The notes below the pieces were generated by a model that was not told the origin of the DNA, searched no databases, and saw only the letters and a list, made by a program, of their open reading frames with translations. A program made the position numbers and the translations under genes. Positions 1 through 55,939 of a stretch of 55,939 nt of DNA are shown piece after piece (the stretch's first letter is position 1; every line of letters starts with the position of its first letter). Source of the stretch: Chloroflexota bacterium (GTDB lineage: Bacteria > Chloroflexota > Anaerolineae > Anaerolineales > Villigracilaceae); the NCBI GenBank assembly GCA_021787595.1, contig JAJYLQ010000023.1:1-55939 (forward strand), in the 5' to 3' direction.

Positions 1-55
1 CGTTCAGCAATGTCTGTTCCTCTTCACTCAAGTCCACCATATATTTCTTCACCAT
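1..55 (-). CDS. Transposase N-terminus, IS630-like (partial)
   Basis: The reverse strand reads MVKKYMVDLSEEEQTLLN from an ATG at 55-53 and runs off the window. This start resembles the conserved N-terminus of IS630/Tc1-type transposases. An AAGGAGA ribosome site lies just upstream, inside a hairpin (57-81). Only 18 residues are visible, so the family call rests on the N-terminal pattern alone. Together with the transposase start at the other end it explains why the contig stops here. Confidence 0.6.
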   Translation of the reverse strand, partial: MVKKYMVDLSEEEQTLLN

Positions 56-56
56 G

Positions 57-81
57 CCTGTCTCCTTTGTATGGAGACAGG
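57..81 (-). promoter_or_regulatory. Hairpin covering the transposase ribosome-binding site
   Basis: CCTGTCTCC (57-65) and GGAGACAGG (73-81) form a perfect 9-bp inverted repeat with a 7-nt loop. On the minus strand the right arm contains the Shine-Dalgarno GGAGA and ends one base before the ATG, so folding would hide the site. Insertion sequences often use such structures to stop translation from outside transcripts; that role is inferred. Confidence 0.5.
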
Positions 82-171
82 ATAATCCGAATCGCACTTA
101 TCAAAGCATGCTTGACACAGTACTAGGATATAATACCGCCCGCACATGACACTTGGCACGTGATACATTTC

Positions 172-259
172 GGAGAGGTGCCAGAGCGGTTGAATGGGAC
201 GGTCTCGAAAACCGTTGCGGTCCTTGTGGCCGCCGTGGGTTCGAATCCCACCCTCTCCG
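172..259 (+). tRNA. tRNA-Ser (anticodon CGA)
   Basis: The acceptor stem is GGAGAGG (172-178) with CCTCTCC (252-258) and discriminator G259; CCA is not encoded. The anticodon stem ACGGT/ACCGT encloses the loop CTCGAAA, giving anticodon CGA at 206-208 for UCG codons. The long variable arm (GCGGTCC...GGCCGC) is diagnostic of a class II serine tRNA, and the T-loop GTTCGAATC is canonical. A TATAAT lies at 129-134, but the TTGACA at 112-117 is too close to be its -35. Confidence 0.97.
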
Positions 260-267
260 CTGAATCC

Positions 268-302
268 GCCTGATGGGTCATTAAAATCCATCAGGCATTT
301 TT
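268..302 (+). terminator. Rho-independent terminator of tRNA-Ser
   Basis: GCCTGATGG (268-276) pairs perfectly with CCATCAGGC (288-296) and is followed by ATTTTTAT. It lies 9 nt after the tRNA and before the next start codon at 327. Confidence 0.9.
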
Positions 303-326
303 ATCAAGCGTGGTAAGATTCATTCG

Positions 327-1175
327 ATGCAGCTCAACCTGGCCCTTGCTCAGATTGCAACCAAACTGGGGGACGTTCAATCCAACCTCGAAAAGCATCT
401 GGACTATATCAGTCAAGCCAAAGCCCAGAAAGCTGACCTGGTCGTTTTTCCCGAACTTTCCCTGACCGGATATGTTTTGCAGGATCTGGTTGCGACGGTC
501 GCACACCGGCCAGAAGACGATGACCCCGTTTTCGGTCCGCTTCTCAAAGCGAGCCAAAACCTGGACGTTGTGGTGGGATTCGTTGATGAGGATGCGCGTC
601 ACCGCTTTTATATTTCCTCCGCCTATCTCTCCGGCGGAAAAGTTCTCCACATTCATCATAAAGTTTACCTGCCAACGTATGCGTTGTTCGACGAGGGCCG
701 CTTCTTCTCGCACGGCGATTCGATCCGCGCCTTCGATACGCGTTTTGGCCGCGTCGGGATGTTGATCTGCGAAGATTTCTGGCACGCCTCGCCGCCTTAT
801 TTGCTGTGGATGGATGGCGCGGATTTGTTATTGTTCTCATCTGCTTCGCCGGGCCGCGGACTTAATGAACACGACAAACTCGAATCGGCGTGGTGGGTCG
901 AAAATGTCAACCAGTCGTACGCGAATCTGTTCACCAGTTACGTGGCGCACAGCAACCGCGTCGGCTTCGAAGACGGGCTTGTTTTTTGGGGCGGCGCGAC
1001 CATCTTTGATCCGAAAGGCGAACGGCTGGCCCATGGGCCTTATTTCGAAGAGGCCCTGACGATGGCTCCGCTTGATTTGAATCAAATCCGGCGTGTGCGC
1101 GCCCGGCTGCCCCTGGTGCGCGACGAGCGCGCCGACCTCGTGCATAAAGAACTTAGCCGTATCTTGTCGAAATGA
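327..1175 (+). CDS. Nitrilase-family amidohydrolase, glutaminase-like partner of NAD synthetase
   Basis: This 282-residue carbon-nitrogen hydrolase carries the Glu-Lys-Cys triad: E43 in VVFPELSLTGY, K112 in HHKVYLPTYALFDEG, and C148 in LICEDFW. In one-chain NAD synthetases this domain releases ammonia from glutamine for the synthetase domain. Here it is a separate gene that overlaps the synthetase gene at 1172 by ATGA, which implies translational coupling and one functional unit in NAD biosynthesis. The spacing of the triad and the YLPTYALFDEGRFF segment match the NAD synthetase branch better than free-standing nitrilases. The start at 327 has a weak ribosome site. A free-standing amidase role is possible but less likely given the coupling. 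Confidence 0.85.
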   Translation: MQLNLALAQIATKLGDVQSNLEKHLDYISQAKAQKADLVVFPELSLTGYVLQDLVATVAHRPEDDDPVFGPLLKASQNLDVVVGFVDEDARHRFYISSAYLSGGKVLHIHHKVYLPTYALFDEGRFFSHGDSIRAFDTRFGRVGMLICEDFWHASPPYLLWMDGADLLLFSSASPGRGLNEHDKLESAWWVENVNQSYANLFTSYVAHSNRVGFEDGLVFWGGATIFDPKGERLAHGPYFEEALTMAPLDLNQIRRVRARLPLVRDERADLVHKELSRILSK

Positions 1176-1996
1176 ACATTGACCTGACGATCAATACCGA
1201 TCTGGCGCGCAAGATTCTCACGGGCTTCATCGAGAGTGAAATAACACGCGTGGGCTATACGCGGGCAGTCATCAACCTTTCCGGCGGCTTGGATTCGGCG
1301 GTCTCGTGCGCGTTGGCGGCGGAGGCCATCGGCGCGGAAAATGTTTTAGCGTTGCGCCTGCCATATAAATCGTCGTCGCCGGATTCGTTGGAACATGCTC
1401 AATTGGTAATTGACCAGTTCAAGGTCCGGTGCGAGACGATGGAAATCACAGATATGGTCGAGCCGTTGTTTCGTCATGATCCGGAAATGTCCAAATCGCG
1501 GCGAGGCAACATCATGGCGCGGGCGCGCATGATCGTTTTGTACGACCGCTCCGAAGTTTTTCAAGGCTTGCCGGTCGGAACGAGCAATAAAACCGAAATC
1601 CTTCTGGGTTACACAACGCTGTGGGGCGACATGGCTGCGGCGATAAACCCAATTGGTGATTTGTATAAAACCCAGGTGCGACAATTGGCGCGTGCATTGA
1701 AGATTCCACAGCCGATCCTTGATAAACCGCCGTCGGCGGATTTGTGGGCCGGGCAAACGGACGAGGGCGAACTCGGCTTCACGTACGAGGAAGTTGACAA
1801 GCTGTTGTATTTGCTTGTGGATCGCAGATACATGCGTGAGGACTGCCTCAAAGCCGGCTTCCAGGAATCTTTCGCGGACAGAGTGATCGAGCGAGTCCGC
1901 CGCAGCCAATTCAAGCGCATGCTGCCGCCGATTGCAAAACTGAGCAACCGCACCATCGGTTACGATTTCCTGTACTTGCGCGATTGGGGAACATGA
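1172..1996 (+). CDS. nadE: NAD+ synthase
   Basis: A 274-residue adenylating synthase that converts deamido-NAD to NAD+ using ATP and ammonia in the cytoplasm. The PP-loop SGGLDSA is at residues 37-43. The segments GTSNKTEILLGYTTLWGD and INPIGDLYKTQV are the characteristic deamido-NAD and ATP contacts of NadE. The length fits the ammonia-type synthetase domain alone, and the amidase is encoded just upstream with a 4-base overlap. Glutamine use by a two-protein complex is therefore inferred. The next gene is separated by short direct repeats and is unrelated. Confidence 0.93.
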   Translation: MNIDLTINTDLARKILTGFIESEITRVGYTRAVINLSGGLDSAVSCALAAEAIGAENVLALRLPYKSSSPDSLEHAQLVIDQFKVRCETMEITDMVEPLFRHDPEMSKSRRGNIMARARMIVLYDRSEVFQGLPVGTSNKTEILLGYTTLWGDMAAAINPIGDLYKTQVRQLARALKIPQPILDKPPSADLWAGQTDEGELGFTYEEVDKLLYLLVDRRYMREDCLKAGFQESFADRVIERVRRSQFKRMLPPIAKLSNRTIGYDFLYLRDWGT

Positions 1997-2052
1997 GTGA
2001 GTTCCAAGTGTCAAGTGTCAGGTGTCAAGTGATTCGACGCAGACATCTGATG

Positions 2053-2080
2053 CCTGGAACCTGAAACCTGGAACCTGAAA
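2053..2080 (+). repeat. Tandem 14-bp direct repeat
   Basis: CCTGGAACCTGAAA occurs twice back to back (2053-2066, 2067-2080), after a related run of AAGTGTCAAGTGTCAGG-like words at 2008-2030. It fills the gap before the MFS gene start and contains no obvious ribosome site. Similar low-complexity word repeats recur near 18584-18660 and 35520-35600. Confidence 0.6.
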
Positions 2081-2085
2081 CCTAT

Positions 2086-3327
2086 ATGCATATTCCTCCT
2101 GCTTTGAAGCACCGTCGTTTCTTTTATCTCTGGCTTGGCCAATTGATTTCGATTGCCGGTACGCAGATGCAAATTTGGGCCATCTTCTGGCACATCCGCA
2201 CGCTGACGGATCAACCGATCGCCATCAGCGGAGTTGGGTTGGCGCGCATCCTGCCGGTCATTTTCTTTTCGCTGGTCAGCGGCGCGGTGGCAGATTCTTA
2301 CAATCGCCGCACGATCATATTCATCACACAATCCAGTGCGGGGATTCTGGCATTGATTCTCGGCTGGTTGACTCAGTTCGGACATATCACGATCTGGTAC
2401 ATCTATTTGCTGACCGCGCTGCAAGCGGTCGTCGTTGCATTCGACGGACCGGCTCGCGCCGCCCTGATTCCGAATCTGGTTCCACAGGAGGATTTGGCCA
2501 ACGCCTTCAGTTTGAACTCTATTGCATTCCAGGCAGGTTCCGTGATCGGCCCGGCCTTGAGCGGACTGGTGATTGCCGCCACCAGCCAGGCCGCGGTTTA
2601 CTACATCAATGGGATTTCTTATGTGGCCGTGATCATTGCATTAATTTTGATCGGCAGCGTCCAACAGAAAATTGATAAAACGTCGAAGGGTGTTTCCTGG
2701 CAATCCATCCGCGAGGGGATTCATTTCATCGTCAACAAACCGATCATTTTCTCGACCATGATTTTGGATTTCATCGCCACATTCTTTGCGTCGGCCAATA
2801 CGCTGATGCCATTTGTGGCACGCGATGTTCTGCATGTGGGCGTTGTGGCGTACGGCTGGCTGTCCGCAGCGCAGTCGGTGGGCGCGGTGCTGGCCGCGGT
2901 CATTATTTCCCAGGTGCGCGAACTTCGGAAGCAGGGACCGCTCTTCCTGCTGTCAGTGGTCGTGTTCGGCGCGGCAACGGTCTTTTTTGGCGCGGCCACC
3001 TCCTTTGTCCTGGCGTGGAGCGCTTTGGCCGTCACCGGCGCGGCAGATTCGGTCAGCACGATCATCCGCAATACGATCCGTCAATTGCAGACGCCGGACG
3101 AAATGCGCGGGCGCATGACGAGCGTCAACCAGATTTTCTTTCAGGGCGGCCCGCAGCTTGGCGAACTGGAAGCGGGCGCGGCGGCGCAATTATTCGGCGC
3201 GCCTTTTGCAATTATCAGCGGCGGAATCGGTGCGATTCTGGGCGTGGTCTTCGTGATTTTCAAGTGGCCGAAAATCTGGGCTTATAACGGCGACGAGCCG
3301 GTGATGGCTGGCGCGACGGCTGATTAA
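2086..3327 (+). CDS. MFS transporter, EntS-like exporter type
   Basis: A 413-residue integral membrane protein with about 12 hydrophobic segments. Its N-terminus, HRRFFYLWLGQLISIAGTQMQIWAI in pattern, and the loop SGAVADSYNRRTIIF (a variant of the MFS motif A between helices 2 and 3) match the enterobactin-exporter/macrolide-efflux branch of MFS. A second helix 8-9 loop, RNTIRQLQTPDEMRGRMTSV, is also typical of that branch. The substrate cannot be told from sequence. There is no convincing ribosome site; the start was chosen because the family's N-terminal motif follows at once. Confidence 0.85.
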   Translation: MHIPPALKHRRFFYLWLGQLISIAGTQMQIWAIFWHIRTLTDQPIAISGVGLARILPVIFFSLVSGAVADSYNRRTIIFITQSSAGILALILGWLTQFGHITIWYIYLLTALQAVVVAFDGPARAALIPNLVPQEDLANAFSLNSIAFQAGSVIGPALSGLVIAATSQAAVYYINGISYVAVIIALILIGSVQQKIDKTSKGVSWQSIREGIHFIVNKPIIFSTMILDFIATFFASANTLMPFVARDVLHVGVVAYGWLSAAQSVGAVLAAVIISQVRELRKQGPLFLLSVVVFGAATVFFGAATSFVLAWSALAVTGAADSVSTIIRNTIRQLQTPDEMRGRMTSVNQIFFQGGPQLGELEAGAAAQLFGAPFAIISGGIGAILGVVFVIFKWPKIWAYNGDEPVMAGATAD

Positions 3328-3375
3328 CGTTACCCTACAATCACCAGACGATTTGAGAATATGCGCAAAATGTAG

Positions 3376-3404
3376 TTGACTCGCATCTTGAATCTGGCTA
3401 TACT
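3376..3404 (+). promoter_or_regulatory. Sigma70-type promoter
   Basis: TTGACT (3376-3381) and TATACT (3399-3404) are separated by exactly 17 bp. The predicted transcript would start near 3411 and immediately cover a 12-codon reading frame and an intrinsic hairpin (3469-3502) before the SWIM gene at 3528. Confidence 0.75.
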
Positions 3405-3428
3405 CGCGCCAAGGAAAATCATACGCTT

Positions 3429-3464
3429 ATGCGAGTTTTGAGCAATAAGGAGTTCGTGGTGTAA
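3429..3464 (+). CDS. Possible leader peptide (11 aa)
   Basis: ATG at 3429 to TAA at 3464 encodes MRVLSNKEFVV. It lies just downstream of a strong promoter and ends 5 bases before a terminator-like hairpin, an arrangement used in transcription attenuation. AAGGA at 3411-3415 is a distant ribosome site. The peptide has no run of one amino acid, so what it would sense is unknown. It may instead simply be part of a small RNA. Confidence 0.3.
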   Translation: MRVLSNKEFVV

Positions 3465-3468
3465 CAGA

Positions 3469-3502
3469 AAAGGTACGCGTCTTTTCGCGTGCCTTTTTTA
3501 TT
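3469..3502 (+). terminator. Intrinsic terminator or attenuator hairpin
   Basis: AAGGTACGCG (3470-3479) pairs with CGCGTGCCTT (3486-3495), loop TCTTTT, followed by TTTTATTT. It lies between a good promoter (3376-3404) and the SWIM gene (3528), so it would either end a short RNA of about 90 nt or attenuate the downstream gene. Confidence 0.75.
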
Positions 3503-3527
3503 TCCAAATCCGAAAGGAGAATAAAAG

Positions 3528-3770
3528 ATGGACTCTGGGATGATCGGAAAGATCGAGAAAGCCAAGCGCTACGCCGAGGAGCGCAATCGCTTTCGTTTCA
3601 ACCGCTTCGATCTTACTTTCCACGGTGATAACAACGACCATCATGTGACTTTCGAAAACGAGAAATTTCTATGTGATTGCGAGTTCTTCATTACCCACCA
3701 GCGCTGCGGACACACCATGGCACTTGAAATATTGTTGAAGGACATGATCCCGGCAACGGTGGAAGTGTAA
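3528..3770 (+). CDS. Small SWIM-type zinc finger protein
   Basis: An 80-residue protein consisting almost only of a SWIM finger: CDCEFFITHQRCGHTMA gives the CxC...CxH zinc-binding pattern at about residues 47-63. SWIM domains bind DNA or proteins and are usually part of larger proteins, so a free-standing copy is small for the family. The ribosome site AAAGGAG at 3513-3519 lies 8 bases before the start. It sits alone between two intrinsic terminators (3469-3502 and 3788-3826) with its own promoter upstream, so it is probably regulated on its own. The N-terminal half (basic, Arg/Lys-rich) could contact nucleic acid; that is inference. Confidence 0.75.
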   Translation: MDSGMIGKIEKAKRYAEERNRFRFNRFDLTFHGDNNDHHVTFENEKFLCDCEFFITHQRCGHTMALEILLKDMIPATVEV

Positions 3771-3787
3771 ACTAAAATTGAATATTC

Positions 3788-3826
3788 AAACTGCCCTCCA
3801 TTTGATTGTGGAGGGCAGTTTTGTTT
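3788..3826 (+). terminator. Rho-independent terminator
   Basis: CTGCCCTCCA (3791-3800) and TGGAGGGCAG (3809-3818) form a perfect 10-bp stem followed by TTTTGTTTTT, 20 bases after the SWIM gene. Confidence 0.93.
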
Positions 3827-3996
3827 TTGAACGAACGCAGGTCTGGCATGCAAGCAAGTGACGCAGCGCGAGATCGTCTCGCGCACAGAGAAAAAACCAA
3901 AAGGCTCTGTGTTCTCTGTGGACTCCATGGTAGAGTGTTTCTTCATACTGTTTAACATTACAGCGCAAGGTCGAGCAATCGTTCCCTGCCAATTCT

Positions 3997-4069
3997 CCCT
4001 CACCCTTTCCCTCTCCCAAAGGGAGAGGAGACTCCCTTCCCCATTCGGGGGAAGGGTTGGGGATGAGGG
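3997..4069. repeat. GAGAGG-family palindromic repeat, intergenic copy
   Basis: The unit opens with CCCTCACCC and closes with GGGATGAGGG, with inner stems CCCTCTCCC/GGGAGAGG and CCCTTCCCC/GGGGAAGGG. Related units lie at 13269-13313, 20523-20599, 28324-28400, 48163-48202 and 52327-52368. The rest of the gap 3827-4154 holds a degenerate inverted stretch around CGCGAGATCGTCTCGCG (3868-3884) and no gene. Confidence 0.8.
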
Positions 4070-4154
4070 CGAAAACGGTAGAAAAGCCATGAGCAGAACC
4101 CTCAATGCTCTAACTTTGCGCTGTAATATTAAATCATCCTCGATTTGGAGTAAA

Positions 4155-5216
4155 ATGCCACGCATGCCTAAACAGTTTTCCCGACGTGACTTTCTCAAGG
4201 TGGGCGGGCTGAGTCTTGCCAGCCTCGCTTTTGGAAGGTTCTCTCCGAATTTCACAGGATTCGATGACAGCACTTTGGTGCGTGTTGCCACGAGTTCGGT
4301 CAGCGTTTATAGTCAGCCCTCCGATAAATCTGCGATTACCAGTACGTGGTACAAGGATGACTTGATCCATGTGTACGGGGAAGTGACGGCGGATGAGCCG
4401 AAGCTGAATCCGGTTTGGTATCATGTGTGGGGAGGCTATCTTTGGCGCGCACATCTGCAGCCGGTTCAAATGATTCTGAATTCGCCGATTGATTCCATCC
4501 CGGACGGCGAACGCGTCCTGATGGATGTGACGGTTCCATTTACCCAGCCGTGGCGCCACACGAAAACGTATGGCTGGCAGCAATTGAATTTCCGCCTGTA
4601 TTATGAATCGGTTTATTGGGTGGAGGCCATCGAAGTCGGGCCGGACGGCCTGCCGTGGTACCGCGTCTTCGACGATCTGGCCGGGACGTATTACGTCAAC
4701 GCGACGCACCTGCGTTTGATCCCGGCTGATTCGCTCGCGCCGATTTCCCCCGGCGTTCCGTGGGAGAACAAACGAATTGACGTGGATCTGACAACGCAAA
4801 CACTGACCGCCTACGAAAACGATAGGCAGGTTTTCCGGACGAACATCTCGTCTGGACTCTTGTACGGAAATCATACGGCCACGCCAGTCAGCCCGGCCAA
4901 CGGATTCCACATTCAGGAAAAATCGCCTTCCAAGCACATGGGGAATGGCAACCTCTTTGCGGGCGCGGAAGATTATGAATTGCCCGGCGTTCCGTGGACC
5001 TCCTTTTTTACAAATGCGGGTCATGCTTTTCATGGAACCTATTGGCATGATAATTTCGGCACACCGATGAGCCATGGCTGTGTCAACATGCGGACCGAAG
5101 AAGCCAAATGGTTGTTCCGCTGGTCGCAGCCGTACCCCGATCCGAACAACCTTACCCAGGATTACGATATCCGAGGCGGCGACTCTGCCGGCACGACTGT
5201 GAACGTGCATTATTGA
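4155..5216 (+). CDS. L,D-transpeptidase (YkuD/ErfK family), Tat-exported
   Basis: A 353-residue secreted enzyme that forms or exchanges peptidoglycan cross-links or anchors proteins to the wall. The N-terminus carries a twin-arginine signal (SRRDFLKVGGLSLASLAF). It is followed by an SH3b-like stretch (LVRVATSSVSVYSQPS) and then the YkuD catalytic domain. The signature HGTYWHDNFG...MSHGCVNM near the C-terminus holds the catalytic Cys and His. I chose ATG 4155, with GGAG at 4147; ATG 4164 is an alternative start that keeps the signal. A much longer open frame to 3858 exists but runs through a repeat. Tat rather than Sec export is unusual for this family. Confidence 0.88.
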   Translation: MPRMPKQFSRRDFLKVGGLSLASLAFGRFSPNFTGFDDSTLVRVATSSVSVYSQPSDKSAITSTWYKDDLIHVYGEVTADEPKLNPVWYHVWGGYLWRAHLQPVQMILNSPIDSIPDGERVLMDVTVPFTQPWRHTKTYGWQQLNFRLYYESVYWVEAIEVGPDGLPWYRVFDDLAGTYYVNATHLRLIPADSLAPISPGVPWENKRIDVDLTTQTLTAYENDRQVFRTNISSGLLYGNHTATPVSPANGFHIQEKSPSKHMGNGNLFAGAEDYELPGVPWTSFFTNAGHAFHGTYWHDNFGTPMSHGCVNMRTEEAKWLFRWSQPYPDPNNLTQDYDIRGGDSAGTTVNVHY

Positions 5217-5237
5217 CTCGCGTTACGCAAAGCGTTC

Positions 5238-5275
5238 CGAAGGCCCTTTCCTGAGCCATTCGAAGGGCTCTCGTA
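5238..5275. repeat. REP-like palindrome (CCTGAGC..TCGAAGG type)
   Basis: GGCCCTTTCCTGAGCCATTC then GAAGGGCTC is a variant of the CCCTGAGC-TGTCGAAGGG palindrome that recurs at 40521-40562, 50266-50360 and 53047-53064. It lies in the 353-base gap after the L,D-transpeptidase gene. Confidence 0.55.
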
Positions 5276-5328
5276 ATTCAGACTCGCTTTTGGCCCAAAG
5301 GAGTCGTATAAAAATAACTCCCATTGCA

Positions 5329-5410
5329 CAATACCTTCGCCAATGCGGTATCTGGAGCGGCGAATGTAGGGACAATTTGGCAAATTGTCCCACAAATGGC
5401 GAAGGTATTG
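5329..5410. repeat. 82-bp palindromic MITE-like repeat, copy 1
   Basis: Terminal inverted repeats CAATACCTTCGCC(A) and TGGCGAAGGTATTG bound an inner palindrome GGGACAATTTG/CAAATTGTCCC. Near-identical copies lie at 13612-13693 (opposite orientation), 40599-40664 (5' truncated) and 50382-50463. No coding capacity; mobility in trans is inferred. Confidence 0.85.
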
Positions 5411-5449
5411 ATTGCAGGCTCACCAAATTAATTCCCCTCCTTTTACATA

Positions 5450-5478
5450 TTGAACAATCGTTCAATCAAAGTTATACT
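5450..5478 (+). promoter_or_regulatory. Promoter with overlapping palindromic operator
   Basis: TTGAAC (5450-5455) and TATACT (5473-5478) are 17 bp apart. The -35 is the left arm of a 16-bp palindrome TTGAACAATCGTTCAA (5450-5465), the size and form of a TetR-family operator. A regulator bound there would block the promoter. The likely target is the secreted NBR1-Ig gene at 5570; no regulator gene is adjacent. Confidence 0.6.
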
Positions 5479-5569
5479 ATAGACGGCGTATAGCCAACCG
5501 GAACTTTTCATAAACTTGAGCGTCTTCTGTCAGGCCTTTTTGTTTCCGGTTTGAAAGAAGGAGAGTGTT

Positions 5570-7636
5570 ATGAAATCGAAACTGACTTTGAGCCTGATCG
5601 TACTGGCTGCGCTGGTGCTTTCATTGGCGCCAGCCGCGACGGTTGGCACTCAACATGCTGAAGCGCAATCCCTTTGCGATTGGGCTCAGTTTGTCACCGA
5701 TGTGACCGTTCCCGATAACACGGTCTTCCAACCCGGAGCCACCTTTACCAAGACATGGCGGTTGAAGAACATCGGCACCTGCACATGGACAACCTCCTAT
5801 TCGCTGGTCTTCGATAGCGGAACACAGATGGGCGGACCAGCTTCCGTCAATTTGCCGAACAGTGTTGCGCCGGGCCAAACAGTGGATGTCAGCGTGAATC
5901 TCACAGCCCCCGGCACGCAAGGCAATTACATTGGGTATTGGAAGTTCAAGAATGCGTCCGGTGTGATTTTTGGTATTGGATCATCAGCCGATAATTCGTG
6001 GTGGGTTGAGATCAATGTTTCCCAGCCATACGGCGTGATCTACGACTTCACATCCAATCTATGTTCGGCAAATGTGCGGAATGCCACCCAAAGGCTTCCG
6101 TGCCCTGGAGCGGATGGGGATCCGCTGGGCTTTGCGTATGCGTTGAGCAACCCGATCATGGAGAATGGCGTGCCCGGATTGGCGCCCGGAATACTCATGT
6201 CGCCCCAGCAAGTCTATAATGGCCAGGTATTTGCCATCTTTCCGCCAATGACCTTTCTGAAAGGCGATCTGTTCCAGGCTCAATTGAGCTGTCAGGATGG
6301 CGCGTTCGACTGCTATGATCGTTATGTTTTGCAATACAAGACGCGAAGCGGCGCCACTTATACCTTATGGACGTGGGATGAAAAATATGATGGCTTTTCC
6401 TACAATGCCAGCGTAAAACTCAATTCACTGGCCGGGCAAACGGTCAGTTTGATTCTTGGCGTTCGCGCCCTTGGCTCTCCAATAGGCGACCGGGCCTTGT
6501 GGGTTAACCCGGTCGTTGTGCGACCCGGCATCAGTGTTTCGACCCCGACTCCCACCCCGACCGTTGGGCCGGGCACTCCAACCGTCACGCCGACCGCTAC
6601 GCCTGCGTCGTGTACGGATAGGGCCAAATTCATCTCGGATGTGACCATCCCGGATGGAACAGTCTTTGCTCCAAATACGCCGTTCGTCAAGACCTGGGAG
6701 ATAAAGAATGTCGGCACCTGCACATGGACAACCTCCTATGCGCTGATCTTCAATTCGGGCAATCAAATGGGCGGGCCCTCACCGGCTAATTTTCCGAGCA
6801 GCGTAGCTCCGGGGCAAACGGTGGATTTATCCATCAATCTCACTTCGCCCAACACCGGCGGCACGTATGTCGGCTATTGGAGATTGCAGAATGCAAGCGG
6901 CGTTCCGTTTGGAATTGGCGTGGACGCGTTACATTCCTTCTGGGTTGAGATCAATGTGAGCGGCGCAACGGCCACGCCGCCGCCTCCTGTGACGCCTACG
7001 CCGGGAGGTCCCACGCCGACTCCTCCAGCAGGCGCGGTGTACGACTTTTCGTCGAATGTTTGTTCAGCCGCGTGGTATTCGGGCGCAGGCGCCCTGCCTT
7101 GTCCGGGAACCGACGGCGATCCGAAGGGATTCGTTTTGCAGGTCAATAATCCGACGCTTGAAAGCGGTGCTGCCTCTTCCGGGCTTGGTCTGGTAACTTT
7201 CCCGCAGAATATCTATAACGGTTATATTCAGGGAATTTACCCGCCCTATACCGTCAAAGCGGGCGACCGTTTCCGCTCCATTGTTAACTGTTCCTATGGT
7301 CAGCCGTCCTGTTATGTGGTTTTCCGACTCGATTATCAATCAGGTTCCGGGCCGATCACAACCTTCTGGGCATTTGCCGAGAAGTATGACGGGCTGTATT
7401 ATCAGGCGGACCTCGATCTCAGTTCGCTGGTGGGCCAAAATGTGAAGTTCATCCTCACGGTTCTTTCCGTCGGGTCTCCAACCGGCGACCGCGCTCTGTG
7501 GGTGAATCCAATGATCTACAATTCTTCGGCTTCCAGCGCGCCTGTCATTGCGCCTTCGTCCACGCCGACCATCATACCTCCCACGCCGGCTCCTGTTACT
7601 CCGACTTCCACTACCCCAACTCCCACTCCGACTTGA
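5570..7636 (+). CDS. Secreted two-repeat NBR1-Ig domain protein, ending at an in-frame TGA
   Basis: A 688-residue exported protein with a Sec signal (MKSKLTLSLIVLAALVLSLA..AEA). It contains a tandem duplication: NBR1-type Ig domain (about residues 35-150; FxxTWRLKNIGTCTWTTSYSL) plus a beta-rich domain starting YDFTSNLCSA, a Pro/Thr linker, then a second NBR1-type domain and a second YDFSSNVCSA domain, then another Pro/Thr linker. Both copies keep paired cysteines suggesting disulfides. The reading stops at TGA 7634-7636, inside the second linker, but the same frame continues to 8095 with a coherent domain, so the ancestral protein was probably about 841 residues. NBR1-Ig domains in Chloroflexota are structural or binding modules on the cell surface; ligand unknown. 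Ribosome site AAGGAGAG precedes the start. Confidence 0.85.
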   Translation: MKSKLTLSLIVLAALVLSLAPAATVGTQHAEAQSLCDWAQFVTDVTVPDNTVFQPGATFTKTWRLKNIGTCTWTTSYSLVFDSGTQMGGPASVNLPNSVAPGQTVDVSVNLTAPGTQGNYIGYWKFKNASGVIFGIGSSADNSWWVEINVSQPYGVIYDFTSNLCSANVRNATQRLPCPGADGDPLGFAYALSNPIMENGVPGLAPGILMSPQQVYNGQVFAIFPPMTFLKGDLFQAQLSCQDGAFDCYDRYVLQYKTRSGATYTLWTWDEKYDGFSYNASVKLNSLAGQTVSLILGVRALGSPIGDRALWVNPVVVRPGISVSTPTPTPTVGPGTPTVTPTATPASCTDRAKFISDVTIPDGTVFAPNTPFVKTWEIKNVGTCTWTTSYALIFNSGNQMGGPSPANFPSSVAPGQTVDLSINLTSPNTGGTYVGYWRLQNASGVPFGIGVDALHSFWVEINVSGATATPPPPVTPTPGGPTPTPPAGAVYDFSSNVCSAAWYSGAGALPCPGTDGDPKGFVLQVNNPTLESGAASSGLGLVTFPQNIYNGYIQGIYPPYTVKAGDRFRSIVNCSYGQPSCYVVFRLDYQSGSGPITTFWAFAEKYDGLYYQADLDLSSLVGQNVKFILTVLSVGSPTGDRALWVNPMIYNSSASSAPVIAPSSTPTIIPPTPAPVTPTSTTPTPTPT

Positions 7637-8095
7637 GGGGATACGAGCGGGTGGGGTACGTATCAGAACAATAAGTATGGCTTCTTGTTCAAGTACCCGC
7701 CCGGCTCTGCAGCCTCAAATCAGTCAGATGCCTCGGGCCGCGTTTCCCTGCCGCTCGTTACACAGGGAACCAACTTGCAGGAAAAATATATAGATGTCAG
7801 CGTGGTGGAAGGCGCGGCAACCTGTAAAAGTCCATCCAGCAGCCCGATGGCGACATCAGAGAACGTGACCATCAATGGCATTGCCTTCCTGAAGGAAACC
7901 GGACAGGAAGGCGCGGCCGGCAACATTTACGATTGGATCGGTTATTCCACGACGAAAGGCAGTGCCTGCATCAGCTTGACCTTGGTCCTGCACTCGACGA
8001 ATCCGGACAATTACGTAACCCCGCCGCCGGTATATGATAAGACGGCTGAGTCGGCTGTCTTCCCGGCGATCATGTCAACTTACGCCAATCAGTAG
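7637..8095 (+). pseudogene. C-terminal domain cut off from the NBR1-Ig protein by TGA
   Basis: Directly after the TGA the same frame stays open to TAG 8095. It reads GDTSGWGTYQNNKYGFLFKY..., which looks like a complete small domain beginning with the W..Y....YGF.F.YP pattern often found after Pro/Thr linkers in exported Chloroflexota proteins. There is no ribosome site before the first ATG (7685), which would in any case cut the domain. A nonsense mutation is the simplest reading. The hairpin downstream (GATACG 7640-7645 / CGTATC 7659-7664) has a 13-nt loop and does not look like a SECIS. Confidence 0.55.
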
Positions 8096-8097
8096 CA

Positions 8098-8130
8098 AAG
8101 AGAAATCGCCCAAGCCGGGCGATTTCTCTT
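8098..8130. terminator. Bidirectional intrinsic terminator
   Basis: AGAGAAATCGCCC (8099-8111) pairs with GGGCGATTTCTCT (8117-8129). It sits between two convergent genes, just after TAG 8095 and before the der stop at 8154, and can end both transcripts, although the T-tract is short on the plus side. Confidence 0.8.
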
Positions 8131-8153
8131 CTGATTTTAAAAAGTGGGGATAT

Positions 8154-9521
8154 TTACTTTTCTCTTCTGCCTTTTGTGACGATGCGGATGGGTGTGCCCA
8201 GAAATCCATATTCTTCGCGCAGACGGTTTTCGAGATAACGCATGTAGCTGAAGTGCATCAGCTTTGGATCATTGACATAGATCATGAAGGTGGGCGGGTC
8301 AGACCGGACTTGCGTGCCGTAAAACAATTTAAGCTGCCTGCCTGCATGTGCGGGCGCGGCGTGCATGTCCTGCGCCTCGACCAGCACTTTGTTGATCTTC
8401 GATGTGGTCAGGCGCACCAGCCGTTCCTCCTGGACGCGCAGGGCCAGCGGCAAAACCTGATCCACGCGTTGGCCCGATTTGGCCGAGATGAACAGCAGCG
8501 GAACATAATCAACGAAGTTCAAATCCGCGCGGATTTTGCGCGTGAATTCTTCCATGGTCTCGTTGTTCTTTTCGACCGCATCCCACTTATTGACCAGCAC
8601 AACACACGACTTCCACTCCTCCAGTATAAAACCGGCGATGTGCGCGTCCTGCGCGGTGATGCCGGTGGTCGCGTCGATCATCAAGAGGGCGACATCCGCG
8701 CGTTCGATGGCTTTGAAGGATCGCAGTACGCTGTATTGCTCCACACCGGGTTCGATCTTTCCGCGGCGGCGGATGCCAGCCGTGTCAATCAGCGAGATTT
8801 TGGTTCCCTGCAATGCGAATTGAGTATCCACCGCGTCGCGCGTCGTCCCCGGGATGGGGCTGACGATGGCGCGTTCTTCGCCAGCCAGCCTGTTCAGCAG
8901 GCTTGACTTCCCGACGTTCGGTTTGCCAACGATGGCGATCTTGATCGCTTCATCCTCCTCCTCGACAGCTTCGGGAAAACTGTTCACCAGCGCATCCAGC
9001 AGATCGCCGACGTCCGTGCCGTGAACGGCCGAGATCGGATACGGATCACCAAGCCCCAATTCGTAAAATTCGCTGGCAGCCGCGCGGCGCTCCGCCGATT
9101 CGCATTTGTTGACGACTACAAAAATCGGCGGCGTGACCGTTCCGTCCGTTTGTTTCTTCTGGTAACGCCGCAGGAGATCCGCCACCTCGCGATCGGCCGC
9201 GGTGATGCCGGTGTCGCCATCGGTCACGAGCAGGATGACGTCCGCGTCTTCAGCCGCGATAAGTGCCTGCGATTTGATATCGGTGATGAAATCTGCGGAG
9301 CCGATAGACAATGCAGATTTGCCGCCGTGCTGCGGGTCAATTCCTCCCGTGTCTATAATTCCAAAGGCGCGGCCATTCCAGGTAGTCTCGGCATACAAAC
9401 GGTCCCGCGTCGTACCGGGGACATCATCCACAATGGCGAGACGTTCACCGGCCAGGCGGTTGAATAAAGTGCTTTTGCCAACGTTCGGGCGGCCGACGAG
9501 GGCGACGAGGGGTTTAGGCAT
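8154..9521 (-). CDS. der: Ribosome assembly GTPase Der (EngA)
   Basis: A 455-residue protein with the diagnostic tandem GTPase domains, each with a GRPNVGKST or GKPNVGKSS P-loop, DxxG (DTGGID, DTAGIR) and NKCE/NKWD specificity motifs, followed by the KH-like C-terminal domain (VNDPKLMHFSYMRYLENRLRE). Der is essential for 50S subunit maturation. The start at 9521 (MPKPLVALVGRPNVG) is chosen because the first P-loop begins 9 residues later as in the family; an in-frame start at 9614 would add 31 unrelated residues. It is the last gene of the coaE-cdaA-cdaR-der run. Confidence 0.96.
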   Translation of the reverse strand: MPKPLVALVGRPNVGKSTLFNRLAGERLAIVDDVPGTTRDRLYAETTWNGRAFGIIDTGGIDPQHGGKSALSIGSADFITDIKSQALIAAEDADVILLVTDGDTGITAADREVADLLRRYQKKQTDGTVTPPIFVVVNKCESAERRAAASEFYELGLGDPYPISAVHGTDVGDLLDALVNSFPEAVEEEDEAIKIAIVGKPNVGKSSLLNRLAGEERAIVSPIPGTTRDAVDTQFALQGTKISLIDTAGIRRRGKIEPGVEQYSVLRSFKAIERADVALLMIDATTGITAQDAHIAGFILEEWKSCVVLVNKWDAVEKNNETMEEFTRKIRADLNFVDYVPLLFISAKSGQRVDQVLPLALRVQEERLVRLTTSKINKVLVEAQDMHAAPAHAGRQLKLFYGTQVRSDPPTFMIYVNDPKLMHFSYMRYLENRLREEYGFLGTPIRIVTKGRREK

Positions 9522-9567
9522 AATTCTTTTCTGCCACAAAATTTTCCTGGCTTGGATTTTTATCGGA

Positions 9568-10809
9568 TCAAGGTTTGGGCGTGGCGGTTGGACTCGGGCC
9601 GATGACCGCGCCAATGGTCCCCGGAAGAATGGATTCGACGCTCACATTCGAAGCCAGGACTTCAACCTTCGGAGTCAGTTGGTACGAACCGGAATTGAGC
9701 CCTGTCAAATCCACGCTCACGTGGACATCCTGGCGGGTCAGCGCATCCAGCACCGGCAGGGGGCCGGAGAGAATTACGTCCACCGTCGCCGGCGAAATTT
9801 GCGCCGACATGCCCTGGATGACTCCGATGACTTGCACCGCTTCGCCGGAAATCGTGAGACTGCTTTGGATGGCCGATATCGCCGCCTGGATTTGAACCGT
9901 TGGCTGTCCAACGACGGAGATACTCTCCGGCAGGTTAAGCGAGACGCGGGTGTTTATATTATCGCTTGCATTCTGCAGATCAATCGGTTGCGTTTCGATA
10001 TAACCGGGCATGGCGTTTACCAGCGAAGAATCGGAGGAGTACACAGTGATGACAGGCGGGAAGACGGAAATGTTATCGAGCCGGTAACCACTTGCAACCT
10101 GTCCGCGGACGATCACCTTAACGGCAACGTCGCGGAAGCCGCCTTCCTGAGTGATCGGCAGGGCCACACGCGTCGTGCTGGGATGAAGTGTAAGGCCGGA
10201 GATGATTTCATTGTTTTGATCCAGCAAATTGATCGGGACCGTCTGGTTGATATTCTCGCGCACGCCATCCAGCGCGATGACGGCGCGCGCCTGCTTCACC
10301 TGCGATACCAGCGATTGGGGGCCGGAGATGGTGACTTCACCGGGATCGAGCGCCGATGTTCCGGCCTGATATCCGACAGGCAATTGACCGGTCAGGTTCA
10401 AATCAATTGGAAGTGTGCGTGTGATAAGCGGTTCGAGTGAGAACGTGATGGAGGATGGGTTGACGCTGATAATTTGAACGGGCCGAAGATTGATCTGGAT
10501 TTGCATATTGGTTTGATGCTGACCCGCGCCCAAGCCGGATAGATCGAGCACGGCGCGGACGTTATCCGGCTGCGCCGTTAATTGATCCCAAACCGAACTG
10601 GGTGCGCGCAAAGTGACCTGGGCTTCCTGTGGAACATTTCCGCGCAGGACCAAACCCGGATCCTGGCCCACAATTTGGATCTTGACCGGGTTGGGATAAA
10701 CGCGGACTTCGTTTGGATCGGCGGCAGTTACCGCGGCCACCCAGACGGCAAGGGCCAATACGAAAGCCCAAAGAAGGGTACGCAGGTTTTCGCCAAGTCG
10801 GCCCAACAT
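9568..10809 (-). CDS. cdaR: YbbR-domain protein, regulator of diadenylate cyclase
   Basis: A 413-residue protein with one N-terminal membrane helix (LLWAFVLALAVWVAAVTA) and an extracytoplasmic region of repeated YbbR domains (recognisable as ...VYPNPVKIQIVGQDPGL..., ...LPIDLNLTGQLPVGYQ..., ...VAVKVIVRGQVASGYRL...). It ends in a Pro/Thr-rich tail. In Firmicutes CdaR binds the membrane cyclase CdaA and modulates c-di-AMP synthesis. Its start overlaps the cdaA stop by one base (TAATG), the same arrangement as in many cdaA-cdaR operons. The der gene follows after 46 bases. Confidence 0.88.
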   Translation of the reverse strand: MLGRLGENLRTLLWAFVLALAVWVAAVTAADPNEVRVYPNPVKIQIVGQDPGLVLRGNVPQEAQVTLRAPSSVWDQLTAQPDNVRAVLDLSGLGAGQHQTNMQIQINLRPVQIISVNPSSITFSLEPLITRTLPIDLNLTGQLPVGYQAGTSALDPGEVTISGPQSLVSQVKQARAVIALDGVRENINQTVPINLLDQNNEIISGLTLHPSTTRVALPITQEGGFRDVAVKVIVRGQVASGYRLDNISVFPPVITVYSSDSSLVNAMPGYIETQPIDLQNASDNINTRVSLNLPESISVVGQPTVQIQAAISAIQSSLTISGEAVQVIGVIQGMSAQISPATVDVILSGPLPVLDALTRQDVHVSVDLTGLNSGSYQLTPKVEVLASNVSVESILPGTIGAVIGPSPTATPKP

Positions 10810-11723
10810 TATTTATCCTTGCGCGGGAAAAGATAACCGAAGAAACTATCGAACCACTTGTTGGTCCGTTCGGCGGAGGATGGCCGGAAGAAGGCCAGCA
10901 AAATATTTTCGAGTCGATCCGGATCAATGCGGCGGATCATGCGGCCCGCGTGCGCGATGGAAATCGCGCCGGTCTCTTCCGAAACGACAACGGCGACCGC
11001 GTCGCTTTCTTCGGATATTCCCAATGCAGCGCGATGACGAAGTCCCATCTGGCGTTCGGGAGAGCGGTTCAGGATTCCGCTCGAGGAAAGCGGCATGACA
11101 CAGGCGGCGGCAACCAGCCTGGGTCCGGAAATGATCGCCGCGCCATCGTGCAAAGGCGTGTTGGGATAGAAGGTCTGCAATAGAATTTCCGGGGTCAAGG
11201 CGGCCTCCATCCGCACACCGCTCTGAATGTATTCGTCGAGATTGTCGAGTCTTTGCATCACCATGAGGGCACCGTGTTGACGCGCGGACAGCCGCGCCGC
11301 GGCAGTGACCACCGCGTGGATGGGTTGTTCGATTTCGCGGCTGGCGCTTTTCGCAAAAACGGACTGGAAATTCCCGGCGCGTCCAATGCGTTCGAGCGCG
11401 CGTCGAATCTCCGGAGCGAAGACAACCGGGATCGCAAGCAGCATGGCAGGCACGGAATTCCGCACGAGCCACGAGAATGCCGGCAGGTCCACGAGACTGG
11501 TTAACAGCACAAGAGAGACAACGATAAGAATCACGCCGCGCAACAACGCCATGGCTTGCGTATCGCGCAGCCAATGCAACAGGCTGAAGAAGATCAGCGT
11601 GACCAGCAGAATATCAATGGCGCTGAGCCAGTTGAGCCGTTGGAATATGAAGAGGAGATTGTTCAGAAATTCGTTCACGGTGAAGATCAGACCGGGAGAA
11701 AGGTCATCCTGCGCGCCCGGCAC
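10809..11723 (-). CDS. cdaA: Membrane diadenylate cyclase (c-di-AMP synthase)
   Basis: A 304-residue protein with three N-terminal membrane helices and a DAC domain carrying the hallmark DGA (in TPLHDGAAII) and RHR (in MGLRHRAALG) motifs that bind ATP and catalyse formation of c-di-AMP from two ATP. The organisation is CdaA-like, not DisA-like, since there is no C-terminal DNA-binding region. It lies between coaE and cdaR. c-di-AMP usually controls potassium and osmolyte transport and wall homeostasis; targets in this organism are not in the window. Confidence 0.94.
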   Translation of the reverse strand: MPGAQDDLSPGLIFTVNEFLNNLLFIFQRLNWLSAIDILLVTLIFFSLLHWLRDTQAMALLRGVILIVVSLVLLTSLVDLPAFSWLVRNSVPAMLLAIPVVFAPEIRRALERIGRAGNFQSVFAKSASREIEQPIHAVVTAAARLSARQHGALMVMQRLDNLDEYIQSGVRMEAALTPEILLQTFYPNTPLHDGAAIISGPRLVAAACVMPLSSSGILNRSPERQMGLRHRAALGISEESDAVAVVVSEETGAISIAHAGRMIRRIDPDRLENILLAFFRPSSAERTNKWFDSFFGYLFPRKDK

Positions 11724-11750
11724 GGCTTGCGGCGGGACCGGCTTTGGATT

Positions 11751-12884
11751 CTAAATGGGGCGCAGGACGCGGTCCTGCCGCATTTGTTTGAAGAACAGGA
11801 CGCTGCCAGCGGGCATCGACTCGAACGCGGCGTCCGTCCAGGCTTGAATGCCAAGCGAATCAGGCGTTCGTTCCTCGTAACCAAGTTTCTTCCAGACGCT
11901 GCCGCGGCCCGCCAGGCTGCCTGCCGGAAAAATGAGCGAGGCTTCGCACTGCAAATCACCGGCGGCGCGCTCCACCTCGTTGATCAGGGTTTCGAGCGCT
12001 TTGTCAATATCAATGCCCGGATCGAGGTACAAATCCGTGGTGCGCGCAACCAGATTCTCGACCTGCCAGGCGGCCACGCCCATCAGTTCGTTTCCGATTT
12101 GCAGCAGCATGTAGGCCTTGTCGCCGAATTCCGCCATGATGTCGTCGGTAGTGACCTTTCGGTGATTTTGGCCCAAGCGATTGATCAAACCGGCAATGGC
12201 TTCCGAATTTTTTGGCTTGCCTCGGCTGACACTGAACTCACCCGCAACCGCTTTTCGGATGATCGTTGGCTGTGTCGGCCCGGTCGGCACCGTTTGCTTC
12301 CATGCGTTATTCACCTGCTTCCACAGGTCATCGTAGGAACCGATATTGCGGATCACAACGTCCGCGGCGGCAACTTTATCGCTCTGCGGAGATTGCGCGC
12401 TGATGCGCTGGATGGCCTGTTCGCGCGTCAGGCTGCGCTTTCGCATCAATCGTTCGATCTGGACTTCTTCCGGCGCGTACGTGATCCAGACGGAATCGCA
12501 GCCTCTGCGTAATCCGCTCTCGAGAAGTTTGATCGCTTCGATCACGACAACGGATTGGCCGGCGCGTTTGACTAGGACGTCCACCGCCTGTGTCACGAGC
12601 GGATGAATGATGTCTTCCAGCTTTTCGAGGGCAGACGCGTCGCGGAAGGCAAGTTCGCCGAGCTTGCCGCGGTTGATTTCACTGTCCGCGTTCAGAATCC
12701 ACCTTCCGAAATATTCGACCACCGGCTTATAGCCCGGCGCGCCTTTGGCGATGGCGCGGTGCGAGAGCGCATCCGCGTCAATCGTGTATGCTCCCAGATG
12801 CTCGAGCATCCGGCGGACGACGCTTTTGCCGGTGGCAATATTGCCGGTCAGACCAATGACATATTTTCCGGGCCAGTTGCTCAA
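11751..12884 (-). CDS. coaE: Dephospho-CoA kinase with extra C-terminal domain
   Basis: Residues 1-200 form dephospho-CoA kinase, the last step of CoA synthesis: P-loop GLTGNIATGKS, substrate-lid segment TIDADALSHRAI, and LIES-like VIEAIKLLESGL. The remaining 175 residues (from about TQPTIIRKAVAGEF) do not belong to CoaE. They have the rhythm of a GNAT-type acetyltransferase fold (MLLQIGNELMGVAAWQVENLVARTTDLYLDP... WKKLGYEERTP), including the typical final beta strand with G-Y-E. Whether it binds acetyl-CoA is unknown. The gene heads the coaE-cdaA-cdaR-der run, with a 27-base gap to cdaA. A kinase-acyltransferase fusion is unusual outside Chloroflexota, as far as I know. Confidence 0.85.
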   Translation of the reverse strand: MSNWPGKYVIGLTGNIATGKSVVRRMLEHLGAYTIDADALSHRAIAKGAPGYKPVVEYFGRWILNADSEINRGKLGELAFRDASALEKLEDIIHPLVTQAVDVLVKRAGQSVVVIEAIKLLESGLRRGCDSVWITYAPEEVQIERLMRKRSLTREQAIQRISAQSPQSDKVAAADVVIRNIGSYDDLWKQVNNAWKQTVPTGPTQPTIIRKAVAGEFSVSRGKPKNSEAIAGLINRLGQNHRKVTTDDIMAEFGDKAYMLLQIGNELMGVAAWQVENLVARTTDLYLDPGIDIDKALETLINEVERAAGDLQCEASLIFPAGSLAGRGSVWKKLGYEERTPDSLGIQAWTDAAFESMPAGSVLFFKQMRQDRVLRPI

Positions 12885-13100
12885 TTGATCGCCTCGATGG
12901 AAATTTGATTACAGGCCTATTTTACATTAAAAAGCGATGTTTGACTTTTTGCTGCACGTTGATTATGGACTCCTGAATGCGCTGCCCCAGAATGTACTGC
13001 CAGGCGCGCCAAGATCGCAAAGATTTTTCTCTGGGTGCTCTCTGTGACTTCGCGGTTCAAAGACTTATTGTGCGCTGCAGGAAGAATCGGATTGTAAATG

Positions 13101-13129
13101 TTGACGCGTTGTGTGTGACCGTGTATGAT
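13101..13129 (+). promoter_or_regulatory. Promoter of RNase P RNA
   Basis: TTGACG (13101-13106) and TATGAT (13124-13129) have a 17-bp spacer, and the predicted start (about 13136) coincides with the 5' end of the RNase P RNA. The gap 12885-13100 before it holds only degenerate repeat words (GCAAAGATTTTTCT). Confidence 0.85.
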
Positions 13130-13268
13130 GAAAGCGCCTCAGGCCGGTCGGGTGATCGCGGCCCGCGCGCAAGCGCTGGATCGAGGAAAGTCCGTACTCT
13201 GCAGGGCACGATGCCGGGGAAATCCCGGGATGGAGAAATCTATCGGATTGGGCCACAGAAACAATGCG

Positions 13269-13313
13269 CCTTCGTCCCTTCCCCCTCTCCCGTTGGGAGG
13301 AGAAGAGGCGAAG
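13269..13313 (+). repeat. GAGAGG-family-like palindrome forming the P12 helix of rnpB
   Basis: CCTTCG and CGAAGG close a long hairpin containing CCCTTCCCCCTCTCCC and GGGAGGAGAAGAGG. The inner words match the repeat family seen at 3997-4069 and 28324-28400. P12 is the most variable helix of RNase P RNA and tolerates insertions. Confidence 0.5.
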
Positions 13314-13474
13314 GTAAGAGTGAAATGGCGGTGTAAGAGACCACCGGCGTTCGCAGCAATGCGGGCGGCCAGGCAACCCCCGTCGAGAGCAAGGTCAAGC
13401 AGAGACGATGGAGCGGCCCGCTCCTTTAAGTCTCGGGTAGACTGCATAGATAGATGATCACCGGAGCGAGGCGG

Positions 13475-13491
13475 TGGCGCCTTTAGCGCCA
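13475..13491. repeat. TGGCGCC mini-palindrome inside rnpB
   Basis: TGGCGC CTTTA GCGCCA. The same short palindrome is found nested in other repeats at 23401-23416, 40533-40549, 50278-50294 and 51581-51597, and in a coding sequence at 20555-20570. Confidence 0.6.
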
Positions 13492-13611
13492 TGCGTCTTG
13501 CTTTACAAAATGCGGCTTATAGACCGACCTGAGGTTTTGTCTGAGAAGGGTCTCCATCACCGCTTGAGTAGACTCGGGGTGAATGCCAGTCGAGATGTCT
13601 GTGGTTTAAAA

Positions 13612-13693
13612 CAATGCCTTCGCCATTTGTGGGACAATTTGGCAAATTGTCCCTACGTTCGCCGCTCCCGATACCGCATTGGCGAAGGTATTG
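13612..13693. repeat. 82-bp palindromic MITE-like repeat, copy 2
   Basis: Bounded by CAATGCCTTCGCCA and TGGCGAAGGTATTG, with inner GGGACAATTTG/CAAATTGTCCC and CGCCGCTCCCGATACCGC. It follows rnpB by 78 bases. The rest of the 311-base gap (13535-13845) shows no gene; 13700-13845 has no structure I can name. Confidence 0.85.
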
Positions 13694-13845
13694 TTAAAAT
13701 TCTTTAGAAACAGTCTCTGAACGAGAGTTTTGGAAAGGAGGGCTCTACCGTTTTTAACGGGAAGATAATTTGAGACTGCCGCAAAAGACCGTTTTACCGC
13801 GGAGAATACAGAGTTCATAAACGCGATGAGCAATGCTGAGATTCC

Positions 13846-14673
13846 TTACTCAGCTTCTCCCCTTGCATCCGGTAAAACTTCATTCAGCATCTCCTCAATC
13901 TTTCCCATGCGCTGGAGCATGTCTTCGATTTCCACTTCGGCTTTGAGATTGACACGGTAATCCAGTTCGCTGCGTACGCGGTCCTTGGCGTCCTGCCGGT
14001 TCTGGCTCATCATGATGACGGGCGCCTGGATGGCTGCCAGCATCGAGAGGAATAAATTGAGCAGGATGAACGGATAGGGGTCCCATGGATGGGGGAGACG
14101 CGAATTGATGAAGGTGTAAGTTAGCAGAATCACGCCGAACAGAATCACGAACGTCCACGAGCCGCCGAATTTTGCGACGTTATCCGCGACGCGTTCGCCA
14201 AAGGTTTCATTTTCTTCGATTTCTTCGTTTGGGTTGCGGGACGCGCGTGTCCGCATCAGTTCATGCGCCGCGCGCAGGTGTTTTTCGACGATGGTCAGCA
14301 TGTCGAGTCCGGCCATGGGTTTGGCGCTCAACAGGGCGGTGATGTCGTTGCGGTCAACTTCGATGGCGATGGTGTCCTCCATCGCGACTGCCGTGGTCTG
14401 GTGTGACTCTCCGGCCAGCAGCGATGACGCGCCGACGATGCCGCCGTCATCTGCCACGTCAACGACGATGGTTTCCTTGTTCACATCTTCGATGCTGACG
14501 TGGATCAATCCTTTCTGGACGATGTATGCCAGTCCGCCGGGGTCGCCAGCTTTGAAGATCGTCTGTCCCTTCTTGAATTCGCGGATGGATACTTGTTTTG
14601 CCAGCACATTGCGCTCATCGTGATCGAGCAGGCTGAATAGCGGTACTTCGTTAAAAATATCCGGGTTTACCAT
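13846..14673 (-). CDS. Cyclic-nucleotide-binding domain plus DUF1003 membrane protein
   Basis: A 275-residue protein. Residues 10-125 form a cNMP-binding fold (LFSLLDHDERNVLAKQVSIREFKKGQTIFKAGDPGGLAYIVQKG). Residues 165-275 form a DUF1003 unit with two membrane helices (WTFVILFGVILLTYTFINS and FILLNLFLSMLAAIQAPVIMMSQNRQ) and the charged motif DAKDRVRSELDYRVNLKAE. DUF1003 proteins are of unknown function; fusion to a cNMP sensor suggests a ligand-gated membrane activity. The canonical phosphate-binding cassette of cAMP receptors (GE..L...R.A) reads IVGASSLLAGESHQTTAVA, which lacks the usual Arg, so the ligand may differ. The start has a GGAGAAAAC ribosome site. Confidence 0.85.
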   Translation of the reverse strand: MVNPDIFNEVPLFSLLDHDERNVLAKQVSIREFKKGQTIFKAGDPGGLAYIVQKGLIHVSIEDVNKETIVVDVADDGGIVGASSLLAGESHQTTAVAMEDTIAIEVDRNDITALLSAKPMAGLDMLTIVEKHLRAAHELMRTRASRNPNEEIEENETFGERVADNVAKFGGSWTFVILFGVILLTYTFINSRLPHPWDPYPFILLNLFLSMLAAIQAPVIMMSQNRQDAKDRVRSELDYRVNLKAEVEIEDMLQRMGKIEEMLNEVLPDARGEAE

Positions 14674-14780
14674 GATGTTTTCTCCTGATAAAAATTGTGG
14701 CGGTCAGACTAAAATGATTAACACGAATTTCACGAATCTACGAATGCCACGAACATTCGTGAAAGTGGTGCGCTGCCACC

Positions 14781-14809
14781 TGTAGGTCAAATTACCAATT
14801 TGACCTACA
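14781..14809. repeat. 13-bp perfect inverted repeat
   Basis: TGTAGGTCAAATT (14781-14793), loop ACC, AATTTGACCTACA (14797-14809). It sits in the 223-base gap between the DUF1003 gene and the coiled-coil gene, together with a CGAATTTCACGAAT word repeat (14723-14763) that recurs near 23454-23488. It lacks a T-tract, so it is not a standard terminator. Confidence 0.7.
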
Positions 14810-14896
14810 GCATGCCGCCAAATATGCTGGTCCATCACGGCAATTCCCGATGAACCCAAAAGTGGAGCTGGCTGAACTATATCTTAGCCAAAAAAT

Positions 14897-15958
14897 TTAC
14901 AACCGGATGACGAATCCGCAGAACTCGCATTTGATGCTGTCCTGTCCGCGCAGGACGACCTGGTTGATGTTGCCTCCGCAGTTTGGGCATTGACTCGGCG
15001 CGGCTTTGACTTTGGCCGCGGCGGCCGCGTCGATCGCAACCGCGCGGTCGTTATCGAAATCTTTTGATTTCGCGCGGTTGATGAGCGCCTGCCACTCGTC
15101 GCAGGGCTGCCAGATGTGGAAATGCGCGGATTCCACCGGCGCGCCCGCGCCAAACCTGATCTCGATATGGTCTTCGTTTTTCAACAATCCCTGCTTGCTC
15201 GTTGTGATTGATTCGACGGTAGTTACCGGCGCGTTGAGCAAAAGCTTCTGTACCTTTTCTTTCTTTGTGGCAATGAAGAGAACTTTTTCCTTCGCAACCT
15301 CCTCTTTCTCCTCGAAGATCAATCGCTGGTCAGTCAGATACAGGACTCCATCAGGATCGTCCTTCTGTTCTTTTCCACCTTTGACCCACACGGCTTTGAC
15401 CGCCATCACGCCCGCCTCGGTCGCAAGCAATCGAAACGAAGCTTCGGCAAGCTGGGTCAGCATCCAATCAATTTTCTTCAGTTGCCCGTCGAAATCGCTC
15501 ACCTGATTCTGCAAACCATCCACCATGCTGTGGATTTGACTCTCGGCCGCGGAGACTTGCGATTCCAGCGAAGCGACTTGCGGATCGAGTTGGTTGAGAA
15601 TGTTTTGGGCCGCGGAAATGCCGTTCGACGCGGCGGCCAGTTCATTCGTCCGCGTGCGAAGCGGTGCGAGCGCGGCCTGCAAACGATTCGACTGCTGGTC
15701 AATTTGATTCGTCACGTTCGGCGCGGCCTGCGTCCATTGACTCGAAAAATTCGCGGCGCGCGTCTCGAGGTCTCTGCCAAAAACATAACCGCGCGAACGC
15801 AGCCCGGAAATCTGCTGGCCCAATCCGTTGATGATCGTTTGCAGAGCTTCGACAGCGTCGCGGACCTTTGTCAGGCGCGTTTCGTCTTCCAGTGAATTCA
15901 GGCGCGATTGCAGGGAACTGATTTGGTTCGAAAGTTCTTCGTTGGACGGGATGGACAT
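14897..15958 (-). CDS. Coiled-coil protein with C-terminal zinc ribbon, function unknown
   Basis: A 353-residue cytoplasmic protein I cannot assign to a named family. Residues 1-160 are heptad-rich helix (LSNQISSLQSRLNSLEDETRL, QIHSMVDGLQNQVSDF), predicted coiled coil. Residues 170-290 look like a GRAM/PH-like beta domain (VLYLTDQRLIFEEKEE, where LT.QRLIF is typical). The C-terminus is a zinc ribbon, CPNCGG...CEFCGF. This resembles sensor or scaffold proteins that bind membranes through GRAM-like folds. GGAGGAG lies just upstream of the ATG. It is divergent from tkt. Confidence 0.7.
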   Translation of the reverse strand: MSIPSNEELSNQISSLQSRLNSLEDETRLTKVRDAVEALQTIINGLGQQISGLRSRGYVFGRDLETRAANFSSQWTQAAPNVTNQIDQQSNRLQAALAPLRTRTNELAAASNGISAAQNILNQLDPQVASLESQVSAAESQIHSMVDGLQNQVSDFDGQLKKIDWMLTQLAEASFRLLATEAGVMAVKAVWVKGGKEQKDDPDGVLYLTDQRLIFEEKEEVAKEKVLFIATKKEKVQKLLLNAPVTTVESITTSKQGLLKNEDHIEIRFGAGAPVESAHFHIWQPCDEWQALINRAKSKDFDNDRAVAIDAAAAAKVKAAPSQCPNCGGNINQVVLRGQDSIKCEFCGFVIRL

Positions 15959-16052
15959 GGCTCCTCCTTCAAGTCAGAAAATTATACCTGACGGCGCCGG
16001 GGCCATGGAATTTTGCGAGTGGTAAAATTGTCCCATTCATGACGGAGACTTT

Positions 16053-18035
16053 ATGACCGACGACCTGACAACTCGCGCGATCAACACGATTCGATTCCTT
16101 TCGGCGGATGCCGTTCAACAAGCCAACTCAGGCCATCCCGGACTTCCCATGGGCGCGGCTGCAATGGCCTTCACGTTGTGGACGCATCATCTGCGCCACA
16201 ACCCGCGCAATCCAAAGTGGCCCGGGCGCGACCGGTTCATTTTATCCGGCGGTCACGGTTCGATGTTGTTGTACTCGCTTCTGCATCTGACCGGTTACGA
16301 TCTGTCGCTCGATGAACTGAAAAATTTCCGCCAATGGGAAAGCCGGACGCCCGGTCATCCCGAATACGGTCTCACGCCCGGCGTCGAAACCACGACCGGC
16401 CCGCTTGGCCAGGGATTTGCGACGGGCGTCGGCATGGCGATTGCGCGTGAGCATTTGGCTGCGAAATTTTCTCCCGATTTATTCGATTACTACATTTATG
16501 GAATCGTCACCGACGGCGATTTGATGGAAGGCATTTCGTCCGAGGCCGCCTCGCTGGCCGGGCATTTGCAGTTGAGCCATCTGATCTATCTTTACGATGA
16601 CAATCGCATTTCGATTGACGGCTCGACGGATCTGGCGTTCACGGAAGACCGCGCCGCGCGCTTCGCGGCCTATGGCTGGTTCGTCCAGAAAGTGGACGAC
16701 GGCAACAATATAGACGCGGTGGATGCCGCGATCCAGGCCGCGAAGATCCATTCGCAGCCATCGCTCATTCTTTGCCGCACGCATATCGGGTTCGGCGCGC
16801 CGCACAAACAGGATACAGCCAAGGCGCACGGCGAGCCGCTTGGCGATGATGAGCTCAATGCCGCCAAACAAAACCTTGGCTGGCCGCTGGAGCCGCGCTT
16901 TTATATCCCCGAAGATGTGCTTGCGTTTTATCGCGAGAGCGTCGAACGCGGACGGAAATTCGAAAGCGAATGGCAAAGCAATTTCGATGCTTATAAAAAG
17001 GAACATCCCGATCCCGGCGCGGAATTGGAACGCCGTTTGAAAGGCGAACTGCCGCAAGGCTGGGAAGCCGCGCTGCCGGCGTTCCCGGCAGACCCGAAAG
17101 GCATGGCGACGCGCGCCTCATCTGGAAAAGTGCTGGCTGCACTTTCGAACATCATTCCCGAACTGGTCGGCGGCTCAGCTGATTTGACTCCGTCGAACGA
17201 TACAAAGTTCGATGGCGCAGGCGATTTCGAGAAAGACAACCTGGCCGGACGATATTTCCACTTCGGCGTGCGCGAACACGCGATGGGCGCGGCCCTCAAC
17301 GGCATGACGTTGCATGGCGGCGTGATCCCTTATGGCGGCACGTTCCTGATCTTTTCGGATTACATGAAGCCTGCCATCCGCATCGCGGCCATATCACACA
17401 TTCCCTCCATCTTCGTTTTTACTCATGACAGCGTCGGCCTTGGCGAAGACGGCCCCACGCACCAGCCGATTGAACATCTCGCGGCGCTGCGCGCGGTTCC
17501 AAACCTGACCGTGATCCGGCCCGCCGATGCAAATGAAGTCGTTCAAGCCTGGAAGTTCGCCATCGCCAATCGCCGCGGCCCGACTGTGCTGGCGTTGACG
17601 CGTCAAGCCGTTCCGACCTTCCAACCTTCAAACTTTCCAACCGTTGAGAAAGGCGCATACGTGCTGGCTTCGTTTGGAAAGAGAAAGCCGGACATTATTT
17701 TGATGGCTTCCGGCTCGGAAGTCAGTTTGATTTACGAAGCCGCGAAGAAACTTGCAGAAGAGGAATACAGTGTACGCGTGGTTTCGTTTCCGTCGTGGCA
17801 GCTTTTCGAGCAACAGGACGACGAATACAAGGAGGCTGTTCTACCGCGCCGCGTCAAACGCAGACTCGCCGTCGAAGCGGGAGCCAGCCTCGGCTGGGAA
17901 CGATACGTCGGCCTCGATGGAAAGATCATCGGCATTGACCGTTACGGTGCATCGGCTCCGTATAAAACCATCTTTGAACATTTGGGCTTTACTGTTGAGA
18001 ATGTGATTGCAGAAGCAAAAGAATTATTGAAATAG
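16053..18035 (+). CDS. tkt: Transketolase
   Basis: A 660-residue thiamine-diphosphate enzyme of the non-oxidative pentose phosphate pathway. The family start ([22 protein letters not shown]) and the diphosphate/Mg motif [19 protein letters not shown] (here VTDGDLMEG) are present. The Pyr domain motif ([36 protein letters not shown]) follows, and the C-terminal domain begins at YVLA. Residues 521-530 ([15 protein letters not shown]) are encoded by a run of TTCCAACC-type words (17616-17642) identical in style to the intergenic repeats around 18620 and 19090, so a repeat appears to have entered the gene at a surface loop. It is followed by rpiB and tal-pgi. Confidence 0.96.
17616..17642 (+). repeat. 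TTCCAACC word repeat inside tkt
   Basis: ACCTTCCAACCTTCAAAC then TTTCCAACC, in frame within tkt. It matches the intergenic stretch 18620-18647 (AACTTTCCAACCTTCGAAC) at nearly every base. Confidence 0.55.
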
Positions 18036-18052
18036 GTGGTCTTGACATGGCG

Positions 18053-18109
18053 GCGATGGTCGAGTAATCCGAAGGATGTATCGAGACCCGCCGCCTACTC
18101 GACCATCGC
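18053..18109. repeat. GATGGTCGAGTA inverted repeat
   Basis: GCGATGGTCGAGTA (18053-18066) and TACTCGACCATCGC (18096-18109) form a perfect 14-bp inverted repeat; the loop holds GTATCGAGACCCGCCGCC. A related unit is nested in the repeat at 51549-51668. It directly precedes the rpiB ribosome site. Confidence 0.8.
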
Positions 18110-18118
18110 AGGAGACTC

Positions 18119-18583
18119 ATGAAAGTCGCTGTTGGTTTTGACCATGCAGGTTTTCCACTGAAAGAAATTATTCTCGAGGCTGTTCGCACTGTCGGACATG
18201 AGCCGATTGATCTTGGTACCTATTCATCCGCAAGCGTGGACTTCCCGGATTACAGCGAAAAGGTCGGACGCGCGATTCAAACCGGCGAGGCCGAGCGCGG
18301 AATTTTGGTTTGCGGTTCGGGCGTCGGCGCGTGCATCGCGGCCAACAAAATGAAAGGTGTGTACGCGTCGATCTGTCACGATACGTATTCCGCCGCGCAG
18401 GGTGTTCGTCACGATGATATGAATGTGCTCTGCCTCGGTGCTCGCGTCGTCGGTCCCGAACTCGCGAAGAGCCTCGCCTCTGCATTTTTGAGCGCGCGCT
18501 ACGAAGGAAATGATCCCGGCGGTGAAAGACTCGCGAGACGTGTTGGAAAAATTCATAAACTAGAAGAGGTTGGCAAGTTGTGA
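18119..18583 (+). CDS. rpiB: Ribose-5-phosphate isomerase B
   Basis: A 154-residue RpiB/LacAB-family isomerase that interconverts ribose-5-phosphate and ribulose-5-phosphate. Key segments are GFDHAGFPLK at the N-terminus, the active-site loop CGSGVGACIAANK with its catalytic Cys, and HDTYSAAQGVRHDDMNVLCLGARV. The start has AGGAG nine bases upstream (18110-18114). It sits between tkt and tal-pgi, completing a pentose phosphate set. Confidence 0.94.
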   Translation: MKVAVGFDHAGFPLKEIILEAVRTVGHEPIDLGTYSSASVDFPDYSEKVGRAIQTGEAERGILVCGSGVGACIAANKMKGVYASICHDTYSAAQGVRHDDMNVLCLGARVVGPELAKSLASAFLSARYEGNDPGGERLARRVGKIHKLEEVGKL

Positions 18584-18660
18584 TGTTGGCAGGTTTTCAG
18601 GTTGTTTGGCGCAACTTGCAAACTTTCCAACCTTCGAACTTGCAAACAAAGAGAGAGATT

Positions 18661-19071
18661 ATGCCGACGATCACGCGCTTTGAAGAAATCGAAGTATGGC
18701 AGACTGCGAGAGAGTTGACTAAATTGATTTATTCATTAACTGACGAAGGTGAATTTTCACGGGACTTTGGATTACGAGATCAAATTCGCCGCGCGGCAGT
18801 TTCGGTGATGAGCAACATTGCCGAAGGCTTTGAGTCTCAAACGCAGCAACAATTTGTAAAATATTTGGCAATAGCGAAAGCCTCGGCAGGCGAAGTTCGT
18901 TCGCAATTATATGTTTCCTGCGACATGAATTATTTGACTGAAGAGCAATTTGCCCGGGCATTTCAGCTTGCCGAGAAATCATCCCGTCAAATTGCTCGCT
19001 TTATTTCTTACCTCGAATCTCATCCTCAATCTCGTCAAATTCGCGAAGAACTTGCAGAATACGAAGTTTAA
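18661..19071 (+). CDS. Four-helix bundle protein (23S rRNA intervening-sequence family)
   Basis: A 136-residue protein of the S23/IVP family: F.E.EVWQ.ARELTK.IY.LT at the start, FSRDFGLRDQIRRAAVSVMSNIAEGFES in the middle, then KYLAIAKASAGEVRSQLYV. The members form pentameric four-helix bundles; function is unknown, and many occur as free-standing genes or in 23S rRNA insertions. I use ATG 18661, which has GAGAGAG upstream and matches the family start; an upstream in-frame start (18580) reads through repeat. Word repeats of the TTGCAAAC/TTCCAACC kind flank it on both sides (18584-18655 and 19072-19120), suggesting it moved in as a unit. Confidence 0.88.
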   Translation: MPTITRFEEIEVWQTARELTKLIYSLTDEGEFSRDFGLRDQIRRAAVSVMSNIAEGFESQTQQQFVKYLAIAKASAGEVRSQLYVSCDMNYLTEEQFARAFQLAEKSSRQIARFISYLESHPQSRQIREELAEYEV

Positions 19072-19145
19072 CTTGCCAACATCTTAACCTGTAAACTTGA
19101 CAACCTTGAAACCTTTTGACTTTCAAACCCGAAAACGAGAATACC

Positions 19146-21890
19146 ATGAACACAATTACCAAACTCACCCAACTCGGTCAATCCATCTGGTACGATAACA
19201 TTCAACGCAAATTATTGGAGAACGGCGAATTCCAAGCCATGATTGAACGCGGCGACATCCGCGGCGTCACATCCAATCCGAGCATCTTCAATCACGCGAT
19301 TGCCAATTCGCATGACTATGACGAAGCGCTGACTCCACTGGCATGGGCCGGCTGGGACGCGGAAAAAATCTTTTGGGAATTGGTCGTCGAAGATATCAAG
19401 GAAGCCTGCCGTCAGCTCTCGCCGCTTTACGAAGAATCAAACGGCGGCGACGGATACGTGAGCATCGAAGTCAGTCCGTTCCTTGCCAACGACACGGAAG
19501 CAACTTGCGCGCAGGCGCAGCAGCTTTGGGCGCGCGTTGCCAGGCCGAATCTGATGGTCAAGATCCCGGCGACGAAAGCCGGCATCCCCGCCATTCGACG
19601 CGCGACCGCCGCGGGCGTCAACGTCAACATCACGCTGATCTTTTCGATTGCGCGTTATCTCGAAGTGATGGAGGCGTATCTCAGCGGCCTCGAAGACCGC
19701 GTCGCCGCGGGGCATCCGATCCATCATATCGCCTCGGTCGCGTCGTTCTTCGTCTCGCGCGTTGACACGAAGGTTGATCCAAAACTTCCCGAAGGTTCAC
19801 CTCTGCGCGGCAAGGCTGCGGTTGCCAATGCCAAACTTGCTTATGAACAATTTGAGAAAACATTCCAGGGCGAACGCTGGGAAAAACTCAAAGCGCAAGG
19901 CGCGCGCCTCCAGCGTCCGTTGTGGGCTTCGACCAGCACAAAGAATCCCGCGTATCCCGACACGATCTACGTGGATGATCTCGTCGGCCCGCATACCGTC
20001 AACACGGTTCCGCCGCAAACGCTGGAAGCTGTCAAAGATCATGGCAAGACCGACATCACGATCAACAAAGACGTTGACAAAGCGCGCGATGAAATTGCCC
20101 AGCTCGAAGCTGCAGGCATTTCAATGGCTCAAGTCACGCAGGAATTGGAAGAGGAGGGTGTCAAGGCTTTTGCGGATGCGATCACCGCGTTGTTGAAAAC
20201 AATTGATGATAGACGAAAGAACGCCGCCTCTTCCCTCGGGCTGTTGGCGGACTCCGTTTCAAAAGCCATCACCCAACTCGAAGCGGATTCCGTACCCGCG
20301 CGCCTGTGGGCGCATGATCCCGCGTTATGGACGACTGATCCCGCGGGGCAGAGTGAAGTCACCATCCGCATGGGCTGGATGGACTCGCTCGAAAAAGCAC
20401 GCGCGTTGATTCCTGCTTACAAATCTTTTGCAGATGAAATTCGCCAAGCAGGTATTGGTCGCATTTTGGTTTTGGGCATGGGCGGTTCATCGTTGACGGC
20501 GGAAGTGTTAAGTTCGTTGTTTCCCTCGCCCCCATCCCCTCTCCTCGCGAAGCATGGCGCCTTGACGCCACAGGGAGAGGGCCACAGGGGTGAGGGCGAT
20601 GTCTGCCTTGCGATTCTAGATTCGACCGACCCGGCTCAGGTTGCCAAAGCCGCCGAAGACTACCCGCCTGATAAGAGTCTTTACATTGTCTCTAGCAAAT
20701 CCGGCGGCACGGCGGAAGTCTCGGCGAATTCCGATTATTTCTGGAAGCTCAGCAAAGGCAATGGTTCGCGTTTTATTGCGATTACCGACCCAGGCACTTC
20801 ATTGGAAACATTAGCGCGTGAACGCGGCTTCCGAAAAATCTTTTCGTCCGATGCAACCGTTGGCGGACGCTATTCCGCGTTGACGGATTTCGGCATGGTT
20901 CCCGCCGCGCTGCTTGGCGTGGATTTGGATCGTTTGCTCGACCGTGCGGATTGGATGAAACGTCAGTGCATGAAAGATATTCCTGCGGCGCGTAATCCCG
21001 GTCTGGCGCTGGGAGCCGTCTTGGGCGAATCCGCTTTGGCGGGCCGCGACAAGCTGACAGTCCTGGCCGATGCGCCGCTGTCCCCGTTGGCAGGCTGGAT
21101 CGAACAAATCATCGCCGAGTCGAGCGGGAAGAACGGCAAGGGAATTTTGCCCGTCCCGCTGGAGCCGCTCGATATGCCGGATGTTTATGGCAACGATCGC
21201 ACCTTTGTTTATTTGAGACAAACCGGCGAACTTGATAATGGCGTGGCGGTTTTGCGCGCTACGGGTCATCCGGTGATCGAGTTCCCGCTTGCAGATTCGT
21301 ACGACGCGGCGGCGGAATTTTATCGCTGGGAAATTGCGACCGCGGTGGCGTGTCACATCATCGGCGTCAACGCGTTCGATCAGCCTGACGTGCAAGACAG
21401 CAAAGATCGAACGAAAGCCAAGATCGCAGAATATAAATCCAGCGGAAAGTTGAATGAAGGAAAATCGGTGGAGTTGAAAGATGCAAAGCCAGCGCTGGCA
21501 GAGTTTTTGATGCAGGCGAAGGTTGGCGATTATGTTGCGATCAATGCCTATCTGCCTCGTAATGCTGATATGGTCGCTGAATTGCAAAGACTGCGCGTGT
21601 TGATCCGCGAGAAAACCAAATGCGCGGTGACGGCTGGTTTTGGTCCGCGCTTCCAGCATTCGACGGGACAGTTCCACAAAGGCGGCCCGAACACGGGACT
21701 GTTCATTCAAATCATTTCCGATGCCGAAAAAGATATGCAAATCCCAAACGAGGGCATGACCTTTGGAACGTTGATCCGCGCGCAGGCGCTCGGCGATTAC
21801 GAAACATTGGTTGCGCGCGGTCGACGCGTGATCCGCGTGCATCTTTCCAAACCGGAAGATATCGGTTTATTGGTGAAGGCTTTGCAGTAG
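19146..21890 (+). CDS. tal-pgi: Bifunctional transaldolase / glucose-6-phosphate isomerase
   Basis: A 914-residue fusion. Residues 1-370 are transaldolase ([31 protein letters not shown], and the Schiff-base lysine in [10 protein letters not shown]). The rest is phosphoglucose isomerase ([49 protein letters not shown]). It links fructose-6-phosphate with the pentose phosphate pathway beside tkt and rpiB. The start at 19146 fits the family N-terminus. Residues 460-485 ([12 protein letters not shown]...GEGD) are encoded by a palindromic repeat inserted in frame within a loop between GMGGSS and the following strand [14 protein letters not shown]. The repeat adds about 26 residues without a stop. 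Confidence 0.95.
20523..20599. repeat. GAGAGG-family palindrome inserted in frame in tal-pgi
   Basis: CCCTCGCCCCCATCCCC then TCTCC on the left and GGAGAGGGCC then ACAGGGGTGAGGGCG on the right, with a nested TGGCGCCTTGACGCCA (20555-20570) at the tip. The same outer words occur in intergenic copies. The insertion keeps the frame and codes for Pro/Gly-rich residues. Confidence 0.85.
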
Positions 21891-21906
21891 TCGGCGGAGA
21901 AATCTT

Positions 21907-22308
21907 ATGCCCACTTTTGAAGATCAATACCTGGACGTTCTGCAAAATATCGAAATGGCGATCCTGAGCGTCTATCGTGAGCATCGTGATTTGGTGGATT
22001 ATGATGTGGACAAGGTTTTGAACCTGCTTTGGACGGAATATCGAAACGAAAAACAGGGCAGGATGGTTTCTGGGCCAAAATTTGGCGATAATGCCCAACT
22101 GGTTTATGACCGCGTCAAAGAGATGTGCGAATGGCGGCTTGGGCGGCAAACTATAAAGACGGATAAGGAGTTAATGCGATTGAAACCGGAGCCGATTTCG
22201 ATTGACGAAATGATGGCTTGCCTGAAGCGGATTCGCAAATCCATTGAGTTATGGACAAAACAGGGCGGGCGTCAGGGTTACTTATATTTTATTGATCACA
22301 ATATTTGA
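21907..22308 (+). CDS. Conserved hypothetical protein
   Basis: A 133-residue protein, mostly helical, with no membrane segment or metal motif: FEDQYLDVLQNIEMAILSVYREHRDLVDYDVDKVLNLL in pattern. I recognise it only as a small conserved protein of unknown role found in several bacterial phyla. It starts 16 bases after tal-pgi and ends just before the carbinolamine dehydratase gene, so it is probably cotranscribed. Start supported by GGAG at 21894-21897. Confidence 0.7.
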   Translation: MPTFEDQYLDVLQNIEMAILSVYREHRDLVDYDVDKVLNLLWTEYRNEKQGRMVSGPKFGDNAQLVYDRVKEMCEWRLGRQTIKTDKELMRLKPEPISIDEMMACLKRIRKSIELWTKQGGRQGYLYFIDHNI

Positions 22309-22320
22309 TTGGAGATGACC

Positions 22321-22662
22321 ATGACCACTCTCTCCCAACAAAAATGCGTTGCCTGCCGCGGCGGCGAGCCGACGTTGACCGATGCACAAATCGCTGAGCT
22401 TCAGCCGCAAGTTCCTGATTGGCAAATCAAAGAAGTGAACGGCATGAAACGACTGGAGCGCCTCTTCAAGTTCAGAGATTTTGCCGAGGCGCTTGCGTTT
22501 ACAGACAGAATTGGCGCCATCGCCGAAGAGGAAGGTCATCATCCACTGATCGTTACCGAGTGGGGAAGGGTCACCGTCAATTGGTGGACGCACAAGATCG
22601 GCGGCCTGCATCAGAACGACTTCATTATGGCCGCGAAGACGGATGAGTTGGTAAATTCGTAA
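22321..22662 (+). CDS. Pterin-4a-carbinolamine dehydratase family protein
   Basis: A 113-residue member of the PCD/DCoH family. The catalytic core [32 protein letters not shown] contains the paired His and the WWTH segment of the active site. The enzyme dehydrates 4a-hydroxytetrahydropterins; in bacteria without phenylalanine hydroxylase it may serve molybdopterin or other pterin metabolism. The start at 22321 has GGAG six bases upstream; ATGs at 22309 and 22315 lie too near or within that site. A second copy of its last 115 bases lies at 23845-23959, on the far side of the toxin-antitoxin module. Confidence 0.9.
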   Translation: MTTLSQQKCVACRGGEPTLTDAQIAELQPQVPDWQIKEVNGMKRLERLFKFRDFAEALAFTDRIGAIAEEEGHHPLIVTEWGRVTVNWWTHKIGGLHQNDFIMAAKTDELVNS

Positions 22663-22795
22663 CTTGTAATTTGTGCGAATCGGAGGGCTCGAGAAGATTG
22701 TACTTCGCCCTATTCTTTTAGCGCGTCCCTCAAGTCTGTTTTTTCTATCTACGCGCGGAAACGGTATAATATTTCAGGAAATTCGAAAGGTGATT

Positions 22796-23050
22796 ATGGC
22801 TCTCCAAAATATTGACCAACTCCTTAAGCGCGCAGGTAAATTGACGCCATCCGAGCGGTTATTGCTTGCCAGCCGCCTGATCCAGGGCGTGCGTTCCGAT
22901 TTGCCGTCTCGTAAATCGCGCCGCAAATGGCGTGACGCGGTTGGACTTTTGCCGTATCCAGCGCTGGGCATGGACGCACAGGCATACATCAGCAAATCTC
23001 GCCGTGATGGCGAAGCCCGCCGCTCTCGCACGATTAGGGATGGAAAATGA
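22796..23050 (+). CDS. Antitoxin-like protein paired with a PIN toxin
   Basis: An 84-residue basic protein. It begins MALQNIDQLLKRAGKLTPSERLLLASRLIQ, similar in kind to small antitoxins with an LTPxERLxLASxLIE helix, and ends in a basic stretch. Its stop overlaps the PIN toxin start by ATGA (23047-23050), the usual translational coupling of toxin-antitoxin pairs. A plausible -10 TATAAT is at 22765-22770. With the toxin broken, the antitoxin is probably a remnant. Confidence 0.65.
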   Translation: MALQNIDQLLKRAGKLTPSERLLLASRLIQGVRSDLPSRKSRRKWRDAVGLLPYPALGMDAQAYISKSRRDGEARRSRTIRDGK

Positions 23051-23172
23051 ATTTGGCCAAACGGCTTGAAAAGGTCAGGCTAATCTTTCTCGACACAGCC
23101 CCGGTCATTTATTGGGTCGAGAAAAATCCGCAATTTATTTCGGTTGTGCAGAGAGTTTTTGAGCGGTTGGAT

Positions 23173-23528
23173 GGGGAGCACGCAAAGTATGATACTGTTG
23201 GCGAATTCATTTTTCGCCTGTAAATGTGCGGCTGGAAACAGTTATACAAGCGCAATTTCTCGATTTCGCCAACAGTATCAAAGTATGTAAGCGCGGAGTG
23301 CGAAATCTCCAGATTTCGTCCCCAAACTAACAACCTTTTCGTGCACCCGTTGGATTATGGTTTTACCAAAGTCGCTTGACAGGATGACAGATTTGGGACG
23401 TGGCGCCATGGCGCCATCACGAACAGGCGAATAACGCGAATAGAGTCCTGAAGAATTCGTGAAATTCGCTCGTTCGCGGCATTCGCGTTAAGAATTTCCC
23501 GACTTTGGTAACGCCATGCCCGTTGGAT
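23173..23528. mobile_element. Composite MITE-like insertion with TTGGAT target duplication
   Basis: The insertion is bounded by TTGGAT at 23167-23172 and 23523-23528, with a third TTGGAT at 23350-23355 dividing it. The left part contains an 89-bp inverted-repeat element (23191-23279). The right part begins TTTTACCAAAGTCG (23361-23374) and ends CGACTTTGGTAACG (23500-23513), an inverted repeat, and holds TGGCGCCATGGCGCCA (23401-23416). Two successive insertions into the same short target would explain three target copies. No transposase is encoded, so movement must be in trans. Confidence 0.7.
23191..23279. repeat. 89-bp element with 15-bp perfect terminal inverted repeats
   Basis: GATACTGTTGGCGAA (23191-23205) and TTCGCCAACAGTATC (23265-23279). 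It shares the TTGGCGAA core with the ends of the 82-bp repeat family, so the two may be related. Confidence 0.75.
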
Positions 23529-23844
23529 GAGGGGAAGTTGACGGCGGTCGTTTCGCCGATTACACTGGCAGAATGCCTGGTTCTGCCATACAAACAAAAG
23601 AACGGGGAGATCGCCAGGATTTTTACCGAGTTACTCGTGAGCAGCGAAAGTGTTTTGTTCTACCCGATTGATGAAGTTGCTGCGGATCGAGCTGCAAATT
23701 TGCGCGCTCGTTACAATCTGACCTTGACGGATGCTTTTCAGCTTGCTGTAGCCATTCAGTCGGAATGCGAAGCCTTCCTGACTAATGATGCAGGCCTGAA
23801 ACACGTATCTGAAATTCCCATCATCGTACTGGCTGATGCAGAAT

Positions 23845-23959
23845 GATCATTGCGGGATGGGGACGAGTCACCATCAATTGGTGGACGCACAAGATCGGCG
23901 GCTTGCATCAGAACGACTTCATTATGGCCGCGAAGACGGATCAGTTGATTTCCTCGTAG
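23845..23959 (+). pseudogene. Duplicated 3' end of the carbinolamine dehydratase gene
   Basis: Translating 23858-23959 gives [20 protein letters not shown] and continues to ISS and a stop. This is the C-terminal third of the enzyme encoded at 22321-22662 with a few changes (V to I, E to Q). No start or N-terminal part is present. The two 3' ends bracket the toxin-antitoxin module, suggesting that the module arrived with, or was inserted beside, a foreign copy of the gene's end. Confidence 0.85.
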
Positions 23960-23984
23960 TTGATGAATTGAAATACAAAACGTA

Positions 23985-24032
23985 AAAAGCAAAACGCAAA
24001 GCTAAATGGGAATGCCATACGTTTCGCTTTTT
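23985..24032 (-). terminator. Likely terminator of the NicO-propeller gene
   Basis: AAAAGCAAAACG (23986-23997) and CGTTTCGCTTTT (24019-24030) pair over 12 bases with one G-U, separated by a 21-nt loop, with A- and T-runs at the two ends. It lies just past the stop at 24037. Confidence 0.55.
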
Positions 24033-24036
24033 TAAA

Positions 24037-26691
24037 TTACGGCAATAGTGTTGGATAATCTCCGCCTGAAACCAGTTTGGTTGAATTCCCGGTCTGAATG
24101 TCAGTTTGGTAAATATCGAATTGGCCGATGCTGTTGGATGTATTTTGCAAAGAGTATCGCGAGTAGATGATTGATTTTCCGTCGGGCGACCAGGTGATGT
24201 CAGAATACGATGCGCCGGATTCTGCCAGAAGCGCGTGGGCATCAGTTCCATCTGGTTTGACGAGCCAGACTTGGTTGCTCGACCCGGAACCATCAGACGA
24301 AGGAATGTCGCGATCAACGGCGATCCAACTTCCGTTCGGCGACCACGAGGCGGAATAGTCCGATGCGCCGTTGTTTGAATCACCCAAATCAATTGTCTTG
24401 CCGGAATCCAAAATATATCGTTGAACATGAATCGGCGCTCCATCCTGCGAACTTGCCGGTGTGCCAAAGATGAGTGAATCGCTCGAAGGACTCCAACTCT
24501 CCGGAATCATTTGCTGCGAGTTGAGTGGTAGCGAAATGGTGTGCCCATCTTTCAAACGATAAAGCGTGAGCGTGTTGGTCGCCGGGGAAATATAACTCAG
24601 CCATTGACCATCCGGTGAAAATTTCGCGGCAGTGCTTGGAAATGTTTGGTCACGAAAGACAGGCTGAGTATCCCCGGTTGAAACATCCAGCCACCAAATG
24701 CTGAATCTTGCCAGTGCAGAATCCTGCGCATCTTCCAAACGTTCATACACAACTTTTTGACTATCGGGATACCACTGCAACGAGCCGCATTCCGTTTGTG
24801 GGCATTTCAAGACAAGCCGATTCTGGCTGCCATCTGAATTGATTGCCCAAATCGAAGTGCTGTTGTCTGACTCGAAGACCGTGTAAAGAATCGTTTGATG
24901 ATCCGGCGAAAGAGAATAACTTACAATGCCCGATGGCTCCATCGTGTATTGGATGGCTGCGCCGCCGGAAAGTTGTTTTGCGAAAAGTTGATCGTGACCT
25001 TGACTATCGGACGCGATATAAAGCAGTCGCATTGGTTTGACAACGGATGTCGGCGCGGCTGGCGTTGATGAATCTGCGCTCGCAACCGGACTTGAACCGG
25101 ATGCCGCCAAAACGGTTGTGGAAAACCGAAGTGAGTTGACCGCGTTAATCGTCAGTGCGAAGCCTAATCCCAGAACGACCACCGCGCTGATGACCGGCGT
25201 GTAAACACTAAAACGGTTCAGAAAATCACTGCGCGCTACGAAGCGCATTCCTTGAACCATCGCAACACCAATCGTGATCAACACCAGGGCCAGCCCGATG
25301 CTGAACGCCACGATCATCAACATCCCAAGCGGAATGCGATTGATGGCGACTGCCACCAACAAAATGGCAATTGCATCCGGGCAGGGGACCAGTCCGCCGC
25401 TGACGCCCAGCGCGAGCAGAGATTTCCACGTTGTCCTGTTGTCTGGCAACGCGTGGGAATGTTCGTGGCCGGATTCTCCGTGCGTATGTTCGTGAGCATG
25501 GTCATCATGCGAATGGCTGTGAGAATGATGCGTCTCGTAGAGCGAGACGTTATCTTGCCCTACCTCCTTCTTTGACAATGCAAGAAAATCCCGCCTGCGC
25601 TGCAAAAGCAGATTGATTCCAAACCCAATCACGAGCAAGCCAGACAAAATTTCCAACCATGGCGTAATCAGCGATGGAAGAATGAAGTGCGAAGCAAGCA
25701 GCGTGAACAATCCGAGAAGGAGAACTGAGCCAGTATGTGTAACTGTGACCACTGCGCCAAGAAAAACTGCGTCATGGATTTTTCCGTGAGAGCCAACGAG
25801 ATACGCGCCGACCAGCGTCTTTCCGTGGCCGGGCGTCAGCGCGTGAAGACTGCCTAGCGCCAGCGAGAGCAGAAATGCGCCGATCAAAAATAAGGGCGAG
25901 AGTTGCGGCGTTTTGACGAGACCGACGAGTGCAGCAGTGAATGGCGTTGCGCTGGTCGGCGCGGCTGGCGCTTGTGTTTGTGATTCTGGCTGCGTTGACG
26001 AAGATGGCGCGGCGAGATTAATCGCCAGCTTTGAGATCGTTCCGGTAAATCCCGGCAGGTTCGGAATGCCGCTATTCCAGGATGTCAGGTTCGATGCAAT
26101 CGGTGTTGATGTGTTGGATGAAGCAGGAAAATAAAGATTGAAACTGAGTTTGTTGTTATCCTGATTTGGCGGGTCGAAGGAAAAGCCCTGCTCGCCGGTC
26201 AACGAAAACCAGTTGAGGCTGTTTGATTCGAGATACGAATTGTTTATTTGGATCGAATGCTTGCCAGTCAGACCGCCCGGCCATTTGACGAGCAATTGGA
26301 CTTCAATCGCGTCCTGCCCCGTGCGGAGGCTGTCCACCGACGCGGGCCAGCGAACGTTTTCCATCTGAATGGAATTGACAGGATTGCCATCTATGTTGAT
26401 TGAGAATCCGGCAATGAATGGCTTTGTCCATGTCGCGGCTTCCCGTTGGCTGATGGAACCATCGTGGTTGAGATCGGCGGCTTGCCAGGTTGCATCGGCA
26501 ATAACCGGTCCCGGCGCGATCTTCCAATCCATGTGAAGGCCGTCGGGCTGAATCGCGATGGATTGATTCTGCGCGTACATGTCCGGCGGGTCGGCGTGGA
26601 CTGCGTCCGCGGGAAGGGCGAGAATCAAAAGGATAAGGAATACAGCGATTCCTTTTGCGAACCAAGCCCTGGTGTTCTGTACAATCTTCAT
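24037..26691 (-). CDS. NicO-type nickel/cobalt transporter fused to a TolB-like beta-propeller
   Basis: An 884-residue fusion. It has a signal or anchor helix, then an exported region (to about residue 255) with an EF-hand-like DLNHDGSISQRE. The central membrane part is a NicO/RcnA-like transporter: LGSLHALTPGHGKTLVGAYLVG holds the HxxxPGHGK motif, and a His-rich loop (HHSHSHSHDDHAHEHTHGE) and GLVPCPDAIAILL follow. The C-terminal 330 residues are repeated WD40/TolB-type blades (IVSYSLSPDHQTILYTVF, WSPNGSWIAVD, WSPDGKSIIYSRY). Similar NicO proteins with an exported N-terminal domain are known, but the propeller is an unusual addition. Direction (uptake or efflux) cannot be decided. YibE/F lies 27 bases upstream. 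Confidence 0.85.
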   Translation of the reverse strand: MKIVQNTRAWFAKGIAVFLILLILALPADAVHADPPDMYAQNQSIAIQPDGLHMDWKIAPGPVIADATWQAADLNHDGSISQREAATWTKPFIAGFSINIDGNPVNSIQMENVRWPASVDSLRTGQDAIEVQLLVKWPGGLTGKHSIQINNSYLESNSLNWFSLTGEQGFSFDPPNQDNNKLSFNLYFPASSNTSTPIASNLTSWNSGIPNLPGFTGTISKLAINLAAPSSSTQPESQTQAPAAPTSATPFTAALVGLVKTPQLSPLFLIGAFLLSLALGSLHALTPGHGKTLVGAYLVGSHGKIHDAVFLGAVVTVTHTGSVLLLGLFTLLASHFILPSLITPWLEILSGLLVIGFGINLLLQRRRDFLALSKKEVGQDNVSLYETHHSHSHSHDDHAHEHTHGESGHEHSHALPDNRTTWKSLLALGVSGGLVPCPDAIAILLVAVAINRIPLGMLMIVAFSIGLALVLITIGVAMVQGMRFVARSDFLNRFSVYTPVISAVVVLGLGFALTINAVNSLRFSTTVLAASGSSPVASADSSTPAAPTSVVKPMRLLYIASDSQGHDQLFAKQLSGGAAIQYTMEPSGIVSYSLSPDHQTILYTVFESDNSTSIWAINSDGSQNRLVLKCPQTECGSLQWYPDSQKVVYERLEDAQDSALARFSIWWLDVSTGDTQPVFRDQTFPSTAAKFSPDGQWLSYISPATNTLTLYRLKDGHTISLPLNSQQMIPESWSPSSDSLIFGTPASSQDGAPIHVQRYILDSGKTIDLGDSNNGASDYSASWSPNGSWIAVDRDIPSSDGSGSSNQVWLVKPDGTDAHALLAESGASYSDITWSPDGKSIIYSRYSLQNTSNSIGQFDIYQTDIQTGNSTKLVSGGDYPTLLP

Positions 26692-26718
26692 CGCTGTTGA
26701 GCAGTCTGCAATGAGCGA

Positions 26719-27924
26719 TTACTGAACGCGTCCGGCTTGGCTGCCGGTTTCCGAGCCGGGCAGGAAATGCGATCCACTGAATTTCCCCCGATAGAGAATC
26801 AGCGAAGTTGCGATCAGGGTCGAGATTGGCACGGCAGCAATCAGCCCAAGCGAGCCAACCAATGTCCGCACAATCTCCTCAGCCATAAATTCCGAATTTA
26901 CAAGATAGCTGTAACTTCCATTGCCAAGAGTAAACATCAATAACAAGGGCAGTGATGCCCCGGTGTAGGCCAGCACTAGGGTGTTCACTGTAGCCGCGAC
27001 ATGGTCTTCGCCGATGTGCATGGCGCGCTGAAGTATCTGCCAGAATCCCAATGCGGGATTGGCTTCATATATTTCGACGACAGCGGCGGATTGCGACGTT
27101 ACGAGATCGTCCAGCACGCCCAGCGAACCAATGATCATTCCACCCAACAGGAGACCATGTGCGTCAACCCGAATTGATGACGACTGCATCAGGTACGTTA
27201 CGTTTTCGTCGCCATAGCCGTTTAGCCTAGTCAAATAAACGAACAACAGGGAAAGAGCGCCGGTGAGCAGAAGAGAAAGGATGATGCTGGCAACAGACGC
27301 ATGTGTCTTGAGATTCCAACCGTACGTTAGATACAGTGTGACAACCACCAAGATGATGGATCCAATCAGGCTGACCTTCACCGGGTCCTCTCCTGCAAGA
27401 ATATGGGGAAGCACATACCAGATAATCACAATCATGCTTGCCGCCAATGCGAGCAGGCTACCCAACCCTTTCCAGTGGCCCATGACGAGCATGGATAGCA
27501 CAAAAGTGAGCAGGAGAATCAAAAGTGGTTGCGAGCGAACGTAATCCACATAATAGGCTTGAAGCGCGTTGGCAGGGGTCTTGTCTATAAGGATGTAGAC
27601 CTCATCGCCCGGTCGAAATTGAAAATTGTCAGTGCGGAGTTCGCGCAGCCCATAATCTATCTGGAACGGGATGCCCTGATAATTTCCTTCCAAAGGCTTC
27701 ACTTCCATAATCTGGTACAACTGACTCCTATCATTCAAGACCACTTGGCCCTGCTTGAGAATCCTCGATACTCTGGCGAGTGTCAATTGTGACCCAAGAG
27801 TGGCTGATTCATTTTGCACGGGCGGGGGTTTGAAAAAGTATGGAAACCCAAAGAGCGCGAACAGAATCAAAAGCACAGCAACGACGATTGTCCCTCCGAC
27901 AAACCAGCGGGAAGTTATTTTCAT
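26719..27924 (-). CDS. YibE/F-family membrane protein
   Basis: A 401-residue integral membrane protein with an N-terminal helix, an extracytoplasmic domain (about residues 40-125, including YQIMEVKPLEGNYQGIPFQI and FRPGDEVYILID) and then about seven membrane helices. The segment HGLLLGGMIIGSLGVLDDLVTSQSAAVVEI is the recognisable core of YibE/F, a family of uncertain transport or regulatory function. It is in the same run as the NicO-propeller gene, which follows 27 bases downstream, suggesting a joint membrane function. Confidence 0.85.
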   Translation of the reverse strand: MKITSRWFVGGTIVVAVLLILFALFGFPYFFKPPPVQNESATLGSQLTLARVSRILKQGQVVLNDRSQLYQIMEVKPLEGNYQGIPFQIDYGLRELRTDNFQFRPGDEVYILIDKTPANALQAYYVDYVRSQPLLILLLTFVLSMLVMGHWKGLGSLLALAASMIVIIWYVLPHILAGEDPVKVSLIGSIILVVVTLYLTYGWNLKTHASVASIILSLLLTGALSLLFVYLTRLNGYGDENVTYLMQSSSIRVDAHGLLLGGMIIGSLGVLDDLVTSQSAAVVEIYEANPALGFWQILQRAMHIGEDHVAATVNTLVLAYTGASLPLLLMFTLGNGSYSYLVNSEFMAEEIVRTLVGSLGLIAAVPISTLIATSLILYRGKFSGSHFLPGSETGSQAGRVQ

Positions 27925-28053
27925 CCGGTCACCTCAGGGGCGATTATAGTTGAAGAGGTCCGACACGCCGCAATCTCTAAGTTCTTGTTAATTTCAATGT
28001 GATATATTTGCTATACAGACAAAAACCAATTAGAGTAAATTTCGGAGGAACCC

Positions 28054-28275
28054 ATGTGCATGTTTTGCGCGGCAATTCCCGTGGCGGCCACGACCGGCGT
28101 CAGCTTGAACAACAAGCAGCTCAAGGCGAGACGGGAAACCCAAGTCCAATCTGATGATGTTGAAGAGCCGAAAGAGCTGAAAACCAAACCCATTATGACG
28201 GTCACTGCCGGGGTCGTGGTTTTGCTGCTTATTGGTTCGGTGACCTATCATTCGCTGACTGGCCTCCCTTACTGA
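28054..28275 (+). CDS. Small single-helix membrane protein
   Basis: A 73-residue protein: MCMFCAAIPVAATTG with two N-terminal cysteines, a charged middle, and one hydrophobic helix near the C-terminus (IMTVTAGVVVLLLIGSVTYHS). GGAGGAA at 28042-28048 is a good ribosome site, which supports it as a real gene. I do not recognise the family. The CxxC at residues 2-5 could be a metal or redox site. Confidence 0.6.
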   Translation: MCMFCAAIPVAATTGVSLNNKQLKARRETQVQSDDVEEPKELKTKPIMTVTAGVVVLLLIGSVTYHSLTGLPY

Positions 28276-28323
28276 ATTAACTAACGTAAGTTGCTGCCCA
28301 TATTCCTCGAAACGTTTTATACG

Positions 28324-28400
28324 CACCCTCATCCCCAACCCTTCCCCCGAAAGTGGAAGGGAGTTCCCTCTCCCGCAGGGAGAGGGCCAGGGTGAGGGGA
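28324..28400. repeat. GAGAGG-family palindromic repeat, intergenic copy
   Basis: CACCCTCATCCCC at the left and GGTGAGGGGA at the right, with inner CCCTTCCCC/GGAAGGG and CCCTCTCCC/GGGAGAGGG stems. It is the best-preserved copy in the window. Confidence 0.85.
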
Positions 28401-28456
28401 GACACACGCTTTCGAGCAAAATTGGGTAACATCACTTCTTAACTGATGTTACGTAC

Positions 28457-28511
28457 CGTCCCGAAGGTTTTATTGCTCCACAAATCTTCTTTTTAGGGAA
28501 CCTTCGGGACG
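28457..28511. repeat. 13-bp inverted repeat in the 28276-28707 gap
   Basis: CGTCCCGAAGGTT (28457-28469) and AACCTTCGGGACG (28499-28511). After it, 28531-28605 holds an imperfect inverted stretch (AACGCAAAAGCGCCAAGACACAAAG... CCCTGTGTCTTCGCGTT). The 432-base gap contains no gene. Confidence 0.7.
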
Positions 28512-28650
28512 CTCTGTGTAAGATGAATTCTTAACGCAAAAGCGCCAAGACACAAAGATTGGCTTTTTCCCTTTGCGACCCTGTGTCTTCGCGTTGAATC
28601 TTTTCCGATCTTGGCAGGGCGGCCACTTGGGTGAATTAAGTGATTTACCA

Positions 28651-28684
28651 AAACAGGAGTGTCCAACTGGATGCTCCTGTTTTT
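28651..28684. terminator. Intrinsic terminator after the minus-strand FAD/GcvT gene
   Basis: AAACAGGAG (28651-28659) and CTCCTGTTT (28674-28682), followed by TTTAG on the plus strand and TTGGTAAA on the minus. It is 24 bases past the stop at 28708. Confidence 0.75.
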
Positions 28685-28707
28685 AGTTCGACGGAATTAG
28701 AAACTCT

Positions 28708-31143
28708 TTACGCTTTGACCCGTTCTCCCTTTGGATCCCAAAGCGGCGACTGAACCACCTCGGCTTCAATCTGCTCCCCAAAAAATTCCACTTCTAATGG
28801 CGTGCCGGCTTTTGCATATTCGATGGGCAGATAAGCATAGGCAATGCTTTTCTTGACTGAGTAGCCGTATCCGCCTGCCGCGATCCAGCCAATGATTTTA
28901 TTGTTGCTGGTGCGAATCGGCTCCTTGCCCAACACAACCATGCGATCATCGGCCAGCGTTAAACAACAAAGTTTGCGTGTGAGGCCCGCTTCTTTTTGTT
29001 TGACCAAAGCCTCGCGCCCGAGAAAGTCGCCTTTGTCCAACTTGACTGCGAATCCTAATCCGGCTTCGAGAGGAGTGTAGTCCGGGCTGATCTCGCTGCT
29101 CCAATAACGATAACCTTTTTCCAGTCGCATCGTGTCAATCGCCTTGTATCCGCCCGCGACCATTCCTTCCGGGATTCCGGCTTCCCAAAGCGTATCCCAC
29201 AGACGCGCGCCATATTCCATCGGGCAATAGAACTCCCAGCCCAGCTCGCCGACATACGTCACGCGCGAAGCGAGAAGCGGAACATCGCCAACGGTGATTC
29301 GTTTGGCGGTCATGTATGGAAAGTTCGCATTTGAAACATCGTCGGTGGTAGCTTTTTCGAGGATCTTCCGCGCCTTCGGTCCCCATAAACCGAGACAGGC
29401 GTACGATGAGCCGACATCTTCGATGGTCACCGAACCGTCATCCGGCATATTCAATGAAAGCCAGGATGAATCATGTTGTCCGAACGCGGTTCCAGTAATG
29501 ATAAAGAAGCGATCATCTGCCAAACGCGTGACGGTGAAATCACATTCGATGCCGCCGCGTTTGTTCAAACATTGAGTGTAAATGATCGAGCCAACGGGTT
29601 GATCAATATTGTTGGCACAAACATAATTGAGAAACTTCAACGCGCCCGGCCCGCGGACTTCAAATTTGTTGAACGAAGTTTCGTCGAAGAGACCAGCGTT
29701 CTCGCGCGTCATCAGATGTTCGTAGCCAATGGCGCGCGACCAATTTTCACGCGCCCAGCCTTTTGGTTCATGGCCATGATTCGCTTTCTCTTCATAAATC
29801 TTGAACCAATTCGGACGTTCCCATCCAAACTTTTCGCCGAACGAACAACCCAAGTCGCGCAGGCGATAATAGGTTGGGGAGAGGCGCTGGCCGCGCCGCG
29901 AGAGTCGTTCCTCGCCGGGAAAATGAATATCGTAATATTGTGTGTAGGTTTCGACGGTGCGTGCGACCGTGTAATCGAGACTGTCGTAATTCGGGCCAAA
30001 GCGTCGCACATCCAGCCGCCAAACGTCCCATTCGGGATGGCCGTCAATGATCCACTCGGCCATTGTCTTGCCGATGCCGCCCGCGCCCGCGAGTCCGTGC
30101 GCGCAGAACGCGCAGGCGACCCAAAATCCTTTGACGGATGTTGGGCCAAGCAGATATTCGCCGTCCGGTGTGAAGCCTTCCGGGCCATTCAATAACTTGA
30201 CGACTTCCGCGTTTTCGATGGCCGGGACGCGCTTAATGGAATTTTCCATGAGCGGCGCGAAGCGATCCCAATCCGGCGGCAGCAACTGAAATTTGAAATC
30301 GCGCGGGACGCCCTTCAAACCGAACGGCGCGGGTTGGCGTTCGTAGCCGCCGGTGATCAAGCCTCCGACTTCTTCGCGCCAATAAACCAGCAGGTCGGGA
30401 TCGCGCAAATTTGGAAAATCCTTCGTCACGCCCTGGATGGGCTTGGTCATGATGTAAAGATGCGCCATCGGCACGACGGGCAGATTCAAGCCGACCATTT
30501 TTCCGACTTCACGTCCCCACAACCCGGAAGCGTTCACCACGACCTCGGTCTTGATCGTACCCTTGTCTGTGACCACGTCTTCGACGCGGCCATTCTTCAA
30601 ATTGATTTTTTCAACGTTGGTGTCGGTGAAGAAACGGGCGCCGCGATTCTTTGCGCCAACGGCAAGCGCGTTGGTCAGGCCGGTTGGATCAATGCTTCCG
30701 TCATTGGGCGTGTACGCCGCGCCAACCACGCCATCCAGCGACATCAGCGGAAAAAGTTTTTGTGCCTCTTTGGGTGAAATCAATTCCATTGGCACGCCGA
30801 ACGAACGCGCCATGCCGACCAGGCGTTTGATCTCTTCCATGCGTTCTGCCGACGAAGCAAGCCGCACGCCGCCAACTTCGCGCCAGGATGTATCCTGGCC
30901 GGTTTCATCTTTTAGGCGGCGGTACAAATCCGTGCTGTAATGCATCATGCGCGTCAGGTTGGCATCGGTACGCATCTGACCGACCAGGCCGGCGGAATGC
31001 CATGTCGAGCCGCTGGTCAATTCGTGACGCTCGAGGATGACGACATCCTTCCATCCCATCAACGTGAGATGATAGGCGATGCTGCATCCGCCGACGCCGC
31101 CGCCAATGATGACCACTTGAGCATGAGCAGGAAAATCACCCAT
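28708..31143 (-). CDS. FAD-dependent demethylase with GcvT domain (dimethylglycine/sarcosine dehydrogenase-like)
   Basis: An 811-residue two-part enzyme. Residues 1-400 are a DAO-type FAD oxidoreductase (QVVIIGGGVGGCSIAYHL; WHSAGLVGQMRTD). Residues 430-811 are a folate-binding aminomethyltransferase (GcvT) half (GLFDETSFNKFEVRGPGALKFLNYV, TYVGELGWEFYCPMEYG, DKGDFLGREAL). Enzymes of this layout oxidise N-methyl groups of dimethylglycine or sarcosine and pass formaldehyde to tetrahydrofolate as 5,10-methylene-THF. Exact substrate unknown. It is the second gene of a minus-strand pair; its start lies within the last codons of the phosphotransferase gene (overlap 31136-31143). A paralogue lies at 33086-35515 on the other side of the divergent promoter. 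Confidence 0.9.
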   Translation of the reverse strand: MGDFPAHAQVVIIGGGVGGCSIAYHLTLMGWKDVVILERHELTSGSTWHSAGLVGQMRTDANLTRMMHYSTDLYRRLKDETGQDTSWREVGGVRLASSAERMEEIKRLVGMARSFGVPMELISPKEAQKLFPLMSLDGVVGAAYTPNDGSIDPTGLTNALAVGAKNRGARFFTDTNVEKINLKNGRVEDVVTDKGTIKTEVVVNASGLWGREVGKMVGLNLPVVPMAHLYIMTKPIQGVTKDFPNLRDPDLLVYWREEVGGLITGGYERQPAPFGLKGVPRDFKFQLLPPDWDRFAPLMENSIKRVPAIENAEVVKLLNGPEGFTPDGEYLLGPTSVKGFWVACAFCAHGLAGAGGIGKTMAEWIIDGHPEWDVWRLDVRRFGPNYDSLDYTVARTVETYTQYYDIHFPGEERLSRRGQRLSPTYYRLRDLGCSFGEKFGWERPNWFKIYEEKANHGHEPKGWARENWSRAIGYEHLMTRENAGLFDETSFNKFEVRGPGALKFLNYVCANNIDQPVGSIIYTQCLNKRGGIECDFTVTRLADDRFFIITGTAFGQHDSSWLSLNMPDDGSVTIEDVGSSYACLGLWGPKARKILEKATTDDVSNANFPYMTAKRITVGDVPLLASRVTYVGELGWEFYCPMEYGARLWDTLWEAGIPEGMVAGGYKAIDTMRLEKGYRYWSSEISPDYTPLEAGLGFAVKLDKGDFLGREALVKQKEAGLTRKLCCLTLADDRMVVLGKEPIRTSNNKIIGWIAAGGYGYSVKKSIAYAYLPIEYAKAGTPLEVEFFGEQIEAEVVQSPLWDPKGERVKA

Positions 31144-32044
31144 TCGTGCTTACCTCCATAAGCCATTGATCCCAATCGGGGTTGTGAATGTTAGCGAATA
31201 CACGGTCGAAGAATTTGTCCGCGTACTCGCGAAAATCAAAATCAAGTTTGGAAATGCCCAATTGCACGAGTCCCCACATGCCTTCGCGCAGGTCGGACAT
31301 GACCTGCATAATTTTCAAATGCGCCCATTGCGCAGGAGTGTATGATCCAAAATATGATTTGAGCAGCAAATGATTTTGGTCGTTTGAAAATTCGTGATTG
31401 TTGGAAAAGTTTGCCAGGTCGAAAAACACATCGCCCATGCCCGCATATTCCCAATCGAGGACATAAATTTGATCGCTGTATAAAAAATTAGCATTCAGCA
31501 AATCGTTGTGGCATGGATGCAGGTCGTTCGTTTTGAGATTGAGCGCTTTTTTCGCGCCGCGCATTTTCTCGACCAAGTTGTCAAAGCCATTCGGGATCGT
31601 AACGTCGTATTGGCGCGCAATTTTCGAATAATCTTCGACAACGCGAAACGCGGAAAAAGTCCCAGACAGATTTGGCATGGAATGAATTCGGTGAAGAAGT
31701 GCGGCGATTTTGCGAATTTGTTCTGGCTCTCGAAGTTCTTCGGGTGGCGGCTGCTGACCAGTAATAAACCGCGTGACAAGACAGCCTTCGGGTTTTATAA
31801 AGTAGATCACTTCTGGAGCGATACCTAACTTTCCAGCCTCTGAGTTTGAAGCATGTTCATATTCTCGATTGATTCCCAAGAGTTCGGTGCTTTCACCGGG
31901 AATCCGCAGGGCAAACGATTCCCCATTTACATCCACGCGAAAATTTTGGTTGGTGATCCCGCCGCCAAGCGGCGATATTTTCAAGCCGTCGGCATTTGCC
32001 CATCCTGCTATCCGTGCAACAGCCTCTTCTGCAGAAAGCGCCAT
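31136..32044 (-). CDS. Choline/aminoglycoside kinase-like phosphotransferase
   Basis: A 302-residue protein of the APH/choline kinase fold. The catalytic loop HNDLLNANFLYS (normally HxDxxxxN) and the Mg-binding VLDWEYAGMGDVFFDLANF are intact, and the P-loop-like segment reads PLGGGITNQNFRVDV. The GG.TN..F and LDWEYAG...YDLA pattern resembles choline or ethanolamine kinases more than antibiotic kinases. Being translationally coupled to a dimethylglycine dehydrogenase-like enzyme, it may phosphorylate choline or a related amino alcohol; that is inferred. Transcription probably starts at the shared divergent promoter near 32104. Confidence 0.82.
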   Translation of the reverse strand: MALSAEEAVARIAGWANADGLKISPLGGGITNQNFRVDVNGESFALRIPGESTELLGINREYEHASNSEAGKLGIAPEVIYFIKPEGCLVTRFITGQQPPPEELREPEQIRKIAALLHRIHSMPNLSGTFSAFRVVEDYSKIARQYDVTIPNGFDNLVEKMRGAKKALNLKTNDLHPCHNDLLNANFLYSDQIYVLDWEYAGMGDVFFDLANFSNNHEFSNDQNHLLLKSYFGSYTPAQWAHLKIMQVMSDLREGMWGLVQLGISKLDFDFREYADKFFDRVFANIHNPDWDQWLMEVSTNG

Positions 32045-32110
32045 GATCGTTTTTATCCTTGGAGAAATGAACTGATGTTTTGGGTTTCTGCCTGCAGGTT
32101 AATGCGGGCA

Positions 32111-32162
32111 ATTATAATGAAAAAAACAAAAACTTGCAAATTTCTTCAGATTTTCATATAAT
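32111..32162. promoter_or_regulatory. Divergent promoters sharing one palindromic -35 hexamer
   Basis: TTGCAA at 32134-32139 is its own reverse complement. Rightward, a 17-bp spacer leads to TATAAT (32157-32162) for the DeoR gene. Leftward, a 17-bp spacer (32133-32117) leads to TATAAT on the minus strand (32116-32111) for the phosphotransferase gene. One -35 therefore serves both directions, so only one polymerase can bind at a time. A regulator, probably the DeoR protein, could switch both. Confidence 0.8.
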
Positions 32163-32210
32163 GTACGACTAAAACATTCAAAAACCTTCATTGAGGCAGC
32201 GCCAATTGTT

Positions 32211-33014
32211 ATGAGCAAACCCCTCATCCCGGCTCAGAGGCGAGAACGAATTCAGGAGTATTTGACAATACATCAAGTCGCCAGAATGGTTGACTTGTGT
32301 AATATGCTGGATGCTTCTGAAGCGACAGTCCGCCGGGACTTGGAGTGGCTCGAAAAAAAAGGGATCTTAGAACGCACACATGGGGGAGCAACACTTAATC
32401 AGCGCATGGCATTTGAACCGGAATACATTCAACGCGTTCAAAGTTTTCCAGAAGAAAAGAAAATAATTGGCGAGTTGGCGGCTTCGTTGATCGAAGACGG
32501 GGATATCGTTTTTATCAACAGCGGCACTACCACGAATCAGGTGATTCGCAACATACAGAATAATCCAAGCATTTCGATCTTTACCAATAATCTAAACGCG
32601 GCACTTGAAGTTGGTGACGCGGGTTTTCATCATTATTTGATTGGCGGCGAGTTCCAGCCGCGCTCCAATTCTGTCGCCGGCCGTTTTGCGATCGAAAACC
32701 TGAAACAAATTTATGCGGACAAAGCCATCATCGGCGTGGACGGAGTCAGCATAAAGCGCGGCTGCACTGTCCCGACCAACGCGGAGGCGGAGGTCGTCCG
32801 GCAGATGATCGAGAGCACCAATGGTCAGGTAATCATCGTTGCTGACCACAGCAAATGGGGCGTCGTTTCCAATTTTCAAGTTGCACCCATTGACGAGATT
32901 GACAAAATCGTAACCGACCGGCAAATTGATGCATCCGCTATGGAAGACCTTGCGCCGCACTCGGTCGAGATTTTGATAGCAAGCGGTCGAATAGCTCATG
33001 CAATGAAATCATGA
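32211..33014 (+). CDS. DeoR-family transcriptional regulator
   Basis: A 267-residue repressor-type protein. The N-terminal HTH (QRRERIQEYLTIHQVARMVDLCNMLDASEATVRRDLEWLEKKGILERTHGGA) is the DeoR signature. The C-terminal sensor domain keeps FINSGTTTNQV and DKAIIGVDGVS, the sugar-phosphate/phosphate-binding segments. Members usually sense phosphorylated metabolites. A phosphorylated product of the neighbouring kinase-like proteins would be a natural effector, but this is inference. It is the first gene rightward from the shared promoter, likely autoregulated, and controls the demethylase genes on both sides. Confidence 0.92.
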   Translation: MSKPLIPAQRRERIQEYLTIHQVARMVDLCNMLDASEATVRRDLEWLEKKGILERTHGGATLNQRMAFEPEYIQRVQSFPEEKKIIGELAASLIEDGDIVFINSGTTTNQVIRNIQNNPSISIFTNNLNAALEVGDAGFHHYLIGGEFQPRSNSVAGRFAIENLKQIYADKAIIGVDGVSIKRGCTVPTNAEAEVVRQMIESTNGQVIIVADHSKWGVVSNFQVAPIDEIDKIVTDRQIDASAMEDLAPHSVEILIASGRIAHAMKS

Positions 33015-33085
33015 ACTCTTGACCAGGGTCAACAAACTTGGTCAAAAGATGTTCAAATATCATCGAAAGGCAGAATGGATTATTC

Positions 33086-35515
33086 ATGAAAGATCAGGCA
33101 AAGATCGTGGTCATAGGCGGGGGGATCGTCGGCGCTCAGATCGCCTATCATCTTGCAAAGTTTGGGGAAAAGGATGTGGCGCTTATAGAAAAGGGGGAAA
33201 TTGCCAGCGGCGAATCATCGCACGCGGCGGGTTTAGTGACTCAATTTGCAACATCACAGACCATGTTGAAATTCCGCATGTACAGCATCGAACTGTACAG
33301 CGAACTTGGACTCTTCGATCACGTCGGAAGTTTGCGCGTCGCGTCGACGAAGGAATCGCTTTTGGATTTGGAGCGAGGCGTCAGCCGCGCCAAAGCATTG
33401 GGGCTGGATTGCGAAGTGATTGGTCCCGATGAAGCGGTGAAACACATGCCGCAGATCACGAACAAAAATCTGTACGGCGCGATCTATCTTCCGCGCGATG
33501 GACAACTTGATCCGTATACCACCACAACCAGCATGGTCAAGTTTGCAAAAGATTTGGGCGTGACCGTTTATACCAACACGCGCGTGACCGGAATCAAATT
33601 ATCGGCGGAGGGAGAAGTCGAAGAGGTGGTGACCGATAAAGGGGCGATCCGATGCGAGATCGTTGTCAACGCGGCAGGCATGTGGGCGCCGCGCGTCGCG
33701 GCAATGGCGGGTCTGCATTTCCCGACGACTCCGGTGGATCATCAACATATCGCATTGAAAGCCGTGCCGGGTCATGAGTTCAATTCAAAGACGCCGTGCT
33801 TGCGCGATCCTGAAAATTTGGTTTACATGCGGCAGGAGCAAGGCGGGCTGGTGATCGGCGGTTATGAACCGAATCCGTTGGCGCGTTGGATTGACGGCGT
33901 GCCGTGGGAACATGGCAGCACAACACTGCCCGCGGAAATGGATCGCTTCGAGCAATTGCTGGAAGGTGCGATTCGACGTTTGCCGTTTTTGGATCAAGCC
34001 GGAATCATCACGTTGGTTTGTCATCCCGGCGCGTACACGCCCGATTGCCAACCGATTCTCGGACCAATGGCAGGTGTGCGCGGCATGTGGATGGCGGCAG
34101 GATTCTCGCTCAACGGTTATGGCGGCGCGGGCGGCGTTGGTAAATTGATGGCGGAATGGATCATCGGCGGCGAGCCGACGATGGATGTGTATCCATACAA
34201 AGCCACGCGCTTTGGCAATTATTATGACGACCCGCAATACGCCTGCGAGCGAACGCGCGAGAGCGTGAAATATTATTATCGCTTGCGCTTCCCGAATGAT
34301 GAATTTGAATGGGCGCGCCCGCATCGCATTAGTCCGGTCTATCATCGCGAACTGGAATTGGGCGCGGTGTTTGGCGAGAAGTTTGGTTGGGAACGCGTCA
34401 ATTATTACAACCCCGACAAGCCCTCGCGGCGCATGGGCGAAGACCAGCGCAATTGGGGCGGATGGATCAAGCCGCCGTATTTCGAGCGGCTGCGAAAAGA
34501 ACATATCGCCACGCGTGAACGCGTCTGTCTTTATGATCTGACTCCGTTCAGCAAAATCGAAGTAACGGGCGCGGGCGCGTTGCCATTATTGAATCGCGTC
34601 GCCGATAGCGAAATGGACAAGCCAATTGGCTCGGCAACATATTGTCAGTTCTGCAATCCCAACGGCGGAGTCGAAGCCGATGTCACGGTGACGCGGCTTG
34701 GAAAAGATTGCTTCTGGGTTATCACAGGTGGAGCATTCATCGGCAATGATCGCTCGTGGCTTGAAATGCACATGGACGAAAACAATGGCGAAGTTAATAT
34801 CCGTGACATCAGCGAAGAGTGGGCTTGTCTTCCGTTGTGGGGCCCATGTGCGCGCGAGGTTTTACAAAAGATCACGAAGGATGATGTATCGAATCAAGCG
34901 CATCCATATTTGATGACGAAGCAAATTGATATCAACGGCGCGAGGGTGTACGCACAACGCGTCAGTTACGCAGGCGAACTCGGCTGGGAACTTTATGTTC
35001 CTTACAATCGTGCTACGCTGATCTGGGATATGCTGCTTGAAGCCGGAAAAGAATTCGGCATTGAGGTTGGCGGATATAAAGTGTTGGATGCGCTGCGACT
35101 CGAAAAAGGTTATCGCTATTACACCGCGGATGTGACTCAGCTCGAAACTCCGTATGAGGCCGGGCTGGGTTTCTGCGTCCAGCTTGATAAAGGCGATTTC
35201 ATTGGCCGAGATGCACTCGTCAAACAAAAGCAGGATGGACTGAAACGGAAGTTATGCACGCTGGTTGTGGACGGCGATGAGTTCACGCAAATCTATGGAG
35301 GGGAAGCGGTTTATTGGGATGGTGAAGTCATCTCGCGCGTCCGAAGCGGCGGATGGGGATATACGGTCAAGAAAAATATTTTGTACGCGTATCTTCCGAT
35401 TGAACTTGCCAAAGTCGGCAACCGCTTCGAAGCGGAATTGATCGAGGGACGTCAAATGGTTGAAGTTACCGTAACTGTTTTGTTTGATCCGAAAGGCGAG
35501 CGTTTGCGCTCATGA
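33086..35515 (+). CDS. FAD-dependent demethylase with GcvT domain, paralogue 2
   Basis: An 809-residue enzyme of the same architecture as the product of 28708-31143: DAO-type FAD domain (KIVVIGGGIVGAQIAYHL, SSHAAGLVTQF) then GcvT-like domain (VCLYDLTPFSKIEVTGAGALPLLNRV, VSYAGELGWELYVPYN, DKGDFIGRDALV). The two differ throughout, so they are old paralogues that may act on successive N-methyl substrates such as dimethylglycine and sarcosine. I use ATG 33086, with GAAAGG at 33065-33070; the longer frame from 33038 adds 16 unlike residues. It follows the DeoR gene by 71 bases in the same transcript. Confidence 0.9.
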   Translation: MKDQAKIVVIGGGIVGAQIAYHLAKFGEKDVALIEKGEIASGESSHAAGLVTQFATSQTMLKFRMYSIELYSELGLFDHVGSLRVASTKESLLDLERGVSRAKALGLDCEVIGPDEAVKHMPQITNKNLYGAIYLPRDGQLDPYTTTTSMVKFAKDLGVTVYTNTRVTGIKLSAEGEVEEVVTDKGAIRCEIVVNAAGMWAPRVAAMAGLHFPTTPVDHQHIALKAVPGHEFNSKTPCLRDPENLVYMRQEQGGLVIGGYEPNPLARWIDGVPWEHGSTTLPAEMDRFEQLLEGAIRRLPFLDQAGIITLVCHPGAYTPDCQPILGPMAGVRGMWMAAGFSLNGYGGAGGVGKLMAEWIIGGEPTMDVYPYKATRFGNYYDDPQYACERTRESVKYYYRLRFPNDEFEWARPHRISPVYHRELELGAVFGEKFGWERVNYYNPDKPSRRMGEDQRNWGGWIKPPYFERLRKEHIATRERVCLYDLTPFSKIEVTGAGALPLLNRVADSEMDKPIGSATYCQFCNPNGGVEADVTVTRLGKDCFWVITGGAFIGNDRSWLEMHMDENNGEVNIRDISEEWACLPLWGPCAREVLQKITKDDVSNQAHPYLMTKQIDINGARVYAQRVSYAGELGWELYVPYNRATLIWDMLLEAGKEFGIEVGGYKVLDALRLEKGYRYYTADVTQLETPYEAGLGFCVQLDKGDFIGRDALVKQKQDGLKRKLCTLVVDGDEFTQIYGGEAVYWDGEVISRVRSGGWGYTVKKNILYAYLPIELAKVGNRFEAELIEGRQMVEVTVTVLFDPKGERLRS

Positions 35516-35519
35516 AGCA

Positions 35520-35602
35520 AATGGTAATTGGTAAGCGGTAATTACCATTTACCAATTACTACTCATCAACAATCAAACTATCGAACTACCCAACTATCAA
35601 AC
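35520..35602. repeat. Low-complexity inverted and direct word repeats
   Basis: AATGGTAATTGGTAAGCGG and its complement TAATTACCATTTACCAATTAC form an inverted stretch (35520-35560), followed by direct repeats of AACTATC (35576-35603). It fills the gap before the PfkB gene and leaves no clear ribosome site. Confidence 0.55.
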
Positions 35603-35603
35603 T

Positions 35604-36563
35604 ATGAACCCTCCCGCTTACGTTGGCTTTGGAATGCTCACCCCGGTAGCGATCATGGTGGTGAATCAATTGCCCGAACATAACACTGGTGCGATTGTCA
35701 AAGAAGTGAACGAGTTCATCTTCGATGACGCCGCGATCATCGCTTGCTTATTGCGTCAATGGAATGTACCGACCGCGATGATCGGAACCGCGGTTGGTGA
35801 TGATTTGCGCGGACACAATCTCGCGGATCAACTCAAAGAATGGGGGGTACAAAGTCAGGTGCGTTTCTCCAAAGAATTCAAGACACCGCTCGAAGTGGAC
35901 GTCTCCGATGAGACCGGCGCGCGCACTTATTTTTGGCAGCGCCCCGTGGATGTGTTAAACACGCTCGACACCGCCGATCTTTCCTATCTGGAACAAGCGC
36001 GCCTGCTGTACGTGGATTGGTACGACGGCAATCATATTCTCCGCGCAATGGATGAAGCCGCGCGCTTGAAGATTCCCATTTTTCTGAACATGGAATATGC
36101 TCATGCCGATCCGGAATTGCTGGCTCGTTATGCGGGCCGCGCCGCGATATGTCAGGCTGTCACCGACGTCGCGCAAGTGGACGCGACCGACCCGCTGGAG
36201 GTCGCGCTAAAGTTGCGAAACGCGGGCGTCGAAACGGCATTGGTCACGTTGGCTGGTGAGGGCAGTCTTGTGCTTCACGAAGATGAAATCTTGCGCGTAC
36301 GCGCTCCGCAGGTAACGGCAGTTGATGGCTGCGGCGCGGGAGCAACGTATTCAGCAGGTTTCATTTATGGCTGGCTGCATGGCTGGAGGATCGAAGAGTC
36401 AGCGCGATTTGCGACGGCGGCGGCTTCGCTCAAGGTCATGCGGGCGGGGCTGCAAATGTTCCCGGTGGAAGAAATCATGAAGACTGCTGCCGGCCTTGAG
36501 GTAAAATCATCCATCTTATCAATGGAGAGAGAGTCACTTGCCAACCGTTCACGCAAGGGATGA
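35604..36563 (+). CDS. PfkB-family sugar kinase homologue lacking catalytic residues
   Basis: A 319-residue ribokinase-fold protein: N-terminal strand AYVGFGMLTPVAIMVVNQLP, a substrate-lid region, the adenine-side ALVTLAGEGSLVLHED, and the C-terminal signature region DGCGAGATYSAGF. In active PfkB kinases the signature is DTxGAGDxF with the catalytic Asp; here residue 247 is Ala, followed by Thr. The N-terminal GG motif is also missing (EFIFDDAAIIACLL). It may bind a sugar or nucleoside without phosphorylating it, or use another residue. It lies between the second FAD/GcvT demethylase and the corrinoid genes. Confidence 0.75.
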   Translation: MNPPAYVGFGMLTPVAIMVVNQLPEHNTGAIVKEVNEFIFDDAAIIACLLRQWNVPTAMIGTAVGDDLRGHNLADQLKEWGVQSQVRFSKEFKTPLEVDVSDETGARTYFWQRPVDVLNTLDTADLSYLEQARLLYVDWYDGNHILRAMDEAARLKIPIFLNMEYAHADPELLARYAGRAAICQAVTDVAQVDATDPLEVALKLRNAGVETALVTLAGEGSLVLHEDEILRVRAPQVTAVDGCGAGATYSAGFIYGWLHGWRIEESARFATAAASLKVMRAGLQMFPVEEIMKTAAGLEVKSSILSMERESLANRSRKG

Positions 36564-36573
36564 ATTCATTGGA

Positions 36574-36662
36574 TGTCGTTGCGAGGAGCGGCAGAGCCGC
36601 GACGAAGCAATCTCCCTCACAAATTGGGAGACTGATTCGGCAGAACGCCATCGCAGCGACGT
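36574..36662. repeat. TGTCGTTGCGAGGAG-type interspersed repeat
   Basis: TGTCGTTGCGAGGAGCGG, then CGACGAAGCAATCTCC, and a CTCACAAATTGGGAG hairpin at its tip. The related unit at 52942-53084 begins TGTCCTTGCGAGG and ends CCTCGCAATGACA. It lies in the gap before the corrinoid protein gene. Confidence 0.7.
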
Positions 36663-36731
36663 GATAGTGTATATACCTGAGACAATTCAAGATAATCAGA
36701 GCAGTTCATTTTATTTGATCATAGGAGTTTC

Positions 36732-37385
36732 ATGAGCGAAGAGCTAAGGAAGAAAATGGCGCAAAGCATCATTGACGGCGACGTTGACACGGCGGTTGCG
36801 CTTGCGAAAGAATCCATTGCCACCGGCATGGAGCCAATGGATGCCATCTCGAATGGATTTGTCGCAGGCGTAAATGAAGTTGGCGATGCGTTTGGGCGCG
36901 GCGAAATGTTCCTGCCGGAATTGGTGATGGCCGGCGAAGCAATGAAGGCTGCGGTTGCGACGTTGGATCCCGAACTGCGAAAGCGCGGCACGGAACGCCG
37001 AAAACTTGGCAAAGTTGTGATTGCAACGGTCGAAGGCGATATTCACGAGATCGGCAAGACGCTTGTGACCATCATGATGAGTTCTTCCGGTTTCGAGGTC
37101 TTTGATCTGGGCGTGGATTGCCCGGCGGAAAAAATTATCGGCAAGGCGCTTGAAATCAATGCGGATATTATCGCGATGAGCGCTTTGCTGACGACGACGA
37201 TGATCCGTCAAAAAGAAGTGATTGATGAGTTGGAAAAAGAAGGCTTGCGCGGCAAGTTCAAAGTGATGGTAGGTGGCGCGCCGATCACGCGCGATTGGGT
37301 CAAATACATTGGCGCAGACGGATATTCCGAAGATGCCGTCGGCGCGGTGGTTGTCGCCAAGCAGCTTGTGGGAGCTGTTGATTAA
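36732..37385 (+). CDS. Corrinoid (B12-binding) methyl carrier protein
   Basis: A 217-residue protein of the MttC/MtbC class: helical cap domain (residues 1-90; VNEVGDAFGRGEMFLPELVMAGEAM) and a Rossmann-type cobalamin domain with the lower-ligand motif D103-x-H105-x-x-G108 (EGDIHEIGKTLV), SALLTTT and VGGAPITRDW. It carries the methyl group between a substrate methyltransferase and an acceptor methyltransferase. The ribosome site TAGGAGT precedes the start. It heads a run of four methyl-transfer genes ending at the terminator at 42191. Confidence 0.94.
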   Translation: MSEELRKKMAQSIIDGDVDTAVALAKESIATGMEPMDAISNGFVAGVNEVGDAFGRGEMFLPELVMAGEAMKAAVATLDPELRKRGTERRKLGKVVIATVEGDIHEIGKTLVTIMMSSSGFEVFDLGVDCPAEKIIGKALEINADIIAMSALLTTTMIRQKEVIDELEKEGLRGKFKVMVGGAPITRDWVKYIGADGYSEDAVGAVVVAKQLVGAVD

Positions 37386-37448
37386 GTGATTAAATCATTC
37401 AGCGAAGTAAGTCTTCTGTTTCTAATGGAAAAACATTTATCTAAATAC

Positions 37449-37533
37449 AAGGTACACGAAGGTCACAAAGGGAAAAAGCCTGTAAGGTCTCGTCTCGTTT
37501 CTTCCCTTGTGTACCTTGTGCCCTTTGTGTTTG
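37449..37533. repeat. GGTACACGAAGG...CCTTGTGCCCTTTGTG inverted repeat
   Basis: AAGGTACACGAAGGTCACAAAGGG and the complementary CCCTTGTGTACCTTGTGCCC arms (37449-37472, 37503-37533) surround a short loop rich in TCTCGTCTCG. It lies between the corrinoid protein and activator genes, in the 199-base gap. Confidence 0.65.
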
Positions 37534-37584
37534 AGTCTTTTGTTGCCGGGAGATTCGATGAAATAAACGCAACGGAGATTCTTG

Positions 37585-39609
37585 ATGGCCGATAAGCCTA
37601 CCGTTATTTTGCAGCCCTCAGGGCGGCGCGGCGAATCGGCGGATTGGAAAAATCTGCGGGCGATTGCCCGCGAACTTGGCGTGGATATCGAATCAATCTG
37701 TGCGGAAAATGCCACGTGCGGCAAATGCAAAGTTGTGGTTGAAGAGGGAGCGTTCGAGCGCTACGGCATCACATCCAAACGCGAAAACCTGAGTCCAGTC
37801 ACGCCGGAAGAAGCCGAATTTTTCCGCCGCCGTCCAAAGATGATGGCCGCGCATCATTGGGAAGCTGGGCAGGTCCGGCTGGCGTGTCAGGCCAGGGTGC
37901 GCGGCGACGTGCTGATCAGCGTCCCTGAAGAAAGCCAGGTCAATAGACAAGTCGTCCGCAAGGCCGCGACGCAGCGCGCCTTCGAGATCAAGCCGTCCAT
38001 TCGGAAATATCTCGTTGAGCTGATGCCGCCCACCGTCTCGAACCCGAAGGCGGATTGGGAACGCCTGCAAAACGGAATCAGCACCTCGATGGGGTTGATC
38101 CGATCCGGCGAAGCGAATTTTCCCAGAGCAAAAGATTTGACGATTGATTACGAATGCCTGCGGACTCTTTCAGCGACACTGCGCGAATCGAAATGGCGCG
38201 TGACGGTTTCGATCTGGCAGGACAAGGAAGTGCTGCGCGTCGAACCCGGATACGTGGAAGGACTTTACGGCGCGGCCGTGGACATCGGTTCGACCACCAT
38301 CGCGCTTTATCTGTGCGATCTCGAAAGCGGAGAAATCCTCGCCGCGGAATCGGAAATGAATCCGCAAATCGTTTACGGCGAAGATGTGATGTCGCGCATT
38401 CAATACACCATCGTGAACGAAGATGGATTGCAAAAATTGCACGATGCGGTCATCGGCGCGTTGAATAAATTATTACAACAGGCGGCAAAAGCGGCAAATA
38501 TTTCCACGGATGATATTCTCGAAATAGTGATTGCGGGCAATACGACGATGCATCACCTGTTCCTGAATCTACCGACGAAACAACTGGGATTGGCTCCGTA
38601 TGTCCCGGCGATCAATCATGACATTGACATCAAAGCGCGTGAACTTGGATTGAAGATCAATCGCGCCGCGAACATTCACGCGCTTCCAACCATTTCCGGT
38701 TTTATCGGCGCGGACACAACCGCGGTCTTGCTTGCCGAAGAACCGCACAGGCAGGAAGAGAATTGGCTCATCATTGACATCGGCACGAATGCGGAATTGG
38801 TGCTGGGCAATAAAGAAAAATTGATCTGTACGTCCACGCCGACCGGCCCCGCGCTGGAAGGTGCGCATGTTGAATATGGGATGCGCGCCGCGCCGGGCGC
38901 CGTCGAACGCGTCGAGATTGACGAGAAGACTCTGGAGCCGCGCTATAAAATCATCGGCGAAGAAAATTGGAACACGGGCAAAGCCAAAGGCATTTGTGGT
39001 TCCGCCATTATTGATGCGGTGGCTGAATTGTTCCGCGTTGGAATCGTGGATGCGCGCGGAAGATTTGTCAGCGAAAGTTCATCGAACCGAATTCGTAAAG
39101 GCGAGGCCGGGATGGAATATGTTATTGCGTGGGCGGACGAAACAAGTATTCAGCGCGAGATTCCAATCACGCAGCAGGACGTGCGCCAGATTCAACTTGC
39201 GAAGGGCGCGTTGTTCGTCGCGGCGCGCACGTTGTTGAATCAATTCAATCTCCAAACACCGGACAAGATTCTTTTGGCGGGCGGCTTTGGAACGTATCTC
39301 GACAAGACCAAGGCGATGCTGATCGGAATGATTCCGGATTGCCCGCTGGAAAATGTTTATGTTGTCGGCAACTCCGCCGGAGACGGCGCGCGCATCGCGC
39401 TGTTGAATTGGGAACGCCGCGAAGAGGCCGCGAACGTCGCGGCGCGCGTCCACCGCTATGAACTCCCGGCTGATCCGAATTTCCAACAGCAATTCATGCT
39501 GGCGATGAATTTTCCGCACATGAGCGAACCATTTCCACACATCGCACATTTGATTCCGAATCGCAAGATTGATCCGCTTGCGGAAAAATTTTCGGGAGGG
39601 ACGAAGTGA
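37585..39609 (+). CDS. RACE-type ATP-dependent reductive activator of corrinoid proteins
   Basis: A 674-residue protein. The N-terminus holds a [2Fe-2S] ferredoxin domain with C39, C45, C48 and C101. The middle is a linker, and the C-terminal 450 residues are an ASKHA-type ATPase (AVDIGSTTIALYLCD, GNTTMHHLFLNLP, IDIGTNAELVLG, AGGFGTYLD). RACE proteins such as RamA-like and MtgA-partner activators reduce inactive Co(II) corrinoid to Co(I) using ATP. GGAG eight bases before ATG 37585 fixes the start. The 3' end overlaps the methyltransferase gene by 4 bases (GTGA). Confidence 0.92.
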   Translation: MADKPTVILQPSGRRGESADWKNLRAIARELGVDIESICAENATCGKCKVVVEEGAFERYGITSKRENLSPVTPEEAEFFRRRPKMMAAHHWEAGQVRLACQARVRGDVLISVPEESQVNRQVVRKAATQRAFEIKPSIRKYLVELMPPTVSNPKADWERLQNGISTSMGLIRSGEANFPRAKDLTIDYECLRTLSATLRESKWRVTVSIWQDKEVLRVEPGYVEGLYGAAVDIGSTTIALYLCDLESGEILAAESEMNPQIVYGEDVMSRIQYTIVNEDGLQKLHDAVIGALNKLLQQAAKAANISTDDILEIVIAGNTTMHHLFLNLPTKQLGLAPYVPAINHDIDIKARELGLKINRAANIHALPTISGFIGADTTAVLLAEEPHRQEENWLIIDIGTNAELVLGNKEKLICTSTPTGPALEGAHVEYGMRAAPGAVERVEIDEKTLEPRYKIIGEENWNTGKAKGICGSAIIDAVAELFRVGIVDARGRFVSESSSNRIRKGEAGMEYVIAWADETSIQREIPITQQDVRQIQLAKGALFVAARTLLNQFNLQTPDKILLAGGFGTYLDKTKAMLIGMIPDCPLENVYVVGNSAGDGARIALLNWERREEAANVAARVHRYELPADPNFQQQFMLAMNFPHMSEPFPHIAHLIPNRKIDPLAEKFSGGTK

Positions 39610-40499
39610 ACAAGTTTGTCGAACGATTGAAAGCCGGGGAGGTTTTGGTTGCCGACGGCGCAACCGGGACGAATCTTCAAAAAGTTGGCCTGGTCGGCGG
39701 CATCCACACCGAAGATTGGGTCTTCGATGAGCCGAAAAAAATTCTCGATCTCGAAAAAGCGTTCGTTGCCGCAGGCTCGGACATCCTCCTGACCTGCACA
39801 TTCGGCGGGACGCGTCCGCGCATGCAGGGCGCGAAACACGGCGACCAGGTTTATGAGATCAACAAACGCGCTGTGGAACTGGCGCGTGAGGCCGCCTCGG
39901 CGCGAGACGACGTGCTGGTCGCTGGTTCGATGGGCCCGATCGGCAAGTTGTTGAAGCCGTACGGCCCGCTCACGCACGAAGAAGCGCGCGATGCGTTCGC
40001 CGAACAAGCCAAAGCGTTGGCCGAAGGCGGCGTGGACTTTCTTCTCTTCGAGACGCATTTTGCTTTGAATGAAGTGGATGCTGGTCTCGAAGGTGCGCGT
40101 TCCGTCACTGATTTGCCCATCGTTGTTTCATTTAGTTACGACCGCGGCACGCGTACGATGATGGGAGTCAAGCCAACGGAGGTGATCAAGAAATATGAGC
40201 CGATGGGCGTGACGATGATCGGCGCGAATTGCGGCACAACGTTGGAAAATATGGAAACCATCCTGAAAGAATATGGTTCGGTGGATCCGGGCTTTCCGCT
40301 GTGGGCAAAACCGAACGCGGGCATTCCGCGACTGGTCAATGGCGAAACCCTTTATGATGTGACTCCCGAACAAATGGCAGACTTCGCGAAGAAGTATGTT
40401 TCGCTCGGCGCGCGCGTCGTTGGCGGGTGCTGCGGCTCGACGCCTGAGCACGTTGCCGCGATTGTAAAGACAGTGAAGAGGAAGAAAGACGAAAGATGA
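39606..40499 (+). CDS. Homocysteine S-methyltransferase-domain protein
   Basis: A 297-residue stand-alone pfam02574-type domain (VADGATGTNLQKVGL; GSDILLTCTFGGTRPRM). Zinc ligands C209 (GANCGTT), C275 and C276 (GGCCGSTPEH) are all present, as in the homocysteine module of MetH. In this setting, coupled to a corrinoid protein and a RACE activator, it most likely moves methyl from the corrinoid to homocysteine or another thiol. The neighbouring corrinoid gene (36732) would supply the B12 module. No pterin-binding (MtrH/MetH folate) methyltransferase is seen nearby. Confidence 0.88.
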   Translation: MNKFVERLKAGEVLVADGATGTNLQKVGLVGGIHTEDWVFDEPKKILDLEKAFVAAGSDILLTCTFGGTRPRMQGAKHGDQVYEINKRAVELAREAASARDDVLVAGSMGPIGKLLKPYGPLTHEEARDAFAEQAKALAEGGVDFLLFETHFALNEVDAGLEGARSVTDLPIVVSFSYDRGTRTMMGVKPTEVIKKYEPMGVTMIGANCGTTLENMETILKEYGSVDPGFPLWAKPNAGIPRLVNGETLYDVTPEQMADFAKKYVSLGARVVGGCCGSTPEHVAAIVKTVKRKKDER

Positions 40500-40520
40500 A
40501 CGTTGTGGCGCGGTGGCTCG

Positions 40521-40562
40521 CGCTGAGCGGAGTGGCGCTTTTTGCGCCACGTAGTCGAAGCG
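40521..40562. repeat. REP-like palindrome with nested TGGCGC hairpin
   Basis: CGCTGAGCGGAG and GTAGTCGAAGCGC surround TGGCGC TTTTT GCGCCA (40533-40549). It is the same layout as 50266-50307. Confidence 0.7.
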
Positions 40563-40598
40563 CTGCTTGCTGAAAGCGTTGGCTTTGTCCGCTAATGC

Positions 40599-40664
40599 TG
40601 TGGGACAATTTGGCAAATTGTCCCTACGTTCGCCGCTCCCGATACCGCATTGGCGAAGGTATTG
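40599..40664. repeat. 82-bp palindromic MITE-like repeat, copy 3 (5' truncated)
   Basis: Begins at TGTGGGACAATTTG and ends TGGCGAAGGTATTG; the left CAATACCTTCGCC end is missing or degraded. It lies 50 bases before the start of the MttB-family gene. Confidence 0.8.
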
Positions 40665-40715
40665 ATTGCGGATATCTGATTGAATTGACCGGTGTTTCAA
40701 CAACAGGAGAGAGAA

Positions 40716-42164
40716 ATGGCTTTTGCAACTTTACTTACTGATGAACAAGTGAAACGCACGCACGAAGCCTCGCTGGAGATTCTTGAAAACGTCGGTTTAC
40801 TGGTACGCAACGAAAAGGCGCGGTCCATTTTCTTCAAACACGGGGCAAAGGTGGACCCTGAATCCCATATCGTCAAACTGCCGCGTGCGGTAACCGAAAA
40901 ATATATCAAAATGCTCCAGCCGACGTTCACGTTCCGCGGACGCGACCCGAAGTTCGACAAAACCATCCCGAAGGACAGCCCGGTCATCGTTACGGGGAGT
41001 TCTGCACCGGATATCATCGATCCGCTCACGGGTCAGGAAAGACGCGCCCGTTCCGACGATATCGCGCGCATCGCGCATCTCATCAATGAGTTGCCTGCGT
41101 ATGATATGTTCTCGATTTCCACATTAGCCGACGATGCGCCTCCCGGACAATTCACGCTGGCGCGTTTGTATCCGGCCACCAAGTATTGCGTCAAACCGAT
41201 TCGCAATACGACGAAGGACATGGACGACATCCAAGCGATCATGAAATTGTTGTACGCCGTCGCGGGAGGCAAAGAGGCGTACTTCGAGCGCCCGTTCGTG
41301 ACGCATCATTATTGCCCGGTGGTTTCGCCGCTGACGATGGACCAGCTTTCGACAGAAGCGATCATCTACTTCAGCGAGCTGGGACTTCCGGTTTATCCGA
41401 CCATCGTGCCGAATGCGGGACTCACTTCGCCGATGTCCATGGCGGGGACGCTGGCGCAGGGCAACGCGGAATTTTTAGCGGCCGCGGTTTTGATGCAGAT
41501 GGTCCGCGAAGGCACGCAGACGATCTACGCGTCGCTGCCAACGGTGGCTGACATGCGCAGCGGCGCGTACGCGTCCGGCGGAATCGAATGCGGCATGCTG
41601 CACATGGCGTTCGCACAGCTGGCGCGTTTTTATAATGTGCCCTGCGGCGGATACGTTGGCCTCACCAATTCGAAGATCAATGACGCGCAGATGGGTTACG
41701 AAACGGGCATGTCTGTCGTCGAAGGGATTTTGGGCGGAATGGATATGTTCAACATGGGCGGCTTATTGGACGCGCTTAAGGCCTTCAACTTTGCGAAAGC
41801 CGTGATTGACGATGAGATCGCGCAGATGCTCAAACGCGTGAAGCGCGGCATTGCCTTCAGCGAAGAGGAGCTTGCCGTGGATGTGATTGCAAAGGTCAAG
41901 CCGGGCGGCTCATTTCTGATGGAACCGCACACGGTGAAGCGCATGAAGAACGAAGCGTTGCTCACAAAATTGGCCGACCGCGACGCGCGCCCGATCTGGG
42001 AGAAGAAAGGCTCGCTCGATATCGAAGCGCACGCAAAGTTGAAGGTGGATGAAATCCTGTCGCACAATACCCAATCGCTTCTATCTGACGAGCAGGAAGC
42101 GCGCGTCCGAGCTGAGTTCAAGGATTTGATTCCCGGAATGCTGGAAATCCTGCAGCCGCAGTAA
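40716..42164 (+). CDS. MttB-family (trimethylamine:corrinoid) methyltransferase, no pyrrolysine
   Basis: A 482-residue TIM-barrel methyltransferase: LTDEQVKRTHEASLEILENVGLLV at the start, TSPMSMAGTLAQGNAEFLAAAVLMQMVREG in the barrel, and MGYETGMSVVEGILGGMDMFNMGGLLD. The reading frame has no TAG and is complete, so it belongs to the non-pyrrolysine MttB superfamily, whose characterised members act on glycine betaine, proline betaine or carnitine. It would pass a methyl to the corrinoid protein at 36732. I use ATG 40716 after AGGAGAGAG. An intrinsic terminator follows at 42191. Confidence 0.92.
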   Translation: MAFATLLTDEQVKRTHEASLEILENVGLLVRNEKARSIFFKHGAKVDPESHIVKLPRAVTEKYIKMLQPTFTFRGRDPKFDKTIPKDSPVIVTGSSAPDIIDPLTGQERRARSDDIARIAHLINELPAYDMFSISTLADDAPPGQFTLARLYPATKYCVKPIRNTTKDMDDIQAIMKLLYAVAGGKEAYFERPFVTHHYCPVVSPLTMDQLSTEAIIYFSELGLPVYPTIVPNAGLTSPMSMAGTLAQGNAEFLAAAVLMQMVREGTQTIYASLPTVADMRSGAYASGGIECGMLHMAFAQLARFYNVPCGGYVGLTNSKINDAQMGYETGMSVVEGILGGMDMFNMGGLLDALKAFNFAKAVIDDEIAQMLKRVKRGIAFSEEELAVDVIAKVKPGGSFLMEPHTVKRMKNEALLTKLADRDARPIWEKKGSLDIEAHAKLKVDEILSHNTQSLLSDEQEARVRAEFKDLIPGMLEILQPQ

Positions 42165-42190
42165 GCTCCAGATAACAATTGAGAAATCCG

Positions 42191-42226
42191 CACGAAGACC
42201 GCCGGCGAAAGGGCGGTCTTCGTGCT
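42191..42226. terminator. Intrinsic terminator of the corrinoid methyltransferase operon
   Basis: CACGAAGACCGCC (42191-42203) pairs perfectly with GGCGGTCTTCGTG (42212-42224). A 13-bp GC-rich stem is 27 bases after the MttB-family stop, with a short CTTTC tail. Confidence 0.85.
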
Positions 42227-42253
42227 TTCGATTGAGCGCTTTTTCGTTCGCGA

Positions 42254-42481
42254 TTACTTGCCAGCGCGGATTTGTGCGCCGCTCAATGGATTGCCAAACA
42301 GCGGAGCAAAGACGCAGAAGTCAAAGACACCGGCGAGAAGCGGAACCAAACCGATCACGGCCACGATGATGCCGGTTGTGCCGCCGAGGCCAAGCCAGCC
42401 CCAGGCGATCAAAACCAAGCCTGCCGCGATGCGGACGATGCGTCCGGTAGTGGATGCCATGAAAGAAACAAACGGGTTCAT
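42254..42481 (-). CDS. DUF2892 (YgaP-like) inner-membrane protein
   Basis: A 75-residue protein: MNPFVSFMASTTGRIVRIAAGLVLIAWGW, a second helix IIVAVIGLVPLLAGVFDFCVFAPLFG and the ending of the DUF2892 type (CPLY-like CVFAPLFGNPLSG). Two membrane helices. In other bacteria the domain is fused to a rhodanese (YgaP), linking it to sulfur metabolism, which fits the sulfur-related genes nearby. Ribosome site AAAAGGAG lies upstream. Confidence 0.85.
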   Translation of the reverse strand: MNPFVSFMASTTGRIVRIAAGLVLIAWGWLGLGGTTGIIVAVIGLVPLLAGVFDFCVFAPLFGNPLSGAQIRAGK

Positions 42482-42592
42482 TTTCTATCTCCTTTTTTGT
42501 TTGTATGATCTTGCCCCCAGTATAGGAGTTTGAACGAATTTTGTCGGTGACAAAGTCACCAAGTTTCCATCAAAATCTTATAAGAAAATTGA

Positions 42593-43267
42593 TCACGCGT
42601 TTGAGCGTGATTGCAGCCCATCCGGGTCAATCACTTCGACTTCGCCGCGCCCCACGCGGACAAAGCCGCGTTCGGAGAAATCTTCGAGCAGACGGCTGAC
42701 GACTTCGCGCGAGCTTCCCAGTTCCGCCGCGATCTCCTGGTGGGTGACCCGCATCGGGTTCTGGACCCGCGAGCGGGTCAGCAGCAAAGAAGCGAGGCGC
42801 GCATCCATGCGGCGGAAGGCGATCTCATCCACGATTGCCATGACAGTTGCCAGCCGTTGCGAAAGCAACTCGAACACGAACTCGCGCCAAACATCATAGC
42901 GAGCAACCCATTCCCGGAAATCTTTTGCAGGAATCATCACTGCTTCTGCATCCTGCTCGACAGTTGCCACCGCCGGAAACGTTTTCTGACTCAAAATGGC
43001 GTTGGCGGTGAGAATGCAGCTTTGTCCGTTGCCAAAGCGGTAGAGTGTAATCTCTCGTCCGGTTTCGCCAATTTTGTAGACGCGCACCACGCCGGAGAGA
43101 AGCAGGGCGATCGCGTCCACGCGGTCGCCTTCCAAAAAAACATCATGACCGGCGGGAATCTTGGCGAAAAAAGCGACCTGTTGGAAATCCCGGATCAGTT
43201 GTGTGTTGGACTTTTGCAGGATAGGCAGGGCATCCGAAATTCGCTTGAGTTGCGTTTGGTCAATCAT
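42593..43267 (-). CDS. Crp/Fnr-family transcriptional regulator
   Basis: A 224-residue regulator: cNMP-type sensor domain (FFAKIPAGHDVFLEGDRVDAIALLLSGVVRVYKIGETGREITLYRFGNGQSC) and winged HTH (VTHQEIAAELGSSREVVSRLLEDFSERGFV) typical of Crp/Fnr. It has no Fnr-type N-terminal Cys cluster, so oxygen sensing by iron-sulfur is unlikely. The start at 43267 (MIDQTQL) has AGGA nearby; an upstream ATG would add 19 residues. Two Crp/Fnr-type sites lie in the intergenic region (43463-43496) before the divergent ArsR gene, which is probably its target. Confidence 0.9.
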   Translation of the reverse strand: MIDQTQLKRISDALPILQKSNTQLIRDFQQVAFFAKIPAGHDVFLEGDRVDAIALLLSGVVRVYKIGETGREITLYRFGNGQSCILTANAILSQKTFPAVATVEQDAEAVMIPAKDFREWVARYDVWREFVFELLSQRLATVMAIVDEIAFRRMDARLASLLLTRSRVQNPMRVTHQEIAAELGSSREVVSRLLEDFSERGFVRVGRGEVEVIDPDGLQSRSNA

Positions 43268-43462
43268 CGTTGGCGATCCTTTTGTGCTGATTCTTATCCC
43301 GTGTCTTTTGTACGTCAATCCCACATAGATGCTGACTGGTCACCCCAATTCGCCGGGCGGTAGAAAGGGAATTTTGCGCTGTTTGCCTTTTTCGATGCCT
43401 TGTTCCTTCATAAACTCAGAGAAAACTGTACGAATTTATATGTGACATTGCTACCTAGAAAA

Positions 43463-43496
43463 TGTGACACACTTCACTATTGTGAATTTGTTCACA
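43463..43496 (+). promoter_or_regulatory. Two Crp/Fnr-type operators before the respiratory operon
   Basis: Site 1 is TGTGA CACACT TCACT (43463-43478) and site 2 is TGTGA ATTTGT TCACA (43481-43496), a perfect match to the TGTGA-N6-TCACA consensus. Their centres are 18 bp apart. The right arm of site 2 (TTCACA) doubles as a -35, with TATTTA 17 bp further on (43514-43519), so a bound activator would touch polymerase as in class II activation. A further half-site TGTGACATTG is at 43441-43450. Confidence 0.75.
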
Positions 43497-43551
43497 GAAT
43501 TATTATCGGCTTGTATTTATGCGTTTATGCGTATGAAAGCAGGTACAGCAG

Positions 43552-43902
43552 ATGGTTAATCAAACACTGGTTCAGGAAATATCCCAGCTCGAGGCAGACT
43601 TTTGTTTCGCTTTGTCCGATCCGACACGGCTTTTGATCCTTTATGCATTGGCGGATGAGCCGCGCAATGTGACCGAACTGACCAACGATTTGAGTGTCAT
43701 TCAACCCACAATCTCCCGGCATTTGAAAGTGTTGCGCGAGCGCGGGCTGGTTTATACGGTCCGGCAGGGGACAACGGTCACTTATCACTTGTCGGATAAC
43801 CGGCTTATCCAGGCGCTGGATCTGTTGCGGGCAGTCATGCGCGAACGGCTGGCCTACAAAGCCAGCCTGATGGAAGAAACCAAGGCAAGCACGAACGCCT
43901 GA
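43552..43902 (+). CDS. ArsR-family transcriptional regulator
   Basis: A 116-residue winged-HTH protein: CFALSDPTRLLILYALADEPRNVTELTNDLSVIQPTISRHLKVLRERGLVYTVRQGTTVTYHLSD. It begins with a cysteine (C18) in the helix preceding the HTH but lacks the typical ELCVCDL metal-binding motif; here that stretch reads ARNVTEL, so it may sense sulfide or persulfide through other Cys, or a different signal. Only one cysteine is present. It opens the operon of redox and transporter genes and is probably a local switch for it. Confidence 0.88.
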   Translation: MVNQTLVQEISQLEADFCFALSDPTRLLILYALADEPRNVTELTNDLSVIQPTISRHLKVLRERGLVYTVRQGTTVTYHLSDNRLIQALDLLRAVMRERLAYKASLMEETKASTNA

Positions 43903-43938
43903 GGAAGAAATGAATTCATTCTTTTCGAGGAGGATTGG

Positions 43939-44802
43939 ATGCAACGTAAGAAACTGTTTGTAATGCTTGTGGCCGCCGGCGCGTTGATCGTGATCGTCAG
44001 CGGCATCGCACTGGCGTTGACACAGCCTGCTCACGCGCAGTGCGGATCACAGGCCTCGTCCTGCAAGAACTGCCACGAAGTGCAAGCACAGAAGCCCGTC
44101 AATAATGATGGGACTCCCTGGCACACTTCGCATGCCTTCGGCGATTTTTGCTATATTTGCCACGGCGGCAACCAGCAGGCCACGGATAAAACTGCGGCGC
44201 ATACCGGCATGGTGAACCCGCTTTCGGATATCAAAGCCTCGTGCGCGCAGTGCCATCCCAGCGATCTGCAGGCCCGCGCTCAGGTTTACGCGGATAAGTT
44301 GGGCGTCCAGCTTGGATCGAGTGGCTCTGCCGCATCGAGCAGTGGAACTCCAGCGGCTTCCGCGACGACTTCCGCCGCGCCGGCTGCGAGCAATACGTCT
44401 GCAACGCCGCAGCCTGCCGCGGCTGTGCCGCAGGTCACATTGGCTCCCAACGACCCGAACCTGGTCAACTATGTTCAGCGATACAACGAGAACGTGCTGC
44501 ATCAATATCCTGCCAATTGGGGCAACGTCATCCTGCTGGTCATGATCGGCGCGATGGTGATCGGCGGCGGCGCGCTGGTTGTCAGCCGCGAGGGTTTGAT
44601 CAAAGTTTCGTTCAAGGAAACAAAGCCGGTCGAAGGCGAGTATCCCGCGGATGTTGTGGACATGGTTCCGGGCATCGCGAAGCTAAAGCCAAATGCGCGC
44701 AAGTCACTGCGCCGCCTGCTCGAAAGACCGGAGGCGACCGCCGAAGTGCTAACGTCCATTGATAAGCTGACCGACGATAAACCTTCGAATCAGAAAGAGT
44801 AA
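43939..44802 (+). CDS. Membrane-anchored triheme cytochrome c
   Basis: A 287-residue exported protein: signal peptide (MLVAAGALIVIVSGIALALTQPAHA), three CXXCH haem sites (CKNCH, CYICH, CAQCH) in the first 110 residues, then a Ser/Ala/Pro linker and one membrane helix (NVILLVMIGAMVIGGGALVV), with a cytoplasmic C-terminal tail (about 60 residues). It could carry electrons between quinol or periplasmic partners and the molybdoenzyme encoded downstream. Strong ribosome site GAGGAGG just before ATG 43939. Confidence 0.85.
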   Translation: MQRKKLFVMLVAAGALIVIVSGIALALTQPAHAQCGSQASSCKNCHEVQAQKPVNNDGTPWHTSHAFGDFCYICHGGNQQATDKTAAHTGMVNPLSDIKASCAQCHPSDLQARAQVYADKLGVQLGSSGSAASSSGTPAASATTSAAPAASNTSATPQPAAAVPQVTLAPNDPNLVNYVQRYNENVLHQYPANWGNVILLVMIGAMVIGGGALVVSREGLIKVSFKETKPVEGEYPADVVDMVPGIAKLKPNARKSLRRLLERPEATAEVLTSIDKLTDDKPSNQKE

Positions 44803-44839
44803 TGAGCCAGTATTTTCACTTCTGTGAGAGGAAACCATT

Positions 44840-45385
44840 ATGAACTGGATCATCAAACAAATCAGCAAAGAGACATGGTCGCCTTATGTGGCCGGAATCC
44901 TGCTTGGCATCGTAGGTATCCTGGCCGTGCTTCTGTCCAATAGTCTGCTGGGCGCTTCTGGCGCATTTGAGAACATTGCTGGAATGATCGGCAAAGCAGT
45001 TGCGCCCAAAGCCTTCGATATTTTGTATTTCAATTTTGTGATGCCGCCCGGAATCAGCTGGAGTGTCATCCTGCTGATCGGCGTATTCTTCGGCGGCATG
45101 ATCGGCGCCGCGACCAGCAAAACGTTGAAGTGGGGCAGGAAAGATGCGGCCAACAGTGATGTTCAGTGGAAGAGCATCTTTGGCCCGCAAACGTGGAAAC
45201 GCTGGGTTCTGGGATTCGTCGGCGCGATCATTCTGGAATATGCGGCAGGCATCGCGGGCGGATGCACCAGCGGCCTGGCAATTTCAGGAGGCATGTTGCT
45301 GGTTCCGGCGGCCTTCCTCTTCATCGCCGGGATGTTTGCGTCCGGCATCGTGACCGCGTGGATCATTTATCGCAACCGCTATTAA
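44840..45385 (+). CDS. YeeE/YedE-family sulfur-compound transporter, half 1
   Basis: A 181-residue protein with about five membrane helices and the family segment IAGGCTSGLAISGG, in which the Cys is one of the conserved thiosulfate-relay cysteines of YeeE/YedE (TsuA) proteins. In TsuA the fold consists of two similar halves in one chain; here each half is a separate gene, the other being 45399-45944. They follow one another with a 13-base gap. Substrate is probably a sulfur or selenium oxyanion, by family; the choice is inference. Confidence 0.85.
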   Translation: MNWIIKQISKETWSPYVAGILLGIVGILAVLLSNSLLGASGAFENIAGMIGKAVAPKAFDILYFNFVMPPGISWSVILLIGVFFGGMIGAATSKTLKWGRKDAANSDVQWKSIFGPQTWKRWVLGFVGAIILEYAAGIAGGCTSGLAISGGMLLVPAAFLFIAGMFASGIVTAWIIYRNRY

Positions 45386-45398
45386 CAAGGAGGATGGA

Positions 45399-45944
45399 GT
45401 GAACTACGTCATTGCTTTGTTTCTCGGCGCGTTCTTCGGCTTCTCGTTGAACAAAGCCGGTTTGACCAAATACAACAAGATCGTCAATCAATTCCGCTTC
45501 ACCGATATGGCGGTCTTGAAATTCATGATGACGGCGCTGGTCGTTGCCATGATCGGACTCTACGGCCTGCGCGGTCTGGGACTCATCGCGTTCCCGTCCG
45601 TGCCGAACACGTACATCGTTGGCAATCTCGTGGGCGGGCTGATCTTCGGGGTCGGCATGGCCCTGACCGGATACTGACCGGGCACCTGTGTCGCCGGGTC
45701 CGGCGAAGGAAAATTAGATTATCTCATCCCTGGTTTGCTTGGCTTCTTGACCGGTGCAGTCATTTACGGCTTGACGTACCAGCAGGTATTTCCGCAAATC
45801 TCGAAACTGGCAAACTTTGGCGGCATCGTGATCCCTGAGGCGTGGAACATCAATCCGTATTTGACGGTCCTCGCATTCTCACTTATGGCTCTGCTCCTGT
45901 TCTATTTCATTGACCGCATGGGCATGCAGAGAAAAGAGAAGTAA
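45399..45944 (+). CDS. YeeE/YedE-family transporter, half 2, candidate selenoprotein
   Basis: Read through the in-frame TGA at 45675-45677, this is a 181-residue membrane protein with about five helices: GMALTGY-U-PGTCVAGSGEGKLDYLIPGLLGFL. Homologous YeeE/YedE halves have Cys at this position (GY-C-PGTC), so residue 93 is read as selenocysteine. A hairpin with the loop GGTC follows at 45691-45706. C97 of PGTC is kept. If not read through, both pieces would be useless: 92 residues, and a 90-residue tail with no ribosome site. The start is GTG 45399 after AAGGAGG. Function: uptake of a sulfur or selenium compound together with half 1. Confidence 0.8.
45691..45706 (+). promoter_or_regulatory. 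SECIS-like hairpin downstream of the in-frame TGA
   Basis: TCGCCG (45691-45696) and CGGCGA (45701-45706) form a perfect 6-bp stem with the tetraloop GGTC. The GGU of the loop begins 20 nt after the UGA, close to the spacing in E. coli fdhF, and GGU in the apical loop is the SelB contact there. It lies inside the reading frame, as bacterial SECIS elements must. Confidence 0.7.
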
Positions 45945-45996
45945 TCAGTGATCAGCAGACAGTGATCAGTTAGAAGTAGTTGAAGCGGAGAAATCC

Positions 45997-48162
45997 ATGA
46001 CGAATCTTATATCGAGGCGCGACTTTCTCAAACTGGGCGGCGCGGCGGCTGGAGCGCTTGCAATCGGTGAATTCATTCCGCCGCTCGCGGCAAAAGCTGC
46101 GCGCGAGGCAGGCACTCTCGATGCCAACGGTGACGGCTACATTCCCAGCATGTGCGAAATGTGTGTCTGGCGCTGCGGCCTGCTGGCCAAAGTCGAAGGC
46201 GGACGCGTGGTCAAGCTCGAAGGCAATCCCGATCATCCGCATTCCAAAGGCAAGTTATGCCCGCGCGGTCAGGCTGGGTTGATGAATACGTACGACCCGG
46301 ACCGTGTGCTGACTCCACTTGTCAGGGTTGGAAAACGCGGCGAGGGCCTCTTCCGCAAAGCGTCGTGGGACGAAGCGCTGGGGATCGTCGCCAAGAACAT
46401 GCTCGACATCAAACAGAAGTATGGTCCCGAGGCGATGGTCTTTTCGTCCACGCACAATCTGTCGCAGCCTTTATTTGAAAACCTGCTCCAGGCGTTTGGC
46501 TCGCCGAATTACGGCACACAACGTTCGTTGTGTTTCAATGCCATGACGATTACGAACATAATGACGTACGGTACGGAAGAGCCAAACCGCGATTACAGCC
46601 AGGTCAAATATATTATTTTGACGGGACGAAATTTGGCTGAAGCCATCTCGAACTCCGAGACCCAGGATTTGATCCACGCGATTGACCGCGGTGTGAAGGT
46701 TGTTTATCTCGACCCGCGCTTTACGAAGACCGCGGCGAAAGCGTCCGAATGGCTGCCAATCAGGCCCGGTACTGATTTGGCTTTTCATCTCGCCATGCTT
46801 AACGTCATCATCGGCGAGAGACTATACAATCAAAATTTCGTTTCGCAATACACAGTTGGTTTTGACGAAGTTGCCAACAGTGTCAGCCAATATCCGCCTG
46901 AATGGGCCGCAAAGATTACCGAAATTCCGGCAGATACGATCCGACGCATTGCACGGGAATTTGCGGCGGCCGCGCCCTACGCGCTGGCCCATAACGGATG
47001 GCGCACGTCGAACTTTGTCAACTCATTCCAGACCGAACGCGCCATTGCCATTCTCAACGCGTTGATGGGGAATTGGGGAACGACCATGTTCCCGGCTGGA
47101 GCGGAAGGCGCAGGTTTGGGCGCGCCAAAGCAGCCAGCTTATCCGCGTGTCTCTGCGCTGCGGTTGGACGGCGTGCCGTGGAAATATCCATTCGTGCCGC
47201 TTCAATATGGAGTTATCCAGCAGATGCGCGACTCCGTCCTGGCTGAAGATCCCTACGCGGCGCACGGATGGTTCATCTCGCGCCAGAACCCGGCCATGTC
47301 CATCCCGGATCGCAAGAAGACATTGCAGACTCTTTCCAAGCTGGATTTCATTGTCACGATGGACATCATCATGAATGACACAGCCTGGTTCTCGGATGTT
47401 GTCCTGCCGGAAGCGTCGTACCTCGAACGTTACGATCCATTGAATGTGGTTGGCAACCGCGCGTTCCTGCGCCAGCCGGTGATCGAACCGCAAGGCGAAG
47501 CCAAGTCCGCGCTGTGGATTTACAAACAGCTTGGCGGGCTTCTTGGCTTGGGCGACTATTTCCAATACAAGGATGATGAAGATTACATCCAGCAGGAACT
47601 TGCGCCGTTGGGCGTTTCGCTCGATCAAATCCGTAAGCAAGGTTATGCAGAACTGCCTGAGAGCAGCTCCAACATTTACAGATGGAGCACGCCCAGCGGG
47701 AAGGTCGAGCTAAGTTCAGCCACGCTGGATAAAGCTGGTTTTGATGGCGTCCCGAAATGGGAAGAGCCGCCCGCGCCCAAATCCGGCCAGTTCTATTTGC
47801 TGACCGGCAAAGGTGCGCGCCAGACTCAGTTCGGCACGCAGAACAATCAATTACTCCATAAATATGACGATGAACCGGGTTTGTGGATGAACGCCAAAGC
47901 CGCGGCATCACAAGGCTTGGACGATGGTGATATGGTCTCGGTGACAAGCGACGTTGGTCAGATTTATATCAAGCTGATCGCCACGCAAGCCATCCGCCCC
48001 GATTGCGTTTACATGCAGCCCGGCTTCGGTCATCTCTCGAAGGGACTGACCACAGCGTACGGCCTGGGTTCGAGCGACTCGGATCTGCACGTTACGTTTA
48101 CGGATCCCATTAGCGGCGGTCAGGCCCTCAGTCAGACATTCGTAACGGTAAAGAAGGCTTGA
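45997..48162 (+). CDS. Molybdopterin oxidoreductase, PsrA/PhsA-like catalytic subunit
   Basis: A 721-residue member of the DMSO-reductase superfamily. A Tat signal (ISRRDFLKLGGAAAGALAIG) directs export. The [4Fe-4S] motif is C53-x2-C56-x3-C60-x27-C88. C179 in RSLCFNAMT is the likely Mo ligand, an ordinary Cys. Later segments (VLPEASYLERYDPLN, VWMNAKAA, QPGFGHLS) match polysulfide, thiosulfate and tetrathionate reductases. With subunits B and C downstream it forms a Psr-type complex on the outer face of the membrane. The exact sulfur or selenium substrate, and direction, are not decidable from sequence. Confidence 0.9.
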   Translation: MTNLISRRDFLKLGGAAAGALAIGEFIPPLAAKAAREAGTLDANGDGYIPSMCEMCVWRCGLLAKVEGGRVVKLEGNPDHPHSKGKLCPRGQAGLMNTYDPDRVLTPLVRVGKRGEGLFRKASWDEALGIVAKNMLDIKQKYGPEAMVFSSTHNLSQPLFENLLQAFGSPNYGTQRSLCFNAMTITNIMTYGTEEPNRDYSQVKYIILTGRNLAEAISNSETQDLIHAIDRGVKVVYLDPRFTKTAAKASEWLPIRPGTDLAFHLAMLNVIIGERLYNQNFVSQYTVGFDEVANSVSQYPPEWAAKITEIPADTIRRIAREFAAAAPYALAHNGWRTSNFVNSFQTERAIAILNALMGNWGTTMFPAGAEGAGLGAPKQPAYPRVSALRLDGVPWKYPFVPLQYGVIQQMRDSVLAEDPYAAHGWFISRQNPAMSIPDRKKTLQTLSKLDFIVTMDIIMNDTAWFSDVVLPEASYLERYDPLNVVGNRAFLRQPVIEPQGEAKSALWIYKQLGGLLGLGDYFQYKDDEDYIQQELAPLGVSLDQIRKQGYAELPESSSNIYRWSTPSGKVELSSATLDKAGFDGVPKWEEPPAPKSGQFYLLTGKGARQTQFGTQNNQLLHKYDDEPGLWMNAKAAASQGLDDGDMVSVTSDVGQIYIKLIATQAIRPDCVYMQPGFGHLSKGLTTAYGLGSSDSDLHVTFTDPISGGQALSQTFVTVKKA

Positions 48163-48202
48163 CCTCACCCCCATCCCCTCTCCTAAAAGAGAGGGGCGAG
48201 GA
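48163..48202. repeat. GAGAGG-family palindrome between subunits A and B
   Basis: CCTCACCCCCATCCCC, TCTCCTAAAAGAGAGG, GGCGAGG. The right arm supplies GAGGA (48198-48202), seven bases before the ATG of subunit B. Confidence 0.8.
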
Positions 48203-48209
48203 AAAGATT

Positions 48210-49010
48210 ATGACTGACATTAAGAATATCAAACACAAGGCTTTTCTTTATGATGCCACACGCTGCATTGATTGCCGCGCCTGCATGATCGCCTGCAGTG
48301 TCGAAAACAAGATTCCGATGGACAAGACCCGCATCTGGGTCGCCGGGGTTGGACTTAAAGGTGAATACCCGAATCTGGATCGCGCCTCGATGGTCTACCA
48401 TTGCATGCACTGCGAGGAACCCGACTGCATGTCGGCCTGCCCGGTGGGCGCTTACAGCAAACGTGAAGACGGCCCGGTACTTTACAACAAGGATGTGTGC
48501 ATCGGCTGCCGCTACTGCATGAACGCCTGCCCATTTGGTGTGCCGCATTTTGATTACAACAAGGGCCTGATTGACGGCGCATTCATTGACAAATGCACGA
48601 TGTGCACCCAGCGAATTGATGTGGGCCTGGAACCGGCCTGCGTCGCAACCTGTCCGACCGAAGCGCTGGTCTTCGGTGAACGCGCCGATCTGATCAAGGA
48701 AGCTCACGCGCGTATCGCCGCACATCCTGATCGCTACATTGATCATGTTTACGGCGAGACGGAAAACGGCGGAACATCCTATTTGATCCTTTCACATGTT
48801 CCATTCAGCGAACTTGGACTGCCTCCGCTTACATCCAAGCCGGTCAAGGAAGTCAGTGAAGCGGTGATGGGGCTTACGATTCCGTTCGCGCTTACCTGGG
48901 GCGCCGTCCTTACCGGTGTGACAGTCGGCGTGCATGAATACAACAAGAGAAAAGAAAACGCCGCAAAACAAACCGTGGAAGCCGAAAAGGAATCGGAGGA
49001 TGCCAAATGA
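48210..49010 (+). CDS. Four-cluster ferredoxin subunit, PsrB-like
   Basis: A 266-residue electron-transfer subunit. Four Cys groups (CIDCRACMIAC, CMHCEEPDCMSACPVGA, CIGCRYCMNACPFG, CTMCTQRIDVG...CVATCPTEA) bind four [4Fe-4S] clusters. Near the C-terminus a hydrophobic helix (GLTIPFALTWGAVLTGVTVGV) can anchor it in the membrane, which is not standard for PsrB. The start at 48210 is favoured over the long frame from 48159, which reads through the palindromic repeat. Its stop overlaps the NrfD-like gene by 4 bases. Confidence 0.9.
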   Translation: MTDIKNIKHKAFLYDATRCIDCRACMIACSVENKIPMDKTRIWVAGVGLKGEYPNLDRASMVYHCMHCEEPDCMSACPVGAYSKREDGPVLYNKDVCIGCRYCMNACPFGVPHFDYNKGLIDGAFIDKCTMCTQRIDVGLEPACVATCPTEALVFGERADLIKEAHARIAAHPDRYIDHVYGETENGGTSYLILSHVPFSELGLPPLTSKPVKEVSEAVMGLTIPFALTWGAVLTGVTVGVHEYNKRKENAAKQTVEAEKESEDAK

Positions 49011-50191
49011 AAATGCAAATCAACATCAACCCGCGTCTCCGCCTAAGCCCACTCGTCATGGTTTTATTGGCATTGATGGGAATCGCTTTCGTGGTTGCGA
49101 TGATCCGTTATATCAATGGCATTGGCGCGATCAGCAATTTGAGTTATTCCTATCCGTGGGGCTTCTGGATCAGCTTCGATTTGTTCACCGGCGTCGCCAT
49201 CGGCAGCGGCGCGTTCGTCATGGCTGCGGCGGTGTACATCTTCGAACTGAAGGAATTTCGGCCACTGCTCAAGCCGTCCGTTCTAACGGGTTTTCTCGGC
49301 TACACCATGGTGGTCATTGCCCTGCTGGTTGACCTTGGTCATCCCGAACGAATCTGGTACATGATGATCCATTGGAATCACACCTCGGTCTTGTTGGAGA
49401 TCGGCATCTGTGTGATGAGTTATCTCACGGTATTAGCGATTGAATTCTCACCGGTCTTCTTCGAGGGCATCCAATGGAAAAAGACGGCGCACTTCATCCA
49501 TAAGTTCATCATGCCGTTTGTGATCCTTGGCGTTGTGCTTTCGACATTGCACCAATCGTCGCTTGGCTCGCTGTTGCTAATCCAGCCCGCGAAACTTTAT
49601 CCGCTGTGGTGGACGCCGATCCTGCCAGTGTTATTCTTCATCTCGGCAGTTTCGATTGGCTTGGCGATGATTATCTTCGAATCAACGGTTAGCGCCCGTT
49701 ATTTTCATCGCGGTTTGGAAAGTCATCTCTTGGAAAAATTGGGTAGAGCTGTTCCGATTGTCTTAGCGATCTATCTGATCGTCCGCTTCACCCAATTGAC
49801 TTTGGCAAACGATCTGCAATATCTCTTCAACAGCGGATTGATGAGCATCCTGTTCTGGGCGGAGATCATCCTCGGTTCGGTCATCCCGTTGGTTTTATTC
49901 TCGATCAAGAAGATTCGCCAAAGCCCCAACGGTTTGCTGGTCAGCGCGATCGTTCTGCTGATCGGCATGATCCTGGATCGCTTCGATGTAAGTTGGTTCG
50001 CTGTTCGTCATCCCGATCCATTGACGTTCATTCCAAGCTTGATGCAATTCAACGCACATTACATTCCATCGTTGCCGGAACTTTCCATTTCAATCGGCAT
50101 CTTCTCGGCAGGCATCCTGGCGTTTGGTTTGATCGCGAAATACTTGCCGCTCTTTGAAGAGGAAGACGGTCATCACACAGCATCACACTAA
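49007..50191 (+). CDS. NrfD/HybB-like membrane subunit (PsrC type)
   Basis: A 394-residue quinone-interacting subunit with about ten membrane helices. SYPWGFWISFDLFTGVAIGSGAFVMA is the family signature seen in HybB and NrfD proteins. It exchanges electrons between menaquinone and the PsrB-like subunit. It overlaps subunit B by ATGA. An intrinsic terminator closes this transcript at 50194-50225, separating it from the cytochrome b group. Confidence 0.92.
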   Translation: MKMQININPRLRLSPLVMVLLALMGIAFVVAMIRYINGIGAISNLSYSYPWGFWISFDLFTGVAIGSGAFVMAAAVYIFELKEFRPLLKPSVLTGFLGYTMVVIALLVDLGHPERIWYMMIHWNHTSVLLEIGICVMSYLTVLAIEFSPVFFEGIQWKKTAHFIHKFIMPFVILGVVLSTLHQSSLGSLLLIQPAKLYPLWWTPILPVLFFISAVSIGLAMIIFESTVSARYFHRGLESHLLEKLGRAVPIVLAIYLIVRFTQLTLANDLQYLFNSGLMSILFWAEIILGSVIPLVLFSIKKIRQSPNGLLVSAIVLLIGMILDRFDVSWFAVRHPDPLTFIPSLMQFNAHYIPSLPELSISIGIFSAGILAFGLIAKYLPLFEEEDGHHTASH

Positions 50192-50193
50192 CC

Positions 50194-50225
50194 AAAAACC
50201 GCTCCGTCACTGGGGCGGTTTTTAT
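50194..50225 (+). terminator. Intrinsic terminator of the Psr-like operon
   Basis: AAAAACCGCTCC (50194-50205) pairs with GGGGCGGTTTTT (50212-50223), with one G-U pair and a 6-nt loop, three bases after the NrfD-like gene. The gap 50226-50508 after it contains REP-like and 82-bp repeats and no gene. Confidence 0.9.
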
Positions 50226-50265
50226 ACGTATTATGTGTCCTGTTGCAAAACAGAAACTAACATCT

Positions 50266-50360
50266 CCCTGAGCGGAGTGGTGCCAAAGGCGCCACGAAGT
50301 CGAAGGGCAAATCAAAAGCCAGCATCTACGCTTCGACTGCGGACTTCGTCCTCCGCTCAG
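50266..50360. repeat. REP-like palindrome pair with nested TGGTGCC...GGCGCCA
   Basis: CCCTGAGCGGAG and AAGTCGAAGGG flank TGGTGCC AAA GGCGCCA (50278-50294). A second inverted unit CTTCGACTGCGG..CCGCTCAG (50331-50360) follows, making a larger inverted pair. Confidence 0.7.
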
Positions 50361-50381
50361 CGCGATAATGTTGATATGTAA

Positions 50382-50463
50382 CAATACCTTCGCCATTTGT
50401 GGGACAATTTGCCAAATTGTCCCTATATTCGCCGCTCCCGATACCTCATTGGCGAAGGTATTG
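50382..50463. repeat. 82-bp palindromic MITE-like repeat, copy 4
   Basis: CAATACCTTCGCCA (50382-50395) to TGGCGAAGGTATTG (50450-50463), inner GGGACAATTTG/CAAATTGTCCC. Orientation as copy 2. It ends 46 bases before the start of the cytochrome b gene. Confidence 0.85.
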
Positions 50464-50508
50464 ATATAAAACAGACAGCAATATCAGTTATCATTTAGCG
50501 GTATTCGA

Positions 50509-51543
50509 ATGCGCCCGTCCTTCTTTCATCACCTGCATCCGCCGACCATCCCGGCCAAACAATCGCGCTGGCGATACACGCTTGGCGCGGGCGGAATGGC
50601 TGTATTCCTGTTGCTCGTCCTGGGCGCGACAGGCATCCTCGAACTGTTCTATTACATTCCCACGCCCGATCAAGCCGCTCGATCCATTCAAACCATCAGT
50701 TATCTCGTTCCGTTTGGCGGACTGGTTCGCAATATTCATTTCTGGGCGGCGCAGCTTCTTTTGATTGTCAGCGCGGTTCATCTCGTGCGCGTCGTCTTCA
50801 CTGGCTCATACGCCCCGCCGCGTCGCTTCAACTATTTGCTCGGACTTGCGCTATTTATCTTCGCCATTCTGCTCGACTTCACCGGTTATGTTCTTCGCTG
50901 GGACCAGGGGATTCAGTGGGCATTAGTCGTTGGGACGAATCTCATCAAGACGATTCCGTTGATTGGGAATTTGCTTTACATCGTTCTCACTGGCGGGACC
51001 CAACCCGGACTCCCGACCTTGATTCGATTCTACGCCTGGCACATTTTCGGACTTACGCTGGGCGCGGTCATTCTTGGAGTGTGGCATATCTTCCGCGTGC
51101 GGCGTGACGGCGGGATCGCGGTTCCGCCTCCGCCTCTGCGCGTGGACAAGGAGCGGATCACGCGCAAAGAATTGGCGCGGCGCGAAGTGCTGGCGATGCT
51201 GATGACCGGCGCGGCGCTGATCCTTTTCGCAGCATTCATTCCTGCGCCAATTGCACAACCGATCAGCGATATCAATGTCATGGCTGGTGATGCAAAGGCG
51301 CCGTGGTTTTTTCTCTGGGTTCAGCAAATGCTCAAATGGGGCGACCCATTCACCTGGGGCGTATTCGTTCCGCTCATTGTTTTGGCTGTCCTCGCGCTGA
51401 TTCCTTATATCTTTCCAAAACCGGCTGACAGCGAATTGGGAAAATGGTTTCCGCGCTCGAATCGATCAGCTCAAATTATCCTAGCTGTAATCGCTTTGCT
51501 GATTATCGTATTGACGATCTTCGGCAGTTTGCCTGCCTCTTGA
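50509..51543 (+). CDS. Cytochrome b/b6-type quinol-oxidising subunit
   Basis: A 344-residue membrane protein with about eight helices. The four haem-b histidines lie in two helices: RNIHFWAAQLLLIVSAVHLVRV and YAWHIFGLTLGAVILGVWHIFRV. The CD-loop helix and PPPPLRVDKERI linker of cytochrome b6-type proteins follow, and the C-terminal helices resemble subunit IV. In a bc-type complex it would pair with the Rieske protein encoded at 53095 and a cytochrome c (51689). Ribosome site is weak. It is separated from the Psr-like operon by a terminator, so it may be expressed independently. Confidence 0.88.
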   Translation: MRPSFFHHLHPPTIPAKQSRWRYTLGAGGMAVFLLLVLGATGILELFYYIPTPDQAARSIQTISYLVPFGGLVRNIHFWAAQLLLIVSAVHLVRVVFTGSYAPPRRFNYLLGLALFIFAILLDFTGYVLRWDQGIQWALVVGTNLIKTIPLIGNLLYIVLTGGTQPGLPTLIRFYAWHIFGLTLGAVILGVWHIFRVRRDGGIAVPPPPLRVDKERITRKELARREVLAMLMTGAALILFAAFIPAPIAQPISDINVMAGDAKAPWFFLWVQQMLKWGDPFTWGVFVPLIVLAVLALIPYIFPKPADSELGKWFPRSNRSAQIILAVIALLIIVLTIFGSLPAS

Positions 51544-51548
51544 AAGTC

Positions 51549-51668
51549 ATGTCACTCTGAGAGAGCCGATGGTCGAGTAGTGGCGCCATAGGCGCCGCGT
51601 ATCGAGACCCGGCGACCGAAAGTCTCACACTTCAAAACTTGAGACCCTTCGCTGCGCTCAGGGTGACA
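51549..51668. repeat. Triple-nested palindromic repeat
   Basis: Outer arms TGTCACTCTGAG (51550-51561) and GCTCAGGGTGACA (51656-51668). Within them is the GATGGTCGAGTAG...TATCGAGACC unit (51568-51609), and inside its tip TGGCGCC ATA GGCGCC (51581-51597). Confidence 0.75.
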
Positions 51669-51688
51669 TTAACATTATTGGATAAGTT

Positions 51689-52939
51689 ATGAAACGTTTG
51701 ATTGCATTAGGTTCCGCTATTCTTTTATTTGCCATCGTCGCGGCCTGGTGGACGAATTCGCGCCAGCCGAAGCCCATCGTTCTGATTCCAACGCTGACCG
51801 GCAAACCGGAATATTGTCTGACTTGCCACAGCGGCCTGCGGGAAATCAGCCCGTCACATCCCATCAAAACCTTTGGCTGTGTGATCTGTCATGGCGGCGA
51901 AGCGCTGGCATTGGATAAGAACCTCGCGCACAGCACGCTGCGCGGCGGAGCCAATCCATCGGACTTATCGGTGGTACAAGAAAATTGCGGCGGAAGCAAT
52001 TGTCATTCCGGGACCGCTGCGGATAATAACGATCACATCCAACGCGTGATGAAGAGTGTCCAATCCACGTATGCGGGCGCAATCGCGAACATTCTGTATA
52101 CTTTTGGCGTGGAACCAGATTTGACGGCCCGCTTCGGCATTCACGCGGTGACTGACGATGTAATCACCACCACGACCGGCGTGCCAGCGCTTCAGGTTTT
52201 TGATCCCACAAAACAGACCAATCCTTCTGTCTTGAAATTTGCAGCGAACTGTTTGAACTGTCACATCAATGCCCAGCCGCTTCCCGGTTCTCAATTTGAT
52301 CGCTTGACTGGCTGCGCGGCGTGCCACACCCCTCTCCCAAATTTGGGAGAGGGGCAAGGGGTGAGGGGGCAAATCCACGAATTAACGACGGCCATCCCGT
52401 ACACGCAATGCAACACGTGCCACAACCGCGGCAATTACGATCTGCGAACCATGAGCTTCATTCAGCGCACCGACCAACCGACCACTCGACTACAAGACTA
52501 CTACCAGCCGATTGCCCAGTTCACGAAATGCGAATACACGCTGGACTGCATTGATTGCCATACGCGCGCCGAAGCGATGGGCGACGGCGATATACATTCC
52601 AGCATGAAGGATATTCAATACATCCAATGCCAGACCTGTCATGGCACGCCGACGCAATTGCCGCAAACCAAAACATTGACAAATCCAAACGATATTGCGT
52701 TCCGGCTGGCGCAGCTCAACCCGGTTGTTGATTTGAAACTTGGCGATACAATTCTGGTTACCAGCAAAGGCGAACCGCTGTGGAACACGCGCGTTCTGCC
52801 CGATGGAACATATCAGCTTGTCGGCAAAGCCACCGGCCAGGTTTTCACGTTCCGGCCGGTGATAGGCAGCGGATGCACGCAAAACGGCTTGGATCAATCG
52901 TCCGCGTATTGCCATACCTGCCATTCGGTGCAACGTTAG
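51689..52939 (+). CDS. Octa- to nonahaem cytochrome c
   Basis: A 416-residue exported protein with a signal anchor (LIALGSAILLFAIVAAWW). Eight CXXCH motifs are CLTCH, CVICH, CLNCH, CAACH, CNTCH, CIDCH, CQTCH and CHTCH. An additional CGGSNCH (CX4CH) could hold a ninth haem, as seen in some multihaem proteins. Residues 215-227 (PLPNLGEGQGVRG) are encoded by a palindromic repeat inserted just after CAACHT. It lies between cytochrome b and Rieske genes and probably receives their electrons. Confidence 0.85.
   Translation: MKRLIALGSAILLFAIVAAWWTNSRQPKPIVLIPTLTGKPEYCLTCHSGLREISPSHPIKTFGCVICHGGEALALDKNLAHSTLRGGANPSDLSVVQENCGGSNCHSGTAADNNDHIQRVMKSVQSTYAGAIANILYTFGVEPDLTARFGIHAVTDDVITTTTGVPALQVFDPTKQTNPSVLKFAANCLNCHINAQPLPGSQFDRLTGCAACHTPLPNLGEGQGVRGQIHELTTAIPYTQCNTCHNRGNYDLRTMSFIQRTDQPTTRLQDYYQPIAQFTKCEYTLDCIDCHTRAEAMGDGDIHSSMKDIQYIQCQTCHGTPTQLPQTKTLTNPNDIAFRLAQLNPVVDLKLGDTILVTSKGEPLWNTRVLPDGTYQLVGKATGQVFTFRPVIGSGCTQNGLDQSSAYCHTCHSVQR
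52327..52368. repeat. GAGAGG-family palindrome inserted in the multihaem cytochrome gene
   Basis: CACCCCTCTCCC, then AAATTT, then GGGAGAGGGG, and CAAGGGGTGAGGG. It is in frame and adds about 13 residues between haem sites. Confidence 0.85.
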
Positions 52940-52941
52940 CA

Positions 52942-53084
52942 TGTCCTTGCGAGGGCGGTGGTTGAGTAGGCAGTGTTCTTCTGCCGTATCGAAACCCCGC
53001 CCGAAGCAATCTCCTGTTTTGCGCGGAGATTGCCACGTCGCTCCGCCCTTCGACAGGCTCAGGGCATCGCTCCTCGCAATGACA
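52942..53084. repeat. TGTCCTTGCGAGG...CCTCGCAATGACA interspersed repeat
   Basis: Outer arms TGTCCTTGCGAGG (52942-52954) and TCCTCGCAATGACA (53071-53084). Inside are GGTTGAGTAGGCAG...CTGCCGTATCGAAACC (52970-53008) and the REP unit CCCTTCGACAGGCTCAGGG (53047-53064). It occupies the whole gap before the Rieske gene. Confidence 0.75.
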
Positions 53085-53094
53085 GAATGTAACT

Positions 53095-53511
53095 ATGTCT
53101 GATCTATCTCGCCGCGATTTTCTCAAGCTCACCACCACCACGCTGCTGACCATCAGCGGCGCGCTCGGCGTTGGCGCGTTGTTTCGTTTTTTGGATTACC
53201 AGACCGAGCCGCCCGCCAAAACGGAATTCGATCTCGGGCCGGCTGCCAACTATCCAATCGGCAGCCGCTCACTCGTCCCGGATGTTCCGGCGTTTCTCAT
53301 CCACAGCCAAAACGGATTCTCGGCTCTGAGTCTCGTCTGCACGCATCTGGGCTGCACTGTCGAACAAAAGGGCGGTGAATTTGCATGTCCATGTCATGGC
53401 TCGCTCTATAATGCGGACGGAAAAGTTCTGCGCGGCCCCGCCCAAAAGCCTTTGCGGGCTTTGCGCGTCGAAGTGAACTCGAATGGAAATTTGATTTTGC
53501 ACACGGATTGA
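53095..53511 (+). CDS. Rieske [2Fe-2S] protein, Tat-exported
   Basis: A 138-residue Rieske protein. The Tat signal LSRRDFLKLTTTTLLTISGALG doubles as a membrane anchor. The cluster ligands are C82 and H84 (CTHLGC) and C98 and H101 (CPCHGS), with C87 and C100 for the disulfide. With the cytochrome b (50509) it forms the core of a bc-type complex. The short form, with just the core fold, is typical of minimal Rieske subunits. Confidence 0.93.
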   Translation: MSDLSRRDFLKLTTTTLLTISGALGVGALFRFLDYQTEPPAKTEFDLGPAANYPIGSRSLVPDVPAFLIHSQNGFSALSLVCTHLGCTVEQKGGEFACPCHGSLYNADGKVLRGPAQKPLRALRVEVNSNGNLILHTD

Positions 53512-53567
53512 ATCCCGCACATGGCAAGACTTGCGCGATAATGAATCATCCGTCAAAATAGACTTGA

Positions 53568-53663
53568 TTGTCACTCTGAGCGCAGCGAAGAGTCTCAAAA
53601 CGAGATTCTCACCTGCACTTGCGCAGGTGCAAGTGTCAGTCGCTTCGCTCCTCAGAATGACAA
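53568..53663. repeat. TTGTCACTCTGAG...CTCAGAATGACAA palindrome
   Basis: Outer arms TTGTCACTCTGAG and CTCAGAATGACAA; further arms GCGAAGAGTCTC. The tip holds CACCTGCACTTGCGCAGGTG (53610-53629), a separate palindrome. Confidence 0.75.
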
Positions 53664-53682
53664 TATGCCAAAGGAGGCAGAG

Positions 53683-54003
53683 ATGAGTCAACTTCCCAAA
53701 CCGTACCAGCAGTTTCGCCAGGATCACCCGGATGTTTATAAGGCTTATGAGAGTCTCGGAGAAGTCACCGCCGAGTCTGGACCGCTGGATATGAAAACGC
53801 GCGAACTGATTAAATTGGGCATGGCCGCCGCGATGAAGTCCGAAAGCGCGGTGCAATCGCACACACATCGCGCCTTGGACGCGGGCGCGTCCGCCGCAGA
53901 AATCGAACATGCCATCCTGCTTGGAATCAATACGCTGGGCTTTTCAACGATGATGACCGCGCTGACGTGGGCAAAACAGGCGATTGCGAATCATTCCAAA
54001 TGA
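53683..54003 (+). CDS. AhpD-like carboxymuconolactone decarboxylase-family protein, no active-site Cys
   Basis: A 106-residue protein: LDMKTRELIKLGMAAAMKSESAVQSHTHRALDAGASAAEIEHAILLGI. AhpD-like relatives have CxxC at the helix start, with the pattern CVxCH; here the positions read AVQSH, so redox use of a CxxC is excluded. RBS AAAGGAGG supports start 53683. Found in the same run as the Rieske protein but with a repeat in between; a terminator follows. Confidence 0.8.
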   Translation: MSQLPKPYQQFRQDHPDVYKAYESLGEVTAESGPLDMKTRELIKLGMAAAMKSESAVQSHTHRALDAGASAAEIEHAILLGINTLGFSTMMTALTWAKQAIANHSK

Positions 54004-54016
54004 CTTTTCTGGTATA

Positions 54017-54049
54017 AAAGCTCTGCACACAAATGTGCAGAGCTTTTGG
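54017..54049 (+). terminator. Intrinsic terminator
   Basis: AAAGCTCTGCACA and TGTGCAGAGCTTT form a 13-bp perfect stem around a 4-nt loop, followed by TGGATT. It lies after the AhpD-like gene. The gap to 54251 otherwise holds AT-rich sequence with CGTAT words (54204-54226) and no clear promoter. Confidence 0.85.
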
Positions 54050-54251
54050 ATTCATGAAATTTGCTCTTCTGTTTCGAATTCGGGAACAAATCGCCCTTAC
54101 CATCAATAGTCTCTATACATGCCATGCCAATTGCGCGCGAAATAGGAAGTGCGACTTCAAACCATTTCGTGGTAGATAGAGTAATGTGGTGAATATAGTT
54201 TGACGTATAATAAAACGTATTCATACGGTTTATGATGACAAGAGGTATAAC

Positions 54252-55412
54252 ATGAAAATACAAAAGCTATCTTACTCGGAATTCGAAGGTCAACCGGGTG
54301 AGTGGATATTTGAAGACTGCACATTTGGAACCGTAAATCTGATTGTGGGCAAGAATGCCACCGGCAAGACAAGAACCCTTAACGTCATACGAGGGCTCGC
54401 CGCGCAATTATCTGAATCTCCGTTTCTGCAAGTGAGCGAAGGGAGCTACGTTGTTCACTTTGACAAAGACGGGGTATCGTACGACTATATTTGTGAATAT
54501 CATGATAGAAGAGTCATCGCAGAGGAATTGAAGATCGATGGTGATAAGCGTATGTGGAGGGGACCGGATGGTGTTGGCTCTGTTCACGCAGTAAAACTGG
54601 GAGGAGAGTTAGACTTCCAGACAGAGTTCTACAGGCTTGCGGCTGTTGCAAAACGAGACTCTATACAGCATCCGTTTCTTGACGACTTATATCAATGGGC
54701 GCAAGGTGTTACGCGTTTGGATTTTGGCACCGCCTTGGGACAGGATCATTTGGCAATAAAGGTCAATGAACAAACAGACAGAACTTCAGAAGCCAAGCTA
54801 AATATAAAAGACACGGAGAAAATAGTGCCCTTGTTCTTACAGGCAGAGCGGGAATTTCCAGATAAGTTCAAAATCGATGTTATTTCCGACATGAATTATA
54901 TTGGTTATGATATTGAGGACATTGGAGTGGATTCAATTGCAGGAATGTCTCTTGTCACGGCAGGCGGGTTGGAGGCATTAATAACAGGCCGACCAACTGG
55001 TACTTATATTAAAGAAACCGATCTGCCCACGAGAACAATTCAGCCGTCGATCTCTCAAGGTATGTTCAGGGCTTTTTCTTTGTTCATACAGATTAACTAT
55101 GGCCTTCTCTCGAACAAGTCGACTTGTATATTAATAGATGATATCGGCGAAGGGCTTGATTTCGAGAGATCGTCTTCAATCGTGAAACGATTGATTGAGA
55201 AGACAAAGGGTTCGCCAATTCAATTATTGATGACCACTAATGATCGATTCATCATGAACGCCGTCCCGTTAGACTATTGGATAATCCTGGTTAGAAAAGG
55301 GGGACGGGTTAGAAACTTGAACTATCGAAACTCAAAGGAAATGTTCGAAAGATTCTATGATACTGGTCTAAATAACTTTGATCTATTTTCCAGCGGCTAT
55401 TACAAAGAATGA
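54252..55412 (+). CDS. AAA/ABC-type ATPase of a two-gene defence-like module
   Basis: A 386-residue P-loop ATPase: Walker A GKNATGKTRTL (residues 34-44), Walker B CILIDDIGEGLD, and a switch-type TTNDRF near the C-terminus, as in ABC ATPases of OLD/Rad50 type. It lacks a coiled-coil, so it is compact. Adjacent, with a 4-base overlap, is a TOPRIM-like gene. ATPase plus TOPRIM pairs include PARIS (AriA/AriB) and OLD-type systems; the match here is by architecture only. Sequence is more AT-rich than the neighbours, which suggests acquisition. Confidence 0.75.
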   Translation: MKIQKLSYSEFEGQPGEWIFEDCTFGTVNLIVGKNATGKTRTLNVIRGLAAQLSESPFLQVSEGSYVVHFDKDGVSYDYICEYHDRRVIAEELKIDGDKRMWRGPDGVGSVHAVKLGGELDFQTEFYRLAAVAKRDSIQHPFLDDLYQWAQGVTRLDFGTALGQDHLAIKVNEQTDRTSEAKLNIKDTEKIVPLFLQAEREFPDKFKIDVISDMNYIGYDIEDIGVDSIAGMSLVTAGGLEALITGRPTGTYIKETDLPTRTIQPSISQGMFRAFSLFIQINYGLLSNKSTCILIDDIGEGLDFERSSSIVKRLIEKTKGSPIQLLMTTNDRFIMNAVPLDYWIILVRKGGRVRNLNYRNSKEMFERFYDTGLNNFDLFSSGYYKE

Positions 55413-55846
55413 AGAACGTTGTTATTTTTACGGAAGGGAAAGGCGAGGTTATCTTTACTCGGCACATCCTAACTCAAGTAGTTGGGTATGACAAGTTGAG
55501 CTTTGAATGTTTGGAGCTGCTTTCTGACAAAGTGCGTCCTGCCGGATGGATACACCGAAATCCGAACGCATTAATCAATTTTGTGATAATCAATGTTGGA
55601 ACTGATGAGAGGGTGATTAGTGAAATTGAGGCCAGATATAAAGGTTACATGGCGAGGGGGTTCGATGTAATCGGTTTACGAGATATGTTTTGCGAAAATT
55701 ATGAGAGAAAATTGCGTAAAATCAATCAGGTAGACAATGTAATTGACGACAATGTTAATGCAAGCTTTATTCAGGATATTAATAATCGAATTCTTAGGAT
55801 GGGAAACGTTGCTGGTAGCACCGCACTAAAGCGTGGTAGTGCATAG
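55409..55846 (+). CDS. TOPRIM-like partner protein, 3' end cut by an insertion sequence
   Basis: A 145-residue frame: VVIFTEGKGEVIFTRHIL holds the Glu of a TOPRIM start (TEGKGE), FVIINVGTDERVISEIEARY the middle and FDVIGLRDMF the D near the second acidic site. It resembles DUF4276/DUF4435-like nucleases paired with ATPases. The last 14 residues (GSTALKRGSA etc.) do not fit and come from the insertion-sequence end; the intact protein should be longer. It overlaps the ATPase gene by ATGA. Confidence 0.7.
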   Translation: MKNVVIFTEGKGEVIFTRHILTQVVGYDKLSFECLELLSDKVRPAGWIHRNPNALINFVIINVGTDERVISEIEARYKGYMARGFDVIGLRDMFCENYERKLRKINQVDNVIDDNVNASFIQDINNRILRMGNVAGSTALKRGSA

Positions 55847-55861
55847 ACCTTGCGGAAAATG

Positions 55862-55916
55862 GGGTTCATTGGCAAACTCTTGGGACTTCCAAATCACAAG
55901 GGATACCAATGAACCC
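55862..55916. repeat. Inverted repeat at the start of the second transposase
   Basis: GGGTTCATTGG (55862-55872) and CCAATGAACCC (55906-55916) are perfect 11-base arms around a 33-base loop. The right arm includes the ATG (55909) of the transposase, so folding would hide the start. Confidence 0.65.
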
Positions 55917-55939
55917 ACAAGAGCTATTTTGCCCGAATA
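55909..55939 (+). CDS. Transposase N-terminus with zinc-ribbon start (partial)
   Basis: ATG 55909 begins MNPQELFCPN and runs off the window. The pattern M.P..LFCPN...CP is seen at the start of zinc-ribbon transposases common in Chloroflexota. The presumed left end of the element lies after about 55812, inside the TOPRIM-like gene. Confidence 0.5.
   Translation, partial: MNPQELFCPN

Follow-up and report, generated by a model that had tools for sequence, protein, structure and literature searches.

A predicted selenocysteine-containing half of a split YeeE/YedE transporter in Chloroflexota and its exchange with cysteine forms

The window, by which we mean the whole stretch of 55,939 nucleotides analysed here, carries on its forward strand an operon in which a pmpB-like gene (45399-45944) with an in-frame TGA is placed between a pmpA-like gene (44840-45385) and the genes of a putative molybdoenzyme complex. 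The operon begins with an ArsR-family repressor (43552-43902; HTH_5 in Pfam, HTH_metalloreg), which is followed by a c-type cytochrome-like protein (43939-44802), in which three CxxCH motifs and one hydrophobic segment were seen by eye and which gave no Pfam match, and then by the two transporter-like genes, pmpA-like first. Downstream lie a Tat-signal molybdopterin oxidoreductase of the PhsA/PsrA-like type (45997-48162), a 4Fe-4S electron-transfer subunit resembling HybA/HmcB (48159-49010) and an NrfD/HybB-like membrane subunit (49007-50191), all three assigned with Pfam and NCBIfam models; a cytochrome b and a c3-like cytochrome come next. In a PDB sequence search, the best-scoring solved structure for the molybdoenzyme was 2vpw (450.9 bits), an entry for a thiosulfate reductase from T. 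thermophilus that is also called polysulfide reductase. Against the PhsA model the molybdoenzyme scores 597 bits, under the cut-off of 694, and Fe-S and NrfD domains are also encoded beside it. Further upstream, a separate C1-type cluster (32211-42164) encodes a DeoR regulator, a DAO/glycine-cleavage-T fusion, a pfkB kinase, a B12-binding protein, a RACo-type activator, a homocysteine methyltransferase and an MttB-like methyltransferase, which suggests the use of methylated compounds.

The only internal stop of the pmpB-like gene is the TGA at 45675-45677, corresponding to residue 93 of 181, and the frame closes with TAA. The read-through product matches the YeeE/YedE family PF04143 (E = 1e-19; 71.7 bits against a gathering score of 27) over profile positions 10-149 of 310, whereas the pmpA-like product, with a cysteine in the motif GGCTSG, covers positions 169-309 (51.3 bits). 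These are the only two PF04143 matches in the whole genome at E ≤ 0.01, and their complementary coverage indicates the two halves of one YeeE/YedE transporter, with the C-terminal half encoded first. In the PDB sequence alignment, residue 93, in the context GY-U-PGTC, falls on the column that Cys91 occupies in the thiosulfate transporter of S. thermophila (6leo; E = 5e-4; residues counted in the alignment), and the column of the third relay cysteine, Cys22, is occupied by Thr23. The original prediction, made from the sequence of the window, had proposed that a YeeE/YedE half-protein is interrupted by one TGA at the conserved cysteine of the family and then stays open to a normal end at 45944. 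The position of the TGA and the open frame behind it are borne out; as to the half-protein, it matches the N-terminal half and is encoded by a short gene of the PmpB kind, and is no fragment. An AlphaFold model of the N-terminal half has a pLDDT of 66.8, so that residue-level arguments cannot be drawn from it; its three best Foldseek matches in the PDB are YeeE entries, at E values of 0.2-0.6. The pmpA-like product gave no PDB match with phmmer.

Conservation of the TGA was examined in 59 distinct Chloroflexota relatives obtained by one search of genome contigs. By a count made by eye, 39 of them bear the label Anaerolineae, Brevefilum or a more specific Anaerolin- name, and 20 are labelled only Chloroflexi or Chloroflexota. 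At the Sec column, 34 relatives, all on other public assemblies, have the same TGA, and the remaining 25 have a cysteine codon (TGC or TGT) in the contexts CPGTC (18), CPGTA (6) and a diverged CAAP (1). An alignment with cysteine homologues had been proposed at the outset as a check. A further sample of 400 genomes from the phylum, possibly including some of those of the 59 relatives, contained 20 genomes with a match at E ≤ 1e-15; seven of these, the source genome included, have a close homologue (E < 1e-90), with one TGA in five cases and with cysteine in both of the TGA-less ones. Moreover, the codons 3′ of the TGA are constrained, with a median pN/pS of 0.30 over 595 pairs of Sec genes, a constraint somewhat weaker than that upstream of the TGA (0.17). 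A lone stop in an otherwise open frame, found in metagenome-derived assemblies, could also mean that the gene is decaying and that the TGA is a plain nonsense mutation or an error of sequencing. However, the recurrence of TGA at one codon in more than half of the relatives, the constraint behind it and a hairpin that tracks it (see below) refute this explanation, unless one error were common to all assemblies, and we give it practically no weight. Distant YeeE-like relatives were also observed in further genomes that share the genus, family or class (L097-L108 and L110-L112), with cysteine at the Sec column in the motifs GGFCPTT or GGFCPGT; when L097 and L100 were read further, their continuation resembled a rhodanese-type domain by eye.

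The genome encodes the functions needed for selenocysteine insertion. SelA (448 bits) and SelB (343 bits; cut-off 242) were found on contigs C54 and C32, a tRNA-Sec with the anticodon TCA (64.3 bits; cut-off 47), on which ARAGORN concurs, on C6, and SelD (347 bits), with one in-frame TGA within selD itself, on C35. A search for selA, selB, selC and selD had been suggested at the outset, with a genome devoid of selB or selC counting against selenocysteine; all four functions are present, SelB and tRNA-Sec among them. The alpha subunit of formate dehydrogenase (FdhA) on contig C61 (848 bits) also has one in-frame TGA, followed by a hairpin, GTCGCC-GGTCT-GGCGAC, much like that of the pmpB-like gene. 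A hairpin was seen as well after the likely TGA of selD (the C35 and C61 loci are listed as L079 and L082). Within the window, a sub-threshold tRNA-Sec match at 172-258 (45.8 bits against 47) presumably reflects another tRNA whose variable arm is long, for example tRNA-Ser or tRNA-Leu. Three in-frame TGA codons in one genome might suggest that UGA has been reassigned in this lineage, for instance to tryptophan or glycine. Yet the two other genes concerned, selD and fdhA, belong to known selenoprotein families, the site carries cysteine in all 25 relatives without TGA, and three genes of the same operon end in TGA, from which it follows that UGA is not generally reassigned; a reassignment is therefore hardly credible. 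Among the relatives, selB is found over the cut-off in 30 of the 34 TGA genomes, and in one more it is split into two pieces on two contigs; at E ≤ 1e-40 it is absent from the remaining three (2.9, 1.5 and 1.9 Mb, perhaps incomplete). Since 20 of the 25 cysteine genomes also have selB over the cut-off, its presence discriminates only weakly between the two groups.

A SECIS-like hairpin is located at 45691-45706, directly 3′ of the TGA. Its first base lies 14 nt past the TGA, and the UGA-to-loop gap is 19 nt; this start, the stem of six base pairs (TCGCCG/CGGCGA) and the apical loop GGTC agree with the perfect hairpin originally described. The bSECIS criteria given in section 5 of PMC13188914 (loop of 3-9 nt, stem of at least 4 bp, G in the first two loop positions, spacing of 16-37 nt and an energy of -7.5 kcal/mol or lower) were applied to the 24 nt that begin 9 nt after the Sec or Cys codon. 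They are passed by all 35 TGA genes, the one in the window included, by 2 of the 25 cysteine genes and by about 9% of random synonymous recodings. The corresponding Fisher value of 1e-14 overstates the independent evidence because the rows are related; the same relatedness applies to the comparison of hairpin energies between the two classes (Mann-Whitney 1.5e-10) and of their z-scores (4e-10). The apical loops of the TGA genes are GGT (16), GGTC (14), GGC (3) and CGGGA (2), and the stems adopt two main registers, each of which places GG at the tip.

At the level of single genes, a synonymous-recoding test of the hairpin energy yields p ≤ 0.05 in 12 of the 35 TGA genes and in none of the 25 cysteine genes, with p = 0.057 for the gene in the window. 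When 45 nt are folded, the SECIS-bearing structure (-12.1) is nearly tied with the minimum-free-energy alternative (-12.3); the alternative uses bases directly after the UGA, which a ribosome positioned at the UGA would be expected to cover. Covariation was counted in the GGT-type register, to which 21 of the 35 TGA genes belong, with 10 distinct segments among them; the 14 genes of the GGTC register did not enter this count. A compensatory change from C-G to U-A beside the loop occurs in three of the ten rows, and 95.7% of the cells are paired. However, pairing is still 92.9% when the 3′ partners are slid by -3, and of 500 shuffle controls 13 reached the covariation score and 411 as many doubly changed pairs, so that covariation taken by itself is modest. 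The two cysteine genes that pass the bSECIS criteria are informative. One of them, L070 (TGT), has a hairpin identical to that of the TGA gene L073, with which it shares 96% nucleotide identity over 490 nt; this is what would be expected if Sec and Cys had been exchanged recently and the element had stayed behind, and the hairpin of L070 is probably a fossil SECIS element. The other, L058, has a weaker hairpin (-8.5). An Rfam scan of 45600-45800 returned a single sRNA match on the hairpin (14.8 bits against a threshold of 39.1; E = 4.2), which was taken as chance. Altogether, the gene at 45399-45944 appears to be a selenoprotein gene, a prediction for which the comparative evidence is strong.

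Sec and Cys versions have been exchanged several times among related Chloroflexota. A maximum-likelihood tree was built from 60 proteins after masking of the Sec column; it requires eight Sec/Cys changes, at least five of which are forced by well-supported branches; with four further columns masked, the numbers are nine and at least four. These counts carry no direction of change. The residue at position -3 from Sec (45666-45668), whose codon lies upstream of the UGA and hence outside the hairpin, is Thr in 29 of the 35 Sec genes and Ser in 22 of the 25 Cys genes (source gene plus relatives; Fisher 4e-11 for Ser, with kinship ignored). In a tree-aware test, only three independent pairs lie on well-supported branches, 2.9 of the three agreeing on average (p = 0.25), and for this reason the co-change is regarded as a lead; Thr at -3 is a possible selenium-tuning residue. 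Cys97, the last residue of U-PGT-C, is present in all 35 Sec rows and in 18 of the 25 Cys rows. As an obligate partner of Sec it was rejected, since only one or two of four supported independent pairs differ.

The surroundings of the gene are largely shared by its relatives, and the arrangement is common to Sec and Cys loci. The C-terminal half was read by eye upstream in 58 of the 59 loci, the matched span being free of in-frame stops in all of them; GGCTSG was seen at 54 of these, the other four having displayed a different stretch. The cytochrome gene is present in 57 of 59 loci, and the molybdoenzyme downstream also in 57. At 48 loci the molybdoenzyme is followed by an Fe-S subunit, and at 40 the cytochrome is preceded by an ArsR gene of the same orientation. 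L056 is the only locus that lacks the C-terminal half and the cytochrome despite 2.4 kb of upstream sequence, and both molybdoenzyme misses as well as the other cytochrome miss are due to stretch ends. Given the complementary PF04143 halves and the linkage in nearly all relatives, the pmpA-like product would pair with the pmpB-like product.

Which compound such a pair would handle can be addressed mainly from its gene context. Relatives in PF04143 named YedE have been linked to selenium use (PMC5322559), and the pmpB-like product has a weak match to the corresponding model TIGR04112, which would fit a selenoprotein that transports selenium compounds, as has been suggested for YedE; Sec insertion might then gauge selenium and decide whether a product of 92 or of 181 aa is made. 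The match, however, reaches only 24.5 bits against a cut-off of 200, the sel genes found sit on other contigs, and the operon holds a polysulfide/thiosulfate-reductase-like complex that is kept by relatives with Sec or Cys alike. A role in selenium transport is accordingly rather improbable. The original prediction had suggested a transport relay based on selenium chemistry, perhaps for selenium or sulfur compounds; of these, the operon content points to sulfur as the substrate, and the pmpB-like product is best regarded as part of a predicted sulfur transporter. A somewhat stronger competitor, still unlikely in our judgement, is that the PmpAB-like pair is no transporter and instead serves the reductase complex in the membrane, as a redox or gating subunit. 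Such a role would suit the linkage that the relatives show with genes for the molybdoenzyme, the cytochrome and NrfD, and also the view that most known selenoproteins, and most prokaryotic ones, act in redox reactions (PMC9312934), whereas the precedent within the family is transport (PMC11073785 and PMC11582611).

Collectively, we are fairly confident of a reading in which the UGA at 45675 is decoded as selenocysteine by SelB and tRNA-Sec under the guidance of the hairpin just 3′ of it, the product pairs, as the PmpB-like half, with the PmpA-like half to make up a split YeeE/YedE transporter, and Sec93 acts as a relay residue. The N- and C-terminal halves would form a heterodimer, as proposed for PmpA/PmpB, and Sec93 would lie mid-membrane, where YeeE has Cys91, the second and middle one of its relay cysteines. 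Acting faster both as nucleophile and as leaving group, Sec93 could take up sulfane sulfur or thiosulfate through an Se-S bond on the extracytoplasmic face, close to the PsrA/PhsA-like reductase, and then hand it over inward, with Cys97 as a possible resolving thiol. The more specific proposal, that selenium is the central hand-over point of a transmembrane sulfur relay, with sulfane sulfur delivered by an extracytoplasmic polysulfide/thiosulfate reductase and with Cys97 and Thr at -3 tuned to selenium, is put forward tentatively, as a possibility somewhat less likely than not.

Selenocysteine in the YeeE/YedE family has already been catalogued (PMC13188914) and is thus not wholly new. Apart from PMC13188914 and PMC9312934, full-text searches of open-licence papers listed no title or abstract describing a Sec-containing YeeE/YedE protein; the two papers cited by PMC13188914 for the catalogued protein, WP_012471001.1, do not name YeeE/YedE in their main text, and none of the sought terms occurs in the main text of the deep-Sep paper (PMC12013277). 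According to PMC13188914, Sec in transporters has so far been a matter of predictions only. Relative to the literature found, what is new is that the predicted selenoprotein has the short PmpB form and the context GY-U-PGTC, that it occurs in this phylum and in this operon, and that its Sec/Cys histories require eight to nine changes on the best trees. A search of plasmids for relatives gave two distant records only. Standard gene calling would stop at the UGA, so that annotation of the family is probably incomplete. Its members are syntenic, come from mostly uncultured Chloroflexota and include Sec as well as Cys forms; together with the probable relic of a SECIS element and the Sec machinery of the genome, they make the value of selenium in a membrane relay testable. 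If the proposed reading is true, the Sec/Cys series constitutes a natural set for gauging the benefit of selenium to transport.

Among known systems, the YeeE/YedE selenoprotein WP_012471001.1 (PF04143), listed in the 2026 review PMC13188914 and in PMC9312934, is likewise predicted to contain Sec. It differs in its motif, given as GUxSG in PMC13188914, as against GY-U-PGTC, a comparison made by the listed motif only; S. thermophila YeeE has GGCASG at C91 and the PmpA-like half has GGCTSG, and the U of WP_012471001.1 could consequently lie at either C91 or C293. The putative selenium transporter YedE (TIGR04112) is a distant relation within the family. TsuA/YeeE of S. thermophila (6LEO/6LEP) and E. 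coli is similar in that U93 aligns with C91, the second of the three relay cysteines of S. thermophila YeeE (PMC11073785); the PDB title of 6LEP describes the C91A mutant as inactive. Unlike TsuA/YeeE, the present system is divided over two genes, has Thr in place of C22, so that the set of three relay cysteines is incomplete, and shows no TusA/YeeD-type Pfam match among the 17 window proteins scanned; its scores against the NCBIfam TsuA models are 35.1 bits (cut-off 400) and 25.4 bits (cut-off 645). The pair resembles PmpA/PmpB of Serratia and others, which also consist of two half-size genes with one conserved cysteine column each, C91 in PmpB and C293 in PmpA, and for which a heterodimer has been proposed (PMC11582611); the C293 column of the pmpA-like product was read from the GGCTSG motif and Pfam positions only. 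Compared to PmpA/PmpB, the system described here has a predicted Sec in place of the cysteine of PmpB, a product of 181 aa rather than about 130 aa, and an operon shared with a Psr/Phs-like complex.
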